Assembly: GCF_016862955.1 (NCBI RefSeq)
Contig: NZ_BONY01000015.1
Span: 62,001-126,000, forward strand
DNA from: Rhizocola hellebori
GTDB taxonomy: Bacteria; Actinomycetota; Actinomycetes; Mycobacteriales; Micromonosporaceae
Reading direction: 5' to 3'
DNA length: 64,000 nucleotides
Part shown: positions 1 through 64,000 of the stretch, in pieces
Layout: each line of letters begins with the position of its first letter
Numbering within the stretch: position 1 is the stretch's first letter
Translations under genes and position numbers: made by a program
Notes under the pieces: generated by a model
Seen by the model: the letters and a program-made list of their open reading frames with translations, nothing else
What the model was told of the DNA's origin: nothing
Database searches by the model: none

Positions 1-1238
1 AACTTCGCCAGGGCCGGTGCCAGATCGACCAGAATGAACAGCGCGCGCACCGCCCAGATGCCCAGAGCCAGGGCAAGATGCTTGGCCGACAACAGGTTCA
101 GTGCCTCGATGCGTTCCAGCAGCCCGACGTCGCCGCGTCCTTGACTCCACCGCTGCACCTGCTCGTCCACGTACTGGTCGCGTTTGGCCGCCCACGCCGC
201 GCTTTCCGCTTGGATCTCGTCGGAGAGCTTTTGCACCTCGCCACGGCGGGCGGTCACGTCGGCGAGGAGCTGATCCATGTGATGGCTGGCCCAGTAGGCG
301 TCGGCGGTGGCGTAGAGCTGGCGGCAAACCGGCCCGAACCCGTAGTGTCCGGTTGATCCGTTGCAGTCATTCTTGGCCGCGTCCACCAGTTTGGTGTGTT
401 CGGCGGTGTTGGTGGCCAGCTCGGCTTCCATGACCGTTAGTTGCGTCTTCTTCTGATCGCGTTCGGTGGCAAGGGATCTGACCCGGTCCGGCAGCGGGAT
501 CGGGTACAGGGCACAGTCCACCCCGTTCACCACCGGCGCCTTCGTCGGCGCCGGCGTCGGAGCGGCGGTCGGGGCGGCCGATGGCCCAGCCGATGCGCCC
601 GGAATCGGGGCGACACCCGCACCGAGCCCCGCGATGCTGCCCAGATCGGGGTTGCAGGCCATCCAGTTGCCGCGGTAGGCCTTGAGCTCCTCGGCGCGAA
701 CCTCATGCACCTTCTGTTCCACCGCGGTGTTGAAGACGGCCAGCACCAAGGGTTCGGCGATGACGATGCCGAAGACGAAGGCCATGCCCATCCGGACCAC
801 GATGGTGGGCACCTTCTGCCAGCGATGCTCGGGCACCGGCGCCGACACGATCCAGCGGTCGAAGTTGAGGATCAGCAGGAACCAGAGCGCGGCCAGCAGC
901 CACACCAAGGGGGAGCGGGTGCCGAAGGCGAGGCTGAGCGCGATGCCCATCGAGACGAAGGCCATCAACGCGGTGAACAGAACCGTTCCCCCCAAACCGG
1001 TGTAGCGGGGGCGTTCCTGCGGCACCCAGGCCAGCAGCCTTTCGTCGGAGCCGGCGAAGCGGCGCAATAGCCGGCCAACATTCCATTTGCCCGGCAGCGG
1101 ATCCGGTTCCGGCTGCCCTGAGATTTTGCTGAAGATTTCTTGTGGGTACCGGAAAAGGCCAGGCTCTGTCTCGGCGGCCGCGGGCTGGTGCGGCTCCGGT
1201 TGGTAATCGTCGGGGTCCACTCGGTGCGGGGAGGGCAT
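1..1238 (-). CDS. DUF4407 membrane protein, 3' end beyond window
   Basis: The minus-strand reading frame opens at ATG 1238 and runs off the left edge, so about 412 residues are visible and the C-terminus is missing. The family signature is clear: a GSDERLLAWVPQER segment (residues 63-76), then two close membrane spans (about 83-105 and 110-126) ending in an FDRW motif, and a third span at about 146-169. An Ala/Pro/Thr-rich stretch (about 210-235) and a long polar, probably coiled-coil region follow, with a final hydrophobic segment at the window edge. DUF4407 proteins are integral membrane proteins of unknown function. The gene starts 28 bases after the stop of the upstream minus-strand gene, so the two are probably co-transcribed. 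Confidence 0.8.
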   Translation of the reverse strand, partial: MPSPHRVDPDDYQPEPHQPAAAETEPGLFRYPQEIFSKISGQPEPDPLPGKWNVGRLLRRFAGSDERLLAWVPQERPRYTGLGGTVLFTALMAFVSMGIALSLAFGTRSPLVWLLAALWFLLILNFDRWIVSAPVPEHRWQKVPTIVVRMGMAFVFGIVIAEPLVLAVFNTAVEQKVHEVRAEELKAYRGNWMACNPDLGSIAGLGAGVAPIPGASAGPSAAPTAAPTPAPTKAPVVNGVDCALYPIPLPDRVRSLATERDQKKTQLTVMEAELATNTAEHTKLVDAAKNDCNGSTGHYGFGPVCRQLYATADAYWASHHMDQLLADVTARRGEVQKLSDEIQAESAAWAAKRDQYVDEQVQRWSQGRGDVGLLERIEALNLLSAKHLALALGIWAVRALFILVDLAPALAK

Positions 1239-1266
1239 GGTTTCCGTCCTCGGATTTCGGCGGTGG

Positions 1267-1791
1267 CTAGCTGACGTCGACCTTGACGAAACCCAGCTCG
1301 ATGCGCATCCCCGGGATCTCCGGCGGCTGAACACTGAATTGGGCGCTAATGCGTTGCTGGATCAGCAGGTAGGTCTCGTGCAGCCGGTCGGGGCTGCTGG
1401 GCGCGGCAAGCCGGCGAAGCCGTGAACTCTGGGCAAGGTAGCCGTCAAGCGCGCTCTGCAGATCGTGCAGGTGCAGCTGGGCCACGGCGGCCGGCTCGAC
1501 GACCTGACAGCGGAAGCTGACCCGCACCTGGCAGGCGATGGCGCCCGGTGGCGGGGTCATCTCGATGCTGACCTGGACCAGGCGCGGGCTCATGTCGACG
1601 ATCGAAACGGAGGTCGCGGCGCGCACCTTGGCCTGGCCCGGTTCGGGAAGATAGCGCCCTTTCACGGCGAAAACCCGCACCGTGCCCGGCTGGGTGGGCG
1701 GGAGGGTCACCTCGCGCTGGCGAAGCCTGGACCAGCCGAGCCCCACCGGCTCCAAAGCGTGCTCGCTGAGCACGGGGAATGAGTCAGCCAT
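1267..1791 (-). CDS. Conserved hypothetical, partner of DUF4407 gene
   Basis: A 174-residue protein starting with MADSFPVLSEH. The frame extends upstream to 1893, but that part is Arg-rich with no family look, so the start at 1791 is preferred. It has no signal peptide or membrane span. The pattern is alternating hydrophobic strands (for example VSIVDMSPRLVQVSIEM) followed by a helical segment near the C-terminus. That is loosely like the beta-rich core of SPFH/band-7 proteins, but I do not claim that family. It lies directly upstream of the DUF4407 gene and may act with it. Function unknown. Confidence 0.6.
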   Translation of the reverse strand: MADSFPVLSEHALEPVGLGWSRLRQREVTLPPTQPGTVRVFAVKGRYLPEPGQAKVRAATSVSIVDMSPRLVQVSIEMTPPPGAIACQVRVSFRCQVVEPAAVAQLHLHDLQSALDGYLAQSSRLRRLAAPSSPDRLHETYLLIQQRISAQFSVQPPEIPGMRIELGFVKVDVS

Positions 1792-1961
1792 GGGCGGCTC
1801 GCCCATCCTCGTCTGAACAGAATCCCTGGCGCACCTTGCCGAGTGTAGGCGGCGTCCCTGAATACGGCGTCCCGATGGGAGGTAAGCCTCCAAACCCGAC
1901 AGATTACCTGTATTTCCGTCAACAGCGTCCTATCGGGATGCCAGCCGCCGGTAGTTGATTT

Positions 1962-1975
1962 TGTAACGTGTTCTA
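1962..1975. promoter_or_regulatory. KstR-type operator candidate
   Basis: TGTAACGTGTTCTA matches the steroid-repressor (KstR) consensus TnnAACnnGTTnnA at every fixed position. It ends 56 bases before the ATG of the DapB-like gene, where a promoter would lie. A near copy sits before the cholesterol oxidase gene. KstR control is inferred from the motif and the steroid context. Confidence 0.5.
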
Positions 1976-2031
1976 ATTTTGTCGGTGGATGCTCTGGTGT
2001 AGCGGTATCGGCTCTTGCTAATCTCCACCGC

Positions 2032-3111
2032 ATGATTTCCACAGTTGTCTGGGGAACCGGCAACGTAGGTCGCGCGGCCATTCGCGCCGTCGAGGCACAT
2101 CCAATGTTGAAACTCGTTGCAATACTGGTCCACGACGCCGAAAAGGTGGGCCGAGACGGGGGCGACCTTGGCGACCTCGGCCACCCACTGGGAATCGCGG
2201 CCACCGATGATATCGACGCGGTGTTGGCCGCCGGCCCGCAGGCCGTGGTCTACGCGGCGTCGGGGGAGATCCGCCCCGATGAAGCCCTCGACGACATCGT
2301 CAGGGCCATCCGAGCCGGAGCCGTGGTGGTCACCCCCTCCATCTATGCGCTCTATGACCAGCGCAACGCGCCCGACTACCTGCGAGAGCCGGTGCTCGCC
2401 GCGATCGGCGAAGCGGGCGGCTCGCTGTTCGTCTCCGGTGTCGATCCGGGCTGGGGCAACGATGTGCTCCCGCTGCTCATCAGCGGGCTGGGCTCCACCG
2501 TGGACGTGATTCGCTGCCAGGAGATCTTCGACTATTCCACCTACGACCAGGAGAACTCGGTCCGATATCTGGTCGGGATGGGCCAGCCGATGGAATACGA
2601 GCCGCCGATGCTGGCCCCCACCGTGCCGACCATGGTGTGGGGCGGGCAGATCCGGCTGATGGCCAGGGCGCTCGGCGTCGAGCTCGACGACGTGGTCGAG
2701 ACCGTTGACCGCCGTCCGCTGGAGACCAGCGTGAGCACCACGTCGATGGGCGAGTTCGAGGCCGGCACCCAGGGGGCGCTGCGCTTCGAGGTGCTAGGCA
2801 TCGTGGATGGCCGGCCCCGCATCGTCATCGAGCACGTCACCCGCATCCACGCCTCGTGCGCGCCCGACTGGCCCACACCTCCCACCGGCGACGGCGCCCA
2901 TCGCGTGATCATCGAGGGCCGCCCACGCATCGAGGTCACGGTGGAGGCGACCGATGAGGGCGGCAACCGCTCCGCGGGAGGCAACGCCACCGCGGCCGCC
3001 CGGCTGGTGAACGCCATCGACTGGCTGGTGGAGGCAGCGCCCGGGTTCTATGACGCGCTCGATGTCCCGCTTCGCCCCGCGGTCGGCAAACTAGGAAGGA
3101 CCCAACCATGA
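2032..3111 (+). CDS. DapB-like NAD(P)H-dependent reductase
   Basis: A 359-residue protein with an N-terminal Rossmann nucleotide site, GTGNVG, at residues 8-13. It resembles the dihydrodipicolinate reductase-like / 2,4-diaminopentanoate dehydrogenase-like family that actinomycetes carry in many copies. It is longer than true DapB (about 250 residues), and its genomic setting is not lysine synthesis, so a catabolic or steroid-linked oxidoreductase role is more likely. The substrate is unknown. Its stop overlaps the start of the next gene (ATGA, four bases), showing translational coupling. A KstR-type operator candidate lies upstream. The start is the first ATG of the frame and agrees with the beginning of the Rossmann strand. 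Confidence 0.8.
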   Translation: MISTVVWGTGNVGRAAIRAVEAHPMLKLVAILVHDAEKVGRDGGDLGDLGHPLGIAATDDIDAVLAAGPQAVVYAASGEIRPDEALDDIVRAIRAGAVVVTPSIYALYDQRNAPDYLREPVLAAIGEAGGSLFVSGVDPGWGNDVLPLLISGLGSTVDVIRCQEIFDYSTYDQENSVRYLVGMGQPMEYEPPMLAPTVPTMVWGGQIRLMARALGVELDDVVETVDRRPLETSVSTTSMGEFEAGTQGALRFEVLGIVDGRPRIVIEHVTRIHASCAPDWPTPPTGDGAHRVIIEGRPRIEVTVEATDEGGNRSAGGNATAAARLVNAIDWLVEAAPGFYDALDVPLRPAVGKLGRTQP

Positions 3112-3605
3112 ACATCGACATTCCCGAAGGCAAGGACGCTATCGCCTATGTGTGGGGCGAGATGGTCCCCGGCATCGGAGTCGCCGCGGCCGCCTTCTCC
3201 CTGTCGGTGTACGAGTACTCGACCCTCGGGCTGCGTGAGTTCGAAGCCGCGCGCCTGCGGATAGCGCAGATCAACGGCTGCCTGTTCTGCTTGGACTGGC
3301 GCACGGAACGCGACGGGCAGATGGTCGAGGAGGAGTTCGCCGACGCGGTGACCGACTGGCGCACCACCGACAGGTTCGACGAGCGCACCCGAATGGCCGC
3401 CGAGTACGCCGAACGCTACGCGCTCGACCACCACGGCCTCGACGACGAGTTCTGGGCCCGCATGGGCGAGCACTACAGCCAGCTGGAAATCGTGGAGCTG
3501 AGCATGAGCATCGGCTCGTGGCTGGCGTTCGGCCGGCTCAACCACGTGCTCGGGCTCGACACGGTGTGCTTCCTGCCCCGCAGCGGGGCCGCCGCGCAAA
3601 GCTGA
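3108..3605 (+). CDS. Carboxymuconolactone decarboxylase/AhpD-like protein
   Basis: A 165-residue all-helical protein of the CMD/AhpD superfamily. The family redox motif is present as C58-L-F-C61 in an NGCLFCLDW context. Members act as alkylhydroperoxidase-type disulfide enzymes or as small decarboxylases. The CxxC pair favours a redox role here. It overlaps the preceding reductase gene by four bases, so the two products probably serve the same pathway. Downstream, 204 bases separate it from cholesterol oxidase; that gap holds a second KstR-like site. Confidence 0.8.
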   Translation: MNIDIPEGKDAIAYVWGEMVPGIGVAAAAFSLSVYEYSTLGLREFEAARLRIAQINGCLFCLDWRTERDGQMVEEEFADAVTDWRTTDRFDERTRMAAEYAERYALDHHGLDDEFWARMGEHYSQLEIVELSMSIGSWLAFGRLNHVLGLDTVCFLPRSGAAAQS

Positions 3606-3755
3606 TCGCCCCGCGGAAGACATCGCAGGTTCCCCGCCCGGCGCTGCCCTCGTGCTGCCCGCCGGCGGATCGGTGCGCCCCTGGACCGCCTGGCCCGTCA
3701 TCGTCCACTTCGGACTGCCCGCAGCAAAGGTGGGCATGGATACGTGTTGACTTGA

Positions 3756-5456
<1,701 letters not shown>

Positions 5457-5464
5457 TGGCTTGC

Positions 5465-5496
5465 GCAAGGGCCTGACAGCGTGGTCGGGCCCTTGC
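5465..5496 (+). terminator. Hairpin terminator after cholesterol oxidase
   Basis: GCAAGGGCC (5465-5473) pairs perfectly with GGCCCTTGC (5488-5496) across a 14-base loop, nine bases after the stop codon. Only a weak T-run follows, as is usual in high-GC actinomycetes. Confidence 0.6.
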
Positions 5497-5622
5497 CGCA
5501 TTCTACTTTGGACTATCGATCGTAATCGGCTCTAGTGGGCGCGGCGCGCGCTCGCCGGTCATCGCGTTCGGCGATACTGACAGTCTCCCCTCACCTTTCG
5601 CGGTGGGAAGCGGGATGCGGCG

Positions 5623-7914
5623 ATGAGCATGGCCGAGCGAACCATACGGCTGCACCTTCAGGTGGAGGGCGTCGTGCAGGGCGTCGGGTTCCGGCCCTTC
5701 GTTTACTCGCTGGCGAAGTCCTGGCAGCTCTCGGGGGTAGTTGGCAACAACTCGCTGGGCGCGTTCGTGGAGCTTGAGGGCAGCGAAGACGCGGTGGCCG
5801 GGTTTCAGCGCGACCTGCGCCTGCAAGCGCCGCCGCTCGCGGTGATCGATCGGGTCACGGCGCGGGAGGTCACCCCGACCGGGCTGCAGACCGGGTTTCG
5901 GATCGCGGGCAGCCAGCTGGCCAGGCTCGGCCAGACGCAGATCGCCCCGGACTGCGCCACCTGTGCCGACTGCCTGCGTGAGCTGACCGATCCGGATGAC
6001 CGCCGCTATGGCTACCCGTTCATCAACTGCACCAACTGCGGGCCACGGCTCACCATCGTGCAGGACGTGCCCTACGATCGGCCGCGCACGACGATGGCGG
6101 GATTCCCGATGTGCGAGCCGTGCCGGCGGGAGTACGACGATCCGGGCGACCGGCGATTCCACGCGCAGCCGGTCTGTTGCGCCGATTGCGGGCCACGGCT
6201 GCGGCTTTCCGGCTTCGAGGGCGGGCCGGGTGAGGTCATAGCGAAGGTGGCGCAGCTGTTGCGTGAGGGTCAGATCGTGGCGGTGAAAGGACTGGGCGGG
6301 TACCACCTCGCCGTGGACGCCACCTCGGACCGGGGCACCCGGACCTTGCGCCAGCGTAAACATCGCGACGAGAAGGCCTTCGCGGTCATGGTGAGCGACC
6401 TGGAAATGGCGCGTAGCCTGGCCGAGATCGCCCCGGCGGACGAGCTTTTGCTGACCAGCCCAGCGCGGCCGATCGTGCTGGTGCCCCGGCGAGAGCCAGC
6501 TGGGTTGGTGGCGGCGGCGGTTGCGCCGGGGCAGCGGCAGTTGGGGTTGATGCTGCCTTACACGCCGCTGCATGTGTTGCTGATGCGGGAGTTTGCCGGG
6601 CCGCTCGTGCTGACCAGTGGCAACGTTTCGGAGGAGCCTATTGCTTTTCTTGACGGGGATGCGCGGCAGCGTCTCGGCGGCATCGCTGACGCCTTCCTCA
6701 CCCACGACCGGCCGATCCATCTTCGCGTCGACGATTCGGTGGCGCGCAGCTTCCGCGGCGAGCCGATGCTGATCCGGCGGTCCCGGGGCTATGCGCCCCG
6801 GGCGATCCGGCTTCCGGTCACCGCGGCGCGGCCGGTGCTGGGCTGCGGGGCGGAACTGAAGAGCACCTTTTGCCTCGCGCAGGGCGACAGCGCGACGCTA
6901 TCGCCTCACCTCGGCGACCTGAAGAACTACGAGACGTTCCGGTCCTATGCCGACGGGATAACGCATCTAAGCCGGCTCGTCGGGATCAGCCCGGTGGTGG
7001 TGGCGCACGATCTGCACCCCGACTACCTGTCCACAAAGCACGCGCAGGAGCTGGCCGAGAGCGGGCTGGAGCTGGCCGGCGTTCAGCACCACCACGCCCA
7101 CATCGCCTCCTGCCTGGTCGACAACGGGTCGCCCGGCCCGGTCATCGGGGTGGCCTTCGACGGCACCGGCTATGGCACCGATGGCACGCTGTGGGGCGGC
7201 GAGTTCCTCGTGGCGGACCTCGTTCAAGCGCGCCGAGCCGGGCATCTGGCCGCGGTGCCGATGCCGGGCGGCGAGTCGGCGGTGCGGCAGCCGTGGCGGA
7301 TGGCGGCCGCCTATTGCGCCCAGCTGGCGGCGACACCCGCTGTGGCGCAACGGTATCCGCGGGAGTGGGAGGCGGTGACCAGGCTGGCCGGATCCGGGTT
7401 CGCGGCCCCGCCCACCTCGAGCGCGGGCCGGCTCTTCGACGCGGTGGCCTGCCTGGTGGGAGTACGCGACGAGGTCAGCTATGAGGGACAGGCGGCGGTG
7501 GAGCTGGAGCAGCTGGCCAACCAGGCGGCTCGTGGCTGGTACCAGTCAGAAATAAGAGAATTCGGAGAGATGCCGTTTCAGATTCGTGGGGCCGATCTGG
7601 TCGCCGCGGTCCTCGCGGACCTGGAGCGCAATGTGCCGGCCGCGGACATCGCGATGCGCTTCCATCGCGGGCTGGCACTGTCCATTGCCGACGGTTGCCA
7701 GCTGATCCGGGAAACGTCCGGGCTGGGCACGGTCGCGCTGTCGGGTGGCGTGTTCCAGAACGTGCTGCTGCTTGAGCTGGCTGTGGCGCACCTGGAGCGG
7801 CGGGGGTTCAAAGTGCTGACCCACCGCCGCATCCCAGCCAACGACGGCGGCATCAGCATCGGCCAAGCCGCCATCGCCGCCACCCGCGACGCGGGGTCAG
7901 CAGATGCGAGGTAG
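5623..7914 (+). CDS. hypF: Carbamoyltransferase HypF, hydrogenase maturation
   Basis: A 763-residue HypF. It makes the carbamoyl thioester on HypE that becomes the cyanide ligands of the [NiFe] site. Domains in order: acylphosphatase (about 8-95, with VVQGVGFRPF), two zinc-finger modules (CATCADC with CTNCGPR, then CEPCRREY with CCADCGPR, about 110-200), a YrdC-like domain (about 210-395, with KGLGGYHL), and a Kae1-like C-terminal domain with an HHHAH motif. Length is typical. An alternative ATG lies two codons downstream. It is the only hydrogenase gene on the plus strand here, and its last 18 bases overlap the 3' end of hypE tail to tail. Confidence 0.95.
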   Translation: MSMAERTIRLHLQVEGVVQGVGFRPFVYSLAKSWQLSGVVGNNSLGAFVELEGSEDAVAGFQRDLRLQAPPLAVIDRVTAREVTPTGLQTGFRIAGSQLARLGQTQIAPDCATCADCLRELTDPDDRRYGYPFINCTNCGPRLTIVQDVPYDRPRTTMAGFPMCEPCRREYDDPGDRRFHAQPVCCADCGPRLRLSGFEGGPGEVIAKVAQLLREGQIVAVKGLGGYHLAVDATSDRGTRTLRQRKHRDEKAFAVMVSDLEMARSLAEIAPADELLLTSPARPIVLVPRREPAGLVAAAVAPGQRQLGLMLPYTPLHVLLMREFAGPLVLTSGNVSEEPIAFLDGDARQRLGGIADAFLTHDRPIHLRVDDSVARSFRGEPMLIRRSRGYAPRAIRLPVTAARPVLGCGAELKSTFCLAQGDSATLSPHLGDLKNYETFRSYADGITHLSRLVGISPVVVAHDLHPDYLSTKHAQELAESGLELAGVQHHHAHIASCLVDNGSPGPVIGVAFDGTGYGTDGTLWGGEFLVADLVQARRAGHLAAVPMPGGESAVRQPWRMAAAYCAQLAATPAVAQRYPREWEAVTRLAGSGFAAPPTSSAGRLFDAVACLVGVRDEVSYEGQAAVELEQLANQAARGWYQSEIREFGEMPFQIRGADLVAAVLADLERNVPAADIAMRFHRGLALSIADGCQLIRETSGLGTVALSGGVFQNVLLLELAVAHLERRGFKVLTHRRIPANDGGISIGQAAIAATRDAGSADAR

Positions 7915-8979
7915 GGGGTCGCCGATGAGGACGTCGACGATGCGGGTGCCGCCGAATTCGGTCTTCAGCAGGACGAGGCCGGGCGGGTCGGCTACTACGC
8001 GGCCGATGATCGCGGCGCCGGTGCCCAGGGGGTGTGCCCGCAGGGAGGCAAGGGCCGCATCGGCTTGAGCGCCTTCGACGAAGGCGACGAAGCGGCCTTC
8101 GCAGGCGAGGTAAAGCGGGTCGATGCCGAGCAGTTCCGCCGCGCCCCGAACCTCGGCTCGCATGGGGATGGCGCGTTCGTCGAAAACGACAGCGACGTCG
8201 GCCGCGCGGGCGATTTCGTTGACGATGGTGGCCACGCCGCCGCGGGTGGCGTCGCGCAGGCAGCGCACCCCATCGACGGCCGTGAGCAGATCGGCGACGA
8301 TCCCGTGCAGTGGGGCGGTATCTGAGCAAAGGTCACTGTCGATGTCGAGCTCGCCACGGGCGAGCATGACGGTGACGCCGTGTTCGCCGATCGGGCCGGA
8401 GATGAGGACGGCGTCGCCCGGCTTGACCGCGTCGGCCGTAAGCGCGAACGGGTGCTCGATGACGCCGATGCCGGCGGTATTGAGATAGCAGCCATCGGCC
8501 TTGCCGCGCTCGACGACCTTGGTGTCGCCGGTGACGATCTGGACGCCGGCGGCGTTCGCGGCGCGGGCCATCGAGGCGACGACGCGTGTCAGCGACTCGA
8601 GCGGAAAGCCCTCCTCGAGGATGAAACCGGCTGACAGGTAAAGCGGACGGGCCCCGGCCATGGCGAGATCGTTGACGGTGCCGTTGACAGCGAGGTCGCC
8701 GATGTCGCCGCCCGGGAAGAACAGCGGGCGCACCACGTAGGAGTCCGTGCTGAAGGCCAGCCGCGCGTTGCCAATACCGAAGACGGCCTGATCGGACAGG
8801 GGCTCGAGCAGCGGGTTGCGGAAGGCCTCAAGAAAGACGGCGTCGGTGAGGGTCTGGCTGGCTTTGCCACCCGCGCCGTGGGCGAGGGTCACCCGCTCAT
8901 CGGTGATCTTCGCCTTGCGACGGCGTGCCTTGTCTATCCGGTCCAGGACACGCAACTCCAGCTCGCCGGTGGTGGTCAT
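7897..8979 (-). CDS. hypE: Hydrogenase maturation protein HypE
   Basis: A 360-residue HypE (AIR-synthase-like ATPase). It accepts the carbamoyl group from HypF on its C-terminal cysteine and dehydrates it to a thiocyanate. The chain ends in PRIC, so the acceptor Cys360 is the last residue, as required. ATP-binding core motifs such as HGAGGK and the DATRGG segment are intact. The start MTTTGEL at 8979 overlaps the hypD stop by four bases (ATGA). The reading frame continues open upstream inside hypD, but that part is not HypE-like. It is the last gene of the minus-strand hydrogenase chain. Confidence 0.95.
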   Translation of the reverse strand: MTTTGELELRVLDRIDKARRRKAKITDERVTLAHGAGGKASQTLTDAVFLEAFRNPLLEPLSDQAVFGIGNARLAFSTDSYVVRPLFFPGGDIGDLAVNGTVNDLAMAGARPLYLSAGFILEEGFPLESLTRVVASMARAANAAGVQIVTGDTKVVERGKADGCYLNTAGIGVIEHPFALTADAVKPGDAVLISGPIGEHGVTVMLARGELDIDSDLCSDTAPLHGIVADLLTAVDGVRCLRDATRGGVATIVNEIARAADVAVVFDERAIPMRAEVRGAAELLGIDPLYLACEGRFVAFVEGAQADAALASLRAHPLGTGAAIIGRVVADPPGLVLLKTEFGGTRIVDVLIGDPLPRIC

Positions 8980-10121
8980 CGTGAGATCACCGCCAGCGGC
9001 GAACCCGCCTGCTGTAGGCGTTCGCGGCTGAACCGGCCGAAGTTGTAGTAGGCGGCGCAGGCGCCCTCGGGCGAGACCATACAGGTGCCGATCGGCGTCT
9101 CCGGGGTGCACGCGGTGCCGAACACCTTGCACTCCCAAGGTTTGAGCACCCCCTTGAGCACCTCCCCGCATTGGCACGCCTTGGGATCGGCCACCCGGAC
9201 CCCGGGCAGTTCGAAGAGCCGTTCGGCATCGAAGGCGGCGTACTTTTCCCGCACCTGCAGCGCGGAGTGCGAGATGAAGCCGAGCCCACGCCACTCGAAC
9301 TGGGGTCGCAGCTCGAACACCTCGGTCAGCACCGACAGCGCCTTGGCGTTGCCCGCCCAGGCCACCACCCGCGAATACTGGTTCTCGATTTCGCTGCGGC
9401 CCTCGCTGAGCTGCACCATCAGCTGGTAGATCGACTGCAGGATGTCCAGCGGCTCGAATCCGGCCACCACCAACGGTTTGGCGTGCTGGGCAGCGATGAA
9501 GTCGTAAGGCGTGCAGCCGATGACCGTCGACACGTGACCGGGGCCGAGGAATCCGTCCAGCCGCAGGTCGGGGGAGTCGAGGATGGCTTTGATGGCGGGG
9601 ATGATCGTGACGTGGTTGCTGAAGACGGAGAAGTTCGTCAGCCCATCGCGCGCAGCTCGCAGCACGGTCATGGCCGTGGACGGGGCAGTGGTCTCGAAGC
9701 CGATCGCCATGAAAACCACCCGCCGGTCGGGGTTCTGGCGGGCGAGTTTGAGGGCGTCCAGCGGCGAGTAGACCATGCGGATGTCGCAGCCGGCCGCCTT
9801 GGCGTCCAAAAAGGAGCGACTCCCACCCGGTACCCGCATCATGTCTCCGAAGGAAGCCATGATGACGCTGGATTGCTCGGCGAGGTGGATGGCATCGTCC
9901 ACGCGGCCCATCGGGATGACGCACACCGGGCAGCCCGGTCCGTGGACCAGGGTGATGGCTTCCGGCAAATAGTCCTCGATGCCGTGCTTGTAGATGGTGT
10001 GGGTGTGGCCGCCGCACACCTCCATGAACTTGTATTGCCGTCCCGGCTCACACAGCTGCGCTATCCGGGCGGCCAATGCCCGCGCCTTGTCGGCGTCGCG
10101 GTACTCATCCACGTACCGCAT
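8976..10121 (-). CDS. hypD: Hydrogenase maturation protein HypD
   Basis: A 381-residue HypD, the [4Fe-4S] scaffold on which, with HypC, the Fe(CN)2CO unit is built. Family motifs are present: CGGHTH with Cys36, GPGCPVC with Cys64 and Cys67, a SNHV motif, and a C-terminal cluster-binding cysteine set (CQCGEVL, WECKVFG, ACTPETP, GACAAYYN). It overlaps hypC by 17 bases and hypE by four, so the three proteins are translationally coupled. Confidence 0.95.
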   Translation of the reverse strand: MRYVDEYRDADKARALAARIAQLCEPGRQYKFMEVCGGHTHTIYKHGIEDYLPEAITLVHGPGCPVCVIPMGRVDDAIHLAEQSSVIMASFGDMMRVPGGSRSFLDAKAAGCDIRMVYSPLDALKLARQNPDRRVVFMAIGFETTAPSTAMTVLRAARDGLTNFSVFSNHVTIIPAIKAILDSPDLRLDGFLGPGHVSTVIGCTPYDFIAAQHAKPLVVAGFEPLDILQSIYQLMVQLSEGRSEIENQYSRVVAWAGNAKALSVLTEVFELRPQFEWRGLGFISHSALQVREKYAAFDAERLFELPGVRVADPKACQCGEVLKGVLKPWECKVFGTACTPETPIGTCMVSPEGACAAYYNFGRFSRERLQQAGSPLAVISR

Positions 10122-10416
10122 CGGGCACCTCCGCCTGCTGCTCGTCGAGGATGGCCGACGATTGCAGCGCCATCAGCTCATCGGCATAGGCGTCGCCGAT
10201 GTCCTCCAGGAACTGAAGCGCCGCCTTGGCCTCGGTCTCGTCAATCTTGGAAAGCGCGAACCCGACGTGGATCAGAATCCAGTCACCGATCTGGATATTT
10301 TCCTCGTCGAGCAGGCCGATGTTGATGACGCGGCGCACACCGCTGACGTCAACCCGGGCCAGGTCTGGATGTTCGGTCATGAGCTCGAGGACCTGACCGG
10401 GGATGCCAAGGCACAT
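10105..10416 (-). CDS. hypC: Hydrogenase assembly chaperone HypC
   Basis: A 103-residue HypC/HybG/HupF chaperone. The start MCLGIPGQV at 10416 places the essential Cys at position 2, which decides against the longer frame beginning at 10449. HypC carries the iron-ligand unit from HypD to the large subunit. The C-terminal part is longer and more acidic than in many HypC proteins and overlaps hypD. A second HypC-like protein is encoded at 18439-18657 in the same chain. Confidence 0.93.
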   Translation of the reverse strand: MCLGIPGQVLELMTEHPDLARVDVSGVRRVINIGLLDEENIQIGDWILIHVGFALSKIDETEAKAALQFLEDIGDAYADELMALQSSAILDEQQAEVPDAVRG

Positions 10417-10423
10417 CTGTGTT

Positions 10424-10837
10424 TCACGCGCCGATCGGGGAGGGGACATGGGTGTGGCCGTCGCCGGACTCGTGAATCGGGTCGTTGGCGGGCTGGTGCA
10501 CCCCGGCCGCGAGCCGGATCGATTCCAGCATCAGCTCATCGCCGCCGACGAGGGTGAGCGACGTCCCCGCGCACTGCGGGCACGCGGGCAGCAGCTCGGT
10601 TCCCTGTGCCTGCGCCGCACAGCTGTCGCAGTTCATCCGCACCGGCATGGTGGTGATGGCGACGCGGGCGTTCTGGGCCACCGTGCCCGTGGCGGCGAAG
10701 GCGAAAGCCTGGTTCATGGCCTCGTCCTGTACCCGGTGCAACGCGCCGATGCGCAGCCGCACCTCGGTCACCGGCCGCCCGGCCGCCCGGCGCTGGACCG
10801 CTTCGAGAATCGACTGACACAGCCCGAACTCATGCAT
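10424..10837 (-). CDS. hypA: Nickel-insertion protein HypA
   Basis: A 137-residue HypA/HybF. It binds nickel through the N-terminal MHE (His2) and a structural zinc through CDSC (Cys70, Cys73) and CPQC (Cys86, Cys89). The tail is about 20 residues longer than in typical HypA and carries several histidines (HQP, HES, GHTH) that could bind extra metal. Its GTPase partner HypB is not encoded in this window. hypC begins seven bases downstream. Confidence 0.93.
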   Translation of the reverse strand: MHEFGLCQSILEAVQRRAAGRPVTEVRLRIGALHRVQDEAMNQAFAFAATGTVAQNARVAITTMPVRMNCDSCAAQAQGTELLPACPQCAGTSLTLVGGDELMLESIRLAAGVHQPANDPIHESGDGHTHVPSPIGA

Positions 10838-10858
10838 GGTGTGTGGTGCCTTTCTGTT

Positions 10859-11362
10859 TCAAGCGATGATTGGGTCTTCACGCCGGGCGTGAAGCTGCAG
10901 GGCGAGGTCGCGAACCAGGAGAACCGCGCCGTCGACGGCCGCGGCGACCGCGGGGCTCAAGCCCATCCGCTCGCCGAGGTCGGCCGGCTCGCAACCGACG
11001 ACATAGAGGTGTTTTACGGTGCCGCCCAGCGCTTTGAGGAGGGCGAAGACCGTGTCCGGCGACATCGAATGGGCGTCCATGGCCGGGGCTTCGGAGGCCG
11101 GCAGATCGTCCAGGTCCGGCTCGATCAGGTAGACCTCCCCGGGCTCGCCGCCGCGCTGCACGGCGTCGACGAGGATCAGCCCGTCGTAGCCGTCGAGCAG
11201 CTCGTAGGCCAGGTGCATGCCGCGGATTCCGAAGTCGCGCACCTTGATGCCTTCCGGCAGCGGCGAGCCCGGATGCGTGGAAAGCCGGCTGGCCACCTCC
11301 ACCCCGAAGCCGTCGTCGCCCAGGAAGATGTTGCCGACCCCGGCCACCAGAATGCCGTTCAC
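10859..11362 (-). CDS. Hydrogenase maturation endopeptidase (HycI/HyaD family)
   Basis: A 167-residue protease that removes the C-terminal tail of the hydrogenase large subunit after nickel insertion. The GVGNIFLGDDGFG motif is at 8-20. The three expected nickel-sensing residues are Asp16, Asp66 (LVDAV) and His98 (DAHSM). The GTG start at 11362 overlaps the TGA of the upstream gene (GTGA). The longer frame to 11422 lies inside that gene and lacks similarity. Its expected substrate is the 22-residue tail of the large subunit encoded at 14859-16655. Confidence 0.92.
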   Translation of the reverse strand: MNGILVAGVGNIFLGDDGFGVEVASRLSTHPGSPLPEGIKVRDFGIRGMHLAYELLDGYDGLILVDAVQRGGEPGEVYLIEPDLDDLPASEAPAMDAHSMSPDTVFALLKALGGTVKHLYVVGCEPADLGERMGLSPAVAAAVDGAVLLVRDLALQLHARREDPIIA

Positions 11363-12606
11363 GCGTTGTCTCCCAGAAGCTCTACCTCTTCCGGGCTGAA
11401 ATACAGGTAGCGGCCTTGCCACTGGAGCAGGTCACCGGCGGGATCGTCCTCCAGCGTCACGGCGAGATGGGTGGCACCGTCTACATCGGACAGAACGGCT
11501 TCGACAAGCGCGGTGCGGTCGCGCAGGAACATGTCCTGGGCATCTGTACCGCTTTCGCGTGGGCGCAGCCGCACCCGGCTGCCACGGCCGGCCTCACCGC
11601 CGGGCACGGCGATCCGATCGGTTTCCGGTGACACCGAGCTGTCCGCGCCCGGGTCCCACCAGGGGACCGGGACGGTGGCGGCCTCCGGTTCGCCGACGCG
11701 GCGCAGATAGCGGATGGCGCCGTGCAGACGGTCGAGCAACTCCGGCGGCATCGACTCGACGCGGTCGATGATTTCGGCCGAGCGCGCGTCGGTGGCCCGC
11801 GCCTCGTGCTTCTCGTCATCGGTGAGCGTCAGCGTGCGCAGCACCAGCATCTCGTCCATCTCGGTGGCGTCGCACAGGTCCCCGGGACTTTCGGGGGCGA
11901 TCTGCGGGTAGTCGTACAGGATGATGGGCGAGGAGAGCATCACGTCCGTGCGTCCCTCACCCACCAAGACAGGAAAGGTGTGCTCGTTGACGCAGGAGGC
12001 GACGGCGGGCTTGGCCCACTCGGGCGGCTCCAGCAGCGAGACGAAGGTCGCGCCGGTCACCGCGAGCAGAGAGTGGGCGGTGATCAGGCTGTGCCGCAAC
12101 AGGTCTGGGCGATCCAGCGGGGCCGGATCGCAGCCGGACGTGTTGGTCACCTCGATGCGTAGCCGCATCAAGCCATAGGGGCCCTCCAGCGGGTAGCCGG
12201 TGACATGCACCTCGCCGGACAGCGGCCACCGCTGCCGGGTGGTCGTGCCATCGGAGTCGACCCCGGCGTCGATGGTGAACGGAATGGTCACGTCCACCCC
12301 GGCCGGGTCCAGCGCCACCCAGGCGGGCACCTCGCGCAGCACGCCCTCGTCCCAGACCGGCTCGCTCCAGCGGCGTTGTAGCTGAAGGAAACGCAGCACC
12401 AGGTCGAGCTCCGCCTTGTCGCCGAGCTCGATCAGGCACTCGGTCACCTGACGGTGCGGCTCGTCATGGCCGGATGGGAAGATCACGCCGAACTGCCAGC
12501 GGATCTGGTTCTTCTGCGCCGACGCGCGGTACGGGTAGAGCACGTATCCCTCAAGGAGGATCGTGTCCGCCACCTGCTGAGCCAGCTCGGTGCTCACGAC
12601 CGACAC
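11359..12606 (-). CDS. Conserved hydrogenase-locus protein, function unknown
   Basis: A 415-residue soluble protein without signal peptide, membrane span or cysteine cluster. I do not recognise a catalytic family. The N-terminal two thirds looks like a beta-rich domain (VTIPFTIDAGVD, MRLRIEVTNTSG). The C-terminal part is helical (ELLDRLHGAIRYLRR) and ends in an acidic segment. It sits between the DUF6893 peptide and the endopeptidase, overlapping the latter by four bases. That tight coupling to maturation genes implies a role specific to this type of hydrogenase, for example assembly or electron-transfer coupling. Confidence 0.7.
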   Translation of the reverse strand: MSVVSTELAQQVADTILLEGYVLYPYRASAQKNQIRWQFGVIFPSGHDEPHRQVTECLIELGDKAELDLVLRFLQLQRRWSEPVWDEGVLREVPAWVALDPAGVDVTIPFTIDAGVDSDGTTTRQRWPLSGEVHVTGYPLEGPYGLMRLRIEVTNTSGCDPAPLDRPDLLRHSLITAHSLLAVTGATFVSLLEPPEWAKPAVASCVNEHTFPVLVGEGRTDVMLSSPIILYDYPQIAPESPGDLCDATEMDEMLVLRTLTLTDDEKHEARATDARSAEIIDRVESMPPELLDRLHGAIRYLRRVGEPEAATVPVPWWDPGADSSVSPETDRIAVPGGEAGRGSRVRLRPRESGTDAQDMFLRDRTALVEAVLSDVDGATHLAVTLEDDPAGDLLQWQGRYLYFSPEEVELLGDNA

Positions 12607-12670
12607 GATACCGACATATTGTCAGCGAACTGGCAAATGGGACGGCGACGCGCGGACGGCCGGGCGTCGC

Positions 12671-12775
12671 TCACATATTGCGCATTCGCAAATACCGGCG
12701 GATGTCCGGCAGCGAGGTGTAGACCACCGCCGCGACCCCGATGACCACCGCCGAGATGACGAGCTTCTTGAACAT
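12671..12775 (-). CDS. DUF6893-like 34-residue membrane peptide
   Basis: A tiny 34-residue protein starting MFKKLVISAV. A Lys-Lys pair is followed by one membrane span (about residues 5-21) and a basic tail (IRRYLRMR), so it is probably a single-pass peptide with the basic tail in the cytoplasm. It resembles the small DUF6893 proteins annotated beside actinobacterial hydrogenases. It lies five bases after the DUF6084 gene in the same direction. Its size suggests a membrane anchor or small subunit for the hydrogenase, but this is inference. Confidence 0.7.
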   Translation of the reverse strand: MFKKLVISAVVIGVAAVVYTSLPDIRRYLRMRNM

Positions 12776-12780
12776 CCGCC

Positions 12781-13410
12781 TCAGATCCTCTCCGCCAACA
12801 GCGCTTGCACGGCTTCGTTCCACGTCACCAAAGCGCGGCTTGACTTGAACGCGGCCAGCGCATCCAAGGTGTCCCGGCGCAGCCGCAACCATCCTGCGTC
12901 GGGGAAGTACATGTCCATGATCTCCCGCCAGACCGCCACCGGCAGCCGATACGCGCATTCGCAGTGCCACGGCACCTGTTCGATCAGCAGGCCGGTCGGC
13001 CCCTGGTGAAAGACCGTGCCACTGAACAGAAGCAGCATGGGCACCAGCCCGTCGTCCAGCGAGGCGAAATAGCGGCTCCCGGCGACCTCGAGGTCGTAGG
13101 AGCAGGGGATCGGAATGTCGATCTCGATGCTGTCGCTGAACGTCGGCACCATGACCGTCAACGTGGTGAGGTGCAAGGGTTTGAGGGTCTCGCCCCAGCG
13201 GGAGGGGTCGCCGAACAAGTCGTGCAGCCGCTGCCCCTCCTTGGCCGAGTAGCGCCGCTGGGCGGGCAGGATCTGGATCTGGCAGCGCAGCGCGATCGCG
13301 CCCACCCTCACCCCGGTGCGCTCGGTCACCCGCAGGCGCAGCGTCAGCGTGGGCACAGCCGCGTGCGGGGTCGCCCGCGCCCCCACACATTCGAAGCTCA
13401 GCTCACCCAT
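12781..13410 (-). CDS. DUF6084 family hydrogenase-associated protein
   Basis: A 209-residue protein starting MGELSFECVG. The start shares one base with the stop of the DUF5947 gene (TGATG), which rules out the longer Arg-rich extension to 13512. The sequence alternates hydrophobic strands and short loops (LTLRLRVTE, IALRCQIQIL, LTTLTVMVP) and contains a WHCECAYRLP segment with two cysteines. It is found in actinobacterial group 1h hydrogenase operons and has no known biochemical function. Coupling to DUF5947 and DUF6893 suggests the three products act together. Confidence 0.8.
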   Translation of the reverse strand: MGELSFECVGARATPHAAVPTLTLRLRVTERTGVRVGAIALRCQIQILPAQRRYSAKEGQRLHDLFGDPSRWGETLKPLHLTTLTVMVPTFSDSIEIDIPIPCSYDLEVAGSRYFASLDDGLVPMLLLFSGTVFHQGPTGLLIEQVPWHCECAYRLPVAVWREIMDMYFPDAGWLRLRRDTLDALAAFKSSRALVTWNEAVQALLAERI

Positions 13411-14270
13411 CAGTGCCGCCCGCGGGTGACCGGGGCGGCGCGCTCGGCCAGCTCGCCAAAGAAGTCCGCCACGGCCTGCCAGAGCTCCTCGCCACCGCCG
13501 AATCCCTTCCACTTCAACCGAACTCGGCCCACCAGGTCATAGCAGGCGTCGATGGGGATCAGGTATCCGTCGAAACGTTCGCCGTCGCGGCGCAGCAGCA
13601 CCGCCTCGACGTCGGGCCGCACCTCCGCGAACCCCGGGTTGGCTTGCATCACCTGATCCCAGATGCCAAGCGGCAGCAGGGATTCGGTGGCGCCGGCGGG
13701 GCTGGGGTAGAACGCGACCGGCTCGGTCGAGTTTGATTGGGCGAACACGAACACCACCCCCACCGGAATCGCCAGCTCGTCCCATTGCGCCTGGGTGAGC
13801 TGGAAGGCGGGGTCGTGCAGATACCGCTCGGGCACGGGCCGGTACCGGCCGGCGGCCGCGCCTTCGGGCTCGAAGAGGAAGAAGCAGGCGCGGCAGCAGC
13901 ACATCAGCGAACGCGAAGTCATGTCCACCAGGTGGGTGTGCCGGTCGGGCAGGCGCTGTGCGCACATCTCGCACCGCTCACCCACCCGCGCCGGGCTTGC
14001 GCGGTAGTCAGCGGAAAGGCTTTCCGCGGCAGCGCCCTGCGCCTCCGAGCCGCTTTCCCTGGCGGCGTGGGCGGTGGCTGTGCCGCCTGCCGCGGTGGCG
14101 TGAGCAGTGGCTGTGCCGCCTGCCGCGGTGGCGTGAGCGGTGGCCGAGCCGCCTTCCGCGGTGGCGTGAGCGGTGGCCGAGCCGCCTTCCGCGAGGGCGG
14201 GTGCGGTGGCCGTGCCGACTTCCCCAACGGGCACGGGCCGCACGAACCGGCGCAGTCCGGTCTGCGTCAC
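13410..14270 (-). CDS. DUF5947 family hydrogenase-associated protein
   Basis: A 286-residue protein with a GTG start overlapping the NifU-like stop (GTGA). Residues about 20-70 are an in-frame array of 11-residue Ala/Thr/Gly/His-rich repeats that is not expected in the family. The conserved part begins near residue 85 with a CEMC pair followed by a CCCRAC cluster, a pattern suited to zinc or an Fe-S cluster. DUF5947 accompanies group 1h hydrogenases, with no known function. The cysteine cluster makes an electron-transfer or metal-handling role plausible. Confidence 0.8.
   Translation of the reverse strand: MTQTGLRRFVRPVPVGEVGTATAPALAEGGSATAHATAEGGSATAHATAAGGTATAHATAAGGTATAHAARESGSEAQGAAAESLSADYRASPARVGERCEMCAQRLPDRHTHLVDMTSRSLMCCCRACFFLFEPEGAAAGRYRPVPERYLHDPAFQLTQAQWDELAIPVGVVFVFAQSNSTEPVAFYPSPAGATESLLPLGIWDQVMQANPGFAEVRPDVEAVLLRRDGERFDGYLIPIDACYDLVGRVRLKWKGFGGGEELWQAVADFFGELAERAAPVTRGRH
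14061..14213 (-). repeat. 33-bp in-frame tandem repeat in DUF5947 gene
   Basis: About four and a half imperfect copies of a 33-base unit encode the 11-residue unit AHATAEGGSAT and its variant AHATAAGGTAT. The units keep the reading frame and lie in a low-complexity N-terminal extension. Spacers are absent, so this is a coding minisatellite, not a CRISPR. Confidence 0.85.
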
Positions 14271-14866
14271 CGGTTCACCACCGACGCCCGATCGCGAAAT
14301 AGTGACTCCACCGGGATGAGGGTGGGCGCTTTCGGAGACTCGATCTGCTCGACCTCCACCGCGGTCACGTCGGCGACCGCGTCGAGGATGGCTTCCTCCA
14401 GCCGTTGCCGGTCACCGGATCCGCCCGAGCCGCAGCCGCCCGAGCCGCAACCGGAGGCGGCGGCGGTCCACCGCAACCGGACCGCGCCGGCATCGCTGAC
14501 CGCGAGCAGCTCGACCTTTGGTGCGGGCTGGGCGAGCGAGGGCACGACGCGATCGAGGACCGCTTGCACCCTGGTGCGCAGATCAAGCGGGTGCAGCCCA
14601 TGCAGCACCAGCAGTCCTGACACGAGCTCGTCGGAAATCATCAGGCCGGTGATGCGGGCGGCTTCGGCGGGGGACTGTTCGCCGACGATCGAAACGATGC
14701 GGTTCAGACCTTCGCCGTAGAGCTCGACGAGCAGACCCACCAGCTCTTCGGCGTGCATGCGCAGCTGCGGCTCGGCGGTGGAGGCCAGCGAGTCGAGCAG
14801 CTGCTCGACCCGCCGGCCCGTTTCCCGGATGTCCGGGGCCGCCGGTATTACCGCCCGCTCAGCCAT
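14267..14866 (-). CDS. NifU-like C-terminal domain protein
   Basis: A 199-residue protein related to the C-terminal domain of NifU, which transfers Fe-S clusters. The N-terminal half (about 15-115) is helical. The NifU-like part includes a Gly/Cys loop with Cys140 and Cys145 spaced C-x4-C rather than the usual C-x2-C, followed by a helix LEEAILDAVAD and strand TAVEVEQI. The start MAERAVIP at 14866 overlaps the large-subunit stop by eight bases. It is likely to supply or repair clusters of the hydrogenase small subunit. The altered cysteine spacing leaves real cluster binding unproven. Confidence 0.8.
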   Translation of the reverse strand: MAERAVIPAAPDIRETGRRVEQLLDSLASTAEPQLRMHAEELVGLLVELYGEGLNRIVSIVGEQSPAEAARITGLMISDELVSGLLVLHGLHPLDLRTRVQAVLDRVVPSLAQPAPKVELLAVSDAGAVRLRWTAAASGCGSGGCGSGGSGDRQRLEEAILDAVADVTAVEVEQIESPKAPTLIPVESLFRDRASVVNR

Positions 14867-16655
14867 TGCCGGTGAACGCGGTTGGTGTGTGCAGCTTCTG
14901 CAGGGTCTTGCCGCCGCCCAGATACATGTGGACGCCACACGGCAGGCAGGGGTCGAAACTTCGTACCGCCCGCATGATGTCGATGCCTTTGAAGGTTTCC
15001 GGCGGGTTCTCCTCGAAGATCGGCGTGTTCTGCACCGCGTCCTCGTAGGGGCCGGGTGTTCCGTAGGAGTCGCGAACGCTTGCGTTCCAAGGCGTCGGCG
15101 GGTAGGGGTGATAGTTGGCGATCTTCCCGTCGCGGATCACCATATGGTGCGACAGCACGCCGCGCACCGCCTCGGTGAAGCCGACGCTGGCCGCCTCCTG
15201 GGGCACCTTGAACGTCTCCCACGTTTTGGTCTTGCCCGCGCGCACCTCGGCCAGCGCCTGCTCGGCGAAATGCAGCGCGCTCGCCGCGGCGTAGGCCTGG
15301 AAGTAGGTGCGGGCCCGGTTGCGCTCGATGGCGTTGCTGAGCCAGTTGCCCTGCTTGTCTTTGGGCGGCGTCCACTCGAACCTGGCTTCCGGCTTGAGCA
15401 TGGTGCGCGGCAGGTTGATGACGACGCTGTGCCCGGTGGCCTGGACGTAGTCATTGTTGACCAGACCGGCCAGCGCGGTCGCCCACAGCCGGGCGATGGG
15501 ACCGCCGCCGGTGTCCAGGGCCAGGTGGTCCTTGCCGTCGAACCAGCGCGGCGACATCACCCAGCTGTACTTGTCGTCGAAGTCGCGGCGCTGTGGCTGC
15601 GGGATGGTGTGCTGGTTCCACGGGTGCCGCTCGTCGATCGCGTTGCCGAGCGCGTCGTGGGTGACGAACTTTTCCTTGCCGGCCCAGTCGTCGTAATAGG
15701 AACTGCCGAGCAGGATGCGCATGCCGACGTTGATGTCGACGAGGCTTGTGGTGACCAGCTTTCCGTCGACGACCACGCCCGGGGTCACGAACATCTTGCG
15801 GCCCCAGTTGGCCATGTTCTCGTAGCGGAAGTCGCAATACTCCGGGTCGTTGAAACTTCCCCAGCACCCCAACAGAACCCGGCGCCGGCCCACCTCTTCG
15901 TAGCCGGGCAGCGCCTCGTAGAAGAAGTTGAACAGGTCGTCGTGCATGGGCACGACCCGCTTCATGAACTCGACGTACTTCATCAGCCGGGTCATGTAGT
16001 CGGTGAAAAGCTGAATGGTCGCGACCGTGCCGACGCCGCCCGGGTAGAGCGTGGAGGGGTGCACGTGGCGTCCCTCCATGAGACAGAACATTTCTCTGGT
16101 GTACCGGCTCACCTGCAGCGCTTCGCGATAGAACTCGCCGCTGAGCGGGTTGAGCGCGCGCATGATCTCGCCGATTGTCTTGTAGCCGTGGGCTTCCGCG
16201 CCCGGGCTCGCGGTGCGGTCGGCGAGGTCGAGCACGCCCGGGTTGGTCTCGCGCACCATCCGCTCGCAGTAGTCGACCCCGACCAGGTTCTCCTGGAAGA
16301 TGTTGTGGTCGAACATGTATTCGGCGGCCTCGCCGAGATTGATGATCCACTCACCGAGCGCGGGCGGGCGTACCCCATAGGCCATGTTCTGGTTGTAAAC
16401 CGAGCAGGTGGCGTGATTGTCGCCGCAGATGCCGCAGATCCGGCTGGTGATGAAATGCGCGTCGCGCGGATCCTTGCCCTTCATGAAGATGCTGTAGCCG
16501 CGGAAGATGGAGGAGGTGCTGTAGCACTCCGCCACCCTCTTCTCGGTGAAGTCGATTTTCGTATAGATGCCAAGGCTTCCGACGATCCGGGTGATCGGAT
16601 CCCAGGCCATCTCGATCAGACCGTCACCAGGCCGGTCTGATTTGGTTTTTGCCAT
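14859..16655 (-). CDS. hhyL: [NiFe]-hydrogenase large subunit, group 1h
   Basis: A 598-residue catalytic subunit of an actinobacterial-type high-affinity uptake hydrogenase. The nickel-site motifs are RICGICGDNHATCS (Cys74, Cys77) and DPCLPCGVH (Cys570, Cys573). His576 is the expected cleavage point, leaving a 22-residue tail for the endopeptidase at 10859-11362. The start MAKTKSD is set by a strong AGGAGG site a few bases upstream of 16655. The longer open frame runs into the small-subunit gene and is not coding. This group oxidises H2 at atmospheric levels and tolerates oxygen. Confidence 0.96.
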   Translation of the reverse strand: MAKTKSDRPGDGLIEMAWDPITRIVGSLGIYTKIDFTEKRVAECYSTSSIFRGYSIFMKGKDPRDAHFITSRICGICGDNHATCSVYNQNMAYGVRPPALGEWIINLGEAAEYMFDHNIFQENLVGVDYCERMVRETNPGVLDLADRTASPGAEAHGYKTIGEIMRALNPLSGEFYREALQVSRYTREMFCLMEGRHVHPSTLYPGGVGTVATIQLFTDYMTRLMKYVEFMKRVVPMHDDLFNFFYEALPGYEEVGRRRVLLGCWGSFNDPEYCDFRYENMANWGRKMFVTPGVVVDGKLVTTSLVDINVGMRILLGSSYYDDWAGKEKFVTHDALGNAIDERHPWNQHTIPQPQRRDFDDKYSWVMSPRWFDGKDHLALDTGGGPIARLWATALAGLVNNDYVQATGHSVVINLPRTMLKPEARFEWTPPKDKQGNWLSNAIERNRARTYFQAYAAASALHFAEQALAEVRAGKTKTWETFKVPQEAASVGFTEAVRGVLSHHMVIRDGKIANYHPYPPTPWNASVRDSYGTPGPYEDAVQNTPIFEENPPETFKGIDIMRAVRSFDPCLPCGVHMYLGGGKTLQKLHTPTAFTGNG

Positions 16656-16701
16656 GCTTATGTTCCTCCTAGAGACCATTGCCGAGTTTCGAAAGCGCGG
16701 A

Positions 16702-17745
16702 TCACCACCGAGGGAGATATCCGGTGAGCAGTTCGGTGCCGCGGCGGCGCCACTTCGGCTCCTGGTCAACGGTCTTGGCGGTCACGCTGCGCAGCTTGCG
16801 GATCGCACCGCCATAGACGCTGCTGGCAGCCGTGGAAATCTTCGCTCCGGGTGGCTCATCCATGAAGGGCATGAACTTGTCCGGGAACCCGGGCATGGTG
16901 CAGCCGATGCAGATGCCGCCGACGTTCGGGCACCCGCCTAGGCCGTTCATCCAGCCTCGCTTGGGGACGTTGCACTTCACGACCGGCCCCCAGCAGCCGA
17001 TCTTGACGAGGCACTTCGGCGACCCGTATTCGTGGGTGAAGTCACCCTGCTCGTAGTAGCCCGCCCGGTCGCAGCCCTCGTGGACGGTCTGGCCGAACAG
17101 CCACATCGGGCGGTGCGCGTCATCCAGTGGGATCATCGGCGCCTGACCGGTGGCCTGATAAAGCAGATACAGCAACGTTTCTGACATGTTGTCCGGCTGC
17201 ACCGGGCAGCCCGGCACGCACACCACCGGAATACCGGCCCGGGTGGTGAAGTCCCAGCCGAGATAGTCGAGCACGCCCATCGCGCCGGTCGGGTTGCCGG
17301 CCATCGCGTGGATGCCGCCGTAGGTGGCGCACGTGCCGGCCGCGACGACGACCAAAGCCTTGCGCGCCAACCGATCCAGCCACTCGCTGGTGGTCATCGG
17401 CTGGCCGGTCTCGGGGTTGTTGCCGAACCCGCACCAATAGCCCGCCGACTTTATCGACTCGTTCGGGATCGAGCCCTCGACCACCAGCACGAACTGGCCC
17501 AGCTCACCGCGATCGGCTTTGTGGAACCATTCGATGAAGGTGTCGGCGCCCTGTTCCGGGCCGCACTCGAAGTCGATCAGTGGCCAGTGCACGGCGAGCT
17601 TGGGCAACCCGGGCAGCGCCCCGAGGACGATCTCCTCGATGCTGGGCTGGGTGGCGGCGGTCAGCGAGACCGAGTCGCCGTCACAGCTGAGCCCCGCGTT
17701 GATCCAAAGCAGATGCACCACACCTTCATCGGTGGTCGTCGTCAT
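16702..17745 (-). CDS. hhyS: [NiFe]-hydrogenase small subunit, group 1h
   Basis: A 347-residue Fe-S subunit. The proximal-cluster motif is C21-D-G-D24 in GLSCDGDS. In place of the usual CxxC it offers Asp as the fourth ligand, the hallmark of the actinobacterial-type enzyme whose structure was solved from Ralstonia. Further ligands lie in GTCATYGG, VPGCPVQP, HEGCDR, SPKCLVKIGCWGP and GGCPNVGGICIGC. There is no Tat signal, so the enzyme stays in the cytoplasm, as in this group. The ATG at 17745 overlaps the upstream SIS stop by four bases. The large subunit follows after 46 bases. Confidence 0.96.
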   Translation of the reverse strand: MTTTTDEGVVHLLWINAGLSCDGDSVSLTAATQPSIEEIVLGALPGLPKLAVHWPLIDFECGPEQGADTFIEWFHKADRGELGQFVLVVEGSIPNESIKSAGYWCGFGNNPETGQPMTTSEWLDRLARKALVVVAAGTCATYGGIHAMAGNPTGAMGVLDYLGWDFTTRAGIPVVCVPGCPVQPDNMSETLLYLLYQATGQAPMIPLDDAHRPMWLFGQTVHEGCDRAGYYEQGDFTHEYGSPKCLVKIGCWGPVVKCNVPKRGWMNGLGGCPNVGGICIGCTMPGFPDKFMPFMDEPPGAKISTAASSVYGGAIRKLRSVTAKTVDQEPKWRRRGTELLTGYLPRW

Positions 17746-18446
17746 GATGTGCAACCTCCAACTTCAGACTCTGATGCCACGAGCTGCCGCTGGGTCAGTT
17801 CCCAGAGCAGGTGGTAGAGGGTCGTCTGGACTTCCTGGATGCGGTGAATCGAGGAGGAAGGGACTACGAACAGGAAGTCGACCAGCCCGGCGGTGGCCAT
17901 CGCGCCGCCGTCGTAACCGGCCAGACCGACCGTGAGCATGCCCAGCCGCCGGGCCTCACCGAAGGCGCGCACCACGTTGGCGGAGCCGCCGCTGGCGGAC
18001 AGCCCGAAAGCGACATCGCCCGCCTTGGCGAGGGCGGCCAGCTGCCGCGCGAAGACCAGGTCGAAGCCGACGTCGTTGCTGAGCGCGGTGACCAGCGCTA
18101 TGTCGTTGGTCAGCGATATGGCCGGTACGGGCCAGCCGCGCGCCGGGTGCAGGAAGATCGTGGCGACCTGCTGGGCGTCGCAACTGCTGCCACCGTTGCC
18201 GAACGTGAACAGCCGCCCGCCCCGCCCGGCCGCGGTGGCGATCGCCTGCGCGCAGGCCGCCAGCTGATCGCCGCAGGACTCCACCATCTCCCGCCGCAGA
18301 TCGACGATTTCTGTCGCCTTGCGCGCCACGGATTCGGTCAGGGCGGCAAGCACTTCATGCCGTTCTGCGGGCGAACCCGCAGGTGTGCCATCGTCGGCCA
18401 GGAACGGATAGAGCGCTTGCAAACCGGCTCGCTGAACCTCAGACAT
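17742..18446 (-). CDS. SIS-domain protein, GmhA-like, degenerate metal site
   Basis: A 234-residue sugar isomerase (SIS) domain protein like D-sedoheptulose-7-phosphate isomerase GmhA. The phosphate-binding loop FGNGGSS is at 82-88. Against E. coli GmhA, the metal ligands His61 and Glu65 align with Gln93 and Ile97, so the N-terminal half of the metal site is lost. The C-terminal IQEVQTTLYH keeps the Gln172 and His180 equivalents. A second SIS gene one position upstream shows the reverse pattern. It overlaps the HypC-like gene by eight bases and the small-subunit gene by four. Its role in the hydrogenase operon is unknown. Confidence 0.85.
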   Translation of the reverse strand: MSEVQRAGLQALYPFLADDGTPAGSPAERHEVLAALTESVARKATEIVDLRREMVESCGDQLAACAQAIATAAGRGGRLFTFGNGGSSCDAQQVATIFLHPARGWPVPAISLTNDIALVTALSNDVGFDLVFARQLAALAKAGDVAFGLSASGGSANVVRAFGEARRLGMLTVGLAGYDGGAMATAGLVDFLFVVPSSSIHRIQEVQTTLYHLLWELTQRQLVASESEVGGCTS

Positions 18447-18657
18447 CGTGCCCGCCCACCATCCCGATGGCTTCCCCGGCGTGGACCAGAACCGTGTCGC
18501 CGACCCGGGCGTCCACCAGCGCCACGCTGACCTGCTGCACGGTGCCGGCAAGGCGCACCAGGGCCATTTCCGCGTCGTCCAGCCGCAGCACCTCGGCGGG
18601 CGCGGCATAGTCCGAACAGGTCACGCAGACGTCGTCGGGGCAGTCGGCGGCGGTCAT
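18439..18657 (-). CDS. HypC/HupF-like small protein, second copy
   Basis: A 72-residue member of the HypC chaperone family. The family cysteine sits in DVCVTCSD (positions 11 and 14) rather than at position 2 as in classical HypC. The rest (VLRLDDAEMALVRL, VGDTVLVHAGEAIGM) follows the OB-fold HypC pattern. It overlaps both flanking SIS genes (eight and four bases). With the canonical hypC at 10105-10416 the operon has two such proteins. This one may serve cofactor transfer specific to the group 1h large subunit or bind a different client. Confidence 0.85.
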   Translation of the reverse strand: MTAADCPDDVCVTCSDYAAPAEVLRLDDAEMALVRLAGTVQQVSVALVDARVGDTVLVHAGEAIGMVGGHDV

Positions 18658-19292
18658 GCCGGCACCGCCGCGGTGTCCTGCTTGGCCAGCAGCAGCACGG
18701 CCGGCTCGGCGAGCAGCAGGTGGACCAGCTCCCACAGCAGGTGATAGATGGTCACGTGGACCTCTTTCACCACCGCCGGGTCGGTGTCGTGGGCGACCAG
18801 CAGGTGGTCGGCGAGCCTGCCGTCGGCGCCTGAGTTTCCGGTCAGCAGCACGGTCAGCAGACCGCGCTCGCGGGCGGCGATGACGCCGGCGTAAACGTTG
18901 GGACAGGTGCCGTCCGCGGAGATCGCGAGCGCGATGTCGGACGGGCACGCCAGCGTCCGCAGCTGGTCGGCGTAGACATCGGCGAATCCGCGCCGGCCGG
19001 CGACGCCGGTGACGGTGGCGATGTCGTTGTTGAGCGCGATCGCCGGAAGCGCCGGCTTGCCCACGATCACCGGATGCATGAACTCGACCGCAAGATGGGC
19101 CGCGTCTGTGCTCGCGCTGCCGTTGCCGAAGACCAGCAGCTTGCCGCCGGAGTGAAACCGTTGCGCCATCGCGTAACCGGCTTCGGCGACAGCTGCGGCG
19201 TCAGCCACCAGCGAAGTTCCAGCCGCGTCCCTGCGGGCCAGAAGGTCGGCTGCCACGGTCCGCGCACTCTGCTGCACCGTCACATAACGCAT
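18654..19292 (-). CDS. SIS-domain protein, GmhA-like, first gene of hydrogenase chain
   Basis: A 212-residue SIS protein starting MRYVTVQQ. The sugar-phosphate loop FGNGSAST is at 55-62. The GmhA metal ligands His61 and Glu65 are kept as His66 and Glu70 (DAAHLAVEF). The Gln172 equivalent is Lys (VVKEVHVTIYH), while the His180 equivalent remains. It is the promoter-proximal gene of the 15-gene chain and overlaps the HypC-like start by four bases. A complete GmhA site could be shared between this protein and the downstream paralogue if they form a mixed oligomer. Its substrate is unknown. Confidence 0.85.
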   Translation of the reverse strand: MRYVTVQQSARTVAADLLARRDAAGTSLVADAAAVAEAGYAMAQRFHSGGKLLVFGNGSASTDAAHLAVEFMHPVIVGKPALPAIALNNDIATVTGVAGRRGFADVYADQLRTLACPSDIALAISADGTCPNVYAGVIAARERGLLTVLLTGNSGADGRLADHLLVAHDTDPAVVKEVHVTIYHLLWELVHLLLAEPAVLLLAKQDTAAVPA

Positions 19293-19381
19293 GCTGCCAC
19301 AAATAACAATGAGGACACCCAAAACGGACTATCTAGCCACGTGTCGTCACTAATTGGCCTACCGTGGGGGCCTGAAGCGCG

Positions 19382-19413
19382 AAGTGGCCGGCCCGTTCTC
19401 GGGCCGGCCACTT
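19382..19413 (-). terminator. Strong hairpin between ABC exporter and hydrogenase operons
   Basis: AAGTGGCCGGCCCG (19382-19395) pairs perfectly with its complement at 19400-19413 around a TTCT loop. It starts 12 bases beyond the permease stop and lies before the hydrogenase chain, which is read in the same direction. The 89 bases from 19293 to 19381 must hold the hydrogenase promoter; I see no certain -35/-10 pair there. Confidence 0.75.
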
Positions 19414-19425
19414 TCACCACTGCGC

Positions 19426-21033
19426 CTAGGTGACTGGGATGTCGCGCCTGCGGAAGGTCGCCAGGCCGACGGCGGCCAGCGCCACCGCGAGCGCGGTCAG
19501 GATGAGCAACGGGGTGAACGCGACGGACCCTCCCGGTACCCGAGGAATGTGGGTGAACGGAGAGACGTCCAACAGCGACTGGCTCAGCTGCAGTGCCGCC
19601 CCGATCTGCCCGAGCACGATGCACAGCGACAGCGCACCCCAGCCGATCGCGGGGGCCAGGCGTGGCCGCAGCCCGAACATGGCCACCGCGAGCGCGCCCA
19701 GCACCCAGATCGCGGGCAGCTGCACGAGCGCTCCGCCCACCACCCGCGGCACCTCGCGGCCGATGTTGTCGACGCTGGCGCCGTAGACCAGCCCGGCGAA
19801 CAGCCCGGTCACCGCCATGACCACGGTCGGGCCGAGGAACGCGAACACGAGATGGCTTGCGGCCCATCGCATCCGGCTGACGCTGGCGGCCAGCAGCGGC
19901 TCACTGCGCAGGCTCGCCTCCTCGGTGCGCATGCGCAGGGCGGCCGCTATTCCGTAGGCGGCGATGGCGGTGGCGCCCATGCCGAGGGTTCCCGCGAGGA
20001 AGATGTCGGCCGCGCCGGACTTGCCGCCGATGCGCGCGAGAATCTCGGTGAGCTGTTCGTTGTCCTCCAGAAGTTTGGTCGAGGTTTCGGCCACCCCGCC
20101 AAAGAGCACCCCGCCGACCACGCCCAGACCGACCAGCCAGCCGTAGAGCGAACCTTTGTGCAGCCGCCAAGCCAGGGCCAGCGGGCTGCTCAGGCTGGGC
20201 GCAGCCGTGGCTGGGCCGAGGCGTGGTGGCAACAGCCCCGCGCCCACATCACGGCGAGCCGACAGGCGCAAAGCCAAGGCGGCCAGAGCAACCGTGGCCA
20301 CGATGGCCAGAGCGAACACCCACCACCGGTTGTCGGTGAAGGCGTGGACCTGGTTCACCCAGCCCAGCGGGGAGATCCAGGAGAGCCAGGCCCATCCGCC
20401 CGCGACCACGTCGCCGACGCCGCGCACGGCGAAGGCCAGGCCGAGCAGCCCGATGCCGATGCCCCGGGCCGCGCCCGCACCCTCGGTCAGCTGTGCGGTC
20501 ACCGCGGCGATCGCGCCGAACATGATGCCGGCGAACGCCCACGCCATCCCCATCGCGAAGGCACCGGAAGCCGGTGTCTGCTGGCTCATCATGCCAAGCG
20601 CCACAAGCACTCCGACGCCGAGGCTGGCGCCCGAGATGGCGACGAGGGCGGCGGTGAGGCCGGCATGCCTGCCGACCACCGCCGAGCCGAGCAGCTCGCG
20701 GCGGCCGGCCTCCTCTTCCAGCCGGGTGTGCCGGATGACGAACAGCACGGCGATGAGCGCCATGATGACGATCCCGGTCGCCGAGCGCCAGAAGATGAGC
20801 GCGCCGAGGTTTGGGTCGCTCGGCTTCTGGCCGTAGAACAGGATGAGCATCGGGCTGCTGCCGAGATCGTCGATGTAACCCTGGCGCTCGGCATCGGTCT
20901 TGTAGATTGCCGCCGTTCCCGACGCCAGGCTCAACGGCAGCACAGCCATGAACAGCATCCAGATCGGCATGAGCACGCGGTCGCGGCGCAGGATCAGTCT
21001 CACCAGCGAGCCGGTGCCTGTGAAGGCAGTCAT
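19426..21033 (-). CDS. ABC exporter permease, antibiotic-type
   Basis: A 535-residue integral membrane protein with about 12 hydrophobic spans in two homologous halves. Each half opens with a polar N-terminal helix ([23 protein letters not shown]). It resembles the actinomycete exporters annotated for polyketide antibiotics. The start overlaps the stop of the ATPase gene by four bases (ATGA), so the pair forms one transporter. The cargo is unknown. A GbsR-type regulator is divergent from the pair. Confidence 0.85.
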
Positions 21034-21926
21034 TTCACCGGCTCCGTCTCGTAGTGACGAAGGAAGAGCTCCTCAAGCGTTGGCGGCTGGCTGACCAGAC
21101 TGCGTACGCCGTGGGAGGTGAGCTGGCGCAGCACCGGGTCAAGCTGAGCGGAGTCGACCTGGAGCTTGACGTGGTTGTCGGAGACGTGCAGATCGTGAAC
21201 ACCGGCCATGCTGCCCAGACCGTTGGGCGGGGTGGCCAGCTCGGCGGAGATGAAGGTGCGGGTCAGGTGGCGCAGCTGGGTCAGCGTGCCGGTTTCCACC
21301 GTCTTGCCCAGCCGGATGATGCTCACCCGGTCACACAGCGCCTCCACCTCGGCCAGGATGTGGCTGGAGAGCAGCACCGTGCGCCCGTTGTTCTTCGTCT
21401 CCTCGGCGATGACCTGCCGGAACACTTCTTCCATCAGCGGGTCGAGACCGGAGGTCGGCTCGTCGAGCAGCAGCAGCTCCACGTCGGAGGCGAGCGCGGC
21501 GATGAGCCCGACCTTCTGGCGGTTGCCCTTGGAGTAGGCGCGGCCCTTCTTCTTCGGGTCGAGGTCGAAGCGCTCCAGCAGTTCCTTGCGGCGCTTCGGA
21601 TTCAGCCCGCCGCGCAGCCGCCCGAGCAGGTCGATGACCTCGCCGCCGGACAGGTTGGGCCACAGGGTGACATCACCCGGCACGTAGGCGAGGCGGCGGT
21701 GCAGGGCGACCGCGTCGCGCCAGGGGTCGCCGCCGAGCAGAGTGGCCGTGCCGCCGTCGGCGCGCAGCAGACCCAGCAGAATACGGATGGTGGTGGTCTT
21801 CCCTGACCCGTTGGGGCCGAGGAACCCGTGTACTTCACCCTGCGCGACCGCCAGGTCAAGGCCGTCAAGCGCTTTGGTCTGGCCAAAACGCTTGGTCAGG
21901 CCGGAGACCGAAATGGCATTTTCCAT
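21030..21926 (-). CDS. ABC exporter ATP-binding protein
   Basis: A 298-residue ATPase of the drug-exporter (DrrA-like) class. Walker A GPNGSGKT is at 37-44, the signature is [10 protein letters not shown] (the LSGGQ variant seen in this class), and Walker B is [15 protein letters not shown]-terminal domain of about 80 residues follows, as usual in DrrA-type proteins. It is the first gene of the two-gene exporter operon and faces the GbsR gene across a 70-base promoter region with a palindrome. Confidence 0.9.
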
Positions 21927-21946
21927 GTTTCAGACGCTACACTTAC

Positions 21947-21962
21947 TTCACAAACTTGTGAA
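21947..21962. promoter_or_regulatory. Palindromic operator for GbsR/MarR regulator
   Basis: TTCACAA-AC-TTGTGAA is a perfect 7+7 inverted repeat in the 70-base gap between the divergent exporter and regulator genes. It lies 20 bases from one start codon and 34 from the other. Such a placement fits repression of both genes by the regulator. Confidence 0.65.
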
Positions 21963-21996
21963 AGTTCCATACGAAATTTTGACGAGGGAGCCAGCC

Positions 21997-22494
21997 ATGT
22001 CACAGCGACCCGATCGCGACGACGTCGCGCTGCGCAGCTTCGTGGAGAACATGGCCGCGCTCCTCGCCGACTGGGGCTTCCCGCGGATGGCGGGGCGGGT
22101 GGTGTTCACCCTGATGGCCGCCGATGAACGGTCGCTGAGCGCGGGTGAGCTCGCCGACCGGCTGGGCGTCAGCCCGGCCGCCATCTCCGGGGCGGTCCGC
22201 TATCTCACCCACCTGCAGATGGTGATGCGGGAGCCGGTGCCAGGCTCGCGCCGTGACCGTTACCGGCTGGTCGACGACTCCTGGTACGAAGTGACCATCG
22301 CCAAGATGACGCTCCTCAAGACCCTCGCCGACGCCGCCGATCAGGGCGCCGCCGCGGCGGGCGGGCCGAAAACCATTGCGGGGGCACGGCTTGCCGGCAT
22401 GGCCGACTTCTACAACTGGGTGCAGGAGAACATGCCGAGCATGCTGCTGCAGTGGGCCGAGGTCAAGGCCGCCAAAGCCGCCGAAGCGGAGTAA
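21997..22494 (+). CDS. GbsR/MarR family transcriptional regulator
   Basis: A 165-residue DNA-binding protein. A winged helix-turn-helix covers about residues 20-90 with a recognition segment LADRLGVSPAAISGAVRYL, followed by a wing with VPGSRRDRYRL. The C-terminal half is helical and likely mediates dimerisation. The ATG at 21997 has a GAGGGAG ribosome site; the open frame continues upstream but out of the promoter region. Divergent orientation from the ABC exporter and the palindrome between them suggest it controls that exporter in response to its cargo. Confidence 0.85.
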   Translation: MSQRPDRDDVALRSFVENMAALLADWGFPRMAGRVVFTLMAADERSLSAGELADRLGVSPAAISGAVRYLTHLQMVMREPVPGSRRDRYRLVDDSWYEVTIAKMTLLKTLADAADQGAAAAGGPKTIAGARLAGMADFYNWVQENMPSMLLQWAEVKAAKAAEAE

Positions 22495-22555
22495 CACCTA
22501 CCTCTGGAAGCAGTCTGTTCACTGTTGACACCTGCTGGACACCGGTCGAGAATCT

Positions 22556-22602
22556 GAGCTGTTCAGCTACTGCGCACAGCGTTCCGTCCTGTTGAACAAC
22601 AG
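22556..22602. promoter_or_regulatory. Palindromes in amidohydrolase promoter, shared motif
   Basis: Two inverted repeats lie upstream of the amidohydrolase: AGCTG-TT-CAGCT (22557-22568) and CTGTTG-AA-CAACAG (22589-22602). The 11-mer GAGCTGTTCAG (22556-22566) recurs exactly at 29970-29980 before the M24 operon, hinting at one regulator for both promoters. CTGTTCA also occurs near 22515. Confidence 0.45.
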
Positions 22603-22620
22603 ACTCCATGAGGAGCACAG

Positions 22621-24063
22621 ATGAGCGAACCCGCAAGTCCGGCTGGCTCCGCGATCGTCTTCCGTAACGGACTCGTCCTCACCATGGATGACCGCCGCAC
22701 CGTGCACAACCGGGGCGACGTGCTGGTGGTCGGCGAGCGGATCGCCGAAGTGGGCCCGAACCTGTCCGTCCCCGAGGGCACCGTCGAGATCGACGCCTCC
22801 GGTGGCATCGTCATGCCTGGAATGATCGACACGCACCGGCACATGTGGCAGACCGCCATGCGCGGCTACGGCGCGGACTGGACCCTCACCCAATATTTCG
22901 TCTGGTACTACCTGGAGCACGGCAAGCTTTTCCGGCCCGAGGACATCTACGCGGGTAACTACCTTGGCGCGCTCGAAGCCATCGATGCCGGGGTGACCAC
23001 GACCGTCGACTGGTCGCATGGGCTGCAGACGGTGCAGCACGCCGATGCCGCGGTGGACGCGTTGCAGGCCACGCTCGGCCGTTTCGTGCTGGCCTACGGC
23101 AACATTCAGCAGGGGCCGTGGGAGTGGTCGGCTTCCCCCGAATTCCGTGACTTCGTCAGCCGCCGGATGTCCGGGGGCAACGACATGCTCGGCTTCCAGA
23201 TGGCCTTCGACGTGCCCGCCACGCCGGAGTTCCCGGAGAAGGCCGCCTTCGAGGTGGCGCGGGAGCTGGACGTCGCGGTCACCACCCACGCCGGGGTTTG
23301 GGGCGCTACCAACGATGAGAGCATTCGTCTCATCCACGAGCACGGATTTATGACACCTCGCAACGTTTACGTTCATGCTGCGACGCTGAGTGCCGACTCG
23401 TACCAGCGCATAGCGGCCAGCGGCGGCTCGGTCTCGATCTCGACCGAGAGCGAGCAGAGCGCGGGCCAGGGTTACCCACCCACCTGGCAGCTGCGCCGCT
23501 ACGACATCCCGATCTCGCTGTCCATGGACACCAGCGTCTGGTGGAGCGGCGACCTGTTCACCGCCATGCGCACCACGCTCAGCGCCGACCGCTCCCGGGA
23601 ACACCTTGAGGCACATGGCAAAGCCGAAACCGTGACGCACCATCCGTTGCGGGCACAGCAGGTCGTGGAGTGGGCCACCCGCGGCGGCAGCAAGGCGCTG
23701 GGGATGGACGGCATCGTGGGCAGCCTGGAGCCGGGCAAGAAAGCCGACGTGGTGCTGATCAAGAACGATCAGTCACCGGCGATGACACCCATCATCAATT
23801 CCTATGGCCATGTCGTGTACCAGGCCCAGCGTGGCGACGTCCACACCGTCGTCATCAACGGGCGTCTGGCCAAACACGAGCACAAGCTGATCGGCGTGGA
23901 CCTGGCCGCGGCCAAGGCGGGCGTCGCGAGCACGATCGACTATCTGGTGAGCCAGATGGGCGAGGAGCAGTGGCAGCAGGGAATGAACCCGGAGATTCCC
24001 GAGCAGAAGATGCTGCACAACCCATACCAGTACACGGCTGATTGGCAGCCGGAATCGGCCTAG
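22621..24063 (+). CDS. Metal-dependent amidohydrolase (cytosine deaminase/AtzA-like)
   Basis: A 480-residue TIM-barrel amidohydrolase. Metal-site residues are visible: His72 and His74 in DTHRHMWQ, a His in VTTHAGVW, a His in YVHAATL and an Asp in LSMDTSVW. This arrangement fits the mononuclear AtzA/TrzN/adenosine-type deaminase subgroup that hydrolyses C-N or C-Cl bonds on N-heterocycles. The true substrate is unknown. A GAGGAGC ribosome site precedes the ATG. The gene converges with the next gene, overlapping by four bases. It heads the catabolic island with dehydrogenases, a bicupin and an importer nearby. Confidence 0.85.
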   Translation: MSEPASPAGSAIVFRNGLVLTMDDRRTVHNRGDVLVVGERIAEVGPNLSVPEGTVEIDASGGIVMPGMIDTHRHMWQTAMRGYGADWTLTQYFVWYYLEHGKLFRPEDIYAGNYLGALEAIDAGVTTTVDWSHGLQTVQHADAAVDALQATLGRFVLAYGNIQQGPWEWSASPEFRDFVSRRMSGGNDMLGFQMAFDVPATPEFPEKAAFEVARELDVAVTTHAGVWGATNDESIRLIHEHGFMTPRNVYVHAATLSADSYQRIAASGGSVSISTESEQSAGQGYPPTWQLRRYDIPISLSMDTSVWWSGDLFTAMRTTLSADRSREHLEAHGKAETVTHHPLRAQQVVEWATRGGSKALGMDGIVGSLEPGKKADVVLIKNDQSPAMTPIINSYGHVVYQAQRGDVHTVVINGRLAKHEHKLIGVDLAAAKAGVASTIDYLVSQMGEEQWQQGMNPEIPEQKMLHNPYQYTADWQPESA

Positions 24064-24926
24064 CCGCCGCGCAGCAGCTTCGCCAGGGCGCTCATGTCGC
24101 GGTCGCCATAGCCGCGCGTGAGCGCCTCCTCGACGACACTCGCGTTGGCAGCCAGCTGGGGCATGCGTGCGCCAACGCTTCCGGCGAGGTCGCCGATCAA
24201 CCGAAGGTCCTTGGCCACCAGCTCCAAAGCGAAGGCGACAGCAGCCGTGTCGGGATTTAGATAAGCCTCTCGTTTGTACTGAACGAACGGCGCTGCGACC
24301 GCGCTGGAGGCGAAAACGTCATACGCCGCGGCCCGATCCACTCCCGCCCGCTCGGCGAGCACGAGCGCCTCGGCCACCGCCTGGTTGAGCCCGTGCACCA
24401 CCGAGTTGACGACGAGCTTCATCGTGGCGCCGGAGCCCTGCCCTCCTAAGTGGGCGATGCGGCTGCCGAAGGCGCCCAGGATCGGCCGAGCCCGCTCTAA
24501 AGCGTCGCCGTCGCCCCCGGCGAGCACGGTCAGCTCACCGCGCTGCACCAGCGCGACGCTGCCCGAGACCGGCGTGTCAAGCAGATGGGCGCCCCGGCCG
24601 GTCACCGCGGCGGCGAGCTCGCGCACGGTCGCGGGATGAATCGTGCTGGTCTCCATCACCACCGCACCTTGACCCAGCCCGGCGACGATGCCCTCGGCAC
24701 CGGAGTAGACAGCGCGGACAGCGTCATCGTCGGCCAGCGACACGACCACAAACCGAGCCTGCGCCACGGCCTCACGCGCGGTCGCCGCGACCGGGGCGCC
24801 AAGGGCCGCAGCCCTTTGCGGGCTCCGGTTGTAGAGGGTGACGCGGTGCCCCGCGCCGAGCAGGCGGCCCGCCATCGCCGCCCCCATCCTGCCCGTGCCG
24901 ACGACGGCGACGGACTCGGCCGTCAC
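24060..24926 (-). CDS. NAD(P)-dependent beta-hydroxyacid dehydrogenase (HIBADH family)
   Basis: A 288-residue member of the 3-hydroxyisobutyrate dehydrogenase / tartronate semialdehyde reductase family. The Rossmann motif GTGRMG is near residue 11, the substrate-binding DTPVSGSVALVQRG segment is in the middle, and the catalytic Lys lies in GATMKLVVN. It oxidises or reduces a short 3-hydroxy acid or semialdehyde. It overlaps the downstream amidohydrolase (opposite strand) and the upstream SDR gene (four bases), so it is co-transcribed with the SDR and probably the whole minus-strand catabolic operon. Confidence 0.85.
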   Translation of the reverse strand: MTAESVAVVGTGRMGAAMAGRLLGAGHRVTLYNRSPQRAAALGAPVAATAREAVAQARFVVVSLADDDAVRAVYSGAEGIVAGLGQGAVVMETSTIHPATVRELAAAVTGRGAHLLDTPVSGSVALVQRGELTVLAGGDGDALERARPILGAFGSRIAHLGGQGSGATMKLVVNSVVHGLNQAVAEALVLAERAGVDRAAAYDVFASSAVAAPFVQYKREAYLNPDTAAVAFALELVAKDLRLIGDLAGSVGARMPQLAANASVVEEALTRGYGDRDMSALAKLLRGG

Positions 24927-25606
24927 CGCCAGCCACCGTCCAGGATCAGGTCCACGCCGTTGGCGCTGCCGTTCTCCAGCAGGAAGACCGATGCGCCAAC
25001 CACTTCGGCCATCGTGGTGAGCTTGCCGGTGAGAGTGTTGGCCACCACCGCGTCGAGCGTCTTGCCGACCCAGAACGGGCTGTCGCCCACGATGCCGGGA
25101 TGGATGGAGTTGACCCGGATGGGCGCCAGCTCGACCGACAGGGTGCGGACCATGCCCAGTACCCCGGCGTTGATCGAGCTGACCGTGGTCGAGCCGGGAT
25201 AGGGGCGGACCCGGGCCATGCCACCGAAGAGCAGAACCGAACCCATTCCGGTGAGCCGATCGGTGAGCGCGTGCACCACCTCGGTGTAGCCGACCAGCTT
25301 CAGTGTCACCAGATGCAGCGCATCGGTGATGCTGTAATCCGTGACGGTGTTGGCGTCCCGGTCGATCGCGGCGAGCACGAGGAAATCCACCGGCCCGACT
25401 CCGGCCAGGTTGGCGGCGATGTCGTGGGGCTGGGAAAGGTCGAGCGCGATGCCCTGCACCGCGCCGCCGATTTCCTCGGCCGCTTTTGCCGCGCGCCCGG
25501 CGTCGCGGCTGGTGAGCACCACATTGCAGCCCCGGTCGGCGTAGTGGGTGGCCAGCTCCCGGCCGATCCCCGAGGTGCCGCCGACGATGAGCACCGAATC
25601 GGCCAT
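24923..25606 (-). CDS. SDR-family protein lacking catalytic Tyr/Lys
   Basis: A 227-residue short-chain dehydrogenase fold. The cofactor motif GGTSGIG is at 9-15, and the C-terminus has the family IHPG segment. Where classical SDRs have YxxxK the sequence reads VSSIN, so both the catalytic Tyr (to Val) and Lys (to Asn) are missing; a Ser remains nearby. Atypical SDRs with this substitution exist as a subfamily, some probably binding NAD(P) without classical catalysis. It is coupled by a four-base overlap to the HIBADH-like gene and separated by one base from the bicupin gene. Confidence 0.8.
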   Translation of the reverse strand: MADSVLIVGGTSGIGRELATHYADRGCNVVLTSRDAGRAAKAAEEIGGAVQGIALDLSQPHDIAANLAGVGPVDFLVLAAIDRDANTVTDYSITDALHLVTLKLVGYTEVVHALTDRLTGMGSVLLFGGMARVRPYPGSTTVSSINAGVLGMVRTLSVELAPIRVNSIHPGIVGDSPFWVGKTLDAVVANTLTGKLTTMAEVVGASVFLLENGSANGVDLILDGGWR

Positions 25607-25607
25607 G

Positions 25608-26504
25608 TCAATGTCCTTCCGTCATAGAACGAAGGTAGTCCCAATCGCGGACGAACCTGTAGGAGTGCCGGCCCGGCGGCTGCGGTGCCTGGGTTTCCAG
25701 CCAGCGCACCGGGCCGTCGCCGACGTTGCGGAAACCGTGCACGCAGCCGACACCCGCGAACGCAACGTCGCCCACGCCCAGGCGGTAGGTCTGCCCATCG
25801 AAGACCGCCTCCGCCTCGCCTTCGAGGAACAGGTAGGTCTCCTCGAACGGATGGTCGTGCGGCCCGGCCACTCCGGCGGGCTCGTACTGCACCATGAACA
25901 TGGTGGTCAGCTCGGCCCCGAGATCGCTGTCCACCATCATCTTCACCGTGATGCCGCTGTAGACCAGCAGCGCCGTGCGCATGCTCGCGGACATCGCCAG
26001 CAGCTCCTGACGCTGCTTGTCGACCTCCATGTTGACCGCCTCGATGTGCCCGAACGAACGGGTCCGCGGGTCGCGCGGATCGACGGCGGCCGGCTCGGTG
26101 CGGGCCAGCGTGGGCACGCTATAGACGTCGTATGCGTAGGCGGCCCGCGGCTGCGGCGCCCGCATCTGCGCCCAGCGGGCCGGCTCCGCGCCCGCGTCGT
26201 TCCGCCACTCGTGTGGCACACCGGTGTGCAGCAGGCCGTAATCGCCGGGCCCAAGGCGGGTCGCGCCTTCGGGGGTCTGCACGACAGGATTGCCTTCAAG
26301 CACGTAGAAGCATTCCTCGTAGGACTGCACCGCGGTGGCTGCGTAACCGCCGGAAGCCAAGGCGCATATGGAGAATTCCGTGTGTACCGCGCCAGGGGTG
26401 GTTTCGTCCGCGATACTCCACCGGGTCAGGCCCTCGCCGCCGCGCGCTTCCGCGGGCGGCGAGTATTGCGCCTCGGCTGCACGCTTGACGACGTGCCGTG
26501 TCAT
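25608..26504 (-). CDS. Bicupin protein
   Basis: A 298-residue protein with two cupin barrels. The first (about 50-105) has SYEECFYVLEG and a PGDYGLLHTGVPHEW motif. The second (about 205-275) has PHDHPFEETYLFLEG and VGDVAFAGVGCVHGF, with the His, His, Glu and His metal ligands intact, so metal binding is expected in the second barrel. Bicupins in catabolic operons include ureidoglycine aminohydrolases, dioxygenases and isomerases. I cannot choose among these. Position between the SDR and E1 beta genes puts it in the same pathway. Confidence 0.8.
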   Translation of the reverse strand: MTRHVVKRAAEAQYSPPAEARGGEGLTRWSIADETTPGAVHTEFSICALASGGYAATAVQSYEECFYVLEGNPVVQTPEGATRLGPGDYGLLHTGVPHEWRNDAGAEPARWAQMRAPQPRAAYAYDVYSVPTLARTEPAAVDPRDPRTRSFGHIEAVNMEVDKQRQELLAMSASMRTALLVYSGITVKMMVDSDLGAELTTMFMVQYEPAGVAGPHDHPFEETYLFLEGEAEAVFDGQTYRLGVGDVAFAGVGCVHGFRNVGDGPVRWLETQAPQPPGRHSYRFVRDWDYLRSMTEGH

Positions 26505-26513
26505 GAAGTCCTC

Positions 26514-27512
26514 CTAGAAGTTCGCGACCGACTCGGCTGCGGCCACCACCTTGTCGACGGTGGGCATCACCTCGTCCTCCAGCGCGTCGGCGAAGGGCAG
26601 CGGGACATTGGCCGAGGCGACCCGGCGTACGGGGGCGTCGAGCAGCTGGAAGCCCTCGTCGACCACCACCGAAACGACCGTCGCGCCCCAGCCGGCCTGA
26701 TGCGGGTTCTCCTCCACGGTCACCAGGCGCGAAGTCTTGGCCACCGAGGCCAACACGGTGGTCATGTCCATCGGAATGAGGCAGCGCAGGTCCACCACCT
26801 CGGTGGAGATTCCTTTGGCGGCAAGCCTTTCCGCGGCGGCAAGGGCGATGGGCACGGTGTAGGCGAGCGCGACCAGGGTGACGTCGGTGCCCTCCCGGAC
26901 CACGGCCGCCTTGCCCAGCTCGACGAGGTGGCCCTCGGGCGGCAGCAGGCCCTTGCTGGCGAACAATCCCTTGTGTTCAAAGAACACCACCGGATCGTCG
27001 CTGCGGATGGCGGATGCCATCAACCCAATCACATCGGCGGGCGTGGAGGGCGCGGCGATTTTGAGCCCGGGAATGGTCAGCGCCCAGTTCTCCACCGCCT
27101 GCGAGTGCTGCGCGCCGAAACCGAGCCCGCCACCGTTGGCCGTGCGGATCACCAGCGGGACGGTGACCTGGCCGCCGGTCATGTACCGCACCTTCGGGAT
27201 CTCGTTGGCGAGGTAATCCCAGCAGCAGGCCAGGAAGTCGGAGAACATGATTTCGGCGACCGGGCGGATGCCGGTCATGGCCGCGCCCATCGCCGCGCCC
27301 ACGATGGCCTGCTCGGAGATGGGGGTGTCCCAGATGCGCTGTGGCCCGAATTCGGCGAACAACCCAGCCGTCGTCTTGAACACGCCTCCGGCCGCGCCGA
27401 TGTCCTCACCGAGGCACACCACCGCCGGATCGCGGCGCATCTCGCGGGCAATCCCCTCCGCGACCGCCTCGCGATAGCTGATCGTGCCAGCGTCGGCCTT
27501 CACACTCGCCAT
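26514..27512 (-). CDS. 2-oxoacid dehydrogenase-type E1 component, beta subunit
   Basis: A 332-residue TPP-dependent E1 beta subunit (transketolase-type pyrimidine domain, then C-terminal domain). The conserved GEDIGAAGGVFKTT and DTPISEQAIVGAA segments are present, with FDF-like FSDFLACCWD and a C-terminal VTVEENPHQAGWG. The start MASVKADAG at 27512 has a GGAGGG ribosome site; the frame is open further upstream but consists of repeat sequence. It pairs with the E1 alpha gene upstream. No E2 or E3 gene is present in the window, so the enzyme either borrows an E2 encoded elsewhere or works as a decarboxylase/oxidoreductase without one. Confidence 0.9.
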   Translation of the reverse strand: MASVKADAGTISYREAVAEGIAREMRRDPAVVCLGEDIGAAGGVFKTTAGLFAEFGPQRIWDTPISEQAIVGAAMGAAMTGIRPVAEIMFSDFLACCWDYLANEIPKVRYMTGGQVTVPLVIRTANGGGLGFGAQHSQAVENWALTIPGLKIAAPSTPADVIGLMASAIRSDDPVVFFEHKGLFASKGLLPPEGHLVELGKAAVVREGTDVTLVALAYTVPIALAAAERLAAKGISTEVVDLRCLIPMDMTTVLASVAKTSRLVTVEENPHQAGWGATVVSVVVDEGFQLLDAPVRRVASANVPLPFADALEDEVMPTVDKVVAAAESVANF

Positions 27513-27642
27513 GCCATCCCTCCCGTTCTCAGCTGCGGCCGCGAGGCAGTTCCGCCGCCGCCCATCTGGCGTCGCGGTGGTTTGTCGGGTGCGGCCGTGC
27601 GGCGCCTCGGCCGCCTGCCCGTCGGGTGTCGCCAAGGGTTTG
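27513..27642 (-). repeat. Imperfect tandem duplication between E1 genes
   Basis: The 130-base spacer between E1 alpha and E1 beta contains two diverged copies of a roughly 50-base segment. On the minus strand both begin with GCACC(T/C)GACAAACC and continue to a GGGC-rich end. The first copy overlaps the E1 alpha stop codon (ACCTGA against ACCCGA in the second). No gene is visible in the spacer. Confidence 0.5.
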
Positions 27643-28638
27643 TCAGGTGCGCCATGCGGAGCCTCCGTCGGCCCACACGTCGGTGAAGGCCTCGGCGATG
27701 TCGGCCGGTGGGGCGGCCTTCGCCTCCGCCACCGCTTCAGCGACCTGTGCGCTGGCGCGGTCGTCGACCTTGCCTATGGCGTCGGGAGTGACGCCGAGCG
27801 CTTCCAGCCGGGCACGGGCAACATCGAGCGGGTCGTGCTTGAGCCAGCGCTCGACCTCCTCGGCCGGGCGGTAGGTGGCCGGATCGGTGCGGCTGTGACC
27901 GTAGTGGCGATAGGTTTCCGCCTCGATGACCGTGGGGCCTTCGCCTTCCCGCGCGCGCAGCGCCGCCGCGGCCATGGCGTCGTGCACGGCAACCACATCG
28001 TTGCCGTCGACGACCTGTGCCGGGAGTCTGTACGCCGGCGCGCGATCGGCGGCGGGATGATCAGCGGCGGTGACCGCGCCGATCGGCGTGTACTCCATGT
28101 AGAGGTTGTTCTCGCACACGAAGATGACCGGCAGCTTCCACACCGCCGCCAGGTTGAGCGCTTCGTGGAAGGCGCCGATGTTGGTCGCGCCGTCACCGAA
28201 GAACGCGACCGACACCTGCTCGGTGCCGCGCAGCCGCGCCGACCAGGCGGTGCCGACCGCCATCGGCAGGTGCGCGCCGACAATGGCGTAGGAGCCGAGC
28301 ATGTTTCCGGCCGCGTAGGTCAGGTGCATCGAGCCGCCCTTGGCCTTGCACAGGCCGGTGGCCTTCTGCATCAGCTCGGCCAGACACGCCTGCGGGCTCG
28401 CGCCGCGGGCCATCGCATGGTGGTGGCCGCGATAGGTGGCGAACACGTAGTCGTCGGGGCGCAGCGCGGCGCTTGCCCCAACCGCGATCGCCTCCTGGCC
28501 GGAGGCCAGATGGGTGGTGCCCTTCACCAATCCGGCGAGGAAAAGATCGTAGACGGCTTTCTCGGTACGCCGGATCACCGCCATCTGTTCGTAGAGATCG
28601 AGCAGCCGGGCCGCCTCGATCGCGGGCGCGCTACTCAC
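27643..28638 (-). CDS. 2-oxoacid dehydrogenase-type E1 component, alpha subunit
   Basis: A 331-residue TPP-dependent E1 alpha subunit. The TPP motif runs from GDGATN to the ENN segment, and the CKAKGGSMHL loop and RGHHH segment are typical of the PDH/acetoin dehydrogenase alpha class. The phosphorylation-loop region ETYRHYGHSRTDP is also present. Its start lies eight bases inside the 3' end of the M24 gene, so translation is coupled. With E1 beta it forms an alpha2beta2 enzyme that decarboxylates a 2-oxo acid or cleaves an acetoin-like ketone. Confidence 0.9.
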   Translation of the reverse strand: MSSAPAIEAARLLDLYEQMAVIRRTEKAVYDLFLAGLVKGTTHLASGQEAIAVGASAALRPDDYVFATYRGHHHAMARGASPQACLAELMQKATGLCKAKGGSMHLTYAAGNMLGSYAIVGAHLPMAVGTAWSARLRGTEQVSVAFFGDGATNIGAFHEALNLAAVWKLPVIFVCENNLYMEYTPIGAVTAADHPAADRAPAYRLPAQVVDGNDVVAVHDAMAAAALRAREGEGPTVIEAETYRHYGHSRTDPATYRPAEEVERWLKHDPLDVARARLEALGVTPDAIGKVDDRASAQVAEAVAEAKAAPPADIAEAFTDVWADGGSAWRT

Positions 28639-29953
28639 CGCGCCCTGCCGCGGTGTTGAGATGGGACTGTGCCTCCCGATTCAGCGGCAGCGGGCCACCG
28701 ACCGTCCAATAGCGACGGCCCGCGACGAGCAGCTCCTCCGCCGGGAACTTGGTGATCACCTGGCATCCATCGGCGGTCACGACGACCTCCTCCTCGATTC
28801 GCGCCGCGGAGAAGCCGTCCTTGGCCGGCCAGTAGGTCTCCAGCGCGAAAACCATGCCTTCCTCCAGCACCTCTGGGTGGTCCAGCGACACCAGGCGGCT
28901 GAAGATGGGCTTCTCCCAGATGGACAGGCCCACGCCGTGGCCGTACTGGAGCGCGAACGCGGCCTCCTCGTTGGCGAAGCCGAACTCCTCGGCCCGCGGC
29001 CACAGCGAGACGATGTCGGCGGTCGTCGCGCCGGGGCGCACCGCGGCGATCGCGCGATCCATGTACTCGCGGCAGCGCACGTAGGCGTCGCGCATGGCCG
29101 GGGACGCGCTGCCGACCGCGAAGCAGCGGTAGTAGCAGGTGCGGTATCCCATGTGGCTGTGCAGGATGTCGAAGAACGCCGGGTCGCCGGGGCGGATCAG
29201 GCGGTCGCTGTACACGTGTGGGTGGGGGGAGCAGCGTTCGCCGGAGATGGCGTTGACCCCTTCCACGTACTCGCTGCCGAGGTCGTAAAGCTTTTTGGCG
29301 ACGAGGGCCACGCACTCGTTCTCCTTGACCCCGGGGCGCAGGAACTCGTAGAGCTCCTCATAGGCGGCGTCCACCATGGAGCAGGCCTGGGTGAGCAGCG
29401 AGATTTCGTCACCGGTCTTGATGCGCCTGGCTTCCAGGAACAGCTGCTGTCCGTCGACGACCTCTATTCCGGCCCGCTGCAGCGCCAAGAGCACCGGCAT
29501 CTCCGCGATGTCGATGCCGAGCGGCGCTCCGAGCAGGCCGCGCTCGGCCAGCTCGGCGGCGATCTTGCGGGCCAGCTCCTCGGCGATGCCGGCGTCGGGA
29601 TGGAAAGCACCACGCAGCACCGAGATCCCGGCCCGCGCCCGCTTCGGCCCGTCGAGCCAAGGGTTGTAGAGCTGGTGATGACGTGCTGCCGAGCCGAAGT
29701 CCCACACGATCGGCTCGCTGCCCCGGCACAGCAAGGAAAAGCGGATGAACTTATCCATTGCCCAGGTACCGATATGCGTCGCCGTCATGTAGCGGATGTT
29801 GGCGAAATCGAAGGCCAGGACAGCGCCCAGCTCGGAGCGCTCAAGCGCGTCGCTGAGGCGGGCAAGCCGTTGCGAGCGCAGCCTGTCCAGATCGATGCGC
29901 TCTTCCCAGTCAACAGCGTTCATGCCATATGTGCCGATCGCCACTGTCAGCAC
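28631..29953 (-). CDS. M24 (pita-bread) enzyme with altered metal site
   Basis: A 440-residue protein with an N-terminal creatinase-type domain (about 15-175) and a C-terminal pita-bread domain like aminopeptidase P, creatinase and DddP. In the metal motif the first Asp is kept (FFDILHS) but the second, 11 residues later, is Cys (YRTCYYR). The His in YGHGVGL and the Glu residues in ALETYW and IEEEVVV remain. A normal dinuclear site cannot form, so a creatinase-like metal-free hydrolase or lyase is possible. The frame begins at GTG 29953 with a purine-rich stretch close by; an ATG at 29923 is an alternative. It is the first gene of the minus-strand catabolic operon. Confidence 0.8.
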   Translation of the reverse strand: MLTVAIGTYGMNAVDWEERIDLDRLRSQRLARLSDALERSELGAVLAFDFANIRYMTATHIGTWAMDKFIRFSLLCRGSEPIVWDFGSAARHHQLYNPWLDGPKRARAGISVLRGAFHPDAGIAEELARKIAAELAERGLLGAPLGIDIAEMPVLLALQRAGIEVVDGQQLFLEARRIKTGDEISLLTQACSMVDAAYEELYEFLRPGVKENECVALVAKKLYDLGSEYVEGVNAISGERCSPHPHVYSDRLIRPGDPAFFDILHSHMGYRTCYYRCFAVGSASPAMRDAYVRCREYMDRAIAAVRPGATTADIVSLWPRAEEFGFANEEAAFALQYGHGVGLSIWEKPIFSRLVSLDHPEVLEEGMVFALETYWPAKDGFSAARIEEEVVVTADGCQVITKFPAEELLVAGRRYWTVGGPLPLNREAQSHLNTAAGRGE

Positions 29954-29969
29954 CCCTCTGCTACTGTTC

Positions 29970-29993
29970 GAGCTGTTCAGTATTGGTTACCAA
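29970..29993. promoter_or_regulatory. Shared 11-mer and palindrome before M24 operon
   Basis: GAGCTGTTCAG (29970-29980) is identical to a sequence in the amidohydrolase promoter. It is followed at once by TTGGT-T-ACCAA (29983-29993), a perfect inverted repeat. Both lie 17-40 bases upstream of the M24 start, in the gap shared with the divergent XRE-cupin regulator. Confidence 0.45.
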
Positions 29994-30039
29994 AACGCTA
30001 GTCTTTCGTTCAGTCGAGCGTCAAGACGCTGACACGGGC

Positions 30040-30092
30040 GGTAACAGCGGACAGGTACCGTGTACCGGACAGTGCACCGTTAGCCAGTTACC
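30040..30092. promoter_or_regulatory. Nested inverted repeats before XRE-cupin gene
   Basis: GGTAAC (30040-30045) and GTTACC (30087-30092) form an outer inverted repeat. Inside it GGTAC-CGT-GTACC (30054-30066) forms a tight one, flanked by two GGACAG copies. The site ends just before the regulator start, which fits autoregulation, but no binding is shown. Confidence 0.35.
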
Positions 30093-30095
30093 AGC

Positions 30096-31298
30096 GTGGG
30101 AAGAGGGGCGGCACCGACCGTGACCGGACCGGCATTGCCTCCGATCGGGGAGCGGCTGCGCCAGGCGCGCATGGAGCGCGGCATGACCGTGCGCGGGCTG
30201 GCCAGGATGGTCGACCTGTCGGCGAGCCTGATCTCCCAGATCGAGACGGGCCGCAGCAGCCCCTCGGTCAGCACGCTCTACGCCCTCACCGCCGCGCTCG
30301 ACATCTCCATCGAAGACGTCTTCAGCGCCGGCACTCCCCGCCGTTCCACCACCGACCCCGCCAACGGCACTGCCGAGCCCACCGGCTCAACCCCAGCAAC
30401 CGCTTCGCCCACCGATCGGGCCGCCATCGGTGCCCCGAACGCCGGCGCCACCGCGGCCGGCGGCCTTCGCCCCGGTGCACCCGGCCACGCAGCGGCGGAA
30501 GCCGGCGGGGTGAACACGGCAACCGGTGGTGCCCCGGCCGGAGCCGGCGGGGTGAACACAGCCGCCGGTGGCGCCGTTCGCCCCGGTGCGGCTGGAGCCG
30601 GTGGGGTGAACATTGCGGCCCATGGTGGCCATGACGCTGGTGGGCCTGGCGCAGCGATGGCCGGTGGGGTGAACGCTGCCGCCCAGGGTGACCTTGCCGT
30701 TGGTGCGTCTGGCCAAGCAGGGGCCGGTGCTGGGAACGTCGCGGCCCGTGGTGGCCTTGACACTGGTGCGCCCGGCGTGGCGGGGAACGCTGGAAACGCT
30801 GAAGCGGCAAGGGGTGTAGCGGCGGGGGCTGGGCCGGGTGGCGGGTTGGATCCGGCGGTGATCGCGGCTTTGCCCGCGGCCGCGGGGGCGCTGGCTGCCG
30901 CGGACAGGTCGGCGAATTCGGCGGCGAATCAAGGGCTGCGCCAGCTTCAGCGCAAACGGCGGGTCGGGCCGGTGGTCGCGGCGGGGGAGCGCGAGGTGTT
31001 GCAGCTGGACTCGGGGGTGACCTGGGAATTGCTGGGCCAGCTGCCCGACGCCCATATCGACTTCCTGCGCATCACCTACGCGCCCGGCGGGAGTTCCTCC
31101 GGCGCGGGCGTGCTGATGCGCCACTCTGGAACGGAGTTCGGCCACGTGCTCTCCGGCCAGCTGACGCTGACCCTCGGCTTCGACACCTATGTGCTCAATC
31201 CCGGCGACTCGGTGTCGTTCGACTGCTCCACGCCGCATTCCTATGCCAACCACGGCACAGAGCCGGCGATGGGCGTCTGGTTCGTCGCGGAACGGTAG
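30096..31298 (+). CDS. XRE-family regulator with cupin domain and long repetitive linker
   Basis: A 400-residue protein in three parts. Residues about 15-75 are an XRE helix-turn-helix (GERLRQARMERGMTVRGLA, SLISQIETG). About 85-275 is an Ala/Gly-rich linker with repeated GGVN units. About 295-400 is a cupin sensor domain (HSGTEFGHVLSG, NPGDSVSFDCSTPHSY). XRE-cupin regulators normally have a linker of a few residues and total about 190, so this one is doubled by the linker. GTG 30096 opens the frame; GTG 30120 is an alternative. It is divergent from the M24/E1 operon and precedes the ABC importer, so it is the likely regulator of the island. Confidence 0.85.
   Translation: MGRGAAPTVTGPALPPIGERLRQARMERGMTVRGLARMVDLSASLISQIETGRSSPSVSTLYALTAALDISIEDVFSAGTPRRSTTDPANGTAEPTGSTPATASPTDRAAIGAPNAGATAAGGLRPGAPGHAAAEAGGVNTATGGAPAGAGGVNTAAGGAVRPGAAGAGGVNIAAHGGHDAGGPGAAMAGGVNAAAQGDLAVGASGQAGAGAGNVAARGGLDTGAPGVAGNAGNAEAARGVAAGAGPGGGLDPAVIAALPAAAGALAAADRSANSAANQGLRQLQRKRRVGPVVAAGEREVLQLDSGVTWELLGQLPDAHIDFLRITYAPGGSSSGAGVLMRHSGTEFGHVLSGQLTLTLGFDTYVLNPGDSVSFDCSTPHSYANHGTEPAMGVWFVAER
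30490..30800 (+). repeat. GGVN-type coding repeats in XRE-cupin linker
   Basis: Degenerate in-frame units encode GGVN(T/I/A)A followed by 8-16 Ala/Gly/Pro-rich residues, about six or seven times. The DNA core CCGGTGGGGTGAAC recurs. Units vary in length, so the array looks old and diverging. Confidence 0.7.
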
Positions 31299-31482
31299 TT
31301 CCGGCGATCGATGCGTAGTGCTATTGCACACTGTCTGCTGGCACCATACACTCTCACCTCAGCACCTGGTCCCGAGTCACCTTGCGGGCTGCTGGTGGGT
31401 CTGCGCTGCGACCGCCCTGAGGAGTTGGATCCGCGCGGTCGGCGATGCCGCACGAGCGCCCAGAACCAGGGAGGGAGTTTCC

Positions 31483-32733
31483 GTGCACAGACGTCTTCTG
31501 CCTGCGCTCGTAGCGACATTGACGATCGTCGCAGTCGCGGCGTGTACCACCAAAAAAGAACCCAGCACCACCAACCAGAATCCGATCGTGGTCGGCTCGA
31601 CCCTGTCGCTGACGGGTTCCTTGGCCGCCACCGGTCTCATCCACAAGATCGCAGGCGAGCAGTTCCTGGAAAGGCTTAATGCGCGTGGCGGTCTGCTGGG
31701 CCGTCAGGTCCAGTGGAAGGTGCTGGACGACCAGTCCGATCAGGCCAAGGTGGGCCAGCTCTATGAGCAGCTGATCAGCCAGGACAAGGTCGATCTCATA
31801 ATGGGGCCCTACGCCACCCCGAACATTCTCTCCGCGATGGCGGTGGCGGAACGGCACAACTTCGTTATGCCGCAACATACTGCGGTGCTCGCGCCGCAGC
31901 TGACCTACGACTGCCAGTTCCCGGCCTGGTCGATCGGGACCACGCCCAACCGGTTCGTGCCCAATCTGCTTCTCGACGCGGTGGCGACCCTGCCCCGCCC
32001 GCCCAAGCGCATCGCCGTTTTGACCAGCCAGAGCGGTTCGGCAGCTTTCGTCACGGACGGGCTCGGCGACGACAAGACCGGAATGATCACGATCGCCAAG
32101 GAGCGTGGTCTGGAGGTCGTGGTGGACGCGCATTACGCGCCGAACCCGTCGAGCTGGGGGTCGATCGCGGCTCAGGTGCGTGACGCCAAGCCGGATCTGC
32201 TTATCAGCAACAGCCTTGGCGTCGACACGGTCAACGCGCTTACCGCGATGAAGCAGCTGGGCTACCGCCCGCCGCTGACCTTCAGCCTGTTTCCGGCACC
32301 CGGCCCGCTGCTGGGCCTGGGCGCCGACGGCGTGGGCGTGCTGTCGGTGTCGATTTTCGAGCCGAACAAGGCGCTGATAGACAAGGCAGGTGCCGATGCA
32401 CAGGCCATTGTGGACGAGTTCAAGACGAAGGCCACCGCGGCGAGCGTGCAGTTCCCGGTCTTCGAGACCCAGGCCGCGGCGAGCTGGAATGCCTGGGAGA
32501 TTCTGGTCGCCGGGGTCAAAGGCGCCGGCCGGATAGATCAGAAGGCGATCTGCGACTCGCTGCACAGCCGCGGCGCGGACACCACGTTCAGCGGTCACCT
32601 GGCGTTTGACGTCAACATGAACAACTTCTGGCCGACGAACCTCGGCCTGAAGCAGATCCAAAATGGACAGTGGGTCATGGTCTGGCCCGCCAGCCGTGCT
32701 GCCGCGCCGATTCAGGGTCCGGCGAGCCCCTAG
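31483..32733 (+). CDS. ABC importer substrate-binding lipoprotein (branched-chain type)
   Basis: A 416-residue periplasmic-binding-protein-like type I lipoprotein. The GTG start at 31483 follows a GGGAGGGAG ribosome site. A short signal ends in the lipobox VAAC, placing the lipid-bearing Cys at 21. The mature part begins IVVGSTLSLTGSL, typical of LivJ/urea/amide-binding proteins, with an N- and C-lobe pattern throughout. It should capture the ligand outside the membrane and deliver it to the permeases that follow. The ligand is unknown but is presumably the substrate of the neighbouring catabolic operon. Confidence 0.9.
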   Translation: MHRRLLPALVATLTIVAVAACTTKKEPSTTNQNPIVVGSTLSLTGSLAATGLIHKIAGEQFLERLNARGGLLGRQVQWKVLDDQSDQAKVGQLYEQLISQDKVDLIMGPYATPNILSAMAVAERHNFVMPQHTAVLAPQLTYDCQFPAWSIGTTPNRFVPNLLLDAVATLPRPPKRIAVLTSQSGSAAFVTDGLGDDKTGMITIAKERGLEVVVDAHYAPNPSSWGSIAAQVRDAKPDLLISNSLGVDTVNALTAMKQLGYRPPLTFSLFPAPGPLLGLGADGVGVLSVSIFEPNKALIDKAGADAQAIVDEFKTKATAASVQFPVFETQAAASWNAWEILVAGVKGAGRIDQKAICDSLHSRGADTTFSGHLAFDVNMNNFWPTNLGLKQIQNGQWVMVWPASRAAAPIQGPASP

Positions 32734-32820
32734 CCCGCAGCAACCGAACGTGGGGCGTTGCCGGTGCCGTGGCCCGCGGCACCGGCGGCGTCCCACCGGC
32801 GGATACCGAGGGGAGAGCGC

Positions 32821-33690
32821 ATGATCGCCGTTCAGGCGGCGCTTACCGGGGCTCTGATCGGCGGCCTCTACGCCTTGATGGCGGCCGGCCTGTCGGTCAC
32901 CTGGGGCGTGCTGCGGGTCATCAACCTGGCCCACTTCGGGCTGATCCTGGCCGGCGCATACCTGACCTACGAGTTGGTGACGGGCTGGGGCCTCGACCCG
33001 ATCCTCACCGTGGTGGTGACCGCACCGGTGCTGTTCGGCGTGGGCGCCTGCCTGCAGTGGGCCTATGAGCGAATGAACATGGTGGAGTTCAACTCGCTGC
33101 TGGTCAGTTTCGGGTTGCTGATGGTGACCATCCAGCTCGCCACCAACACCTGGACTGCCGACTTCCGCCGCCTGGCCGCGACCGAAAACCCTTACGCGAC
33201 AAGCTCGCTGGAGCTGGGCAGGCTGATCCTGCCCACCACGACGCTGCTCGCTTTCGTCATCGCTGCGGTGTTCATCGGTGGTGGCCATCTCCTGCTGCGT
33301 CACACCTTTCTGGGCCGGGGCATGCGCGCCTTCGCCCAGGATCGCACCGTCGCGGCGGCGTTCGGCATCGACCACCGCAGGCTCGGGCTGCTGGTAGGCG
33401 GTGCGGCCGGGGCGAGCGCCGCGGTGGCCGGAATGATCTTCACGTTGACCAATAGCCTGACCCCGGCGGTGGCCTACGAATGGTTCGGCATCGTTTTCGC
33501 GGTGGTCATTCTCGGCGGAGTCGGTAACCTGCTCGGGACGCTGGTCGCCGGCGTCGGCGTCGGCCTGCTCTCCGGGCTGGTGTCGGTCATCTGGTCACCC
33601 TCCACCGAGCCCTTCGTGCTCTTCCTCGCCATCATTCTCGCGCTGCTGTGGCGGCCGCACGGCCTGTTCCACCGCCGAGGTGTGGCATGA
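32821..33690 (+). CDS. ABC importer permease, LivH family
   Basis: A 289-residue membrane protein with about eight hydrophobic spans and the family motif GGLYALMAAGLSVTWGVLRV near the N-terminus. The ATG at 32821 has a GGGGAGAG ribosome site. Its stop overlaps the next start by four bases. It forms one half of the translocation channel with the permease part of the fused protein downstream. Confidence 0.92.
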   Translation: MIAVQAALTGALIGGLYALMAAGLSVTWGVLRVINLAHFGLILAGAYLTYELVTGWGLDPILTVVVTAPVLFGVGACLQWAYERMNMVEFNSLLVSFGLLMVTIQLATNTWTADFRRLAATENPYATSSLELGRLILPTTTLLAFVIAAVFIGGGHLLLRHTFLGRGMRAFAQDRTVAAAFGIDHRRLGLLVGGAAGASAAVAGMIFTLTNSLTPAVAYEWFGIVFAVVILGGVGNLLGTLVAGVGVGLLSGLVSVIWSPSTEPFVLFLAIILALLWRPHGLFHRRGVA

Positions 33691-35801
33691 CCATCCGAAA
33701 AGGACTGTCGTATTTGGCCGCGGTGACCGCCTTGCTCGCGGTGCTGGCCCACTTTCACTCGTCGGTCGGAATAGCGCCTTACAGCATCGTGCTGACCACC
33801 ACCGTGCTGTTCTGGATCGCACAGGCCACCAGCTGGAACCTGCTGTCGGGATACGCCGGCTACTTCAGTTTCGGCCAGGGCGCGTATGTGGGTGTCGGCG
33901 CCTATTCGATGGCGGTGCTGACGGGACGCCATGACGTTGGCTTTCTGTGGAGCATTCCGATTGGCGGCTTGCTCGGTGGCGTTCTCGCCCTGGCCGTAGG
34001 CGCGGTCGCCTTCCGCCTCGGGTCACTGCGCGGCGAGATCTTCGCCTTGCTTACGCTGGCTGTGCCGTTCCTGCTCGCCACATTCGCGCGCATCAACATG
34101 GACATCGACGGTGGGCAGGGCACCGTCATCGCGCTTCCCGCCTACCCGCAATGGGTTGGCGACGCGCAGCACATGCTGTTCTACCTGAGTCTGGCGGTGG
34201 CCGCCCTCGCCGTCGCGGTGGCGCTAGCCGTGCACGGATCGCGCTATGGCCACGGCCTGGCAGCGGTGCACGATGCCGAGGACGCGGCGGAGGTGCTGGG
34301 CGTGCCCACGTTTCGCTACAAGATGGTGGCCATCGTCCTCGGCGGCGTGCTGGGCGGCATGGGTGGCGCGGTCTTCGCCATGCAGATCGGCTTCGTAGCG
34401 GTGGAGAGCGTGTTCGGGCTGACCATTCCGCTCTTCGTCATCGTCATCAGCGTGCTCGGCGGGCGTCGGCACTGGCTTGGGCCGGTGATAGGGGCGGTGC
34501 TTGTGGTGGTGTTGCAGGACAGGCTTTCCGCCGGGGGACTGGAGTCGCTGGAGAACATTGTCATGGGGGCGCTCCTCGTCGGCCTGGTCATCGTGGCCCC
34601 CGACGGCCTCTACGGCCGGCTGCGGGCACGCCCATGGCTGGCTCTCGGCGCGTTCGCGGTGGTGCTGATCGGCATGTCGCTAACCGGCTACTGGGCCGAG
34701 CTCGACGCCCTGCTCTACGCCATGTTCGCCGCAGCCATCGTCGCCACCCTCGCCGACCGCTTCCTCGCCCAGCCAACCCCCAAATCGCCCGACGCCACCT
34801 TCTCTCCAACGCGAGTCGCGGCCGATAGGTCCGGCCGAACACCGCAGCCCGCCGCCCGCGCCGCTGGTGCGGCCGATGCGGGGGCGACCGAGGTGGCCCA
34901 ATTGCCGTTACTGCACGCGGCTGAGGCGTTGCCGGGCCTTGCCGAAGCGGCGCCGCAAGCGGGGGAGGCGCGGGCGGCCGAGGCGGTGGTGGGTCTTGGC
35001 GAAGCGGCGCCGCAGGCTGGGGAGGCGCGGGCGGCCGAGGCGGTGGTGGGTCTTGGCGAAGCGGCGGCGCGGGGGCGGGCGTTGGTTTCGTGTGTGGGGG
35101 TGACGCGGGACTTTGGGGGTGTGCGGGCGCTGGATGGCGTTTCGCTGCAGGTGTTTCCGGCGGAGATCGTGGGGCTGGTCGGGCCGAACGGCTCCGGCAA
35201 GACGACGCTGGTGAACCTGCTCTGCGGGGCGTTGCAGCCCACCCGCGGCACGGTGGCCATCGGCGGGCGGCCCATCGGCGGGCTGGCGCCGCATCGGGTG
35301 GCGCACACCGGGGTCGCGCGCACCTATCAGATTCCACGGCCGTTTGAGTCCATGACGGTGCGCGACAATGTGGCGATGGCCGTCATGTTCGGCCGGACCG
35401 GTGCCTCGCTGAGCCAGGCGAGAAGCAAGGCGCAGCAACACCTGGCCACCGTCCACCTTGGACACTTGGCCGATGTCCGGCCGGGCTCGCTCAACCTGCA
35501 TCAGCGGCAGCTGCTGGAGATGGCCCGCGCGATAGCGGCCGAGCCGGTCGTGTTGCTGCTCGACGAGGCGCTAGCCGGGCTCAACCCGGCCGAGATCGAC
35601 GACGCGGTCGCGGTGATCCGGCGCATCCACGCTACGGGCATCTCCATTGTGGTCGTCGAGCATCTTTTGCGGGTACTGAATCAGCTCTCCACCAGAATCG
35701 TCGTCCTGGACCGCGGCGCAGTCATCGCCGACGGCGACCCGGCGCAGGTGCTCTCCGACCCGGCGGTGGTGCGGGCGTACCTTGGGAGGCAACGTGCTTG
35801 A
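33687..35801 (+). CDS. Fused LivM-type permease and LivG-type ATPase
   Basis: A 704-residue protein joining two normally separate subunits. Residues 1-about 360 are a LivM permease with roughly ten spans (GYAGYFSFGQGAYVG near residue 55). About 362-462 is an Ala-rich linker with tandem repeats. About 463-704 is a LivG ATPase with Walker [10 protein letters not shown] at about 499, signature region SLNLHQRQLLEMARA (a divergent LSGGQ, with LNLHQ) and Walker B VLLLDEALAGLNP. The start is set by the ATGA overlap with the LivH gene. The fusion fixes a 1:1 ratio of permease to ATPase. Confidence 0.92.
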   Translation: MTIRKGLSYLAAVTALLAVLAHFHSSVGIAPYSIVLTTTVLFWIAQATSWNLLSGYAGYFSFGQGAYVGVGAYSMAVLTGRHDVGFLWSIPIGGLLGGVLALAVGAVAFRLGSLRGEIFALLTLAVPFLLATFARINMDIDGGQGTVIALPAYPQWVGDAQHMLFYLSLAVAALAVAVALAVHGSRYGHGLAAVHDAEDAAEVLGVPTFRYKMVAIVLGGVLGGMGGAVFAMQIGFVAVESVFGLTIPLFVIVISVLGGRRHWLGPVIGAVLVVVLQDRLSAGGLESLENIVMGALLVGLVIVAPDGLYGRLRARPWLALGAFAVVLIGMSLTGYWAELDALLYAMFAAAIVATLADRFLAQPTPKSPDATFSPTRVAADRSGRTPQPAARAAGAADAGATEVAQLPLLHAAEALPGLAEAAPQAGEARAAEAVVGLGEAAPQAGEARAAEAVVGLGEAAARGRALVSCVGVTRDFGGVRALDGVSLQVFPAEIVGLVGPNGSGKTTLVNLLCGALQPTRGTVAIGGRPIGGLAPHRVAHTGVARTYQIPRPFESMTVRDNVAMAVMFGRTGASLSQARSKAQQHLATVHLGHLADVRPGSLNLHQRQLLEMARAIAAEPVVLLLDEALAGLNPAEIDDAVAVIRRIHATGISIVVVEHLLRVLNQLSTRIVVLDRGAVIADGDPAQVLSDPAVVRAYLGRQRA
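34935..35070 (+). repeat. 57-bp tandem repeat in permease-ATPase linker
   Basis: Two nearly identical 57-base units (34935-34991 and 34992-35048) and a third partial copy (from 35049) encode the 19-residue unit beginning GLGEAAPQAGEARAAEA. The copies differ at only a few bases, so the duplication is recent compared with other linker repeats in the window. Confidence 0.9.
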
Positions 35802-36498
35802 AGTCCGCGGAGTCGACGCGCGTTACGGCGACGCGCAGGCCCTGTGGGGCGTGGCGATCGACGTGGCCGACGGCGAGATGGTGTGCATCGTCGGCCCCAA
35901 CGGCGCGGGCAAGACCACCCTCGTGCACACCATCGCCGGGCTGCATCCGTGCGCGGCGGGCACCATCACCATCGGCGGGGTCGATATCGCGCGGCTTCCC
36001 GGCCACCGGGTGGGCGACCACGGTGTGGCTACCGTACCGGAGGGGCGGCGGGTCTTCGGCCACATGACCGTGCGCGACAACCTGCTCCTCGGCGCCTACC
36101 GGCGGCGGGCCCGCTCCCGGTACAGGCAAACCGAAGCCGAGGTATACCAGCTGTTTCCACGGTTGCAGGAGCGGGCCAGGCAGCCCGCGGGCAGCCTGTC
36201 CGGAGGCGAGCAGCAGATGCTGGCCATCGGCCGCGCGCTCATGGCGCGCCCCCGGCTGCTGCTGCTCGACGAGCCCTCGCTCGGGCTGGCGCCGGTGATC
36301 CTGGACGAGGTTTTCCACGCCATCGCCGTGATTGCCGCGACCGGCGTCGGCGTCCTGTTGGTGGAGCAGGACGTCGAGCGGGCGATGTCCGCGTGCAGCC
36401 GGGGTTACCTGCTTCTCGAGGGCCGCATCGCCGCCGCCGGGACGACGGCACAGCTGCGTGAGGACGCGGACGTGCGCCAACGCGTGCTGGGCGGGTGA
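35794..36498 (+). CDS. ABC importer ATPase, LivF family
   Basis: A 234-residue ATPase with Walker A GPNGAGKTT, signature SLSGGEQQMLAIGRAL and Walker B LLLLDEPSLGLAP. The GTG at 35794 (VLEVRGVDARYG) sits five bases after a GGGAGG site and is preferred over a TTG at 35782. It overlaps the 3' end of the fused permease-ATPase gene by eight bases. It is the last gene of the importer operon. Just after its stop is a degenerate copy of its own 3' end. Confidence 0.92.
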   Translation: MLEVRGVDARYGDAQALWGVAIDVADGEMVCIVGPNGAGKTTLVHTIAGLHPCAAGTITIGGVDIARLPGHRVGDHGVATVPEGRRVFGHMTVRDNLLLGAYRRRARSRYRQTEAEVYQLFPRLQERARQPAGSLSGGEQQMLAIGRALMARPRLLLLDEPSLGLAPVILDEVFHAIAVIAATGVGVLLVEQDVERAMSACSRGYLLLEGRIAAAGTTAQLREDADVRQRVLGG

Positions 36499-36507
36499 GC
36501 CTTGCCG

Positions 36508-36580
36508 TCTTCTCCAGGGCTGCATCGCGGCCGCCGGGACGGCCCAACTGCTCCAGGACGTGCGCCAGCCGGTGAGCGGG
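36508..36580 (+). pseudogene. Degenerate duplicate of LivF 3' end
   Basis: The sequence after the LivF stop encodes LLQGCIAAAGTAQLLQDVRQ, which mirrors the LivF C-terminus LLEGRIAAAGTTAQL...DVRQ. At base level GCATCGCGGCCGCCGGGACG (36522) matches the segment at 36425 with one difference, 97 bases away. It has no start or domain of its own, so it is a tandem-duplication relic. Confidence 0.75.
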
Positions 36581-36581
36581 A

Positions 36582-38744
36582 TCAGTCGTTGCGGGCGGTT
36601 TCGGGTCCGGTGATCCGGTTCAGCAGGGGGAAGGTGGAGCCGATGATGCCGAGTGAGGCGGCCAGCCCACCGAGCACGATGAGGTAGTAGGCGCTGTCCG
36701 GCGGCTTGAGCGTGTAACCCATCTGTGCTTTGAGGAACAGCTGGGCGGCAAGGAATCCGGTGCCGATCGCGACCGCGGCGACGGCCAGCAGCGGCACCGC
36801 GCTTTCCAGGGCTACGACGCGGCGCAGCACGCGCAGCTGCACGCCGCTGAGGCGCAGCAAGCTGAACGGGCGCTTGCGATCGCTGAGCCCACCGGCCACG
36901 GCCACGGCGAGGCTGCATCCGGCGATGGGCAGGCTGGCCAGGATGACGACGTTGGCCAGTTGCTGGTACCCGGCCAGCTGCGAGGCGAAGGCGGCGTTGA
37001 AATCGTCCTCTCTGGACGGTGCGATCCAGAAGTCGGGAAAGGCGACTTCCATAATTGTGCGCGCCTGTTCGACGGCGGCGATCGAGCCGTCGGTGCCGGT
37101 CACAATCGACTGCACCGGCAATCGCTGCAGCTCCTCGAGGGACACCGGCGCGGCCTGCAAAACCGTTGCGGCGCCTTGGGATCTGCGGTAGCCGATGAGG
37201 TCCGCCCAGACCTGCGCGACGACGGCGCCCTCCTCGCAGCGGCCGTAGGACTGGGCCAAGGCCAGGTCGGCGCAGGAGGCCAGGCCGGGCAGGCCGTCTT
37301 TCCCCGGGTTGATCCGCACCACGGTCACGCTCTGTACGCCCGGCACCGAGCGCAGGCCGGCGATGACATCCTCGGAAATCGAGGCCTGTTCGGTGTCGAA
37401 CTGCTTGGACAGTGTGGTGGCGGTGGGGCCGTAGCCGACGTTGCCACGGTTGGCGACGATGGTGGTGATGACGCCGACGGCGACGCTGGTGACGAAAAGC
37501 CCAAGCACCACACCGCTGACGGCACGGAACCCGGCGTGGGGGTTGTCCGCGAGCCGGCGTGCCGCGATGAGCGTGGCCGGGCGGCTGGAGCGGTGGGCAA
37601 GCGCTCGGGCGCCAACCATGGTCAGCCAAGGGCCGGCGATGATCAGGCCCACCATGATCAGGAGGAACGGCGGGAGGAATGCCGCTACCTGTCCGGTGGA
37701 CGTATCTGGTACCCGGCCGATGAAGAATGTCAGCAGGCCGATGCCGATGGCCAGCGGAATCAGCCGGTAGACCCGAGGTGGGCGAGGGGTAACCCTGCGC
37801 ACCACGCCAAGCGGGGAGATCCGCACCCGTCGCAGCGCGATGCGGGCCGCCGTCGCCGCCGCGGCCGGGACGCCGAGCGCGACCAGCAACGCCGATAGCG
37901 CACCGACGCTCATGTCGCTGGGAAAGAAGGGCTCGCCGGTGAAGGGAATCGAGGCGACAGCCCCACGTAACAAGAAGAACAGCGCGAAGCCGCCCGCGGT
38001 GCCGATTACGGCGGCGGCGGTCGACTCGACGGCCGAGATGACTGAGACCTGGCGGGGGGTCGCGCCGATCAGGCGCATCGCGGCGAAGCGCTGCTCCCGG
38101 CGGACAGCGGTGAGCCGGGTCGCCGTGGTGATGAAGATGAGCACGGGAAACAGCAGGCCGCCGGCCACGACGGAGAGGATGAGGTCCACGGCAGCGACGG
38201 GCACACTCGGTGCGGTGGTGAGGATTTCGGTGACCTGAACCGCTCCGCGCAGATGCGACAGCTCTTCGGGCGGATGGCCGACGACGATGACCAGCGATTG
38301 CGGCGAGGGCAGCGCCGACGAGCCGATCACCCCAACCTGGTGCGCGGGAAAGCGGGCCCCGAGCTGGGCGGCCGGGGTGGTGGCCAGCAGGGCGGCAAGG
38401 GCAGGCGAAGCGTAGAACTCGCCCGGGCCGGGCAGCCGCGGGATGCCGGGCGGGACCGGGGCGCGGGATCCCGTTGCGGCGACATCGATCCGGTCGATGG
38501 ACCGGCCGTCGAAGTAGTCGCCGCGATGCAGCCACCACACCGGATCCACCGAAGCCGCCGCCGTGCTCGCGGGTGCCGCGTTCATCCACGCGGACCTTCC
38601 GAACTGAGCGTTGACAGCGTTGACGGTGGCCACGGTGGCCAGCAGCATGCCGACGCCGAGCGCCACGGCCACGGCGATGATGACAAGGCGGATGACCGCT
38701 TCCCGCCCGCTGGTCACGGCCAGGCGAAGACCCAGGCGGATCAT
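36582..38744 (-). CDS. FtsX-like ABC transporter permease
   Basis: A 720-residue membrane protein. An N-terminal span (about 20-40) is followed by an extracytoplasmic domain, three clustered spans (about 185-300, with RREQRFAAMRLIGAT), a middle membrane block (about 340-430), a second extracytoplasmic domain, and three C-terminal spans. The duplicated FtsX layout is common in actinomycete MacB-like systems that export peptides or act in stress sensing. The start overlaps the ATPase stop by four bases. A PadR repressor gene is coupled upstream, so the three form one operon. Confidence 0.85.
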   Translation of the reverse strand: MIRLGLRLAVTSGREAVIRLVIIAVAVALGVGMLLATVATVNAVNAQFGRSAWMNAAPASTAAASVDPVWWLHRGDYFDGRSIDRIDVAATGSRAPVPPGIPRLPGPGEFYASPALAALLATTPAAQLGARFPAHQVGVIGSSALPSPQSLVIVVGHPPEELSHLRGAVQVTEILTTAPSVPVAAVDLILSVVAGGLLFPVLIFITTATRLTAVRREQRFAAMRLIGATPRQVSVISAVESTAAAVIGTAGGFALFFLLRGAVASIPFTGEPFFPSDMSVGALSALLVALGVPAAAATAARIALRRVRISPLGVVRRVTPRPPRVYRLIPLAIGIGLLTFFIGRVPDTSTGQVAAFLPPFLLIMVGLIIAGPWLTMVGARALAHRSSRPATLIAARRLADNPHAGFRAVSGVVLGLFVTSVAVGVITTIVANRGNVGYGPTATTLSKQFDTEQASISEDVIAGLRSVPGVQSVTVVRINPGKDGLPGLASCADLALAQSYGRCEEGAVVAQVWADLIGYRRSQGAATVLQAAPVSLEELQRLPVQSIVTGTDGSIAAVEQARTIMEVAFPDFWIAPSREDDFNAAFASQLAGYQQLANVVILASLPIAGCSLAVAVAGGLSDRKRPFSLLRLSGVQLRVLRRVVALESAVPLLAVAAVAIGTGFLAAQLFLKAQMGYTLKPPDSAYYLIVLGGLAASLGIIGSTFPLLNRITGPETARND

Positions 38745-39424
38745 GAGCCGATCCGATCGGGGGTCAGGGTGTTCACCAGGCCGTCGCGCATGATGACCTC
38801 GCGATCGGCGTAGACGGCCACCCTGGGCTCATGGGTGACGAGGATGACGGTCGTGCCGTGCTCGCGGGCGGAGGCGACGAGCAGCTCCATAACCCGTTCG
38901 CCGGTAAGCGAATCGAGCGCGCCCGTCGGCTCGTCGGCGAAAAGGATCTCAGGCCCGCAGACCAGCCCCCGGGCCAGCGCGACGCGTTGCGCCTGGCCTC
39001 CCGACAACTCGCCGGACCTGCGCTGCTCCAGCCCTTCCAGGTCAAGGCGTTCGAACCAGGCTCGGGCCTGGCGCAGCGCCGCCGCTCTGCGCTGGCCGCC
39101 GAGCAACAGTGGCAGGGCAACGTTTTCCTCCGCGGTCAGCTCGGGCACGAGCTGACCGAACTGGAAGACGAACCCGAATCGTTCCCGGCGCAACGTGCTG
39201 CGCTCGGGCTCGCCCATGGTGTCGACCCGGCGGCCGTCGAACCAGATCTCTCCCGAGTCGGGGGCCAGGATCCCGGCCAGGCTGTGCAGCAGAGTCGACT
39301 TTCCCGACCCGCTCGGGCCCATGATGGCGACGATCTCGCCACGCGACGCGGAGAGGTCCGCGCCGCGCAGAGCCGGTGTCGAGCCGAACGACACCACGAC
39401 ATCCTTGGCCGCGATGAGGGTCAT
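38741..39424 (-). CDS. MacB/LolD-type ABC ATP-binding protein
   Basis: A 227-residue ATPase with Walker A GPSGSGKST, Q-loop FVFQFGQLVPELT, signature ELSGGQAQRVALARGL and Walker B EILFADEPTGALD. It is the typical partner of FtsX-like permeases. It overlaps the PadR gene upstream and the permease gene downstream by four bases each. Confidence 0.9.
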   Translation of the reverse strand: MTLIAAKDVVVSFGSTPALRGADLSASRGEIVAIMGPSGSGKSTLLHSLAGILAPDSGEIWFDGRRVDTMGEPERSTLRRERFGFVFQFGQLVPELTAEENVALPLLLGGQRRAAALRQARAWFERLDLEGLEQRRSGELSGGQAQRVALARGLVCGPEILFADEPTGALDSLTGERVMELLVASAREHGTTVILVTHEPRVAVYADREVIMRDGLVNTLTPDRIGS

Positions 39425-39957
39425 GGCCGCACCGCCTTGGCCAGGGCGTCGAGCCGGGCCACGGTCAGATCGATCCAGCGCAGATCCGCGTCGAGGTGGA
39501 ACAGCCCGTGGTCGGCAAGGAGCATGTCGACGAGGTTTTCGCCCCGTTTGATCTCGTTGAGCTCACGCATGCGCCGCAGATGGGCGCGGCGTTGGGTGTC
39601 GAGGTACTCCTCGGCCGGCCGGCCCAGCATCAACGCGAGCACCACCTTGGCGAAAAGCACCGTCTGCAGGTGGGGCTCGGGCTCAACGGGCTCGGTCAGC
39701 CAGGTGTCGACCTCGGTCGCGCCCAGATCGGTGATCACGTAGCGTTTCCGCTCCGGACCCTCGCCGGGCCGGACATCGCCCATGACCACCTTGCCGTCGC
39801 GGGCGAGCCGGGCGAGGGTCGAGTAGACCTGGCCGAAGGGCAGCGGCTTGCCGCGGCCGAAGAAGGTGTCGTAGTCGCGTTTGAGGTCGTAGCCGTGGCT
39901 AGGCTCCCGCTCAAGCAGGCCGAGGAGGGTAAGAGGAACGCTCACCCGGAGGACCAT
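39421..39957 (-). CDS. PadR family transcriptional repressor
   Basis: A 178-residue PadR protein: winged helix at about 8-85 (LTLLGLLEREPSHGYDLKR, PFGQVYSTLARL) and a C-terminal helical dimerisation region. It is the first gene of the FtsX/MacB operon, so it probably represses its own operon until a ligand, often a drug, binds. ATG 39957 overlaps a perfect palindrome. A GTG four codons later (39945) would place the palindrome fully upstream and is a reasonable alternative start. Confidence 0.88.
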   Translation of the reverse strand: MVLRVSVPLTLLGLLEREPSHGYDLKRDYDTFFGRGKPLPFGQVYSTLARLARDGKVVMGDVRPGEGPERKRYVITDLGATEVDTWLTEPVEPEPHLQTVLFAKVVLALMLGRPAEEYLDTQRRAHLRRMRELNEIKRGENLVDMLLADHGLFHLDADLRWIDLTVARLDALAKAVRP

Positions 39958-39970
39958 ACACCGGGTGTAT
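39956..39970. promoter_or_regulatory. PadR operator overlapping the start codon
   Basis: ATACACC-G-GGTGTAT is a perfect 7+7 inverted repeat touching the ATG of the PadR gene. A second related stretch, GTATACGCCGCGTACATAC, begins at 39967. The layout fits direct autorepression. Confidence 0.6.
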
Positions 39971-39989
39971 ACGCCGCGTACATACCTGC

Positions 39990-40796
39990 TTAGTCGAGAA
40001 GTGATTTCATCTTGCTCGCCACCAGCGCGGTGGCCCGCTGCGGCATCAGCCGGGAAAGCCGATCGAGCAGACGGGCGTCGCCGCCGATGCGCACCCGGAA
40101 GCTGCCCTTCTCGACCGCCTCGATGATCTGCCTTCCGGCATCGGCGGGCGTGGTCAGCTTGGTCTTGGCGGCACTTGATTCCATGTCCATGCCGCGCATG
40201 CTGACCCCGGAGTTGCCCAGGATGTTGGTGGCGACGCCGCCGGGAAAGACGACGGTCACCGCCACCGAGGTGCCGCGCAGCTCCGCGTAGAGCCCCTCGG
40301 TCAGCAGCTTCACCGCTGCCTTGCTTGCGCCGTAAGCGCTTTGGCCCGGTACAGGAACCAGCGCGCCCATGCTCGAGACGTTCACCAGGCTCGCCTCGTG
40401 GCGGTGAAGAAGCTCGGGCAGGAAGGCCTTGGTCATGTTCAGGACGCCCCAGAAATTGACTTCCATCACGCGTTCGATCTCGTCGAACTTCAGGTCTTGC
40501 ACGCGCGCGAAGCGCTGCACGATGCCCGCCACATTGATGACGCCGTCGACCCGGCCGTGGGTGGAGATGACCTCCTCGGGCAGGGCCTCCACCGCGTCCC
40601 GGTCGGTGATGCTCAGGGCATGGGCGCTCATCCGGGCCTGGCCCGCTCCGGCGAGGCGGGCGGTTTCGGCCAGACCCGTGTCGCTCAGGTCGACGGCGGC
40701 GACGCGCGCGCCACGGGCGATGAGCCCGAGCACGACCTCGCGGCCGATGCCGTTTCCGCCTCCGGTGACGACGAAGACCTTATCCTCGATCTGCAT
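39990..40796 (-). CDS. Short-chain dehydrogenase/reductase
   Basis: A 268-residue classical SDR. The cofactor site GGGNGIG is at about 12-18, NVAG follows, and the catalytic Ser (NVSSMG) and YGASK motif are intact. An FPGG segment and a C-terminal extension (about 235-268) follow, as in the SDRs that act on steroids or long-chain substrates in mycobacteria. It lies 64 bases downstream of the KstD-like gene in the same direction, which suggests a shared substrate. Confidence 0.85.
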   Translation of the reverse strand: MQIEDKVFVVTGGGNGIGREVVLGLIARGARVAAVDLSDTGLAETARLAGAGQARMSAHALSITDRDAVEALPEEVISTHGRVDGVINVAGIVQRFARVQDLKFDEIERVMEVNFWGVLNMTKAFLPELLHRHEASLVNVSSMGALVPVPGQSAYGASKAAVKLLTEGLYAELRGTSVAVTVVFPGGVATNILGNSGVSMRGMDMESSAAKTKLTTPADAGRQIIEAVEKGSFRVRIGGDARLLDRLSRLMPQRATALVASKMKSLLD

Positions 40797-40860
40797 TTTC
40801 GATCTGCCTCCTTCTTATTGGGTACCAGGTAAGCCCGGCCGCCGACGGCATAACGGCGAT

Positions 40861-42516
40861 TCAGCCCGTGGCACTGCGGGCGGAGGCGTGACGCCCGGCG
40901 AGGAAGCCGAAGACGGCGGCCGGCGCGATGGTCGACCCAGGCCCCGGATAGGTATGTCCCATAACGGATGCGGTGCTGTTGCCCGCGCCGTAGAGGCCGC
41001 CGATCGGTTCGCCGTCGGCGTCCAGGCACCGCGAATGCTCGTCGGTGAGCAGGCCGCCCTTGGTGCCGAGGTCGCCCGGCACCAGTTGCACCGCGGTGAA
41101 CGGCCCCTTCTCCAGCGGCCCAAGGTTCGGGTTCGGCTTGACCCCGGGGTCGCCGTAATAGTTGTCGTAGACGGTGCGGCCGCGGCCGAAGTCCTCATCC
41201 ACGCCGCGGCGGGCGAAGCCGTTGAACCGGTCCACCGTCGCGCGCAGCTTGGCCGGCTCCATGCCCAGCTCGATCGCCAGCGCCTCAACGGTTTCGGCCG
41301 ACCGGACGGTGCCGGCCGCGCGCAGCTTCTTGGTGCCCTGGGCGAGCGAGGAGAACAGGTACCGGCGGCGGTGCCGCGCGTCGACGATCAGCCAGCTCGG
41401 GATCGCCGGCACGGTCTCGTCGCGGTGCAGCATGGCGTGGCCGAAATCCACGTAGCTCGCCGACTCGTTGGTGTAGCGCTGCCCGCTCGAGTCGACGACG
41501 ATGCTGAATGGCATCGAGCGTTCCGACACCACGAACCCGTGGGATCCGTCGGGCATCGGCACCGATGGCCCCCACCACGCATCGTCCATAAGCGACAGTT
41601 GCGCGCCGATGTCCCCGGCGATGCGGATGGGATCGCCGAGGTCTCCCTCGGCGGCGGAGGTGTAGCCCGGCACACCGTGGTATTTCTGCCGCCATTCAGC
41701 ATTGCGGGCGAAGCCACCGGCCGCGATCACGACACCGCCCTTGGCCCGGACCCGTACGGGTTTGCCGTCAGCCCCGGCCACGATCGCCCCGGTGACGGTG
41801 CGCCCTTGCACGACGAGCTCGGTCAGCGGCGTATTGAGCAACACTTCGGTGCCCTGGCGCACCACGATGGCCATGAGGTTGGCGCTCAGCCCGGCGCCGA
41901 TGCCGTAAAGGCGCTTGCCGCGGGCAACGCCCCACAGCGCGCGGAACACAAAACGTGCGCCCCGCCGGAAACCCGAGAACGTCGACCAAGCGCGGCTCAA
42001 CAGCCAGACGTCGTCGGTATTCAGCGGCACGGGTGGGGTCGCGCCGACGAACCGGGCGCTTGCCAGCCAGGGGCCAAGCTGGCGTACGTCGAAGGGTTCC
42101 GCTTCGATGCCGCGGCCGGTCATGCCACCGGGCCGGTCGGGGTAGTAGTCGGGGTAGTCGGGCGCGGCCGCCCACCGCACACCGAGCCGTTCGAGGAAGG
42201 AGAAAACCTGTGGCACCGTTTCGACGAAGGCGCGCCTGCGCGCGGGAGAACTGGCCGGACCAGCGTCGCCGATGCTGGCTTCCAGGTAGGTCAGGGCCTT
42301 GGCCACCGAGTCGTCGCGGCCCATCTTGCGGATGAGCGGGTTGGTCGGCATCCACAGTCCGCCACCGCTGAGCGCGGTGGTGCCGCCCCATTTCGAGGTG
42401 CTTTCCACGACCAGCACCCGGCGGCCGGTGTCGGCCGCGGCGATGGCAGCGGTCAACCCGGCCGCCCCTGTGCCCACGACAAGCACGTCAACTTCGCGAT
42501 CCCACGTGCCGTTCAC
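40861..42516 (-). CDS. KstD-like FAD-dependent 3-ketosteroid dehydrogenase
   Basis: A 551-residue flavoprotein of the fumarate reductase/KstD fold. The FAD motif VGTGAAGL is near residue 13-20, and the second FAD segment is GGLYGAGN. The KstD active-site pair Tyr-x3-Gly is Tyr523 and Gly527 in HTYPGPG. The family desaturates ring A of 3-ketosteroids between C1 and C2; the exact steroid cannot be read from sequence. The GTG start at 42516 (VNGTWDREVDV) has a GGAGGC site. The longer open frame reaches into the operator region. A divergent TetR gene and paired palindromes lie upstream. Confidence 0.85.
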   Translation of the reverse strand: MNGTWDREVDVLVVGTGAAGLTAAIAAADTGRRVLVVESTSKWGGTTALSGGGLWMPTNPLIRKMGRDDSVAKALTYLEASIGDAGPASSPARRRAFVETVPQVFSFLERLGVRWAAAPDYPDYYPDRPGGMTGRGIEAEPFDVRQLGPWLASARFVGATPPVPLNTDDVWLLSRAWSTFSGFRRGARFVFRALWGVARGKRLYGIGAGLSANLMAIVVRQGTEVLLNTPLTELVVQGRTVTGAIVAGADGKPVRVRAKGGVVIAAGGFARNAEWRQKYHGVPGYTSAAEGDLGDPIRIAGDIGAQLSLMDDAWWGPSVPMPDGSHGFVVSERSMPFSIVVDSSGQRYTNESASYVDFGHAMLHRDETVPAIPSWLIVDARHRRRYLFSSLAQGTKKLRAAGTVRSAETVEALAIELGMEPAKLRATVDRFNGFARRGVDEDFGRGRTVYDNYYGDPGVKPNPNLGPLEKGPFTAVQLVPGDLGTKGGLLTDEHSRCLDADGEPIGGLYGAGNSTASVMGHTYPGPGSTIAPAAVFGFLAGRHASARSATG

Positions 42517-42551
42517 AGCGCCTCCACCAGTAGGTTTACCGTCGGCATGGG

Positions 42552-42589
42552 TAGCCGATCGGCTATTCGAAAAGCTAGCCGATCGGCTA
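42552..42589. promoter_or_regulatory. Doubled palindromic TetR operator
   Basis: The perfect 14-base palindrome TAGCCGATCGGCTA occurs twice, at 42552-42565 and 42576-42589, with centres 24 bases apart. It lies between the divergent KstD-like and TetR genes. Two identical boxes about two helical turns apart suggest binding of two TetR dimers on one face of the DNA. Confidence 0.75.
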
Positions 42590-42653
42590 CCCTGGCGCAA
42601 GGGCTCGTATCATCAACCGGGGGCAGAGCCCACTGAAGCGACGGGGGTGTGTG

Positions 42654-43268
42654 ATGGCGGATCCGGGCACGCGGCCCGATCGTCCGGCCCGGGAGCGCGT
42701 GATGGAGGCGGCGTTGGACCTGTTCGCCGCGCACGGCGTCACCGGCACCTCACTGCAGATGATCGCCGACCACATGGGCGTCACCAAAGCCGCTGTGTAC
42801 CACCAATTCCACACCAAGGAAGACATCGTCCTGGCGGTGATCGGCCCGGCGCTGGAGACGCTGACCAAGGTCGCTGACGCGGCCGACCGGCAGCGCGCCC
42901 ACCGGCGGCGCCTGGAGTCCGCGCTCAACGGCATCGTCGATCTGATCATCAAGAATCGCCGGCTGACCGCCATCGTCCAGTTCGATCCCATGGTCGCCGA
43001 GCTGGTCCGCGCCCACCCGTCGCGCACCTCGATCGAGCGGATCCGCGGCATGTTCACCGGCGCCGATCCGGATGCCTCGGCTCTGGTCAGCGCCGCGATG
43101 GTCAGCGGTGGCCTGGTGATGGCCGGCATCGACCCGGCCCTCGACGGCCTCAGCGATGAAGAGCTGCGCCGCCACCTTTTCGACACCGCTTGGCGTTTGC
43201 TCAAACCGCGCACGGCCAGCTTGTCGGCTTCCGGTGGCCGAGTGGCCCAACCGACCGGGCGGGTCTAG
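42654..43268 (+). CDS. TetR family transcriptional regulator
   Basis: A 204-residue TetR protein. The N-terminal helix-turn-helix (about 12-60) reads VMEAALDLFAAHGVTGTSL and MGVTKAAVYHQFHTKEDI. The C-terminal domain is helical with a ligand-pocket pattern. It faces the KstD-like gene across 137 bases containing the doubled palindrome, so it probably represses that gene and itself, responding to a steroid or acyl derivative. GTG 42651 directly before the ATG is an alternative start. Confidence 0.88.
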   Translation: MADPGTRPDRPARERVMEAALDLFAAHGVTGTSLQMIADHMGVTKAAVYHQFHTKEDIVLAVIGPALETLTKVADAADRQRAHRRRLESALNGIVDLIIKNRRLTAIVQFDPMVAELVRAHPSRTSIERIRGMFTGADPDASALVSAAMVSGGLVMAGIDPALDGLSDEELRRHLFDTAWRLLKPRTASLSASGGRVAQPTGRV

Positions 43269-43309
43269 CATGCCATCATCCAGTCGACTTTGGACCCGGG
43301 AGACCGAGC

Positions 43310-43510
43310 ATGACCCAAGATCCGATGCAGGGCCTCGACGCGCAGGGCATCCGTGACGCTGCGGCCAACGTCGTGGAGCGCGACATCGACGGCGATGGGC
43401 AACCCGACAGCTTCCTGGTCGACGTCGACGGCGATGGCGAAATCGACATGGCGCTCTACGACGACGACGGCGACGGCGTGACCGACCGCGTAATCCGCTC
43501 CGCGGAGTAG
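43310..43510 (+). CDS. Small Asp/Gly-repeat protein, EF-hand-like
   Basis: A 66-residue acidic protein. Three copies of a DxDGDGxxD-like loop (DIDGDGQPD, DVDGDGEID, DDDGDGVTD) fill residues about 25-58. These match calcium-binding loops of EF-hand/dockerin or thrombospondin type-3 proteins. There is no signal peptide, so it acts in the cytoplasm or is bound to a partner. A GGGAG site precedes the ATG. It follows the TetR gene by 41 bases in the same direction. Calcium binding is predicted, and the role is unknown. Confidence 0.7.
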   Translation: MTQDPMQGLDAQGIRDAAANVVERDIDGDGQPDSFLVDVDGDGEIDMALYDDDGDGVTDRVIRSAE

Positions 43511-43650
43511 CCCGCTGCCCGGTAACAGGCGCGGCAAGCCAACGGCGACGACGGCTTCATCCGCTCCGCGGGGCAGCCTGCCGCACGGTGCCAGGCGCGG
43601 TCAGCCGCTGCGCTGCCAACCGGATCGGCGGGCCAGGCGGTGTTAGCAGT

Positions 43651-44625
43651 GTGCGAATTCTCCTAGCGCTTTTGTGTGCCGGTGCGGTGGTCGGCGGTTG
43701 CACGCCCGCCACCGAGCGTGGGGCCGTGGCGTCGTCTGCTCCGGCGCCGGGGCCGGCTGCCAGTGCCGCTGACAGTGGTTGGCGCGTGCAGTCCAAAACC
43801 GACCTCGGTGGGGCAGAGGCGTATGGCCTGGCCGTGACCGAGGACACGGTCTGGGCGGTGTCCTATCAGGCCGGCACGCTGGTGCGGGTGAACGTGGACG
43901 ACGGCGCGGTGGTGGCAACGATTCCGCTGGCCGGGCAGCCGGCGTCGCTGCTGTCCGCCGCGGGAAGCCTCTGGGTCGCCGCTTACGGCGGTCACCTGTA
44001 TCGCCTCGACGCCGCCGCCGGATCGGTGACCGCGGACGTGCCCGAAGTCGGGGAGATCTGCTGCGACCTCAGCTTCGGCGGCGGCCTGGTGTGGGCGCTC
44101 AATCCGGCGGGCTTTCTGCTCGGGGTGGATCCGGTGACCGCTGTGGTAGCGAAGCGGTATCCGGTACCCGTCAATAGAAATGCCCATTCAAATGTTGTCT
44201 TTGCGGGCAACTCGGTATGGGTCGCCAGCGATGGTGGGCCAATGCTGCAAATCGATCCAAAGACCGGAAACTCCACCCAGGTCGACGTCGGCGGTGGCGT
44301 GCCCTTCTTTGCTCGCGGCGCGCGGCTGTGGGGTGCTGACGCGACAGCGGTTTGGGCCCTCGACCCGGCGACAGCCAAAGTGGTGCAACGTGTTGCGCTG
44401 ACCGATTCGGCGGAGGTGATGGCGCTCGCGGTCGACGGCAACACGCTGTGGGCGGGCATTCGCCACCCCGGGCGAATAGGGGCCGTGCAGCGGATCGACC
44501 TCGGAACCGGCCGGGTGCTGGCAGAATCGCGCGACATCACCATTCCCGCCCGGATCGAGATCGGTCATGGCTCGGTCTGGATCACCGACTCGGGCAGCAG
44601 CTTGCTTTGGCGCGTCGTGCGCTGA
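43651..44625 (+). CDS. Beta-propeller lipoprotein (PQQ/YVTN-like)
   Basis: A 324-residue lipoprotein. The GTG start at 43651 gives a short signal with lipobox VGGC (Cys17), then a Ser/Ala/Pro linker. The remainder consists of repeated blades with the pattern S(L/V)WVA followed by VD..TG (WAVSYQ, LWVAAYGG, VWALNP, VWVASDGG, LWGAD, LWAGIRH, VWITDSG), fitting a seven-bladed propeller. Such proteins bind ligands or act as scaffolds on the outer face of the membrane. No enzyme motif is visible. The next gene is a secreted protease. Confidence 0.75.
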   Translation: MRILLALLCAGAVVGGCTPATERGAVASSAPAPGPAASAADSGWRVQSKTDLGGAEAYGLAVTEDTVWAVSYQAGTLVRVNVDDGAVVATIPLAGQPASLLSAAGSLWVAAYGGHLYRLDAAAGSVTADVPEVGEICCDLSFGGGLVWALNPAGFLLGVDPVTAVVAKRYPVPVNRNAHSNVVFAGNSVWVASDGGPMLQIDPKTGNSTQVDVGGGVPFFARGARLWGADATAVWALDPATAKVVQRVALTDSAEVMALAVDGNTLWAGIRHPGRIGAVQRIDLGTGRVLAESRDITIPARIEIGHGSVWITDSGSSLLWRVVR

Positions 44626-44734
44626 GCCAGCCGCGGTCCAACAGGATTGCAACATAACTCCAACCGCCGGCAGGTCGGATGACGGGCGCAGGCCGCAACG
44701 TGTGGCGTGCTCGTAACGACCTGACGGAGGATCC

Positions 44735-45958
44735 ATGTTGACATATCTGTCCCGCCGCCTGGCCATCGCGGTGAGTGTGGCCACGGTCATCGGTGGCCTG
44801 GCCGGCGTGCCCTCGGCCGCGGCCGCGCCGGATGCCGGCGGCGTCGGCGAGGTCCGGATGGCCGACCCTGCCAAGGCTCTGCCCGACAGCTTTATCGTCG
44901 TTCTCAAGGACAGTGCAGGGGTGGGGATCCAGGCGGCCGGAATCGCGGCCAAGCATGGCGTGTCACCGCGGTTCACCTACACCTCGGCGCTCAAGGGTTT
45001 CGCGACGCAGACCACGCTGGCCCAAGCCCGCCGCATCGCCGCCGATCCGGCCGTGGCCTATGTCGAGCAGGACCAGATCGTCACCACCCAGGTGTTCGTG
45101 CAGCCCAATCCGCCCTCATGGGGGTTGGACCGGATCGATGAAAGGTCGCTGCCGCTGGACATGAAGTACCACTATCCGAACACCGCCCAGCGGATCACCG
45201 CCTTCATCATCGACACCGGGATTCGCTTTACCCATCAGGAGTTCGGCGGTCGTGCGGTGCTCGGCATCGACACCGTCGGCGATGGCCAGAACGGCAACGA
45301 CTGCCACGGGCACGGCACCCACGTCGCCGGGACCGTCGGCGGCCGGTCGGTCGGCATCGCCAAGCAGGTGAAGCTGGTCGCAGTCCGGGTGCTCGACTGC
45401 ACCGGCTCGGGCAGTTTCGCCGGCGTCATCGCGGGCGTCGACTGGGTGACCACTCAGGCGCTGACGACCCACGTGCTGGGCGTGGCCAACATGAGTCTGG
45501 GCGCGCCTGGCACCAGCGCGGCCATGGAGACGGCCGTGACCAACTCCATCGCCGCCAACGTGCACTACTCCCTCGCCGCGGGCAACAGCTTCGGCGCCGA
45601 CGCGTGTAACTTCACCCCGGCCCGCACCCCGCGCGCCACCACCGTGGGCGCCACCGACATCACCGACACCCGGGCCGGTTTCTCCAACATAGGAACCTGC
45701 CTGGACCTGTTCGCCCCCGGCGTGAACATCTACTCGGCCTGGGCGACGGCCGACAACGCGTACAACACGATCAGCGGGACTTCGATGGCCTCGCCGCATG
45801 CCGCCGGCACCGCAGCGCTGTGGCGTCAGCGGTTCCCGGCCGACAACGCCGACCAGGTGGCGGCCGCTCTGGCCGCCAACGCCACCCCGGGCGTGGTGAT
45901 CAATCCTGGTGTGGGCTCGCCGAACCTCTTGCTGTTCATGGGAATGATCCCGATGTGA
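44735..45958 (+). CDS. Secreted subtilisin-like serine protease (S8, proteinase K type)
   Basis: A 407-residue preproprotease. A signal peptide (about 1-31, ending AAAA) is followed by an I9 inhibitor propeptide (about 45-118, [10 protein letters not shown] to YVEQDQIV), then the catalytic domain. The triad is Asp160 (FIIDTG), His193 (GHGTHVAG) and Ser350 (GTSMASP), with oxyanion Asn284 (AAGN). Four or more cysteines could form disulfides, as in proteinase K. It should be self-activating and act outside the cell. A GGAGG site precedes the ATG. Confidence 0.93.
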
Positions 45959-45976
45959 CCTCAGTCGGGTGAGGAC

Positions 45977-46008
45977 GCGGTGGTGCGGCGAAGGGCCCGC
46001 ACCACCGC
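45977..46008. terminator. Bidirectional terminator hairpin
   Basis: GCGGTGGTGCGG (45977-45988) pairs perfectly with CCGCACCACCGC (45997-46008) over an eight-base loop. It fills the gap between the convergent protease and BTAD-regulator genes and can end both transcripts. Confidence 0.75.
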
Positions 46009-46009
46009 A

Positions 46010-48961
46010 CTAACTGATCTTGGCGAGCATCCCGGCGACGGTGGCTGTCCCGCCCCGGATCCGAGCCGTTCGCAAGTCCTGTTCGGACAGTCGTTCCTGG
46101 ACGGCGTCCCAGGTCGCTTGCCAGGCAGGCAGTTCGATGGCCGGCACCACGGTGCCGATCGTCTCCCGCAAGGCGGCCGCCAGCGCAAGCAGCTCGGCGG
46201 CCCGGCTCACCTCGCCGCGCGCGACGAAGGCCTGGGCCAGCGCGTCGAGCAGGCTGGACTGCCGCCATCGATCGCCCAGGGCCAGATGCAGATCCAGGCT
46301 TGCCCGCAGGGTGCCGATGGCGCTGGAGACCTTGCCCTGGCGCAGCTCGACCAGACCGAGCAGGTCGAGCGCCCACGAGATGCCCTCCTTGACCTCCAGC
46401 TTGGAGAAGGTGGTCAGCGCGTCATCGACCAGCTCCCGTGCCTGTTCGTTGCGCCCGCGATAGTAGGCGACAGCGGCGAGGTGGATCTGCGCCGAGGCAA
46501 GGCATTCGCTGTCGCCGGAGCTCTGGTATCGGCGGTATGCCTTGTCCAGCAACTGTTCCGCCTGGTCGAGATCGCCGGCGAGCCAGGCGGTGAAGCCGCT
46601 GAGCATGAGCACCCCGGCGGCCGCGAAGTCGTCACAGGGCAGGGCTGCGGCCTGCTGCAGACAGGCCAGGGAGGCCTCGTACTCGCCGCGTTCCCGAGCC
46701 ACCGAGCCGAGCAGGCGCAAGGCCCGGCAGGCCCCGGCGTGGTCGTCGTGGCGACGGTGAATCTCCAGGGCGCGTTCGGCGGAGGCCTGCGCCTCGCCGT
46801 AATTGCTGACAAGGAACGAGAACATGGCGTCGCTGGCCCATGCCGCGCCGACCGTCACCGTTTCGGCGGCCGGCAGCTCGTGCTGGCGGGCCAGCGCCTG
46901 CCTGATCCAGAGCTGACCCTGGCGATACTGCCCGCGCAGCTGGCAATAGCGGGCCAACGCGACGGCCAATCTTAGCTGTGGCAACGGGTTTGGTGTTTCG
47001 GCATACCAGGCCATGGCCGTGCGGACGTTGTCGTGGTCGGCCGCCAGCCGCTCCAGCCCATCGGCCATCGACGGGCCACACAGGCCCTGATCGGCTTGCT
47101 CCGCTTCGTGCAGGACGTGGGCAGCATGCCTTTCCCGCGCGGCCGTCCTCTCCGGCGGGCACTCAGCAAGCCGATCCCAAGCCCACCGCCGAATCGTTTC
47201 CAGCAGCCGATATCTGGTACCGGTGGGCTGCCGCTCCACCACCACCAACGACTTGGCGACGAGGTCGGACAGGGCATCGACGGCGGGACGCTCACCCGGT
47301 TGCGGGTGCCACACCGCCTCGGCGGCGGCAAGGGAGAACCCTCCGGCGAAAACCGCGAGCTGCCGAAAACGGGCCTGCGTCGGCATATCGAGCAGGTCGT
47401 GACTCCACTCGATCGACGCGTCGAGCACCCGATGGTGCGGATGCTCGGCGTACCGTCGCACGCGCAGCAGGCTGGGTTCGTTGAGCCGGGCGGCGATCTC
47501 CTTCACGGTGAGCACCTCTGTCCGGGTGGCGACCAGCTCAAGAGCCAGCGGCAGCCCGTCCACGGCCGCGCACACCGCCGCGAGCGCGGGCGCGTCGGCA
47601 TCGGTCAGATAGCGCACGGTCTGCGCGGTGGACCGTTCCAGCAGCAGGCACACCGCGTCGTATCGCTTCACCTCGTCCAGCCGCATCGGTACCGCGCCGC
47701 CCTCGCCCAGCGGCGGCACCGCCAGCAGCGGCACCGGGAAGGTCACCTCGCCGGGCAGCCCCAGCGCCTCTCGGCTGGTGGTCAGCACCCGCAGCGCGGG
47801 GCACGACGACAGCAGGGTGGCGGTGAGCGCGGCGCAGGCGTCGAGCAGATGCTCACAGTTGTCCAGCACGAGCAGGCATTGCCACGAGCGCAGGTTTTCG
47901 GTCAGGGCTTCCAGCGGGCCGAGGTAGGGGCCTTCCGAGATGCCCAACGCGGCCGCCACCACAGCCTGTACCTGCGCGTGTTCGGTGACCGGGGCGAGAT
48001 CGATGAACCACGCCCCGTGCGCGAAGCCCGGCGCCAGCTCGCGAGCGACCGCGATCGCCATGCGGGTCTTGCCGCAGCCGCCGACACCGGTCAGGGTGAC
48101 CAGGCGATGCTGGGTCAGCTGCGCGCGCACCTCGGCCAGCTCGGCGTGCCGCCCCACCAGCCGGGTCAGCGGGCTGGGCAGCGCCGGCTGCGCCCGCCTG
48201 GTGGCCGAGGCGGCCGGTTTCTGCTGCTGCCGGCTGTCGTCCGCCAAAATCGTCGCCTCCAATCGGCGCAGGCCGGGGCCCGGTTCCACACCCAGCTCGT
48301 CGACGAGCCGGGCCCGCGCTCGCCGATAGGCGTTCAACGCCTCGCCCCGCCGGCCGGCCTGGGAAAGGGCGAGCATCAGCAGCTCCCACAGCCGTTCCCG
48401 CAGCGGATGGCGGGCCACAAGGGATTCCAGCTCCGAAGTGACCGCCGCGTAGTCGCCCAGCTTCAGCTGTGCGGTCAGCAGGTCCTCGGTCGCGAAGTGC
48501 CACAGCTCCCGCAGCCGGGTCGCCTCGGCTCGTGCCCATGCGCCGGTGGTGCAGTCGGCGAGCACGTCGCCACGCCATAGGCGAAGGCCGGCCTTGAGGT
48601 GCGCGACGGCTTGCGGGATCGCCTCCGCCGCCAGGGCTGTTCCGGCGAGCCGGACGCGTTCCTCGAAGCGGCGCACGTCAACCCATTCCGGCGGAACGTT
48701 TAGCGCGTAACCCGAGGCGCGCGTCGTGATCAGACCGTCCAAGCTCGACGCGGTGAGCCGGCGTCGAAGGTGGGCGACGTAGGTGCGCAAGGTCAGGGCG
48801 GCGGCGGTGGGCGGATTGGCGTCCCAGATGCCATCGATCAGGGCTTCGCGCGACACCACGGCGGGAGCTCGCAACCCCAGCAGTCCCAACAGGGTGCGCA
48901 GCCGTGGGCCGCCGATGCGCATCGTGCCGGTGGGGTCTGCGAACTCCACCGGCCCGAGCAA
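46010..48961 (-). CDS. BTAD/AfsR-type regulator with NTPase and TPR domains
   Basis: A 983-residue SARP-like large regulator. An OmpR-type winged helix (about 1-90) and a bacterial transcriptional activation domain (about 95-240) are followed by an AAA/STAND NTPase (Walker A GVGGCGKT near 292, then LLVLDNCEH, LTTSREALG). A TPR-rich region covers about 640-960. Such proteins activate pathway genes, often for secondary metabolism, in response to nucleotide and partner signals. The first in-frame canonical start is TTG 48961, but the family strand DLRLLGPVEF begins earlier, and an AGGAG lies five bases before an in-frame ATC at 48973. The start is therefore uncertain. Confidence 0.9.
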   Translation of the reverse strand: MLGPVEFADPTGTMRIGGPRLRTLLGLLGLRAPAVVSREALIDGIWDANPPTAAALTLRTYVAHLRRRLTASSLDGLITTRASGYALNVPPEWVDVRRFEERVRLAGTALAAEAIPQAVAHLKAGLRLWRGDVLADCTTGAWARAEATRLRELWHFATEDLLTAQLKLGDYAAVTSELESLVARHPLRERLWELLMLALSQAGRRGEALNAYRRARARLVDELGVEPGPGLRRLEATILADDSRQQQKPAASATRRAQPALPSPLTRLVGRHAELAEVRAQLTQHRLVTLTGVGGCGKTRMAIAVARELAPGFAHGAWFIDLAPVTEHAQVQAVVAAALGISEGPYLGPLEALTENLRSWQCLLVLDNCEHLLDACAALTATLLSSCPALRVLTTSREALGLPGEVTFPVPLLAVPPLGEGGAVPMRLDEVKRYDAVCLLLERSTAQTVRYLTDADAPALAAVCAAVDGLPLALELVATRTEVLTVKEIAARLNEPSLLRVRRYAEHPHHRVLDASIEWSHDLLDMPTQARFRQLAVFAGGFSLAAAEAVWHPQPGERPAVDALSDLVAKSLVVVERQPTGTRYRLLETIRRWAWDRLAECPPERTAARERHAAHVLHEAEQADQGLCGPSMADGLERLAADHDNVRTAMAWYAETPNPLPQLRLAVALARYCQLRGQYRQGQLWIRQALARQHELPAAETVTVGAAWASDAMFSFLVSNYGEAQASAERALEIHRRHDDHAGACRALRLLGSVARERGEYEASLACLQQAAALPCDDFAAAGVLMLSGFTAWLAGDLDQAEQLLDKAYRRYQSSGDSECLASAQIHLAAVAYYRGRNEQARELVDDALTTFSKLEVKEGISWALDLLGLVELRQGKVSSAIGTLRASLDLHLALGDRWRQSSLLDALAQAFVARGEVSRAAELLALAAALRETIGTVVPAIELPAWQATWDAVQERLSEQDLRTARIRGGTATVAGMLAKIS

Positions 48962-49035
48962 CCGGAGGTCGATCGTGGCTCCTGCATCATCGTCTATGCC
49001 TTATGCTATCGCTTCCGATCGATTCTTTTCGACGG

Positions 49036-49070
49036 GTACGGGCCGGGCGCTCGCCGCGCCCGGCCCGTAC
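49036..49070 (-). terminator. Hairpin terminator after GH5 gene
   Basis: GTACGGGCCGGGCGC (49036-49050) pairs perfectly with GCGCCCGGCCCGTAC (49056-49070) over a five-base loop, 12 bases beyond the stop of the minus-strand GH5 gene. Confidence 0.8.
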
Positions 49071-49082
49071 TCTGGTCGATTT

Positions 49083-50474
49083 TCAGCTGGCGGTGCAGGT
49101 TGGGGTCGGGTTGGTGTTGGTGCTGTTGTTCCAGCTGGCGAGGAAGCCGAAGGTGATGTTCTGCCCCGCGTTGATGGTGCCGTTGTAATTCACGTTCGTC
49201 GCGGTCACGCTGGCACCGGTCTGCGGCGCGTTGGCGCCCCAGACCTGGGTGATGGCCTGGCCGTTGGCCCAGGTCCAGGTGACCCGCCAGCCGGTGATGT
49301 TCTGCGATCCGGCGGTGACCTTTATTTCGCCCTGGAAGCCGCTCGGCCACTGACCGATCCGGGTGTAGGTGGCGGTGCAGCTACGGGTGCCGCCGCTCGG
49401 GCTGGGGCTCGGGCTTGGCGACACGCTGGGGCTGGGCGACGGGCGGGGGCTCGGCGACACGCTGGGGCTGGGTGACGGCGAGCAGGTCGGGCAGTTGTAG
49501 ACGCTGGCCTCCCGGGCGGTGGCCCGGATGCCGTTGGTGCCGTTGAAGATCCGCTGACCCCAGGTGGTGAGCTGGCTGGGGTTGAAGCTGGTCGCCATGT
49601 CCAGGATCGGATCGGTGTTCCCGCTCCAGGACCAGCCGAGGTAGCCGAGCCCGCGGGCCTGCGCCTCGGACAGAATCGTCTCATGATCCACTTCGCCGGT
49701 GTTGAACCTCCACCCGAACTCGCCGATGACCAGCGGCCATCCCGCGGTCTGGAACCGGTTGAGGTAGTCAGTGATGCTGGCCGCGGTGTTGAACACGGCG
49801 TACATGTGGATCGACAGCACGGTGTTGCGCCTGGTGTCGGCGTTCAGAATCGTCTGTGCGTTGTCGCGCATGGTGAACTGCCAGTCCTGGCCCCAGTTCG
49901 GCGCGTCGACCATGAGCAGGTGCTCGAAGCCGTTGGTGCGCATCCGCTGGATAGCCGCGGTGGTGGCGGCGGTCCACTGGGCGGCATTGTTGTTGCCGAT
50001 CGGCTCGTTGCCGATGTTGATGACGACGTAATTCTCCTGACCGACCAGCGCGGCCTTCTGGCTGATCCAGTAGGTGACCGCCTCGTCGAGGCTGGCAGCC
50101 GCGCCGTCCTCGCCGAAACCGGTGGTGTCATGCACTTCCAGCACACAGATCAGCCGGTTCTGCTTGCACATCGTGATGACGGCGGCGACGTCGGTGGACG
50201 GGCCCCACCGCTTGCCGCTGCCCAGCACCACCCGCACGGTGTTGGCGCCGAGCGCTTTGATGTTGGCGAAGGAGCTGGTCTGGTTGGTGAACCAGATGTG
50301 GGGGTGGTTGACCCCTCGCATGATGAAGTTCTGGCCGTTGGCCTCGACAATGTTGCGGCCGCTGATATGCAGCCCGACGGCCGCGGCCGCGGGCTGGACA
50401 TTCACCAGGATGGACACGGCGGCAAGGGCGGCGGCCGCTAACGCGACGCCAAGAATGCTGGGACGACTTTTCAT
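49083..50474 (-). CDS. Secreted GH5 glycoside hydrolase (beta-mannanase-like) with CBM2
   Basis: A 463-residue exported enzyme. The signal peptide (about 1-32) is followed by a GH5 TIM barrel (about 33-330), a Pro-Ser linker (about 333-365) and a cellulose-binding CBM2 (about 368-463, with two terminal-region cysteines and surface Trp residues). The acid/base Glu157 is in NIGNEP and the nucleophile Glu252 in VIGEFGW. The opening GLHISGRNIVEANGQNF and MRGVNHPH resemble GH5 subfamily 8 mannanases; an endoglucanase is the alternative. A GAGGTAGG site precedes the ATG. A LacI regulator is divergent. Confidence 0.9.
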   Translation of the reverse strand: MKSRPSILGVALAAAALAAVSILVNVQPAAAAVGLHISGRNIVEANGQNFIMRGVNHPHIWFTNQTSSFANIKALGANTVRVVLGSGKRWGPSTDVAAVITMCKQNRLICVLEVHDTTGFGEDGAAASLDEAVTYWISQKAALVGQENYVVINIGNEPIGNNNAAQWTAATTAAIQRMRTNGFEHLLMVDAPNWGQDWQFTMRDNAQTILNADTRRNTVLSIHMYAVFNTAASITDYLNRFQTAGWPLVIGEFGWRFNTGEVDHETILSEAQARGLGYLGWSWSGNTDPILDMATSFNPSQLTTWGQRIFNGTNGIRATAREASVYNCPTCSPSPSPSVSPSPRPSPSPSVSPSPSPSPSGGTRSCTATYTRIGQWPSGFQGEIKVTAGSQNITGWRVTWTWANGQAITQVWGANAPQTGASVTATNVNYNGTINAGQNITFGFLASWNNSTNTNPTPTCTAS

Positions 50475-50678
50475 GACCTACCTCGGGAAGGGCCCCGGAA
50501 TTGGGGGCACGACGGACTCACCCCAGGCGTGAAGCTGCGACGATCACTGCCCTGATCTCGTGGGATGGGCGCAGTCCATTGGCGTTGTTACGTTTGCAAT
50601 TCCGGCTCCTGGTGGCACGGTACGCTTCACCATCGTCCAGCGCAATCGATGCACGTCGACCGGTCGGGAGGAGCGCGG

Positions 50679-51722
50679 ATGGCCAATGACGCGGGTGTGC
50701 GTCGCAGCAGCATGCGGGAAGTGGCGCGGGCGGCGGGCGTGTCGGTGTCGACGGTGGCCAATGTGCTCAGCCGGCCGGCGATCGTCGCGCCGGAAACCCG
50801 CCGCCGGGTCGAGCAGGCCATCCGCCACATGGGCTACGTGCGCCACGGTCCCGCCCGCCAGCTGCGCGGGCTGCCCAGCCCGATCGTCGGCAGCGTCATC
50901 CTCGATCTGGCCAACCCGTTCTTCGCCGAGCTCAACCGGGGCATCGAGGACCGGCTGGCCGAAGCGGGCTGCCTGGTCCTGGCCTGCAGCACCGATCTTC
51001 AGCCGGCCAAGGAGCGACAGGTCCTGGATCTGTTGGAGGAGCAGGCGGTGCGGGGCGTCATCATCGCCCCGATCGGGCCGGATCCGGCTGTCCTGCTGGA
51101 GATGAGCCGGCGCGGCACGCCGGTGGTCCTGGTCGATCGCCCGCGCGACGGGCTCGACCTGTGCGCGGTGGGGGTGGACGACGTGCTGGGCGGCAGGCTC
51201 GCCGCGGAACACCTCCTCTCCCTGGGCCATCGCCGGATCGTCTACCTGGGTGGGACTTTTGAGACCGGGACGGTCATCCGCCGCCGCGAGGGGGTGCGTC
51301 AGGCGATGCGGGCGGCCGGGCTCGATCCCGATGACCTCCTGATCGACCTGCGGTTGCCGATCCATCCGCCGCCGCTGGTGGAGGCCGCGGCCGCCGGGGT
51401 GCAGCAGATCCTCGCCGAGCGGCCGCTGCCCACGGCCGTGTTGTGTCTCAACGACACCGCGGCCCTCGGCGTTCTGCACGGGCTGGGTGTGGCGGGCGTG
51501 AAGGTGCCGCAGGACATCTCTGTCGTCGGCTACGACAACCTGGCCTTCGCGGCCGGGCTGGCGCCCGCGCTGACCACCGTGAACCAGCCGAAGTATCAGC
51601 TGGGCCGGGCCGCCGCCGATCTGCTGCTGGACGAGGCGCGGCCCGACCACGCCCACCGGGAGATCAGATTCCGGCCGTCGCTGGTGATCCGGGCCTCCAC
51701 CGCCCCACCGCGCCGCGCCTAG
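50679..51722 (+). CDS. LacI family transcriptional regulator
   Basis: A 347-residue LacI protein. The N-terminal helix-turn-helix (about 12-32, MREVARAAGVSVSTVANVLSR) and hinge helix precede a periplasmic-binding-protein-like sensor domain (about 65-345, with VGSVILDLANPFFAEL and VGYDNLAFAAGL). The ATG at 50679 has a GGAGGAG site. It is divergent from the GH5 gene across 204 bases, so it likely represses that hydrolase until an oligosaccharide binds. I see no convincing LacI-type palindrome in the gap; CCGGAATTG and its complement occur about 100 bases apart (50495 and 50597). Confidence 0.9.
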   Translation: MANDAGVRRSSMREVARAAGVSVSTVANVLSRPAIVAPETRRRVEQAIRHMGYVRHGPARQLRGLPSPIVGSVILDLANPFFAELNRGIEDRLAEAGCLVLACSTDLQPAKERQVLDLLEEQAVRGVIIAPIGPDPAVLLEMSRRGTPVVLVDRPRDGLDLCAVGVDDVLGGRLAAEHLLSLGHRRIVYLGGTFETGTVIRRREGVRQAMRAAGLDPDDLLIDLRLPIHPPPLVEAAAAGVQQILAERPLPTAVLCLNDTAALGVLHGLGVAGVKVPQDISVVGYDNLAFAAGLAPALTTVNQPKYQLGRAAADLLLDEARPDHAHREIRFRPSLVIRASTAPPRRA

Positions 51723-51776
51723 TTACCACGTTTGTAACCGCCCGGCCGCTTTCGGTTGTATCGATCTTGATCCATC

Positions 51777-53129
51777 GTGCGACGCATGACGGTTGGTGTT
51801 CCGGCGCCCGCACGCCTGCCACGGCCCTTTCCTGTCCTGGGACATGCGATTCATCTGATGAGGTCGCCGCTGCGGTTCGTGGAAACCCTGCGCTCCCATG
51901 GCGATGTGGTCCGGATCCGGCTCGGCCCGCAGCCGGTGCATTGGGTGAACAATCCGGATCTGGTGCGGCAGGTGCTGGCCTCGGGCTCGTTCACCCGTGG
52001 TGCCCAGGGCGACAAACTGCGCATCGTGATCGGCAGCGGGTTGGTCACCATCGATGGCGATTTGCACCGGCGGCACCGGCGGCTGATGCAGCCGGCTTTC
52101 CACCGAGCGCGCATCGCGGGCTACGTCGAAACCATGCGTGAGCTGACCACGGAGATGACGCAGCGATGGCGTGACGGCGAGCGGATCGAGGCCGACCGGG
52201 AGTTCGCCGAGCTGACTTTGCGGGTGGTCGGCAAGACCCTCTTCTCCACCCATCTTGCCGGTGATCTCGTCGACGAGGTGGTGCGATCGATCCCGTTGAT
52301 GCTGCGCGGGGTCGGCCGTCGCATCCGCGATCCGATCGGGCTGCGGGGCAAGCTGCCCACCCCGGCCAACCGCGAATTCGACTCGGCCATCCGCCGCCTG
52401 CGCAAGGTCGTCGACCGGATCATCGCGGAGTATCGCGCCGGCGGCGACGACCACGGCGATGTGGCGTCCATGCTGCTGCTCGCCCACGACGAGGAGACCG
52501 GCGAAGGGCTGTCAAATCAAGAGATTTCCGATGAGGTACTGACCCTGCTCACCGCGGGCACAGAAACCACCGCGAACATTCTCGCCTGGGCGATGCACCA
52601 TCTCGCCGAGCGCCCCGAGGTCGAGGCCCGCCTGCACGCCGAGGTGGAAGCGGTGCTCGGCGACCGCGCGGTGACCGCCGAGGACTTAGCGAGCCTGCGC
52701 TACCTGCACGCCATCGTCATGGAAGCGTTGCGGCTCTACCCGCAAGCGTGGATCCTCACCCGGCGAGCCCTCGCCCCGGTGCGGCTGGGCGACATCGAGC
52801 TGCCCACCGGCGCCTCGATCTACTTCTCGCCCTATGCGCTGCAACGGGATCCGGCTATCTACCCGAACCCGGACCGGTTCGACCCCGACCGCTGGGCCGA
52901 CGATCGTTCCACGCTGACCCAGCGCCCTTCCTTCGTCCCCTTCGGTGGGGGCCGGCGGCAATGCATCGGCGATGTCTTCGCCATGACCGAGCTGACCGTC
53001 GCCCTCGCCACGATCGCTCAGAACTGGCGCCTGGAAAGGGTTTCCGGGCCACCGGTGCGCATCGACTCCAGCTCGACCCTCAAGCCGAGTCACCTGCCAA
53101 TGACACCGCGCCACAAACCTCGCGGGTGA
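51777..53129 (+). CDS. Cytochrome P450
   Basis: A 450-residue soluble class I-type P450. Motifs are the I-helix AGTETT (260-265), the K-helix EALR (316-319), a PERF-region equivalent FDPDRW, and the heme-binding FGGGRRQCIG with Cys396. It needs an external ferredoxin and reductase; none is encoded nearby. The GTG at 51777 and an ATG at 51786 are both possible starts. It lies 54 bases after the LacI gene and about 100 bases before the biosynthetic-looking operon at 53231, so a tailoring role there is possible but unproven. Confidence 0.92.
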   Translation: MRRMTVGVPAPARLPRPFPVLGHAIHLMRSPLRFVETLRSHGDVVRIRLGPQPVHWVNNPDLVRQVLASGSFTRGAQGDKLRIVIGSGLVTIDGDLHRRHRRLMQPAFHRARIAGYVETMRELTTEMTQRWRDGERIEADREFAELTLRVVGKTLFSTHLAGDLVDEVVRSIPLMLRGVGRRIRDPIGLRGKLPTPANREFDSAIRRLRKVVDRIIAEYRAGGDDHGDVASMLLLAHDEETGEGLSNQEISDEVLTLLTAGTETTANILAWAMHHLAERPEVEARLHAEVEAVLGDRAVTAEDLASLRYLHAIVMEALRLYPQAWILTRRALAPVRLGDIELPTGASIYFSPYALQRDPAIYPNPDRFDPDRWADDRSTLTQRPSFVPFGGGRRQCIGDVFAMTELTVALATIAQNWRLERVSGPPVRIDSSSTLKPSHLPMTPRHKPRG

Positions 53130-53230
53130 CTGGAGTGCCACTACATTCTCAGTCGCAAGTCGCTATTTGACGAGGTATAGCCGTAGTCCATTCGATTCCA
53201 AGACCTGCACCACCCAATTAGGATTCGGGG

Positions 53231-54250
53231 ATGCTATCGCCGCGGGTGCAGCGCAGCGTTCTCGTCACCGGCGCTACCGGAATCGTCGGGTCGGAGGTTT
53301 GCCGGTGGCTGCGCGAGCGACCCGAGCTGGCGGTCACCGCGGTAAGCGCGCGCGGCTCGGCCGAAGATGGCGTGCTGGCCTGGAGAATGGGTGTCGACGA
53401 GCCACCTGAGAGTCTGTGCCGGCATTGGGATGTCGTCGTGAACGCTGCCGCCAGCACGCGCTGGAGCATGACCGAGCAGGAGGCGCTGACCGCGAATGTG
53501 CGCAGTGTGGAAGCACTGCACCGGCTGGACCCGAGGCCCGGTTTGCTGGTGCATCTTTCGACCACGCATGTCATAGGGCTGCGCGGCAGTGTCGAGTCGC
53601 CTCGGCTGGCCGACTATCACAACTCCTATGAGTGGTCGAAGGCCGCGGCCGAGCGCTTTGTGCGCGGCCACTTCCCGGGCACGGTCATCCTTCGCTTTCC
53701 CATTGTGCTGGGTCGCCGGCGCGACGGCGAGATCGCTCGCTTCACCGGATTCTTCAAGCTGCTCAAGGCGATTGCGTCGGGGATGATGCCGGCCATCGTC
53801 GGTCTTCCCCATGCCTACCTGGAGATGGTTTCGGTCGACGACGTGGCGCGAGCCGTCACCCGGATAGTCACCGAGTCTCGCACCGATCTGACGATGGTGC
53901 TCGGCCGGGCCGAGCGGGCGCCTACCGTCGACCACGTATTCGAGTTGCTTTTCTCCGTCATCAACAGCTGGCGCGCCGGGCGCGGAGTCGCCGAGCTGGC
54001 CCGGCCGCCGCTGCTGCACCCGGACAGGTGGGACAGATTCTTCCTGCCTTTCGCGCGCCAGCACCTTTCCCCGGCGCAGCAACGGGTCATCGACGTGTTC
54101 AGCGAGTTCCGCCCCTACCTGGCGATGACCGAGCCGTTGCCGGCCAGCGAGGTCGTGGGAGAGGTGAGCTCGGTGATCCGGCGCACGGTGGCCTGCTGGG
54201 CACAGCGAAACCCAGCCGCGGCAAGCGCTATTCCGCAAGCTTGGTCGTGA
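53231..54250 (+). CDS. NAD(P)-dependent extended SDR (thioester-reductase-like)
   Basis: A 339-residue protein with the extended-SDR fold of the NAD-dependent epimerase / male-sterility (thioester reductase) group. The cofactor motif GATGIVG is at 14-20, the catalytic pair is YEWSK, and a substrate domain follows (about 190-339). In a cluster with an acyl-AMP ligase and an ACP, the most likely job is reduction of an acyl thioester to an aldehyde, or of a keto group. It is the first gene of the plus-strand operon; the acyl-AMP ligase starts seven bases later. Confidence 0.8.
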   Translation: MLSPRVQRSVLVTGATGIVGSEVCRWLRERPELAVTAVSARGSAEDGVLAWRMGVDEPPESLCRHWDVVVNAAASTRWSMTEQEALTANVRSVEALHRLDPRPGLLVHLSTTHVIGLRGSVESPRLADYHNSYEWSKAAAERFVRGHFPGTVILRFPIVLGRRRDGEIARFTGFFKLLKAIASGMMPAIVGLPHAYLEMVSVDDVARAVTRIVTESRTDLTMVLGRAERAPTVDHVFELLFSVINSWRAGRGVAELARPPLLHPDRWDRFFLPFARQHLSPAQQRVIDVFSEFRPYLAMTEPLPASEVVGEVSSVIRRTVACWAQRNPAAASAIPQAWS

Positions 54251-54257
54251 GTGGACT

Positions 54258-55868
54258 ATGCCGGGCATCCTCGATCTTCTGGCCGACGCCGCCACCGAGC
54301 GGGCCACGCTGCGGACCATCCCCGGGCCGGCCGAGCCGGTGACCCTGGCGCAGGTGTGGCGGCGCAGCGCGGATGCGGGCCGCTATCTGGCGCACCGGGC
54401 CGGTCGCGGCTCGGCTGTCGCCATGATGCTGACCACCTCGGCCGACTGTGTCACCGCGCTGATCGGCGGATGGCGGGCCGGGCTCTGCATCGCCTCGCTG
54501 CCAACGCCGGCGCGTGCTGTCCCGATGCCCGAATATGCGCAACAGATCGGGGCTGTGCTGCGGTTGATGGAAGCGAAGCTGCTGGTCGTCGACGACGAAG
54601 TCGCCTCGGCCATCCCGGAGTTGCCCGTGCCGGTGGTGACGTTCTCGCAAACCCTTTCCGGCTGGGGAGCAAAGACGGCCGACGAGGCCGGTTCGTTTGT
54701 TCAGTTCACCTCCGGCAGCACGTCGACGCCGAAGGGCGTGCGGCTGAGTATGGAAGCCATCGGCGAAAACGTCCGCGCGCTCCTCGATGGTGTGGCCAGC
54801 CCCGATCCCTTGGTGTCGTGTTCCTGGCTGCCGCTGTCGCACGACATGGGCCTGGTGGGCATGTTCCTCGCCGCGTGGGCCGGGCAGCGGCACGTCTCGC
54901 CCGGCGGGCTGGTCCTGATCCGGCCGGAGCGGTTTCTGCGCCGCCCCAGCACCTGGCTTTCGGCCTGTGCGCAGTTCGGTGCGACGGTGACCGCCGCCCC
55001 GAATTTCGGGCTGGAGCTGGCTTTGCGCGACCTGGCCGGCTGCGCCTCGCTTGACCTGTCCGCGCTGCGCGTATGCATTGTCGGAGCCGAGCCGGTGAGG
55101 GCGGAAACGTTGCGGCGCTTCGCCAAGGAGCTTGCGCCGTTGCGGTTCGACAGCGACGCCCTCTGTCCTGCCTACGGGATGGCCGAGGCGAGCCTGGCCG
55201 TGAGCGCCAAGCCGCCGGGCAAGCCTTGGAACAGCTGCCATGTCGACACCTCTGCGCTCGAAATGGGCCGCTGGCAGGAAAGCGGGCCGGGCGAGGGCAC
55301 GACGGAGCTGGTGGGGCTGGGGGCACCGCTGCCCGGCATCGAGGTCGCGGTCGGTGGGGAGCCGGCCGCGGTGGGCGAGGTTTTGGTTCGCGGCTCTTCC
55401 ATGTTTGACGGGTACCTGGGCGGCGCTGACCCCCGAGGAGCCGATCGCTGGTTCCCGACCAGGGATCTGGGGATGCTGCGAGACGGCGAGCTCTATGTCA
55501 CCGGGCGCGCCGACGAGGTGCTCCTGGTCGCGGGCCGCAACCTTTACCCGCACGACGTGGAGGAGGCCGCGGCGCGGGTCGGTGGTGTGCGACGGCATTG
55601 CACCGCTGCCGTCGCTTACGGTCCGTCCGACTACGCGATAGTCCTGGAACGGCCCGGCAAACTCGTCGCGGAGGAGGAGCTCAAGCGACTGTGCCGGGCC
55701 GTGCGTTTGGAAGTGGCCAAGCGGATCGGCATCGGTCCCGCGGCAGTGATCGTCATCGCGCGGGGGTCGTTCCCGCGCACCCCCAGCGGCAAGCCCCAGC
55801 GCAGGCGGCTGGCCGCCCAGGTCGCGTTGCCCGATGCGGCGCTCGAGCTGGCCATGCATTTCGGGTGA
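54258..55868 (+). CDS. Acyl-AMP ligase (FAAL-like, ANL superfamily)
   Basis: A 536-residue adenylate-forming enzyme. The ATP loop TSGSTSTPKG is at 151-160. YGMAEA (A5-like), a TRDLG segment (A7/A8-like) and a C-terminal PSGK lysine complete the motifs. The layout follows fatty acyl-AMP ligases that load an ACP directly rather than making a CoA ester. An ACP gene follows 40 bases downstream, supporting that use. The chain length or other acid cannot be deduced. It probably activates the starter acid of the cluster. Confidence 0.85.
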   Translation: MPGILDLLADAATERATLRTIPGPAEPVTLAQVWRRSADAGRYLAHRAGRGSAVAMMLTTSADCVTALIGGWRAGLCIASLPTPARAVPMPEYAQQIGAVLRLMEAKLLVVDDEVASAIPELPVPVVTFSQTLSGWGAKTADEAGSFVQFTSGSTSTPKGVRLSMEAIGENVRALLDGVASPDPLVSCSWLPLSHDMGLVGMFLAAWAGQRHVSPGGLVLIRPERFLRRPSTWLSACAQFGATVTAAPNFGLELALRDLAGCASLDLSALRVCIVGAEPVRAETLRRFAKELAPLRFDSDALCPAYGMAEASLAVSAKPPGKPWNSCHVDTSALEMGRWQESGPGEGTTELVGLGAPLPGIEVAVGGEPAAVGEVLVRGSSMFDGYLGGADPRGADRWFPTRDLGMLRDGELYVTGRADEVLLVAGRNLYPHDVEEAAARVGGVRRHCTAAVAYGPSDYAIVLERPGKLVAEEELKRLCRAVRLEVAKRIGIGPAAVIVIARGSFPRTPSGKPQRRRLAAQVALPDAALELAMHFG

Positions 55869-55908
55869 ACGCCCGCCAAGGTCGCGCACGAAAACGGGAG
55901 GGTGCAAA

Positions 55909-56154
55909 ATGGTGCAGGACACTATCTCTGATGTGGTCATCGAGATCCTGGCACGCCATACCGGCCTGGCGCCGGAAGAGATCACGCCGTCGCTGTATGT
56001 GCGCGACGACCTCGGCCTGGACTCGATCGACGCCGCCGAGATCATGCTGGTGCTGGAGAAGCGAACCGGCCGGCGATGCGAGGTGGACGAGGCGAGGACG
56101 ATAAACACGGTCTCGGACATCATCGCCACGATCTCTAGCGGGAGCACGGCATGA
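55909..56154 (+). CDS. Acyl carrier protein
   Basis: An 81-residue stand-alone acyl carrier protein. The phosphopantetheine site is Ser39 in LGLDSIDAAE. The GGGAGG ribosome site eight bases before 55909 fixes the start. It overlaps the nucleotidyltransferase gene by four bases. It should carry the acyl group activated by the upstream ligase for modification by the dehydrogenase, aminotransferase or reductase of the cluster. Confidence 0.92.
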   Translation: MVQDTISDVVIEILARHTGLAPEEITPSLYVRDDLGLDSIDAAEIMLVLEKRTGRRCEVDEARTINTVSDIIATISSGSTA

Positions 56155-57185
56155 TCACCGCCGTGGAGATGCACAGCCATCTCGAGCGCTTCCTCGCCGA
56201 TCGCGACATACCGATGACACGGCTCACCGATCATGTCGAGGAGGTCTTCGGCGTCCCCAGATTGGTGGTCGCGGCCGGATCGGTCATCCACGGCTTCGGT
56301 AACCCCGGCAGCGACGTCGATGTCCTCGTCCTGGTGGACAACCCCGGCGTCACAAATTTCCCACTGTCCTCGTACGACGGTCAGCAGGCCTTCGACGTGA
56401 CGTATCTGGACACCGCCTGGGCCCGCGAGGTCGGTGAGCAGATCGGCGACGGGTCGGCGCTGGCTTGCGTCCACGAGCCGGCGGGATGCGCGAAGACACA
56501 TGAAACCCTGGTCCAGTTTTCGCGTCTGCCGCTCGGTTTCGTCATCGAGGCCGAGCCGGAGTGGAACGCCTGGGTCTCGCGGATGCGGGGGCCGGCGCTC
56601 GGGCGCATCCTGCGGCGCTGGTGGCTGCTTCGGGCGCTTCGCGCCTGGACAGCGGCCCGCATCTTCGGGGCCGACAAACCCTGGCTGGCCGCACACCGCT
56701 ATTGCGACGCGGGCCTGGCGCTGCTCAACGCCCGGGTGACCGCGGCGGGCGAGGCGTATTTCGGGCCCAAGTGGGTGGCCGCGAAGCTGGCACGGCTCGA
56801 CGATCAGGCGGGCTTGGCGGTCTACGAGCGCCTCCTGGCCGTCCCGGGCGACGGCGCCGCGCTTCCATCCTATGTGGACAGATGCGAAGAGCTGCTGGAG
56901 AGCCTCTCCGCGATCGGGCCGGAATCGCCGCAGGTGCATCTGGTGGCCTCATATGCGCCGGGTGTCAACGTGTTCCGGGCCAACGGCAGGACACTGGTCA
57001 GCCGCTGGATGATGCGCGGCGTGGAGTTTGCGGGCCCGCTTCCGCAGGCGGCGATGTCGGCCGGCGGCCCGATCTGGGCGGGAAGGCTGACCGAGCTGCC
57101 GTCCTGGCTACGGGCTCTGCTGGTGGCCGACATGGCGTGGCTGGGCATCGCTGATTGGGGTGGACATGACAAGCCGGGTGATTGA
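56151..57185 (+). CDS. Nucleotidyltransferase-fold protein
   Basis: A 344-residue protein with a polymerase-beta-type nucleotidyltransferase core. The motif GSVIHGFGNPGSDVDVLVLVD (residues about 43-63) contains the GS and the DxD metal-binding aspartates, and a third acidic residue may be in FDVTYLD. The C-terminal two thirds is helical and unfamiliar. The family transfers AMP or another nucleotide to small molecules or proteins. Its coupling to an ACP gene (four-base overlap) is unusual; it could adenylylate the cluster product, protect the producer, or modify a protein. Confidence 0.8.
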   Translation: MITAVEMHSHLERFLADRDIPMTRLTDHVEEVFGVPRLVVAAGSVIHGFGNPGSDVDVLVLVDNPGVTNFPLSSYDGQQAFDVTYLDTAWAREVGEQIGDGSALACVHEPAGCAKTHETLVQFSRLPLGFVIEAEPEWNAWVSRMRGPALGRILRRWWLLRALRAWTAARIFGADKPWLAAHRYCDAGLALLNARVTAAGEAYFGPKWVAAKLARLDDQAGLAVYERLLAVPGDGAALPSYVDRCEELLESLSAIGPESPQVHLVASYAPGVNVFRANGRTLVSRWMMRGVEFAGPLPQAAMSAGGPIWAGRLTELPSWLRALLVADMAWLGIADWGGHDKPGD

Positions 57186-57702
57186 CGACTCGCGCCGCTG
57201 GGCCGCGTTTCACGGGGTGGGCACCTATCAGCTGCTGATGGAGATTCACGCGGCGGTGGAGGACACCCACGGCATGATCTTGCAGGGGCAGCCCCGGGTC
57301 GCCGCTTACTGTGCCCGGGACGCGGTGGTGTGCTGCCTCGCCGTGCGATCGCTGGCCACCCGCGGCGAGCTGTGGATGGAGGATCAGGACCCGTTCTACG
57401 ATCCGTTCAGCGACTGTGGCGAGGCGGAGCACGCGTTGCTGTCGCAGATAGTGGGCGGCCTGACCCGGGCCGGTGACGACGCGGAAGTCGACCTCGCCTA
57501 TCGGGGATTGGTGGACTTCGTCGGCGAGACCGAACGCCTGCTTGGGTTTTCGGCCTCGCCGGCTTCCATCCGTACCCCCCAGGGAATGTTCCCGGCGCTG
57601 CGAGTGGCCCGGGATCTGTTTCACGTCATGGAAACCGCCGGCCTGCCCCAGGTACTGCCAAAATCCTGGACGGCCACCGGGAAGCCGCCAGCAGAGGAGT
57701 AG
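57160..57702 (+). CDS. Hypothetical protein of acyl-ACP cluster
   Basis: A protein of 178-180 residues (GTG 57160 or ATG 57166), predicted mainly helical, with no signal peptide or membrane span. It has several Cys residues (AYCARDAVVCCL) and an acidic middle (WMEDQDPFYDPF). I do not recognise its family. Its 5' end overlaps the nucleotidyltransferase gene by about 20-26 bases, so it is translationally coupled and may be that enzyme's partner or substrate. Confidence 0.65.
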   Translation: MDMTSRVIDDSRRWAAFHGVGTYQLLMEIHAAVEDTHGMILQGQPRVAAYCARDAVVCCLAVRSLATRGELWMEDQDPFYDPFSDCGEAEHALLSQIVGGLTRAGDDAEVDLAYRGLVDFVGETERLLGFSASPASIRTPQGMFPALRVARDLFHVMETAGLPQVLPKSWTATGKPPAEE

Positions 57703-57707
57703 CCAGC

Positions 57708-58148
57708 ATGCCAACTGTTTCTACGGTCAGTCTGAGCAGCCAGCCCATCGACCGGGTCTGGCAGGAGGTGCTCGACATCGCCTCGTTCCCGTCCTACATG
57801 GACGAAGTGCGCGAAGTGGAGATCCTGCACCAGGAGCAGGACGTGCGCCGAAGCCGGTGGTCGATCCTGCTCAAAGGGTCGATCCTGGAGTGGGAGGAGG
57901 AGGAAAGGATCGACACCGAGAATCGTAAAATCACCTTCCACCAGATCGAAGGCGACCTCGCTTACTTCACCGGCTGGTGGCACGTCAGGCAGACCGATCG
58001 GGGCGTGTCCACTCAGATGCATGTCGAGTTCGACATCGGCATCCCGTTGCTCGCCGACATGCTCAACCCGGTGGCCGCGCGGGCGCTGGAAGAGAACGCG
58101 CAGAAGATACTGTCGCGCATCGATACCCGGGCTGGTTCACCGGCCTGA
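57708..58148 (+). CDS. SRPBCC (polyketide cyclase/START-like) protein
   Basis: A 146-residue helix-grip protein. The opening VSTVSLSSQPIDRVWQEVLDIASFPSYM and the later strand/helix order fit the polyketide cyclase/dehydrase (SRPBCC) family, whose cavity binds hydrophobic ligands. A GGAGTAG-type site precedes the ATG. It is the last gene of the plus-strand operon and overlaps the opposing acyl-CoA dehydrogenase gene by 12 bases. It may bind or cyclise the acyl intermediate. Confidence 0.8.
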   Translation: MPTVSTVSLSSQPIDRVWQEVLDIASFPSYMDEVREVEILHQEQDVRRSRWSILLKGSILEWEEEERIDTENRKITFHQIEGDLAYFTGWWHVRQTDRGVSTQMHVEFDIGIPLLADMLNPVAARALEENAQKILSRIDTRAGSPA

Positions 58149-59423
58149 CTCGTCCAGCTTTTCCAGCTGTGGTGCGGCCTCGTCGAGATCGAGCTGGGCC
58201 GGCAGGCCAAGCGCGACACGGCCCAGGTATTGCCGGGTGCTGGCGCGGGTCGGCGGGTGGAAGCGGATGGCCTGCGCGTCGCGCCACAACCGTTCCAGTG
58301 GCAGGGAACGGGAATAGGCCATCCCGCCACACGCCTCGATGGCGGCCGCGATCGCGTTGGGGACGACCTCCATCGCCTGCTGTTTGACCGCCAGGCACAT
58401 CGGGAGCAGCGCCTGCGGCGACCCGCCCTGGCCCATCAGTGCGGCCAGGCTGGCGCAAGCCGACTCCAGCGTCAGCAGCGCCCCGGTGTGGTCGCCGATC
58501 GCCCCCTGATAGCTGGGCAGCCGGTCGCGGGTCGCCGCAAGGTGGTTGATGCGGCTGCCGGCCAGGGTTGCCCGCGCGGAGTCCATGGCGGCCTGAGCCA
58601 CGCCGAGATAGCAGGCGGTGCTGGTGAGGCTGAACCAGATGACCCCGGCGGCGAGGATCTCGTCGTCGTCCTGGCCGGCTGGCGCGCGGTAGTAGATAAG
58701 CTCGTCGGGCACCAGACAATCGTCGAACCGCACGGTTTCCGACCCGGATCCGCGCATTCCCATGGCGTCCCAGGAGCGTTGCACGGTCAGCCCGGGCGCA
58801 TCGGTCGGCAGCAGCGCCACCAGAACCTCATCCTCGCCCTCGACCTGCATTTGAAAGCACACCAGATCCGCCTCCGCGGCCAGCGAACACGGCCGCTTCA
58901 GCCCGGAGAGCCGGAAACCGCCAGGGGATCGGCGTGCCCGCAGGGTGGACCGGCTCACCGAGCCGCCCAGATGGGGCTCGGCGAACGCTGACGCCACTAT
59001 CCGGCCCTGGCTCGCGATCGCCTCCAGCAGCAGCCACGACACGTCCGCGCGGCGCTTCCAGTGCTCGACCATCAGGCCTACCGAGAACAGGTGCATGTTG
59101 AGCGCGATCGCCAGCGCGGGATCGGCCGCGCCCAGGGCCCGCTGCGCCGCGCAGCACTGGGCCAGCGACGCTCCGCCGCCCAGAAGCTTGACCGGGACGG
59201 GCAGTCCCGGCCAGCCGAGCGCGCGCAACACCTCGAGGCTGTCGCGGCAGGGGCGGCCCTCGCTGTCGGCCGTGGCCGCGCCCGCCGCGACCGCGGCCAC
59301 GGCTTCGGGTGGCAGCAGACCGCTCACGTCGGGCCAGATGGCCTCGAAACAGGCGCTCAGACCGGCCGGCTCGACACGCGGCCGCGTGTCGTCGGAGATC
59401 AGTGCTGGTTTCATGATGCCCAT
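58137..59423 (-). CDS. Acyl-CoA dehydrogenase family protein
   Basis: A 428-residue flavoprotein with the helix-barrel-helix order of acyl-CoA dehydrogenases. The FAD/substrate segment AFAEPHLGGS and the barrel segment MGMRGSGSETVRFDDCLVP are conserved. The C-terminal helical domain includes IEACGGMAYSRSLPLERLWRDAQAIRF. In clusters with an acyl-AMP ligase and ACP these enzymes often desaturate or oxidise an ACP-bound acyl or aminoacyl chain. It follows the aminotransferase gene after four bases on the minus strand and converges with the SRPBCC gene. Confidence 0.85.
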   Translation of the reverse strand: MGIMKPALISDDTRPRVEPAGLSACFEAIWPDVSGLLPPEAVAAVAAGAATADSEGRPCRDSLEVLRALGWPGLPVPVKLLGGGASLAQCCAAQRALGAADPALAIALNMHLFSVGLMVEHWKRRADVSWLLLEAIASQGRIVASAFAEPHLGGSVSRSTLRARRSPGGFRLSGLKRPCSLAAEADLVCFQMQVEGEDEVLVALLPTDAPGLTVQRSWDAMGMRGSGSETVRFDDCLVPDELIYYRAPAGQDDDEILAAGVIWFSLTSTACYLGVAQAAMDSARATLAGSRINHLAATRDRLPSYQGAIGDHTGALLTLESACASLAALMGQGGSPQALLPMCLAVKQQAMEVVPNAIAAAIEACGGMAYSRSLPLERLWRDAQAIRFHPPTRASTRQYLGRVALGLPAQLDLDEAAPQLEKLDESGR

Positions 59424-59427
59424 CGGC

Positions 59428-60696
59428 TTAACCCGGCAATCCTTGACCGACCGCCGCGGCGGCCTCGGCTATCGCGCTGGCCAGCAGGTCCAATGCCAGA
59501 ACGACCTGGGTGGGGGTGGTGATGAGCGAAGGCAGCAGGCGCAGGGTCGTGGGCCGGCTCAGGCACGGCGAGATCAGCAATCCCCGTTGCAGCAGGTTCA
59601 CCATCACCTCGCCCGCCACCTGGGCGGAGACGAAATCGATGCCCCACAACAACCCCCGGCCGCGAACCTCGGTCACCAGGCCGGGCCGGGTGGCCTGAAT
59701 CTCGCGCAGGCCTTGTTCCAGCTGCCGCCCGATCCTGATGCCGGACTCGCTCAGCTCCTCCAGAGCCGACAGAGTCGCCTCCACCGCCGCCACACACAGC
59801 GGATGACCGGCGAAGGTGGCCGTGTGCAGGAAGGGGTTCTCTGCCAGCGGCCGATAGAAGTCATCTGTGCACAGCATCGCCGACAGCGGTACCACGCCGC
59901 CGCCGAGCGCCTTGCCCACAAGCAAAGCGTCGATCGGCAGACCGGCGTCGAGGGCCACCGAACGCGGCCCGCACCGGCGCAACCCGGTCTGGATCTCGTC
60001 GGCAATCACCATCGCGCCGTGCCGGCGAGCGTCGGTGCACCATTGCGCCAGCACCTGTGCGTCGATCGGCCTGATTCCGTGCTCGCCCTGGATCGGTTCG
60101 AAAACCACCGCGGCCACATCGCCTGCGGCGGCCTCCTTGGCCACCGCGCCGGGATCGTCCGGCCGGATGTGCGAAACGGCCGACAGCGCCTGCGCCGACC
60201 CGTGGCGGAACTGCTCGCTGTGGGTCAGCGCCAGCGCGCCCAGCGACTTGCCGTGGTAGCCGCCCTCCACCGCGATGATGCGCGGACGTCCGGTGCCCAG
60301 CCGGGCCAGCTTGGTCGCCGCCTCCACGGCGTCGGTGCCGTTGAGGCCGAAGTAGACCCGGGGCAGCGCATCGTCAAAGTAGCCGGAAAGGCGCGCCGCC
60401 GCCGACGACAGCGTCGGGTTCCCTAGCGATCGGGTGGCGGTCGGCTGCACGTCCAGTTGCGCCCGCACCGCCTGGAGCACCAGCGGATGCCGGTGACCAA
60501 TGAGCGCGACCGCGTACGAACCGAAGTCGAGCAGGCGGCGGCCGTCGGAAAGGCTTATCCACACGCCATCCGCGGCCACCTCCACCGCGCCGCGCCCGGC
60601 CAGCTTCGCGGCCATCGCCAGCGAGGGTGGCAGATGCCTGCGCATCTGCCGGAAGACCTGTTCCGCCTCAACACCCAGGACAATGTCCGCTGTCAT
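59428..60696 (-). CDS. Class III PLP-dependent aminotransferase
   Basis: A 422-residue aminotransferase of the ornithine/GABA/acetylornithine class. The PLP-binding Lys262 lies in LLVGKALGGG. The cofactor segment YFGLNGTDAVEAA and ADEIQTG (Asp contacting the PLP ring nitrogen) are present. The ATG at 60696 has an AAGGAG site and overlaps the permease stop by four bases; the open frame further upstream is not coding. It could aminate an aldehyde made by the reductase at 53231-54250 or a 3-keto acyl-ACP. Confidence 0.9.
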   Translation of the reverse strand: MTADIVLGVEAEQVFRQMRRHLPPSLAMAAKLAGRGAVEVAADGVWISLSDGRRLLDFGSYAVALIGHRHPLVLQAVRAQLDVQPTATRSLGNPTLSSAAARLSGYFDDALPRVYFGLNGTDAVEAATKLARLGTGRPRIIAVEGGYHGKSLGALALTHSEQFRHGSAQALSAVSHIRPDDPGAVAKEAAAGDVAAVVFEPIQGEHGIRPIDAQVLAQWCTDARRHGAMVIADEIQTGLRRCGPRSVALDAGLPIDALLVGKALGGGVVPLSAMLCTDDFYRPLAENPFLHTATFAGHPLCVAAVEATLSALEELSESGIRIGRQLEQGLREIQATRPGLVTEVRGRGLLWGIDFVSAQVAGEVMVNLLQRGLLISPCLSRPTTLRLLPSLITTPTQVVLALDLLASAIAEAAAAVGQGLPG

Positions 60697-61472
60697 CCCC
60701 ACGACTCCTTGCCGCGATCCGGCCGCAGCAGCAGCGCACCCGCTGTCCCCGCGGCGAGCGCCACGCCGCCAAGGACGGCGACGCTGGGCCACACCTGACT
60801 CAGGCCGCTTCCCTCCACGATGACCTTCTGGCAACCCAGCACCGCCCAGTAGGACGGTGCCGCCGGGGCCAGCGGCTGCAGCCAGGTGGGCAGAAGCGCC
60901 ACCGGGACAAGGGCTCCGCCCAGCCCGGCGAAGACCAGGGTCAGAATGTTGTTGACGGCGTTGAACTGCGCGACGGTCGGACACAGCGCTGTCACCAGCA
61001 GGCTGACGGCGACCACATTGGCCCCGAAGACCGCGAGCACCGCTGCCAGCGCCACGACCGATCCAGCCACGTGCATGCCGAAGACGGCGACGCCCACCGC
61101 GAATATCGCGGCCAGCTGGGTGAGGACGAGCAGTAGCGGTACCAGCAGCTTGCCCGCCACCAGAATGGGCACCGGAATCGGCAGGGTGCGCGTGCGCTGC
61201 CAGGTGCGCCAGCCGAAGTCGCGGAAGAACGGCAACCCGAACTCGCCGCCCATGAACATCGCGAACATGATGGCAAAGCCGGGCACAGCCTGCTCCGAGC
61301 CGTTGCCGCCGTAAAGGCCGGTCAGCTGCAGGATCTGCCGGTAGGTCGGCGTGAGCACGAGCACCAGCACCACCGGCATGACGGTGAGCATGAAGGCCCG
61401 CACCAGATCGCGCCGCTGCAGCCGCCACTCGTGGCGGACCACGCAGCCGAGCGTGCCGAATGTCTCAGCCAC
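60693..61472 (-). CDS. ABC-2 type exporter permease
   Basis: A 259-residue membrane protein with six predicted spans and the cytoplasmic N-terminus typical of ABC-2 exporters (VVRHEWRLQRRDLVRAF). It overlaps the ATPase gene by eight bases and the aminotransferase gene by four. With the ATPase it should export the product made by the surrounding enzymes. Confidence 0.85.
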   Translation of the reverse strand: MAETFGTLGCVVRHEWRLQRRDLVRAFMLTVMPVVLVLVLTPTYRQILQLTGLYGGNGSEQAVPGFAIMFAMFMGGEFGLPFFRDFGWRTWQRTRTLPIPVPILVAGKLLVPLLLVLTQLAAIFAVGVAVFGMHVAGSVVALAAVLAVFGANVVAVSLLVTALCPTVAQFNAVNNILTLVFAGLGGALVPVALLPTWLQPLAPAAPSYWAVLGCQKVIVEGSGLSQVWPSVAVLGGVALAAGTAGALLLRPDRGKESWG

Positions 61473-62346
61473 GAACCAGCTCCTTCTCCGCGGTCACCCG
61501 GAAGAAGACATCCTCCAAACTGGACCGATGAACCGTGATCCCGGCGAGGGCGCGCCCCTGCCCGTGCAGACCGGCGATGATGCCGGGCAGCTCGCCGTCG
61601 GGATCGGCGACCGGTATCCGCACGCTCGGCGGTGAGCCATCGCTGAAGGCAATCTCCACCGTGGTACCACTGAAATCTCGAACGAGCGAATCGATGTCAC
61701 CGCATGCGGCCACCCGCCCACGATGGAGGATCACGGTGTAGGCGCCCAGTTGCTCGATCTCGGTCAGATAGTGGGTGGAATAGAGCACAGCGGTGCCGGC
61801 CGAGGCAAGCGTGCCAACGTAATCCAGCAGAGCTCGGCGGCTCGGCGGATCCACGCCCACCGTCGGCTCGTCGAGCATCAGCAGGGGAGGGCGGCCGACC
61901 ATGGCCATCGCGCAGTGCAACCGTCGCTGCTCGCCGCCGGACAGCAAGTGGGCCGGGCGATCGGCAAGCCGATCCAGCCCCATCGCCTCCAGCACCTCTC
62001 GCACGGCCAGGCGGCGCTGCCGCCCACCGACCCCGGCCAAAGCGGCCCAGCCCACCAGGTTCTCGGTGACCGTCAGTGGGGGATAGATGGCAAGCTCCTG
62101 CGGGGATACCCCCATCATCGCGCTGGTGGCCCTGGCGTTGCCCCGCACGTCGAGGCCACCGACCAGAATGCTGCCCCGGCTCGGTTTGACGAGACCGGCC
62201 ACGGCATTGACCAAAGTGGACTTTCCGGCGCCGTTGCGGCCCAGCAGCCCGACCACCTGGCCCCGGCCGACTACCAGGGACACCCCGAGCAGCGCTGGAT
62301 GAGTTCCATAGTGGACCTCGAGGTCGGCTATCTGAAGCATCGACAC
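61465..62346 (-). CDS. ABC-2 type exporter ATPase
   Basis: A 293-residue ATPase with Walker A GRNGAGKST, signature LLSGGEQRRLHCAMAM and Walker B LLMLDEPTVGVDP, plus a C-terminal extension of about 75 residues as in DrrA-like proteins. GTG 62346 and an ATG two codons later are both possible starts. It is the first gene of the minus-strand operon (exporter, aminotransferase, dehydrogenase). The 69 bases upstream hold no obvious operator. Confidence 0.88.
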   Translation of the reverse strand: MSMLQIADLEVHYGTHPALLGVSLVVGRGQVVGLLGRNGAGKSTLVNAVAGLVKPSRGSILVGGLDVRGNARATSAMMGVSPQELAIYPPLTVTENLVGWAALAGVGGRQRRLAVREVLEAMGLDRLADRPAHLLSGGEQRRLHCAMAMVGRPPLLMLDEPTVGVDPPSRRALLDYVGTLASAGTAVLYSTHYLTEIEQLGAYTVILHRGRVAACGDIDSLVRDFSGTTVEIAFSDGSPPSVRIPVADPDGELPGIIAGLHGQGRALAGITVHRSSLEDVFFRVTAEKELVRG

Positions 62347-62415
62347 CTGCGCAGGCTAATCCCGGCTACACGAAGGTGAACCGGAGCGCGAGTCGAGCGC
62401 GGCTGGAGCCCGGGT

Positions 62416-63177
62416 TTAACGCCGCTGGGCGAGATCGTCCAGCCAGTCGCGGCTGGCGCGGCTGACCCGGGCCGGTACCCCAAGGGAGTCAAGCAGTTGC
62501 GCCGCCGCCTCCATCTCGTGCGATCGGCGCACGGCGTGGACATGGGAGCCGGTGACCAGCCGCTCGACGGTGGCGGCATTGGCGCGGGTCAGCTCCTCAG
62601 CGATGTTGGCGCTGAGCCAGTCATGCAGGCCCGCCGCCTGTGCCGCTTCGAGCGCCTCGACGACGGCCGCTGCGAGACCCTTGAAGAAGACGCTGCGCAA
62701 CAGTTTGTGGGTGGCGGCCGCGCCCACCGGGCCCTCGATGACCTCCACATTGCCGCCCAGCTGCCGCATGGTGAGCGCGAATCGTTGCGCCGCAGGGCCG
62801 CTGACCGTCATCGGGGTGTGCAGCCCGCGCGGCGGCACCGGCGCCATCAACGCGACGTCGGCGACGAGCAGGTGACCGGCGGCGTCCTGGACGGCCTGTT
62901 TCACCGCGGGCGCGGCGGTGTTGAGGTCGGCCCAGATGGTGCCCGGGGCGCAGCCGGGCAGGCCCTGGGCGAGGGCGTCCAGGGCGTCGGCCGCGCTGTT
63001 GACGCTGAGCACGAGATCCGCGCCCCGGCAGGCCTGTGCGGCGTCGGCGGCGTCACGAACCGCGCCGGTCGCCGTGACCCGCGGGTCGTAGCCGTTGACC
63101 ACGGCACCGGCCTGGGCGAGCCCGGCGGCGATGAGGCTGCCGGCCTCGCCGAGACCCAGCACGGCGACGGTGGTCAC
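62416..63177 (-). CDS. NAD(P)-dependent dehydrogenase with DUF1932 domain
   Basis: A 253-residue member of the 6-phosphogluconate/3-hydroxyisobutyrate dehydrogenase superfamily. The Rossmann motif GLGEAG is at about 8-13; the usual third Gly is followed by an acidic Glu rather than Met. The conserved Lys is in GAAATHKLLRSV. The C-terminal half matches DUF1932 (HEMEAAAQLLDSLGVP). It overlaps the GntR gene by four bases, so it is under the same control. Its substrate is unknown; relatives act on hydroxy acids in aromatic or sugar catabolism. Confidence 0.82.
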   Translation of the reverse strand: MTTVAVLGLGEAGSLIAAGLAQAGAVVNGYDPRVTATGAVRDAADAAQACRGADLVLSVNSAADALDALAQGLPGCAPGTIWADLNTAAPAVKQAVQDAAGHLLVADVALMAPVPPRGLHTPMTVSGPAAQRFALTMRQLGGNVEVIEGPVGAAATHKLLRSVFFKGLAAAVVEALEAAQAAGLHDWLSANIAEELTRANAATVERLVTGSHVHAVRRSHEMEAAAQLLDSLGVPARVSRASRDWLDDLAQRR

Positions 63178-63896
63178 GCCAGCCCGATCTCGTCCAGGTT
63201 GTGCAAAGCCTCGATGACGCTGGCGATGTGCTCGCGCATGGCCAGCTCGGCCTCCGCGGCATCGCGTGCCCGGATCGCTTCGATGATGCGCTCGTGCTGG
63301 GGCAACGAGATGGCGGGCCGGCCCGGCAGCAGCGACAGCGCGAACTGCCGGCGCACCAGCTGCCCCCGCATGGTCTCGATGAGGGTGTCCGCGGTGCGAT
63401 GGCCAGCGATGGCGCGGATCAGCGCGTGCAAACGCTGGTTGAGATCGCTGTAGCGGCGGAACTCGCCCGCGGTCACGGCTCTGCGCATCAGCAGCCCGAT
63501 CTCGTCGAGCTCGATCGCCTGGTCCTCGGTGACCCGGGCGGCCGCCTTGGCCGCGACCAGACCCTCCAGGACCATGCGCACCTCGGTGATCTCGACCGCC
63601 TCGGCCAGCGAGATCTTTCGCACGTGGGCGCCTTTGTTGCGCTGAACCTCGACGAGCCCTTCGGCGGCGAGATCCTGCAACGCCGTGCGGACAATGAACC
63701 GGCTGACCCCAAGCCGCTCACACAGCGAGGCCTCCACCAGTCTTTCGCCGGGCAGATAGGCGCCATCGAGAATCGCCGCGCGCAGGACATCACGTGCTGT
63801 CGCGGACTCTCGGGCCGACTGTGGAGACATCTCCTGTTTCTCGGCGGGCATCTTCTCTCTCGCGGTCAGAGCTGTTGGCAGGCCAAATGTCACCAC
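63174..63896 (-). CDS. GntR family regulator, FCD (FadR-like) subgroup
   Basis: A 240-residue regulator. The winged helix (about 35-95) has LPGERLVEASLCERLGVSRFIVRTAL and the C-terminal FCD domain (about 105-235) is all-helical, with Asp and His residues positioned to bind metal and a carboxylate ligand. GTG 63896 opens the frame; ATGs at 63851 and 63830 are alternatives. It is the first gene of a two-gene operon with the DUF1932 dehydrogenase. Matching half-sites upstream suggest control of itself and of a divergent gene beyond the right edge. Confidence 0.88.
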   Translation of the reverse strand: MVTFGLPTALTAREKMPAEKQEMSPQSARESATARDVLRAAILDGAYLPGERLVEASLCERLGVSRFIVRTALQDLAAEGLVEVQRNKGAHVRKISLAEAVEITEVRMVLEGLVAAKAAARVTEDQAIELDEIGLLMRRAVTAGEFRRYSDLNQRLHALIRAIAGHRTADTLIETMRGQLVRRQFALSLLPGRPAISLPQHERIIEAIRARDAAEAELAMREHIASVIEALHNLDEIGLA

Positions 63897-63916
63897 AGCA
63901 GATCATGGGTGTCGAG

Positions 63917-63999
63917 CGATTGTCAACACTTGTGTGACTGCCATGTTGCGCGTAAGTTGCCGTCTCACTGGTTCTCGTTAGCGAAATTGTTGACAATCG
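63917..63999. promoter_or_regulatory. Paired GntR operator candidates at right edge
   Basis: CGATTGTCAACA (63917-63928) and its exact complement TGTTGACAATCG (63988-63999) lie 59 bases apart upstream of the GntR gene. Each contains a TTGT-nn-ACA core; the right one is a full TTGT-TG-ACAA palindrome. Two operators facing divergent promoters, one beyond the window, would explain the spacing. Confidence 0.55.
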
Positions 64000-64000
64000 G

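Follow-up and report, generated by a model that had tools for sequence, protein, structure and literature searches.

An apparently undescribed actinobacterial gene cassette that probably converts a fatty acid to an oxidised, exported amine

Introduction

The closest described systems share an amine logic. In the ham cluster of Burkholderia, which makes fragin and valdiazen, a carrier-bound substrate is released by a reductase as an aldehyde, and the aminotransferase HamG, the N-oxygenase HamC and the polyketide cyclase/dehydrase HamE are encoded alongside (PMC5878181). The cluster is built on an A-T-R NRPS, an AurF-type N-oxygenase, a heme-oxygenase-like protein and a condensation domain, and the available portion of the report names no nucleotidyltransferase (PMC5878181). 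The pathways proposed for azodyrecin (ady) and valanimycin follow a common order, in which a PLP transaminase converts an aldehyde to an amine and a two-component flavoenzyme N-hydroxylates it; both clusters carry VlmA, VlmO and VlmB homologues (PMC9379638). For the tail of tambjamine YP1 (tam), a fatty acid is held on an ACP, its thioester is reduced, and transamination gives a fatty amine (PMC9594044). Specifically, TamA is an ANL-ACP fusion and TamH a transaminase-reductase fusion with an AAR-like reductase, and the MBC pathway lies alongside (PMC9594044). N-oxidation can also take place on a nucleotide conjugate, as in FR-900098 biosynthesis, where FrbG hydroxylates the nitrogen of a CMP conjugate (PMC7347517). 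FrbH is a cytidylyltransferase of the MobA-like family PF12804, while Fom1 and PhpF belong to PF01467 (PMC6697681).

Here we analyse a 64,000-nucleotide stretch of a Rhizocola hellebori contig (the window), in which a first-pass annotation had pointed out a convergent cluster and proposed a nucleotidylated amino-lipid or alkyl-amine as its product. That interpretation as a whole is partly supported. The cluster is one member of a recurring and apparently undescribed actinobacterial small-molecule cassette, which probably converts a fatty acid to an oxidised amine, includes a step by a nucleotide-transferring enzyme, and exports the product. What looked like a single odd cluster is thus a testable gene set that recurs in several genera.

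The locus differs from each of the systems above. Unlike in fragin biosynthesis, the ANL ligase, ACP and SDR are separate genes, and neither an AurF-type N-oxygenase nor an NRPS A-T-R assembly is present among the scanned cluster proteins. Homologues of VlmA, VlmO and VlmB were not seen at the window in a comparison by Pfam families, with no match to DUF4260 or a similar family among the scanned cluster proteins. Conversely, the nucleotidyltransferase, SRPBCC protein and 174-aa protein of the window have no counterpart in the azodyrecin proposal as far as the available account goes (PMC9379638), and a nucleotidyltransferase is likewise absent from the available account of tambjamine (PMC9594044). 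The statement that no characterised cluster carries this set therefore stands for the whole set within the open-licence literature, in which we found no description (an account outside it may exist), and falls for the amine logic, which is common to ham, ady and tam.

Results

Organization of the locus

All of the gene families named earlier are present at 53231-62346, as judged by gene calls and Pfam/NCBIfam, and lie in two tight operons that converge tail to tail, with 3' ends overlapping by 12 bp (58137-58148). The plus-strand operon encodes, in order, an extended, thioester-reductase-like SDR (53231-54250; Pfam NAD_binding_4, 68.8 bits), a FAAL-type ligase (54258-55868; AMP-binding, 133.7 bits), an ACP (55909-56154; PP-binding, 39.6 bits, with its Ser in LGLDSID), a Pol-beta-type nucleotidyltransferase (NTase; 56151-57185; NTP_transf_2, 21.0 bits, equal to the cut-off of 21), a 174-aa helical protein without a Pfam or NCBIfam match (57178-57702), and an SRPBCC protein of the polyketide cyclase/lipid-binding type (57708-58148; Polyketide_cyc, 67.8 bits). 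Neighbouring genes in it overlap by up to 8 bp or are separated by up to 40 bp. The minus-strand operon encodes a DrrA-type ABC ATPase (61465-62346, or to 62340; ABC_tran, 107 bits; TIGR01188 drrA, 205.6 bits, below the cut-off of 312), the ABC-2 permease of the exporter (60693-61472; ABC2_membrane, 65 bits), a class III aminotransferase (59428-60696; Aminotran_3, 232.9 bits) and an ACAD-fold flavoprotein (58137-59423; profile matches to solved structures, best 149 bits), with joints between an 8-bp overlap and a 4-bp gap. The cluster does have its own exporter, which consists of two genes, not one. The 666-aa reading frame at 59428-61428, which would carry the aminotransferase on through the permease gene, is spurious.

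No PKS or NRPS domain occurs in the 19 proteins scanned, in agreement with the first-pass annotation. These come from 21 genes called at 40861-63851; the family scan starts at 40861 and passes over two short genes at 42702-43510. A cytochrome P450 gene (51858-53129, plus strand; Pfam p450, 269 bits) ends 101 bp upstream of the SDR gene and had been suggested to take part. Because no similar P450 is labelled in any of the 17 other cassette loci described below, it falls outside the core and is a local addition at most.

Recurrence of the core

We compared 34 neighbourhoods of up to 20 kb around relatives of the NTase (L021-L024, L043-L059 and L113-L125). A contig scan with the NTase yielded no relatives with a single-protein query and one with a two-protein query, and whole-genome searches found more. 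The first of these contributed six of eight foreign genomes (G049 and G085 left out), and the second contributed 14 of 16 (G627 and G404 left out) together with a second place in the window genome (L056). A search of a single genus contributed ten of 28 genomes (G399, G531, G675, G779, G821, G847, G849, G1007, G1009 and G1034), comprising all eight above 300 bits and two of the 20 weaker ones, with two of three NTase places in G1009 taken in; a further search contributed 8 of 15. Genes were called by us and labelled by phmmer/blastp against proteins of the window, of L021-L024 and, later, of L048-L050 and L059, using score thresholds of our own, with part of the labels checked against Pfam/NCBIfam.

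Seventeen neighbourhoods contain an eight-gene core of SDR, aminotransferase, ACAD-fold flavoenzyme, SRPBCC protein, NTase, 174-aa protein, ABC ATPase and permease, and all eight genes are labelled in 14 of them. The NTase and the 174-aa protein are labelled in 17 of the 17, the SDR, SRPBCC protein, aminotransferase and permease in 16 each, and the flavoenzyme and ATPase in 15 each. In ten loci, at least seven of the eight core genes are labelled and all of those labelled lie on one strand. The same gene set in distant genomes indicates that the window cluster is not a chance assembly, consistent with the earlier view that its genes belong together. The surroundings vary: elsewhere the core neighbours ketosynthase, phosphonate or deaminase-like genes. 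L021 has the NTase, 174-aa protein, SDR, ACP, KAS and SRPBCC protein; its 40 kb hold no relative of the window ACAD-fold, aminotransferase or ABC genes.

Eight further neighbourhoods (L022, L024, L043-L047 and L058; L022-type) share with the window a FAAL (7/8), an ACP (7/8), a long NTase (8/8) and a thioester-reductase-like SDR (8/8). They differ in that no aminotransferase or ACAD is labelled, and they have PPDK/PEP-utiliser-type (8/8), UbiA-type (8/8), NDK-type (7/8) and AfsA-type (7/8) genes. The remaining nine (L023, L051-L057 and L124) are of neither class.

The NTase and the flavoenzyme also occur together at genome scale. A search of 392 genomes from a single genus with the ACAD profile (E<=1e-60) found nine matches in eight genomes, which are exactly the eight with an NTase above 300 bits, a threshold chosen after seeing the list (the next match, at 176 bits, is also in a cassette, L119). 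Eight of the nine matches lie within a cassette locus and one is on a separate contig. The hypergeometric probability of this co-occurrence is 8e-17, uncorrected for kinship and with the genome sets of the NTase and ACAD searches, 392 each, taken to be one draw on the basis of equal counts and shared handles.

The ACAD-fold flavoenzyme

The first-pass annotation had assigned an oxidation to this protein as an acyl-CoA dehydrogenase, which its residues do not support. In all 16 core members compared, neither of the two known positions holds the catalytic Glu, the EGT Glu being replaced by HPP and WF standing at the other position. The two positions (the EGT motif and the isovaleryl-CoA-dehydrogenase position) are those we take to be catalytic, and the columns were checked on ACADs of the same genome: of 11 full-length proteins (the 12 best of 21 PF00441 matches, one short fragment dropped), eight keep EGT, one has Glu at the second position and two have DGP.

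The profile matches to solved structures point the same way. Among the 50 matches listed at E<=1e-10, the top pair is 4kcf/3m9v (149 bits), titled FAD-dependent oxidoreductase and presumably KijD3; other nitrososynthase-type matches are DnmZ (4zxv, 119 bits) and the nitrososynthase 3mxl (110 bits). The third and fourth entries, 5gj7 and 5z8t (147 bits), bear the title acyl-CoA dehydrogenase type 2 domain protein. In the same list of 50, named CoA dehydrogenases reach 80.5 bits (7xp7) and otherwise at most 72, and DBT monooxygenases at most 84. The best NCBIfam match is FadE16, named a dehydrogenase, at 101 bits against a cut-off of 600. The window protein thus lacks the residue expected of a desaturating acyl-CoA dehydrogenase, and its ACAD fold with nitrososynthases as nearest, if distant, relatives would place it with the class D flavin N-oxygenases. 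Because both catalytic Glu are lost and the top matches are of the nitrososynthase type, the protein is most likely an N-oxygenase, for which "acyl-CoA dehydrogenase" would be a misnomer. In L021 the cassette has a flavin reductase gene as its direct neighbour, and in L119 such a gene is separated from it by a single gene; no flavin reductase is labelled in the other 15 loci, and none was seen among the scanned window proteins.

Acyl loading, release and amination

The ligase appears to be a FAAL by its best matches, eight of the ten best in NCBIfam being named AMP/ACP ligases (MbtM, PRK09192, PRK05850, PRK12476, two FadD32, FadD21 and FadD28), all below cut-off. The single best is PRK07768, named long-chain-fatty-acid--CoA ligase (343 bits, below cut-off); the fatty acid--ACP ligase MbtM scores 278 bits, also below cut-off. 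No FAAL is labelled in the 17 other cassette loci.

The SDR motifs TGxxGxxG and YEWSK are conserved in 17 of 17 sequences. The best NCBIfam match of the window SDR is the thioester reductase family TIGR01746 (50.3 bits, below the cut-off of 213.35), and cassette SDRs score 50-60 bits against this cut-off of 213. Neither ACP nor KAS is seen in nine of the 17 loci, one of which, L118, ends at a contig edge. The low SDR score and the nine loci without ACP or KAS make thioester reduction uncertain in those loci. The aminotransferase is closest to putrescine aminotransferase among solved structures (328 bits) and, by alignment, conserves the PLP Lys.

The nucleotidyltransferase and its 174-aa partner

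The NTase has the motifs GSxxxGFGNxxSDxD and GExYxxxKW and a third Asp, and the GS motif and all three catalytic Asp are intact in 18 of 18 sequences. The nucleotidyl transfer put forward earlier is therefore plausible, as a putative activity read from sequence. The protein has no match to PF12804 (MobA-like) or PF01467 in a Pfam scan. Its profile matches that of the long NTase (probability 99.4), and the profile of the 174-aa protein matches the C-terminal part of the long NTase (probability 94.1, E 1.3e-7). By these profile matches, the two proteins are the split form of one longer protein. In four other genomes (L044-L047) the long NTase relative is fused to a FAAL; in L046 the fusion matches AMP-binding and NTP_transf_2, both above cut-off.

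The AlphaFold model of the 174-aa protein (pLDDT 60.5) matches NTase C-terminal and HEPN domains, none significantly (best E 0.27), so that the protein is possibly HEPN-like. A model of the NTase from a two-row alignment (pLDDT 39.5) was discarded. NTase relatives adjoin NDK in L022, cytidine-deaminase and dCTP-deaminase-like genes in L121, and a PEP mutase operon in L114, where the core is contiguous with the phosphonate operon. For loci with MIPS-like and SAM-synthetase genes (L048, L113, L115 and L116), a carbocyclic-nucleoside reading was considered; the literature search was indecisive.

Discussion

Our preferred reading, to which we give an about even chance, is that the window carries one form of a modular actinobacterial cassette whose core converts a thioester-held carboxylic acid to an N-oxygenated primary amine that is exported. 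We infer the chemical steps and their order as follows. The FAAL would activate a fatty acid and load the ACP, the SDR would release the acyl-ACP as an aldehyde, and the class III aminotransferase would convert the aldehyde to an amine. This part of the order had been proposed in the first-pass annotation and has a precedent in TamA and TamH (PMC9594044). A separate reductase would supply reduced flavin to the ACAD-fold flavoenzyme, which would then oxidise the nitrogen to the hydroxylamine, oxime, nitroso or nitro level, and the SRPBCC protein may bind or rearrange the oxidised intermediate. The NTase and its partner would add a nucleotidyl group to the intermediate or product, which the ABC pair would export. 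If this chemistry is true, the cassette provides a fatty acid to N-hydroxy-amine route built of separate enzymes and a marker for mining N-oxygenated amines.

The part of the nucleotidyl step can be read in several ways. Tentatively, and with considerable doubt, we propose that the NTase and 174-aa protein form a new carrier-linked biosynthetic device giving nucleotidylated N-oxygenated amines, an undescribed product class; the acceptor would be a fatty, phosphonate or cyclitol-derived amine or N-hydroxy-amine, and the acyl supply (FAAL/ACP, KAS/ACP or phosphonate) would be swapped between species. Only slightly less probable, and still unlikely, is a self-resistance role without biosynthetic function, in which the pair nucleotidylates a toxic product in the cell, in the manner of aminoglycoside and lincosamide nucleotidyltransferases. 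The retained GS..SDxD motif, the co-occurring ABC permease (16 of 17 loci), and LinB among the fold matches of the 174-aa model (E 0.49, not significant) are consistent with it; however, the FAAL fusion points to acyl- or carrier-side work, and NTase relatives also lie beside NDK and deaminase-like genes. Nitrososynthases act on nucleotide amino sugars. These top relatives of the flavoenzyme favour a further reading, in which the NTase conjugates first and the SDR, aminotransferase and N-oxygenase act on the conjugate, as do the phosphonate operon of L114, the nine loci without ACP and the FrbG/FrbH precedent (PMC7347517, PMC6697681). The FAAL and ACP of the window operon, and a Pfam scan in which the NTase matched neither the family of FrbH nor that of Fom1 and PhpF, argue against it, and we regard it as improbable.

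The oxidation step has its own alternatives. If the ACAD-fold protein desaturated an ACP-bound chain before reductive release and amination, an unsaturated fatty amine would be nucleotidylated, with the logic of the tambjamine tail, where TamA and TamH take an acid to an amine on a carrier (PMC9594044). The prolyl-carrier dehydrogenase 4irn (55 bits) has the ACAD fold, and the FadE16 match and the titles of 5gj7 and 5z8t are compatible with such an activity; but the loss of both Glu in all 16 members compared, and two top entries of the nitrososynthase type that score above the named CoA dehydrogenases among the 50 listed, make this quite improbable. N-N bond formation, of the diazeniumdiolate or azoxy type, seems to us less probable again. 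It would draw on the carrier, reductase, aminotransferase, N-oxygenase and polyketide cyclase shared with ham (PMC5878181), on the hypothesis that HamE, whose role the SRPBCC protein would take, aids N-N bond formation (PMC11705231), and on the N-hydroxylation proposed for the ACAD-like AlnG of alanosine (PMC7347517). Against it, the 19 scanned window proteins have no DUF4260, AurF or heme-oxygenase-type Pfam match, and no source of a second nitrogen was seen. Azoxy chemistry had been the first idea after the nitrososynthase-type matches and was abandoned when no VlmA/O/B-type genes were seen.

In two different cluster families the NTase/174-aa pair is found together with ACP and thioester-reductase-like genes, and in one of the two it also occurs as a fusion with a FAAL.

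Layout of the cluster

The window (C15:62001-126000 in a genome of 10.77 Mb) contains two operons that share 12 bp at their 3' ends. Gene calling and Pfam/NCBIfam scans bear out the six plus-strand genes proposed in the first-pass annotation, as well as its minus-strand operon, which has four genes. The aminotransferase gene starts at 60696. A 666-aa frame from 61428 was rejected as a wrong-frame read-through of the permease gene.

Downstream of the cluster are genes for a DUF1932/NAD-binding protein (62416-63177; Pfam/NCBIfam scan) and a GntR regulator (63174-63851), followed by plus-strand genes of PIG-L, RraA, PrpF, glyoxalase and NMT1-type importer, a run that looks catabolic. We infer a cluster border at about 62346. 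Upstream lies a P450 gene (51858-53129), whose membership in the cluster is uncertain, and just upstream of it a GH5-CBM2 cellulase gene with an adjoining LacI regulator (49083-51722).

A recurrent eight-gene cassette

Relatives of the nucleotidyltransferase (NTase) were matched in 9 of 300 genomes of the own family and 17 of 394 of the class (window genome counted in both), in 28 of 392 genomes of one genus and in 15 of 160 of another. Seventeen of the 34 neighbourhoods examined around these relatives contain the cassette, and 14 of the 17 carry the complete core: NTase and 174-aa protein (17 loci each), SDR, SRPBCC, aminotransferase and permease (16 each), and acyl-CoA dehydrogenase-fold (ACAD) protein and ABC ATPase (15 each). 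The label of the L120 ATPase fell under the threshold used for this count, although another labelling of the loci includes it. The labelled core genes lie on a single strand in L049, L059, L114, L117, L119, L120, L121, L122, L123 and L125. Top identity to the window proteins is 66% for ACAD, 61% for aminotransferase, 56% for SRPBCC, 45% for SDR and 37% for NTase.

Conversely, the ACAD profile gave nine matches at E<=1e-60 in eight of the 392 genomes of the genus used for the NTase search, exactly the eight with an NTase above 300 bits, a cut-off chosen post hoc with the list already in view (hypergeometric 8e-17, kinship of genomes ignored). The first NTase match below it (176 bits), at a second locus of genome G1009, lies in a cassette as well, L119. 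Eight ACAD matches lie inside cassette loci; the ninth (genome G821) is on a different contig from the G821 cassette locus, L118, which is truncated by a contig end.

The flavoenzyme is most likely an N-oxygenase

The dehydrogenase role assigned in the first-pass annotation is not supported. HPP replaces the EGT glutamate and WF replaces the other catalytic glutamate position in all 16 cassette ACADs, while 11 full-length ACADs compared from the window genome have EGT (8), Glu at the second position (1) or DGP (2). The best solved-structure match of the ACAD profile is 4kcf/3m9v (149 bits), which we take to be KijD3, followed by 5z8t/5gj7 (147 bits), titled acyl-CoA dehydrogenase type 2 domain protein. 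DnmZ (4zxv) scores 119 bits and nitrososynthase 3mxl 110 bits, versus at most 84 bits for dibenzothiophene monooxygenases, 80.5 bits for 7xp7 and at most 72 bits for the other entries named CoA dehydrogenase. From these sequence comparisons, the cassette "dehydrogenase" is most likely an N-oxygenase. A flavin reductase gene adjoins L021 and is one gene away from the SDR in L119, which fits the need of a two-component monooxygenase; despite this gene, no ACAD relative was found in the 40 kb examined of L021.

Genomic contexts and proposed pathway

Eight of the 17 loci (L021, L059, L119-L123 and L125) combine the cassette with ketosynthase (KAS) and ACP; neither was seen in the other nine. L048, L113, L115 and L116 have MIPS-like, HAD, SAM-synthetase and methyltransferase genes. 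In L114, a phosphonate version of the cassette, a phosphonate-type operon with genes for PEP mutase, TPP decarboxylase, Fe-ADH and TauD leads straight into the core genes (5232-16950). Facing the KAS-type cassette of L121 is an operon (13684-18956) encoding a methyltransferase, a cytidine-deaminase domain that exceeds its NCBIfam cut-off, two dCTP-deaminase-like proteins and a weakly HprK-like protein. Among the cassette loci, only the window has the fatty acyl-AMP ligase (FAAL) and ACP context.

In the window, FAAL and ACP would supply a thioester. The SDR would reduce it, or act on a related substrate; amination would come next and nitrogen oxidation after that, and the core would also use the NTase pair and the exporter. 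The window SDR scores under the thioester reductase cut-off, and the top NCBIfam match of the FAAL bears a CoA ligase name.

As precedents for this pathway, the available portions of published accounts describe acid-to-amine conversion for tambjamine (PMC9594044), a proposed order of aldehyde, amine and hydroxylamine for azodyrecin (PMC9379638), and a carrier, reductase, aminotransferase, N-oxygenase and cyclase for fragin (PMC5878181). They also cover the ACAD-like AlnG, for which N-hydroxylation is proposed, FrbG, which N-hydroxylates a CMP conjugate (both PMC7347517), and cytidylyl activation in phosphonates (PMC6697681). No cassette-type NTase appears in these portions, nor is a nucleotidyltransferase mentioned in that of an N-N bond review (PMC11705231).

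The NTase and the 174-aa protein

The motif GSxxxGxGNxxSDxD is present in all 18 NTase sequences, as are KW and a third Asp. In profile comparison, the two proteins align to different parts of a single longer one: the NTase to its N-terminal half (probability 99.4, E 3.7e-21) and the 174-aa protein to its C-terminal end (94.1, E 1.3e-7). The longer protein neighbours FAAL, ACP and a thioester-reductase-like SDR in L022, L024 and L058, and is joined to FAAL in one frame of 1107-1169 aa, NTase second, in L044 (7828-11277), L045 (5081-8590), L046 (7681-11004; Pfam check) and L047 (7814-11137). This two-ended match, together with the FAAL-joined form elsewhere, indicates that the window pair is a split version of that protein.

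Labelled by similarity to L022 and L024 proteins, L044-L047 have a PPDK/PEP-utiliser-like gene 5' of the joined frame and ACP, thioester-reductase-like SDR, NDK-like, AfsA-like and UbiA-like genes 3' of it, and are a second cluster family, distinct from the cassette. FAAL and ACP were not found in L043.

Other NTase relatives have different neighbours. In L124 (7851-10356), NTase and a 174-aa relative belong to another cluster, alongside proteins that weakly resemble FAAL, ACAD and carrier proteins; the remaining core genes are absent. By eye, the relative in L023 (6555-9977) lies beside an apparent small carrier and condensation-domain and poly(A)-polymerase head proteins. The window genome itself encodes a 258-aa NTase of another branch (contig C107, L056 9687-10729), with an adjoining PqqD protein and an NDK-like gene near.
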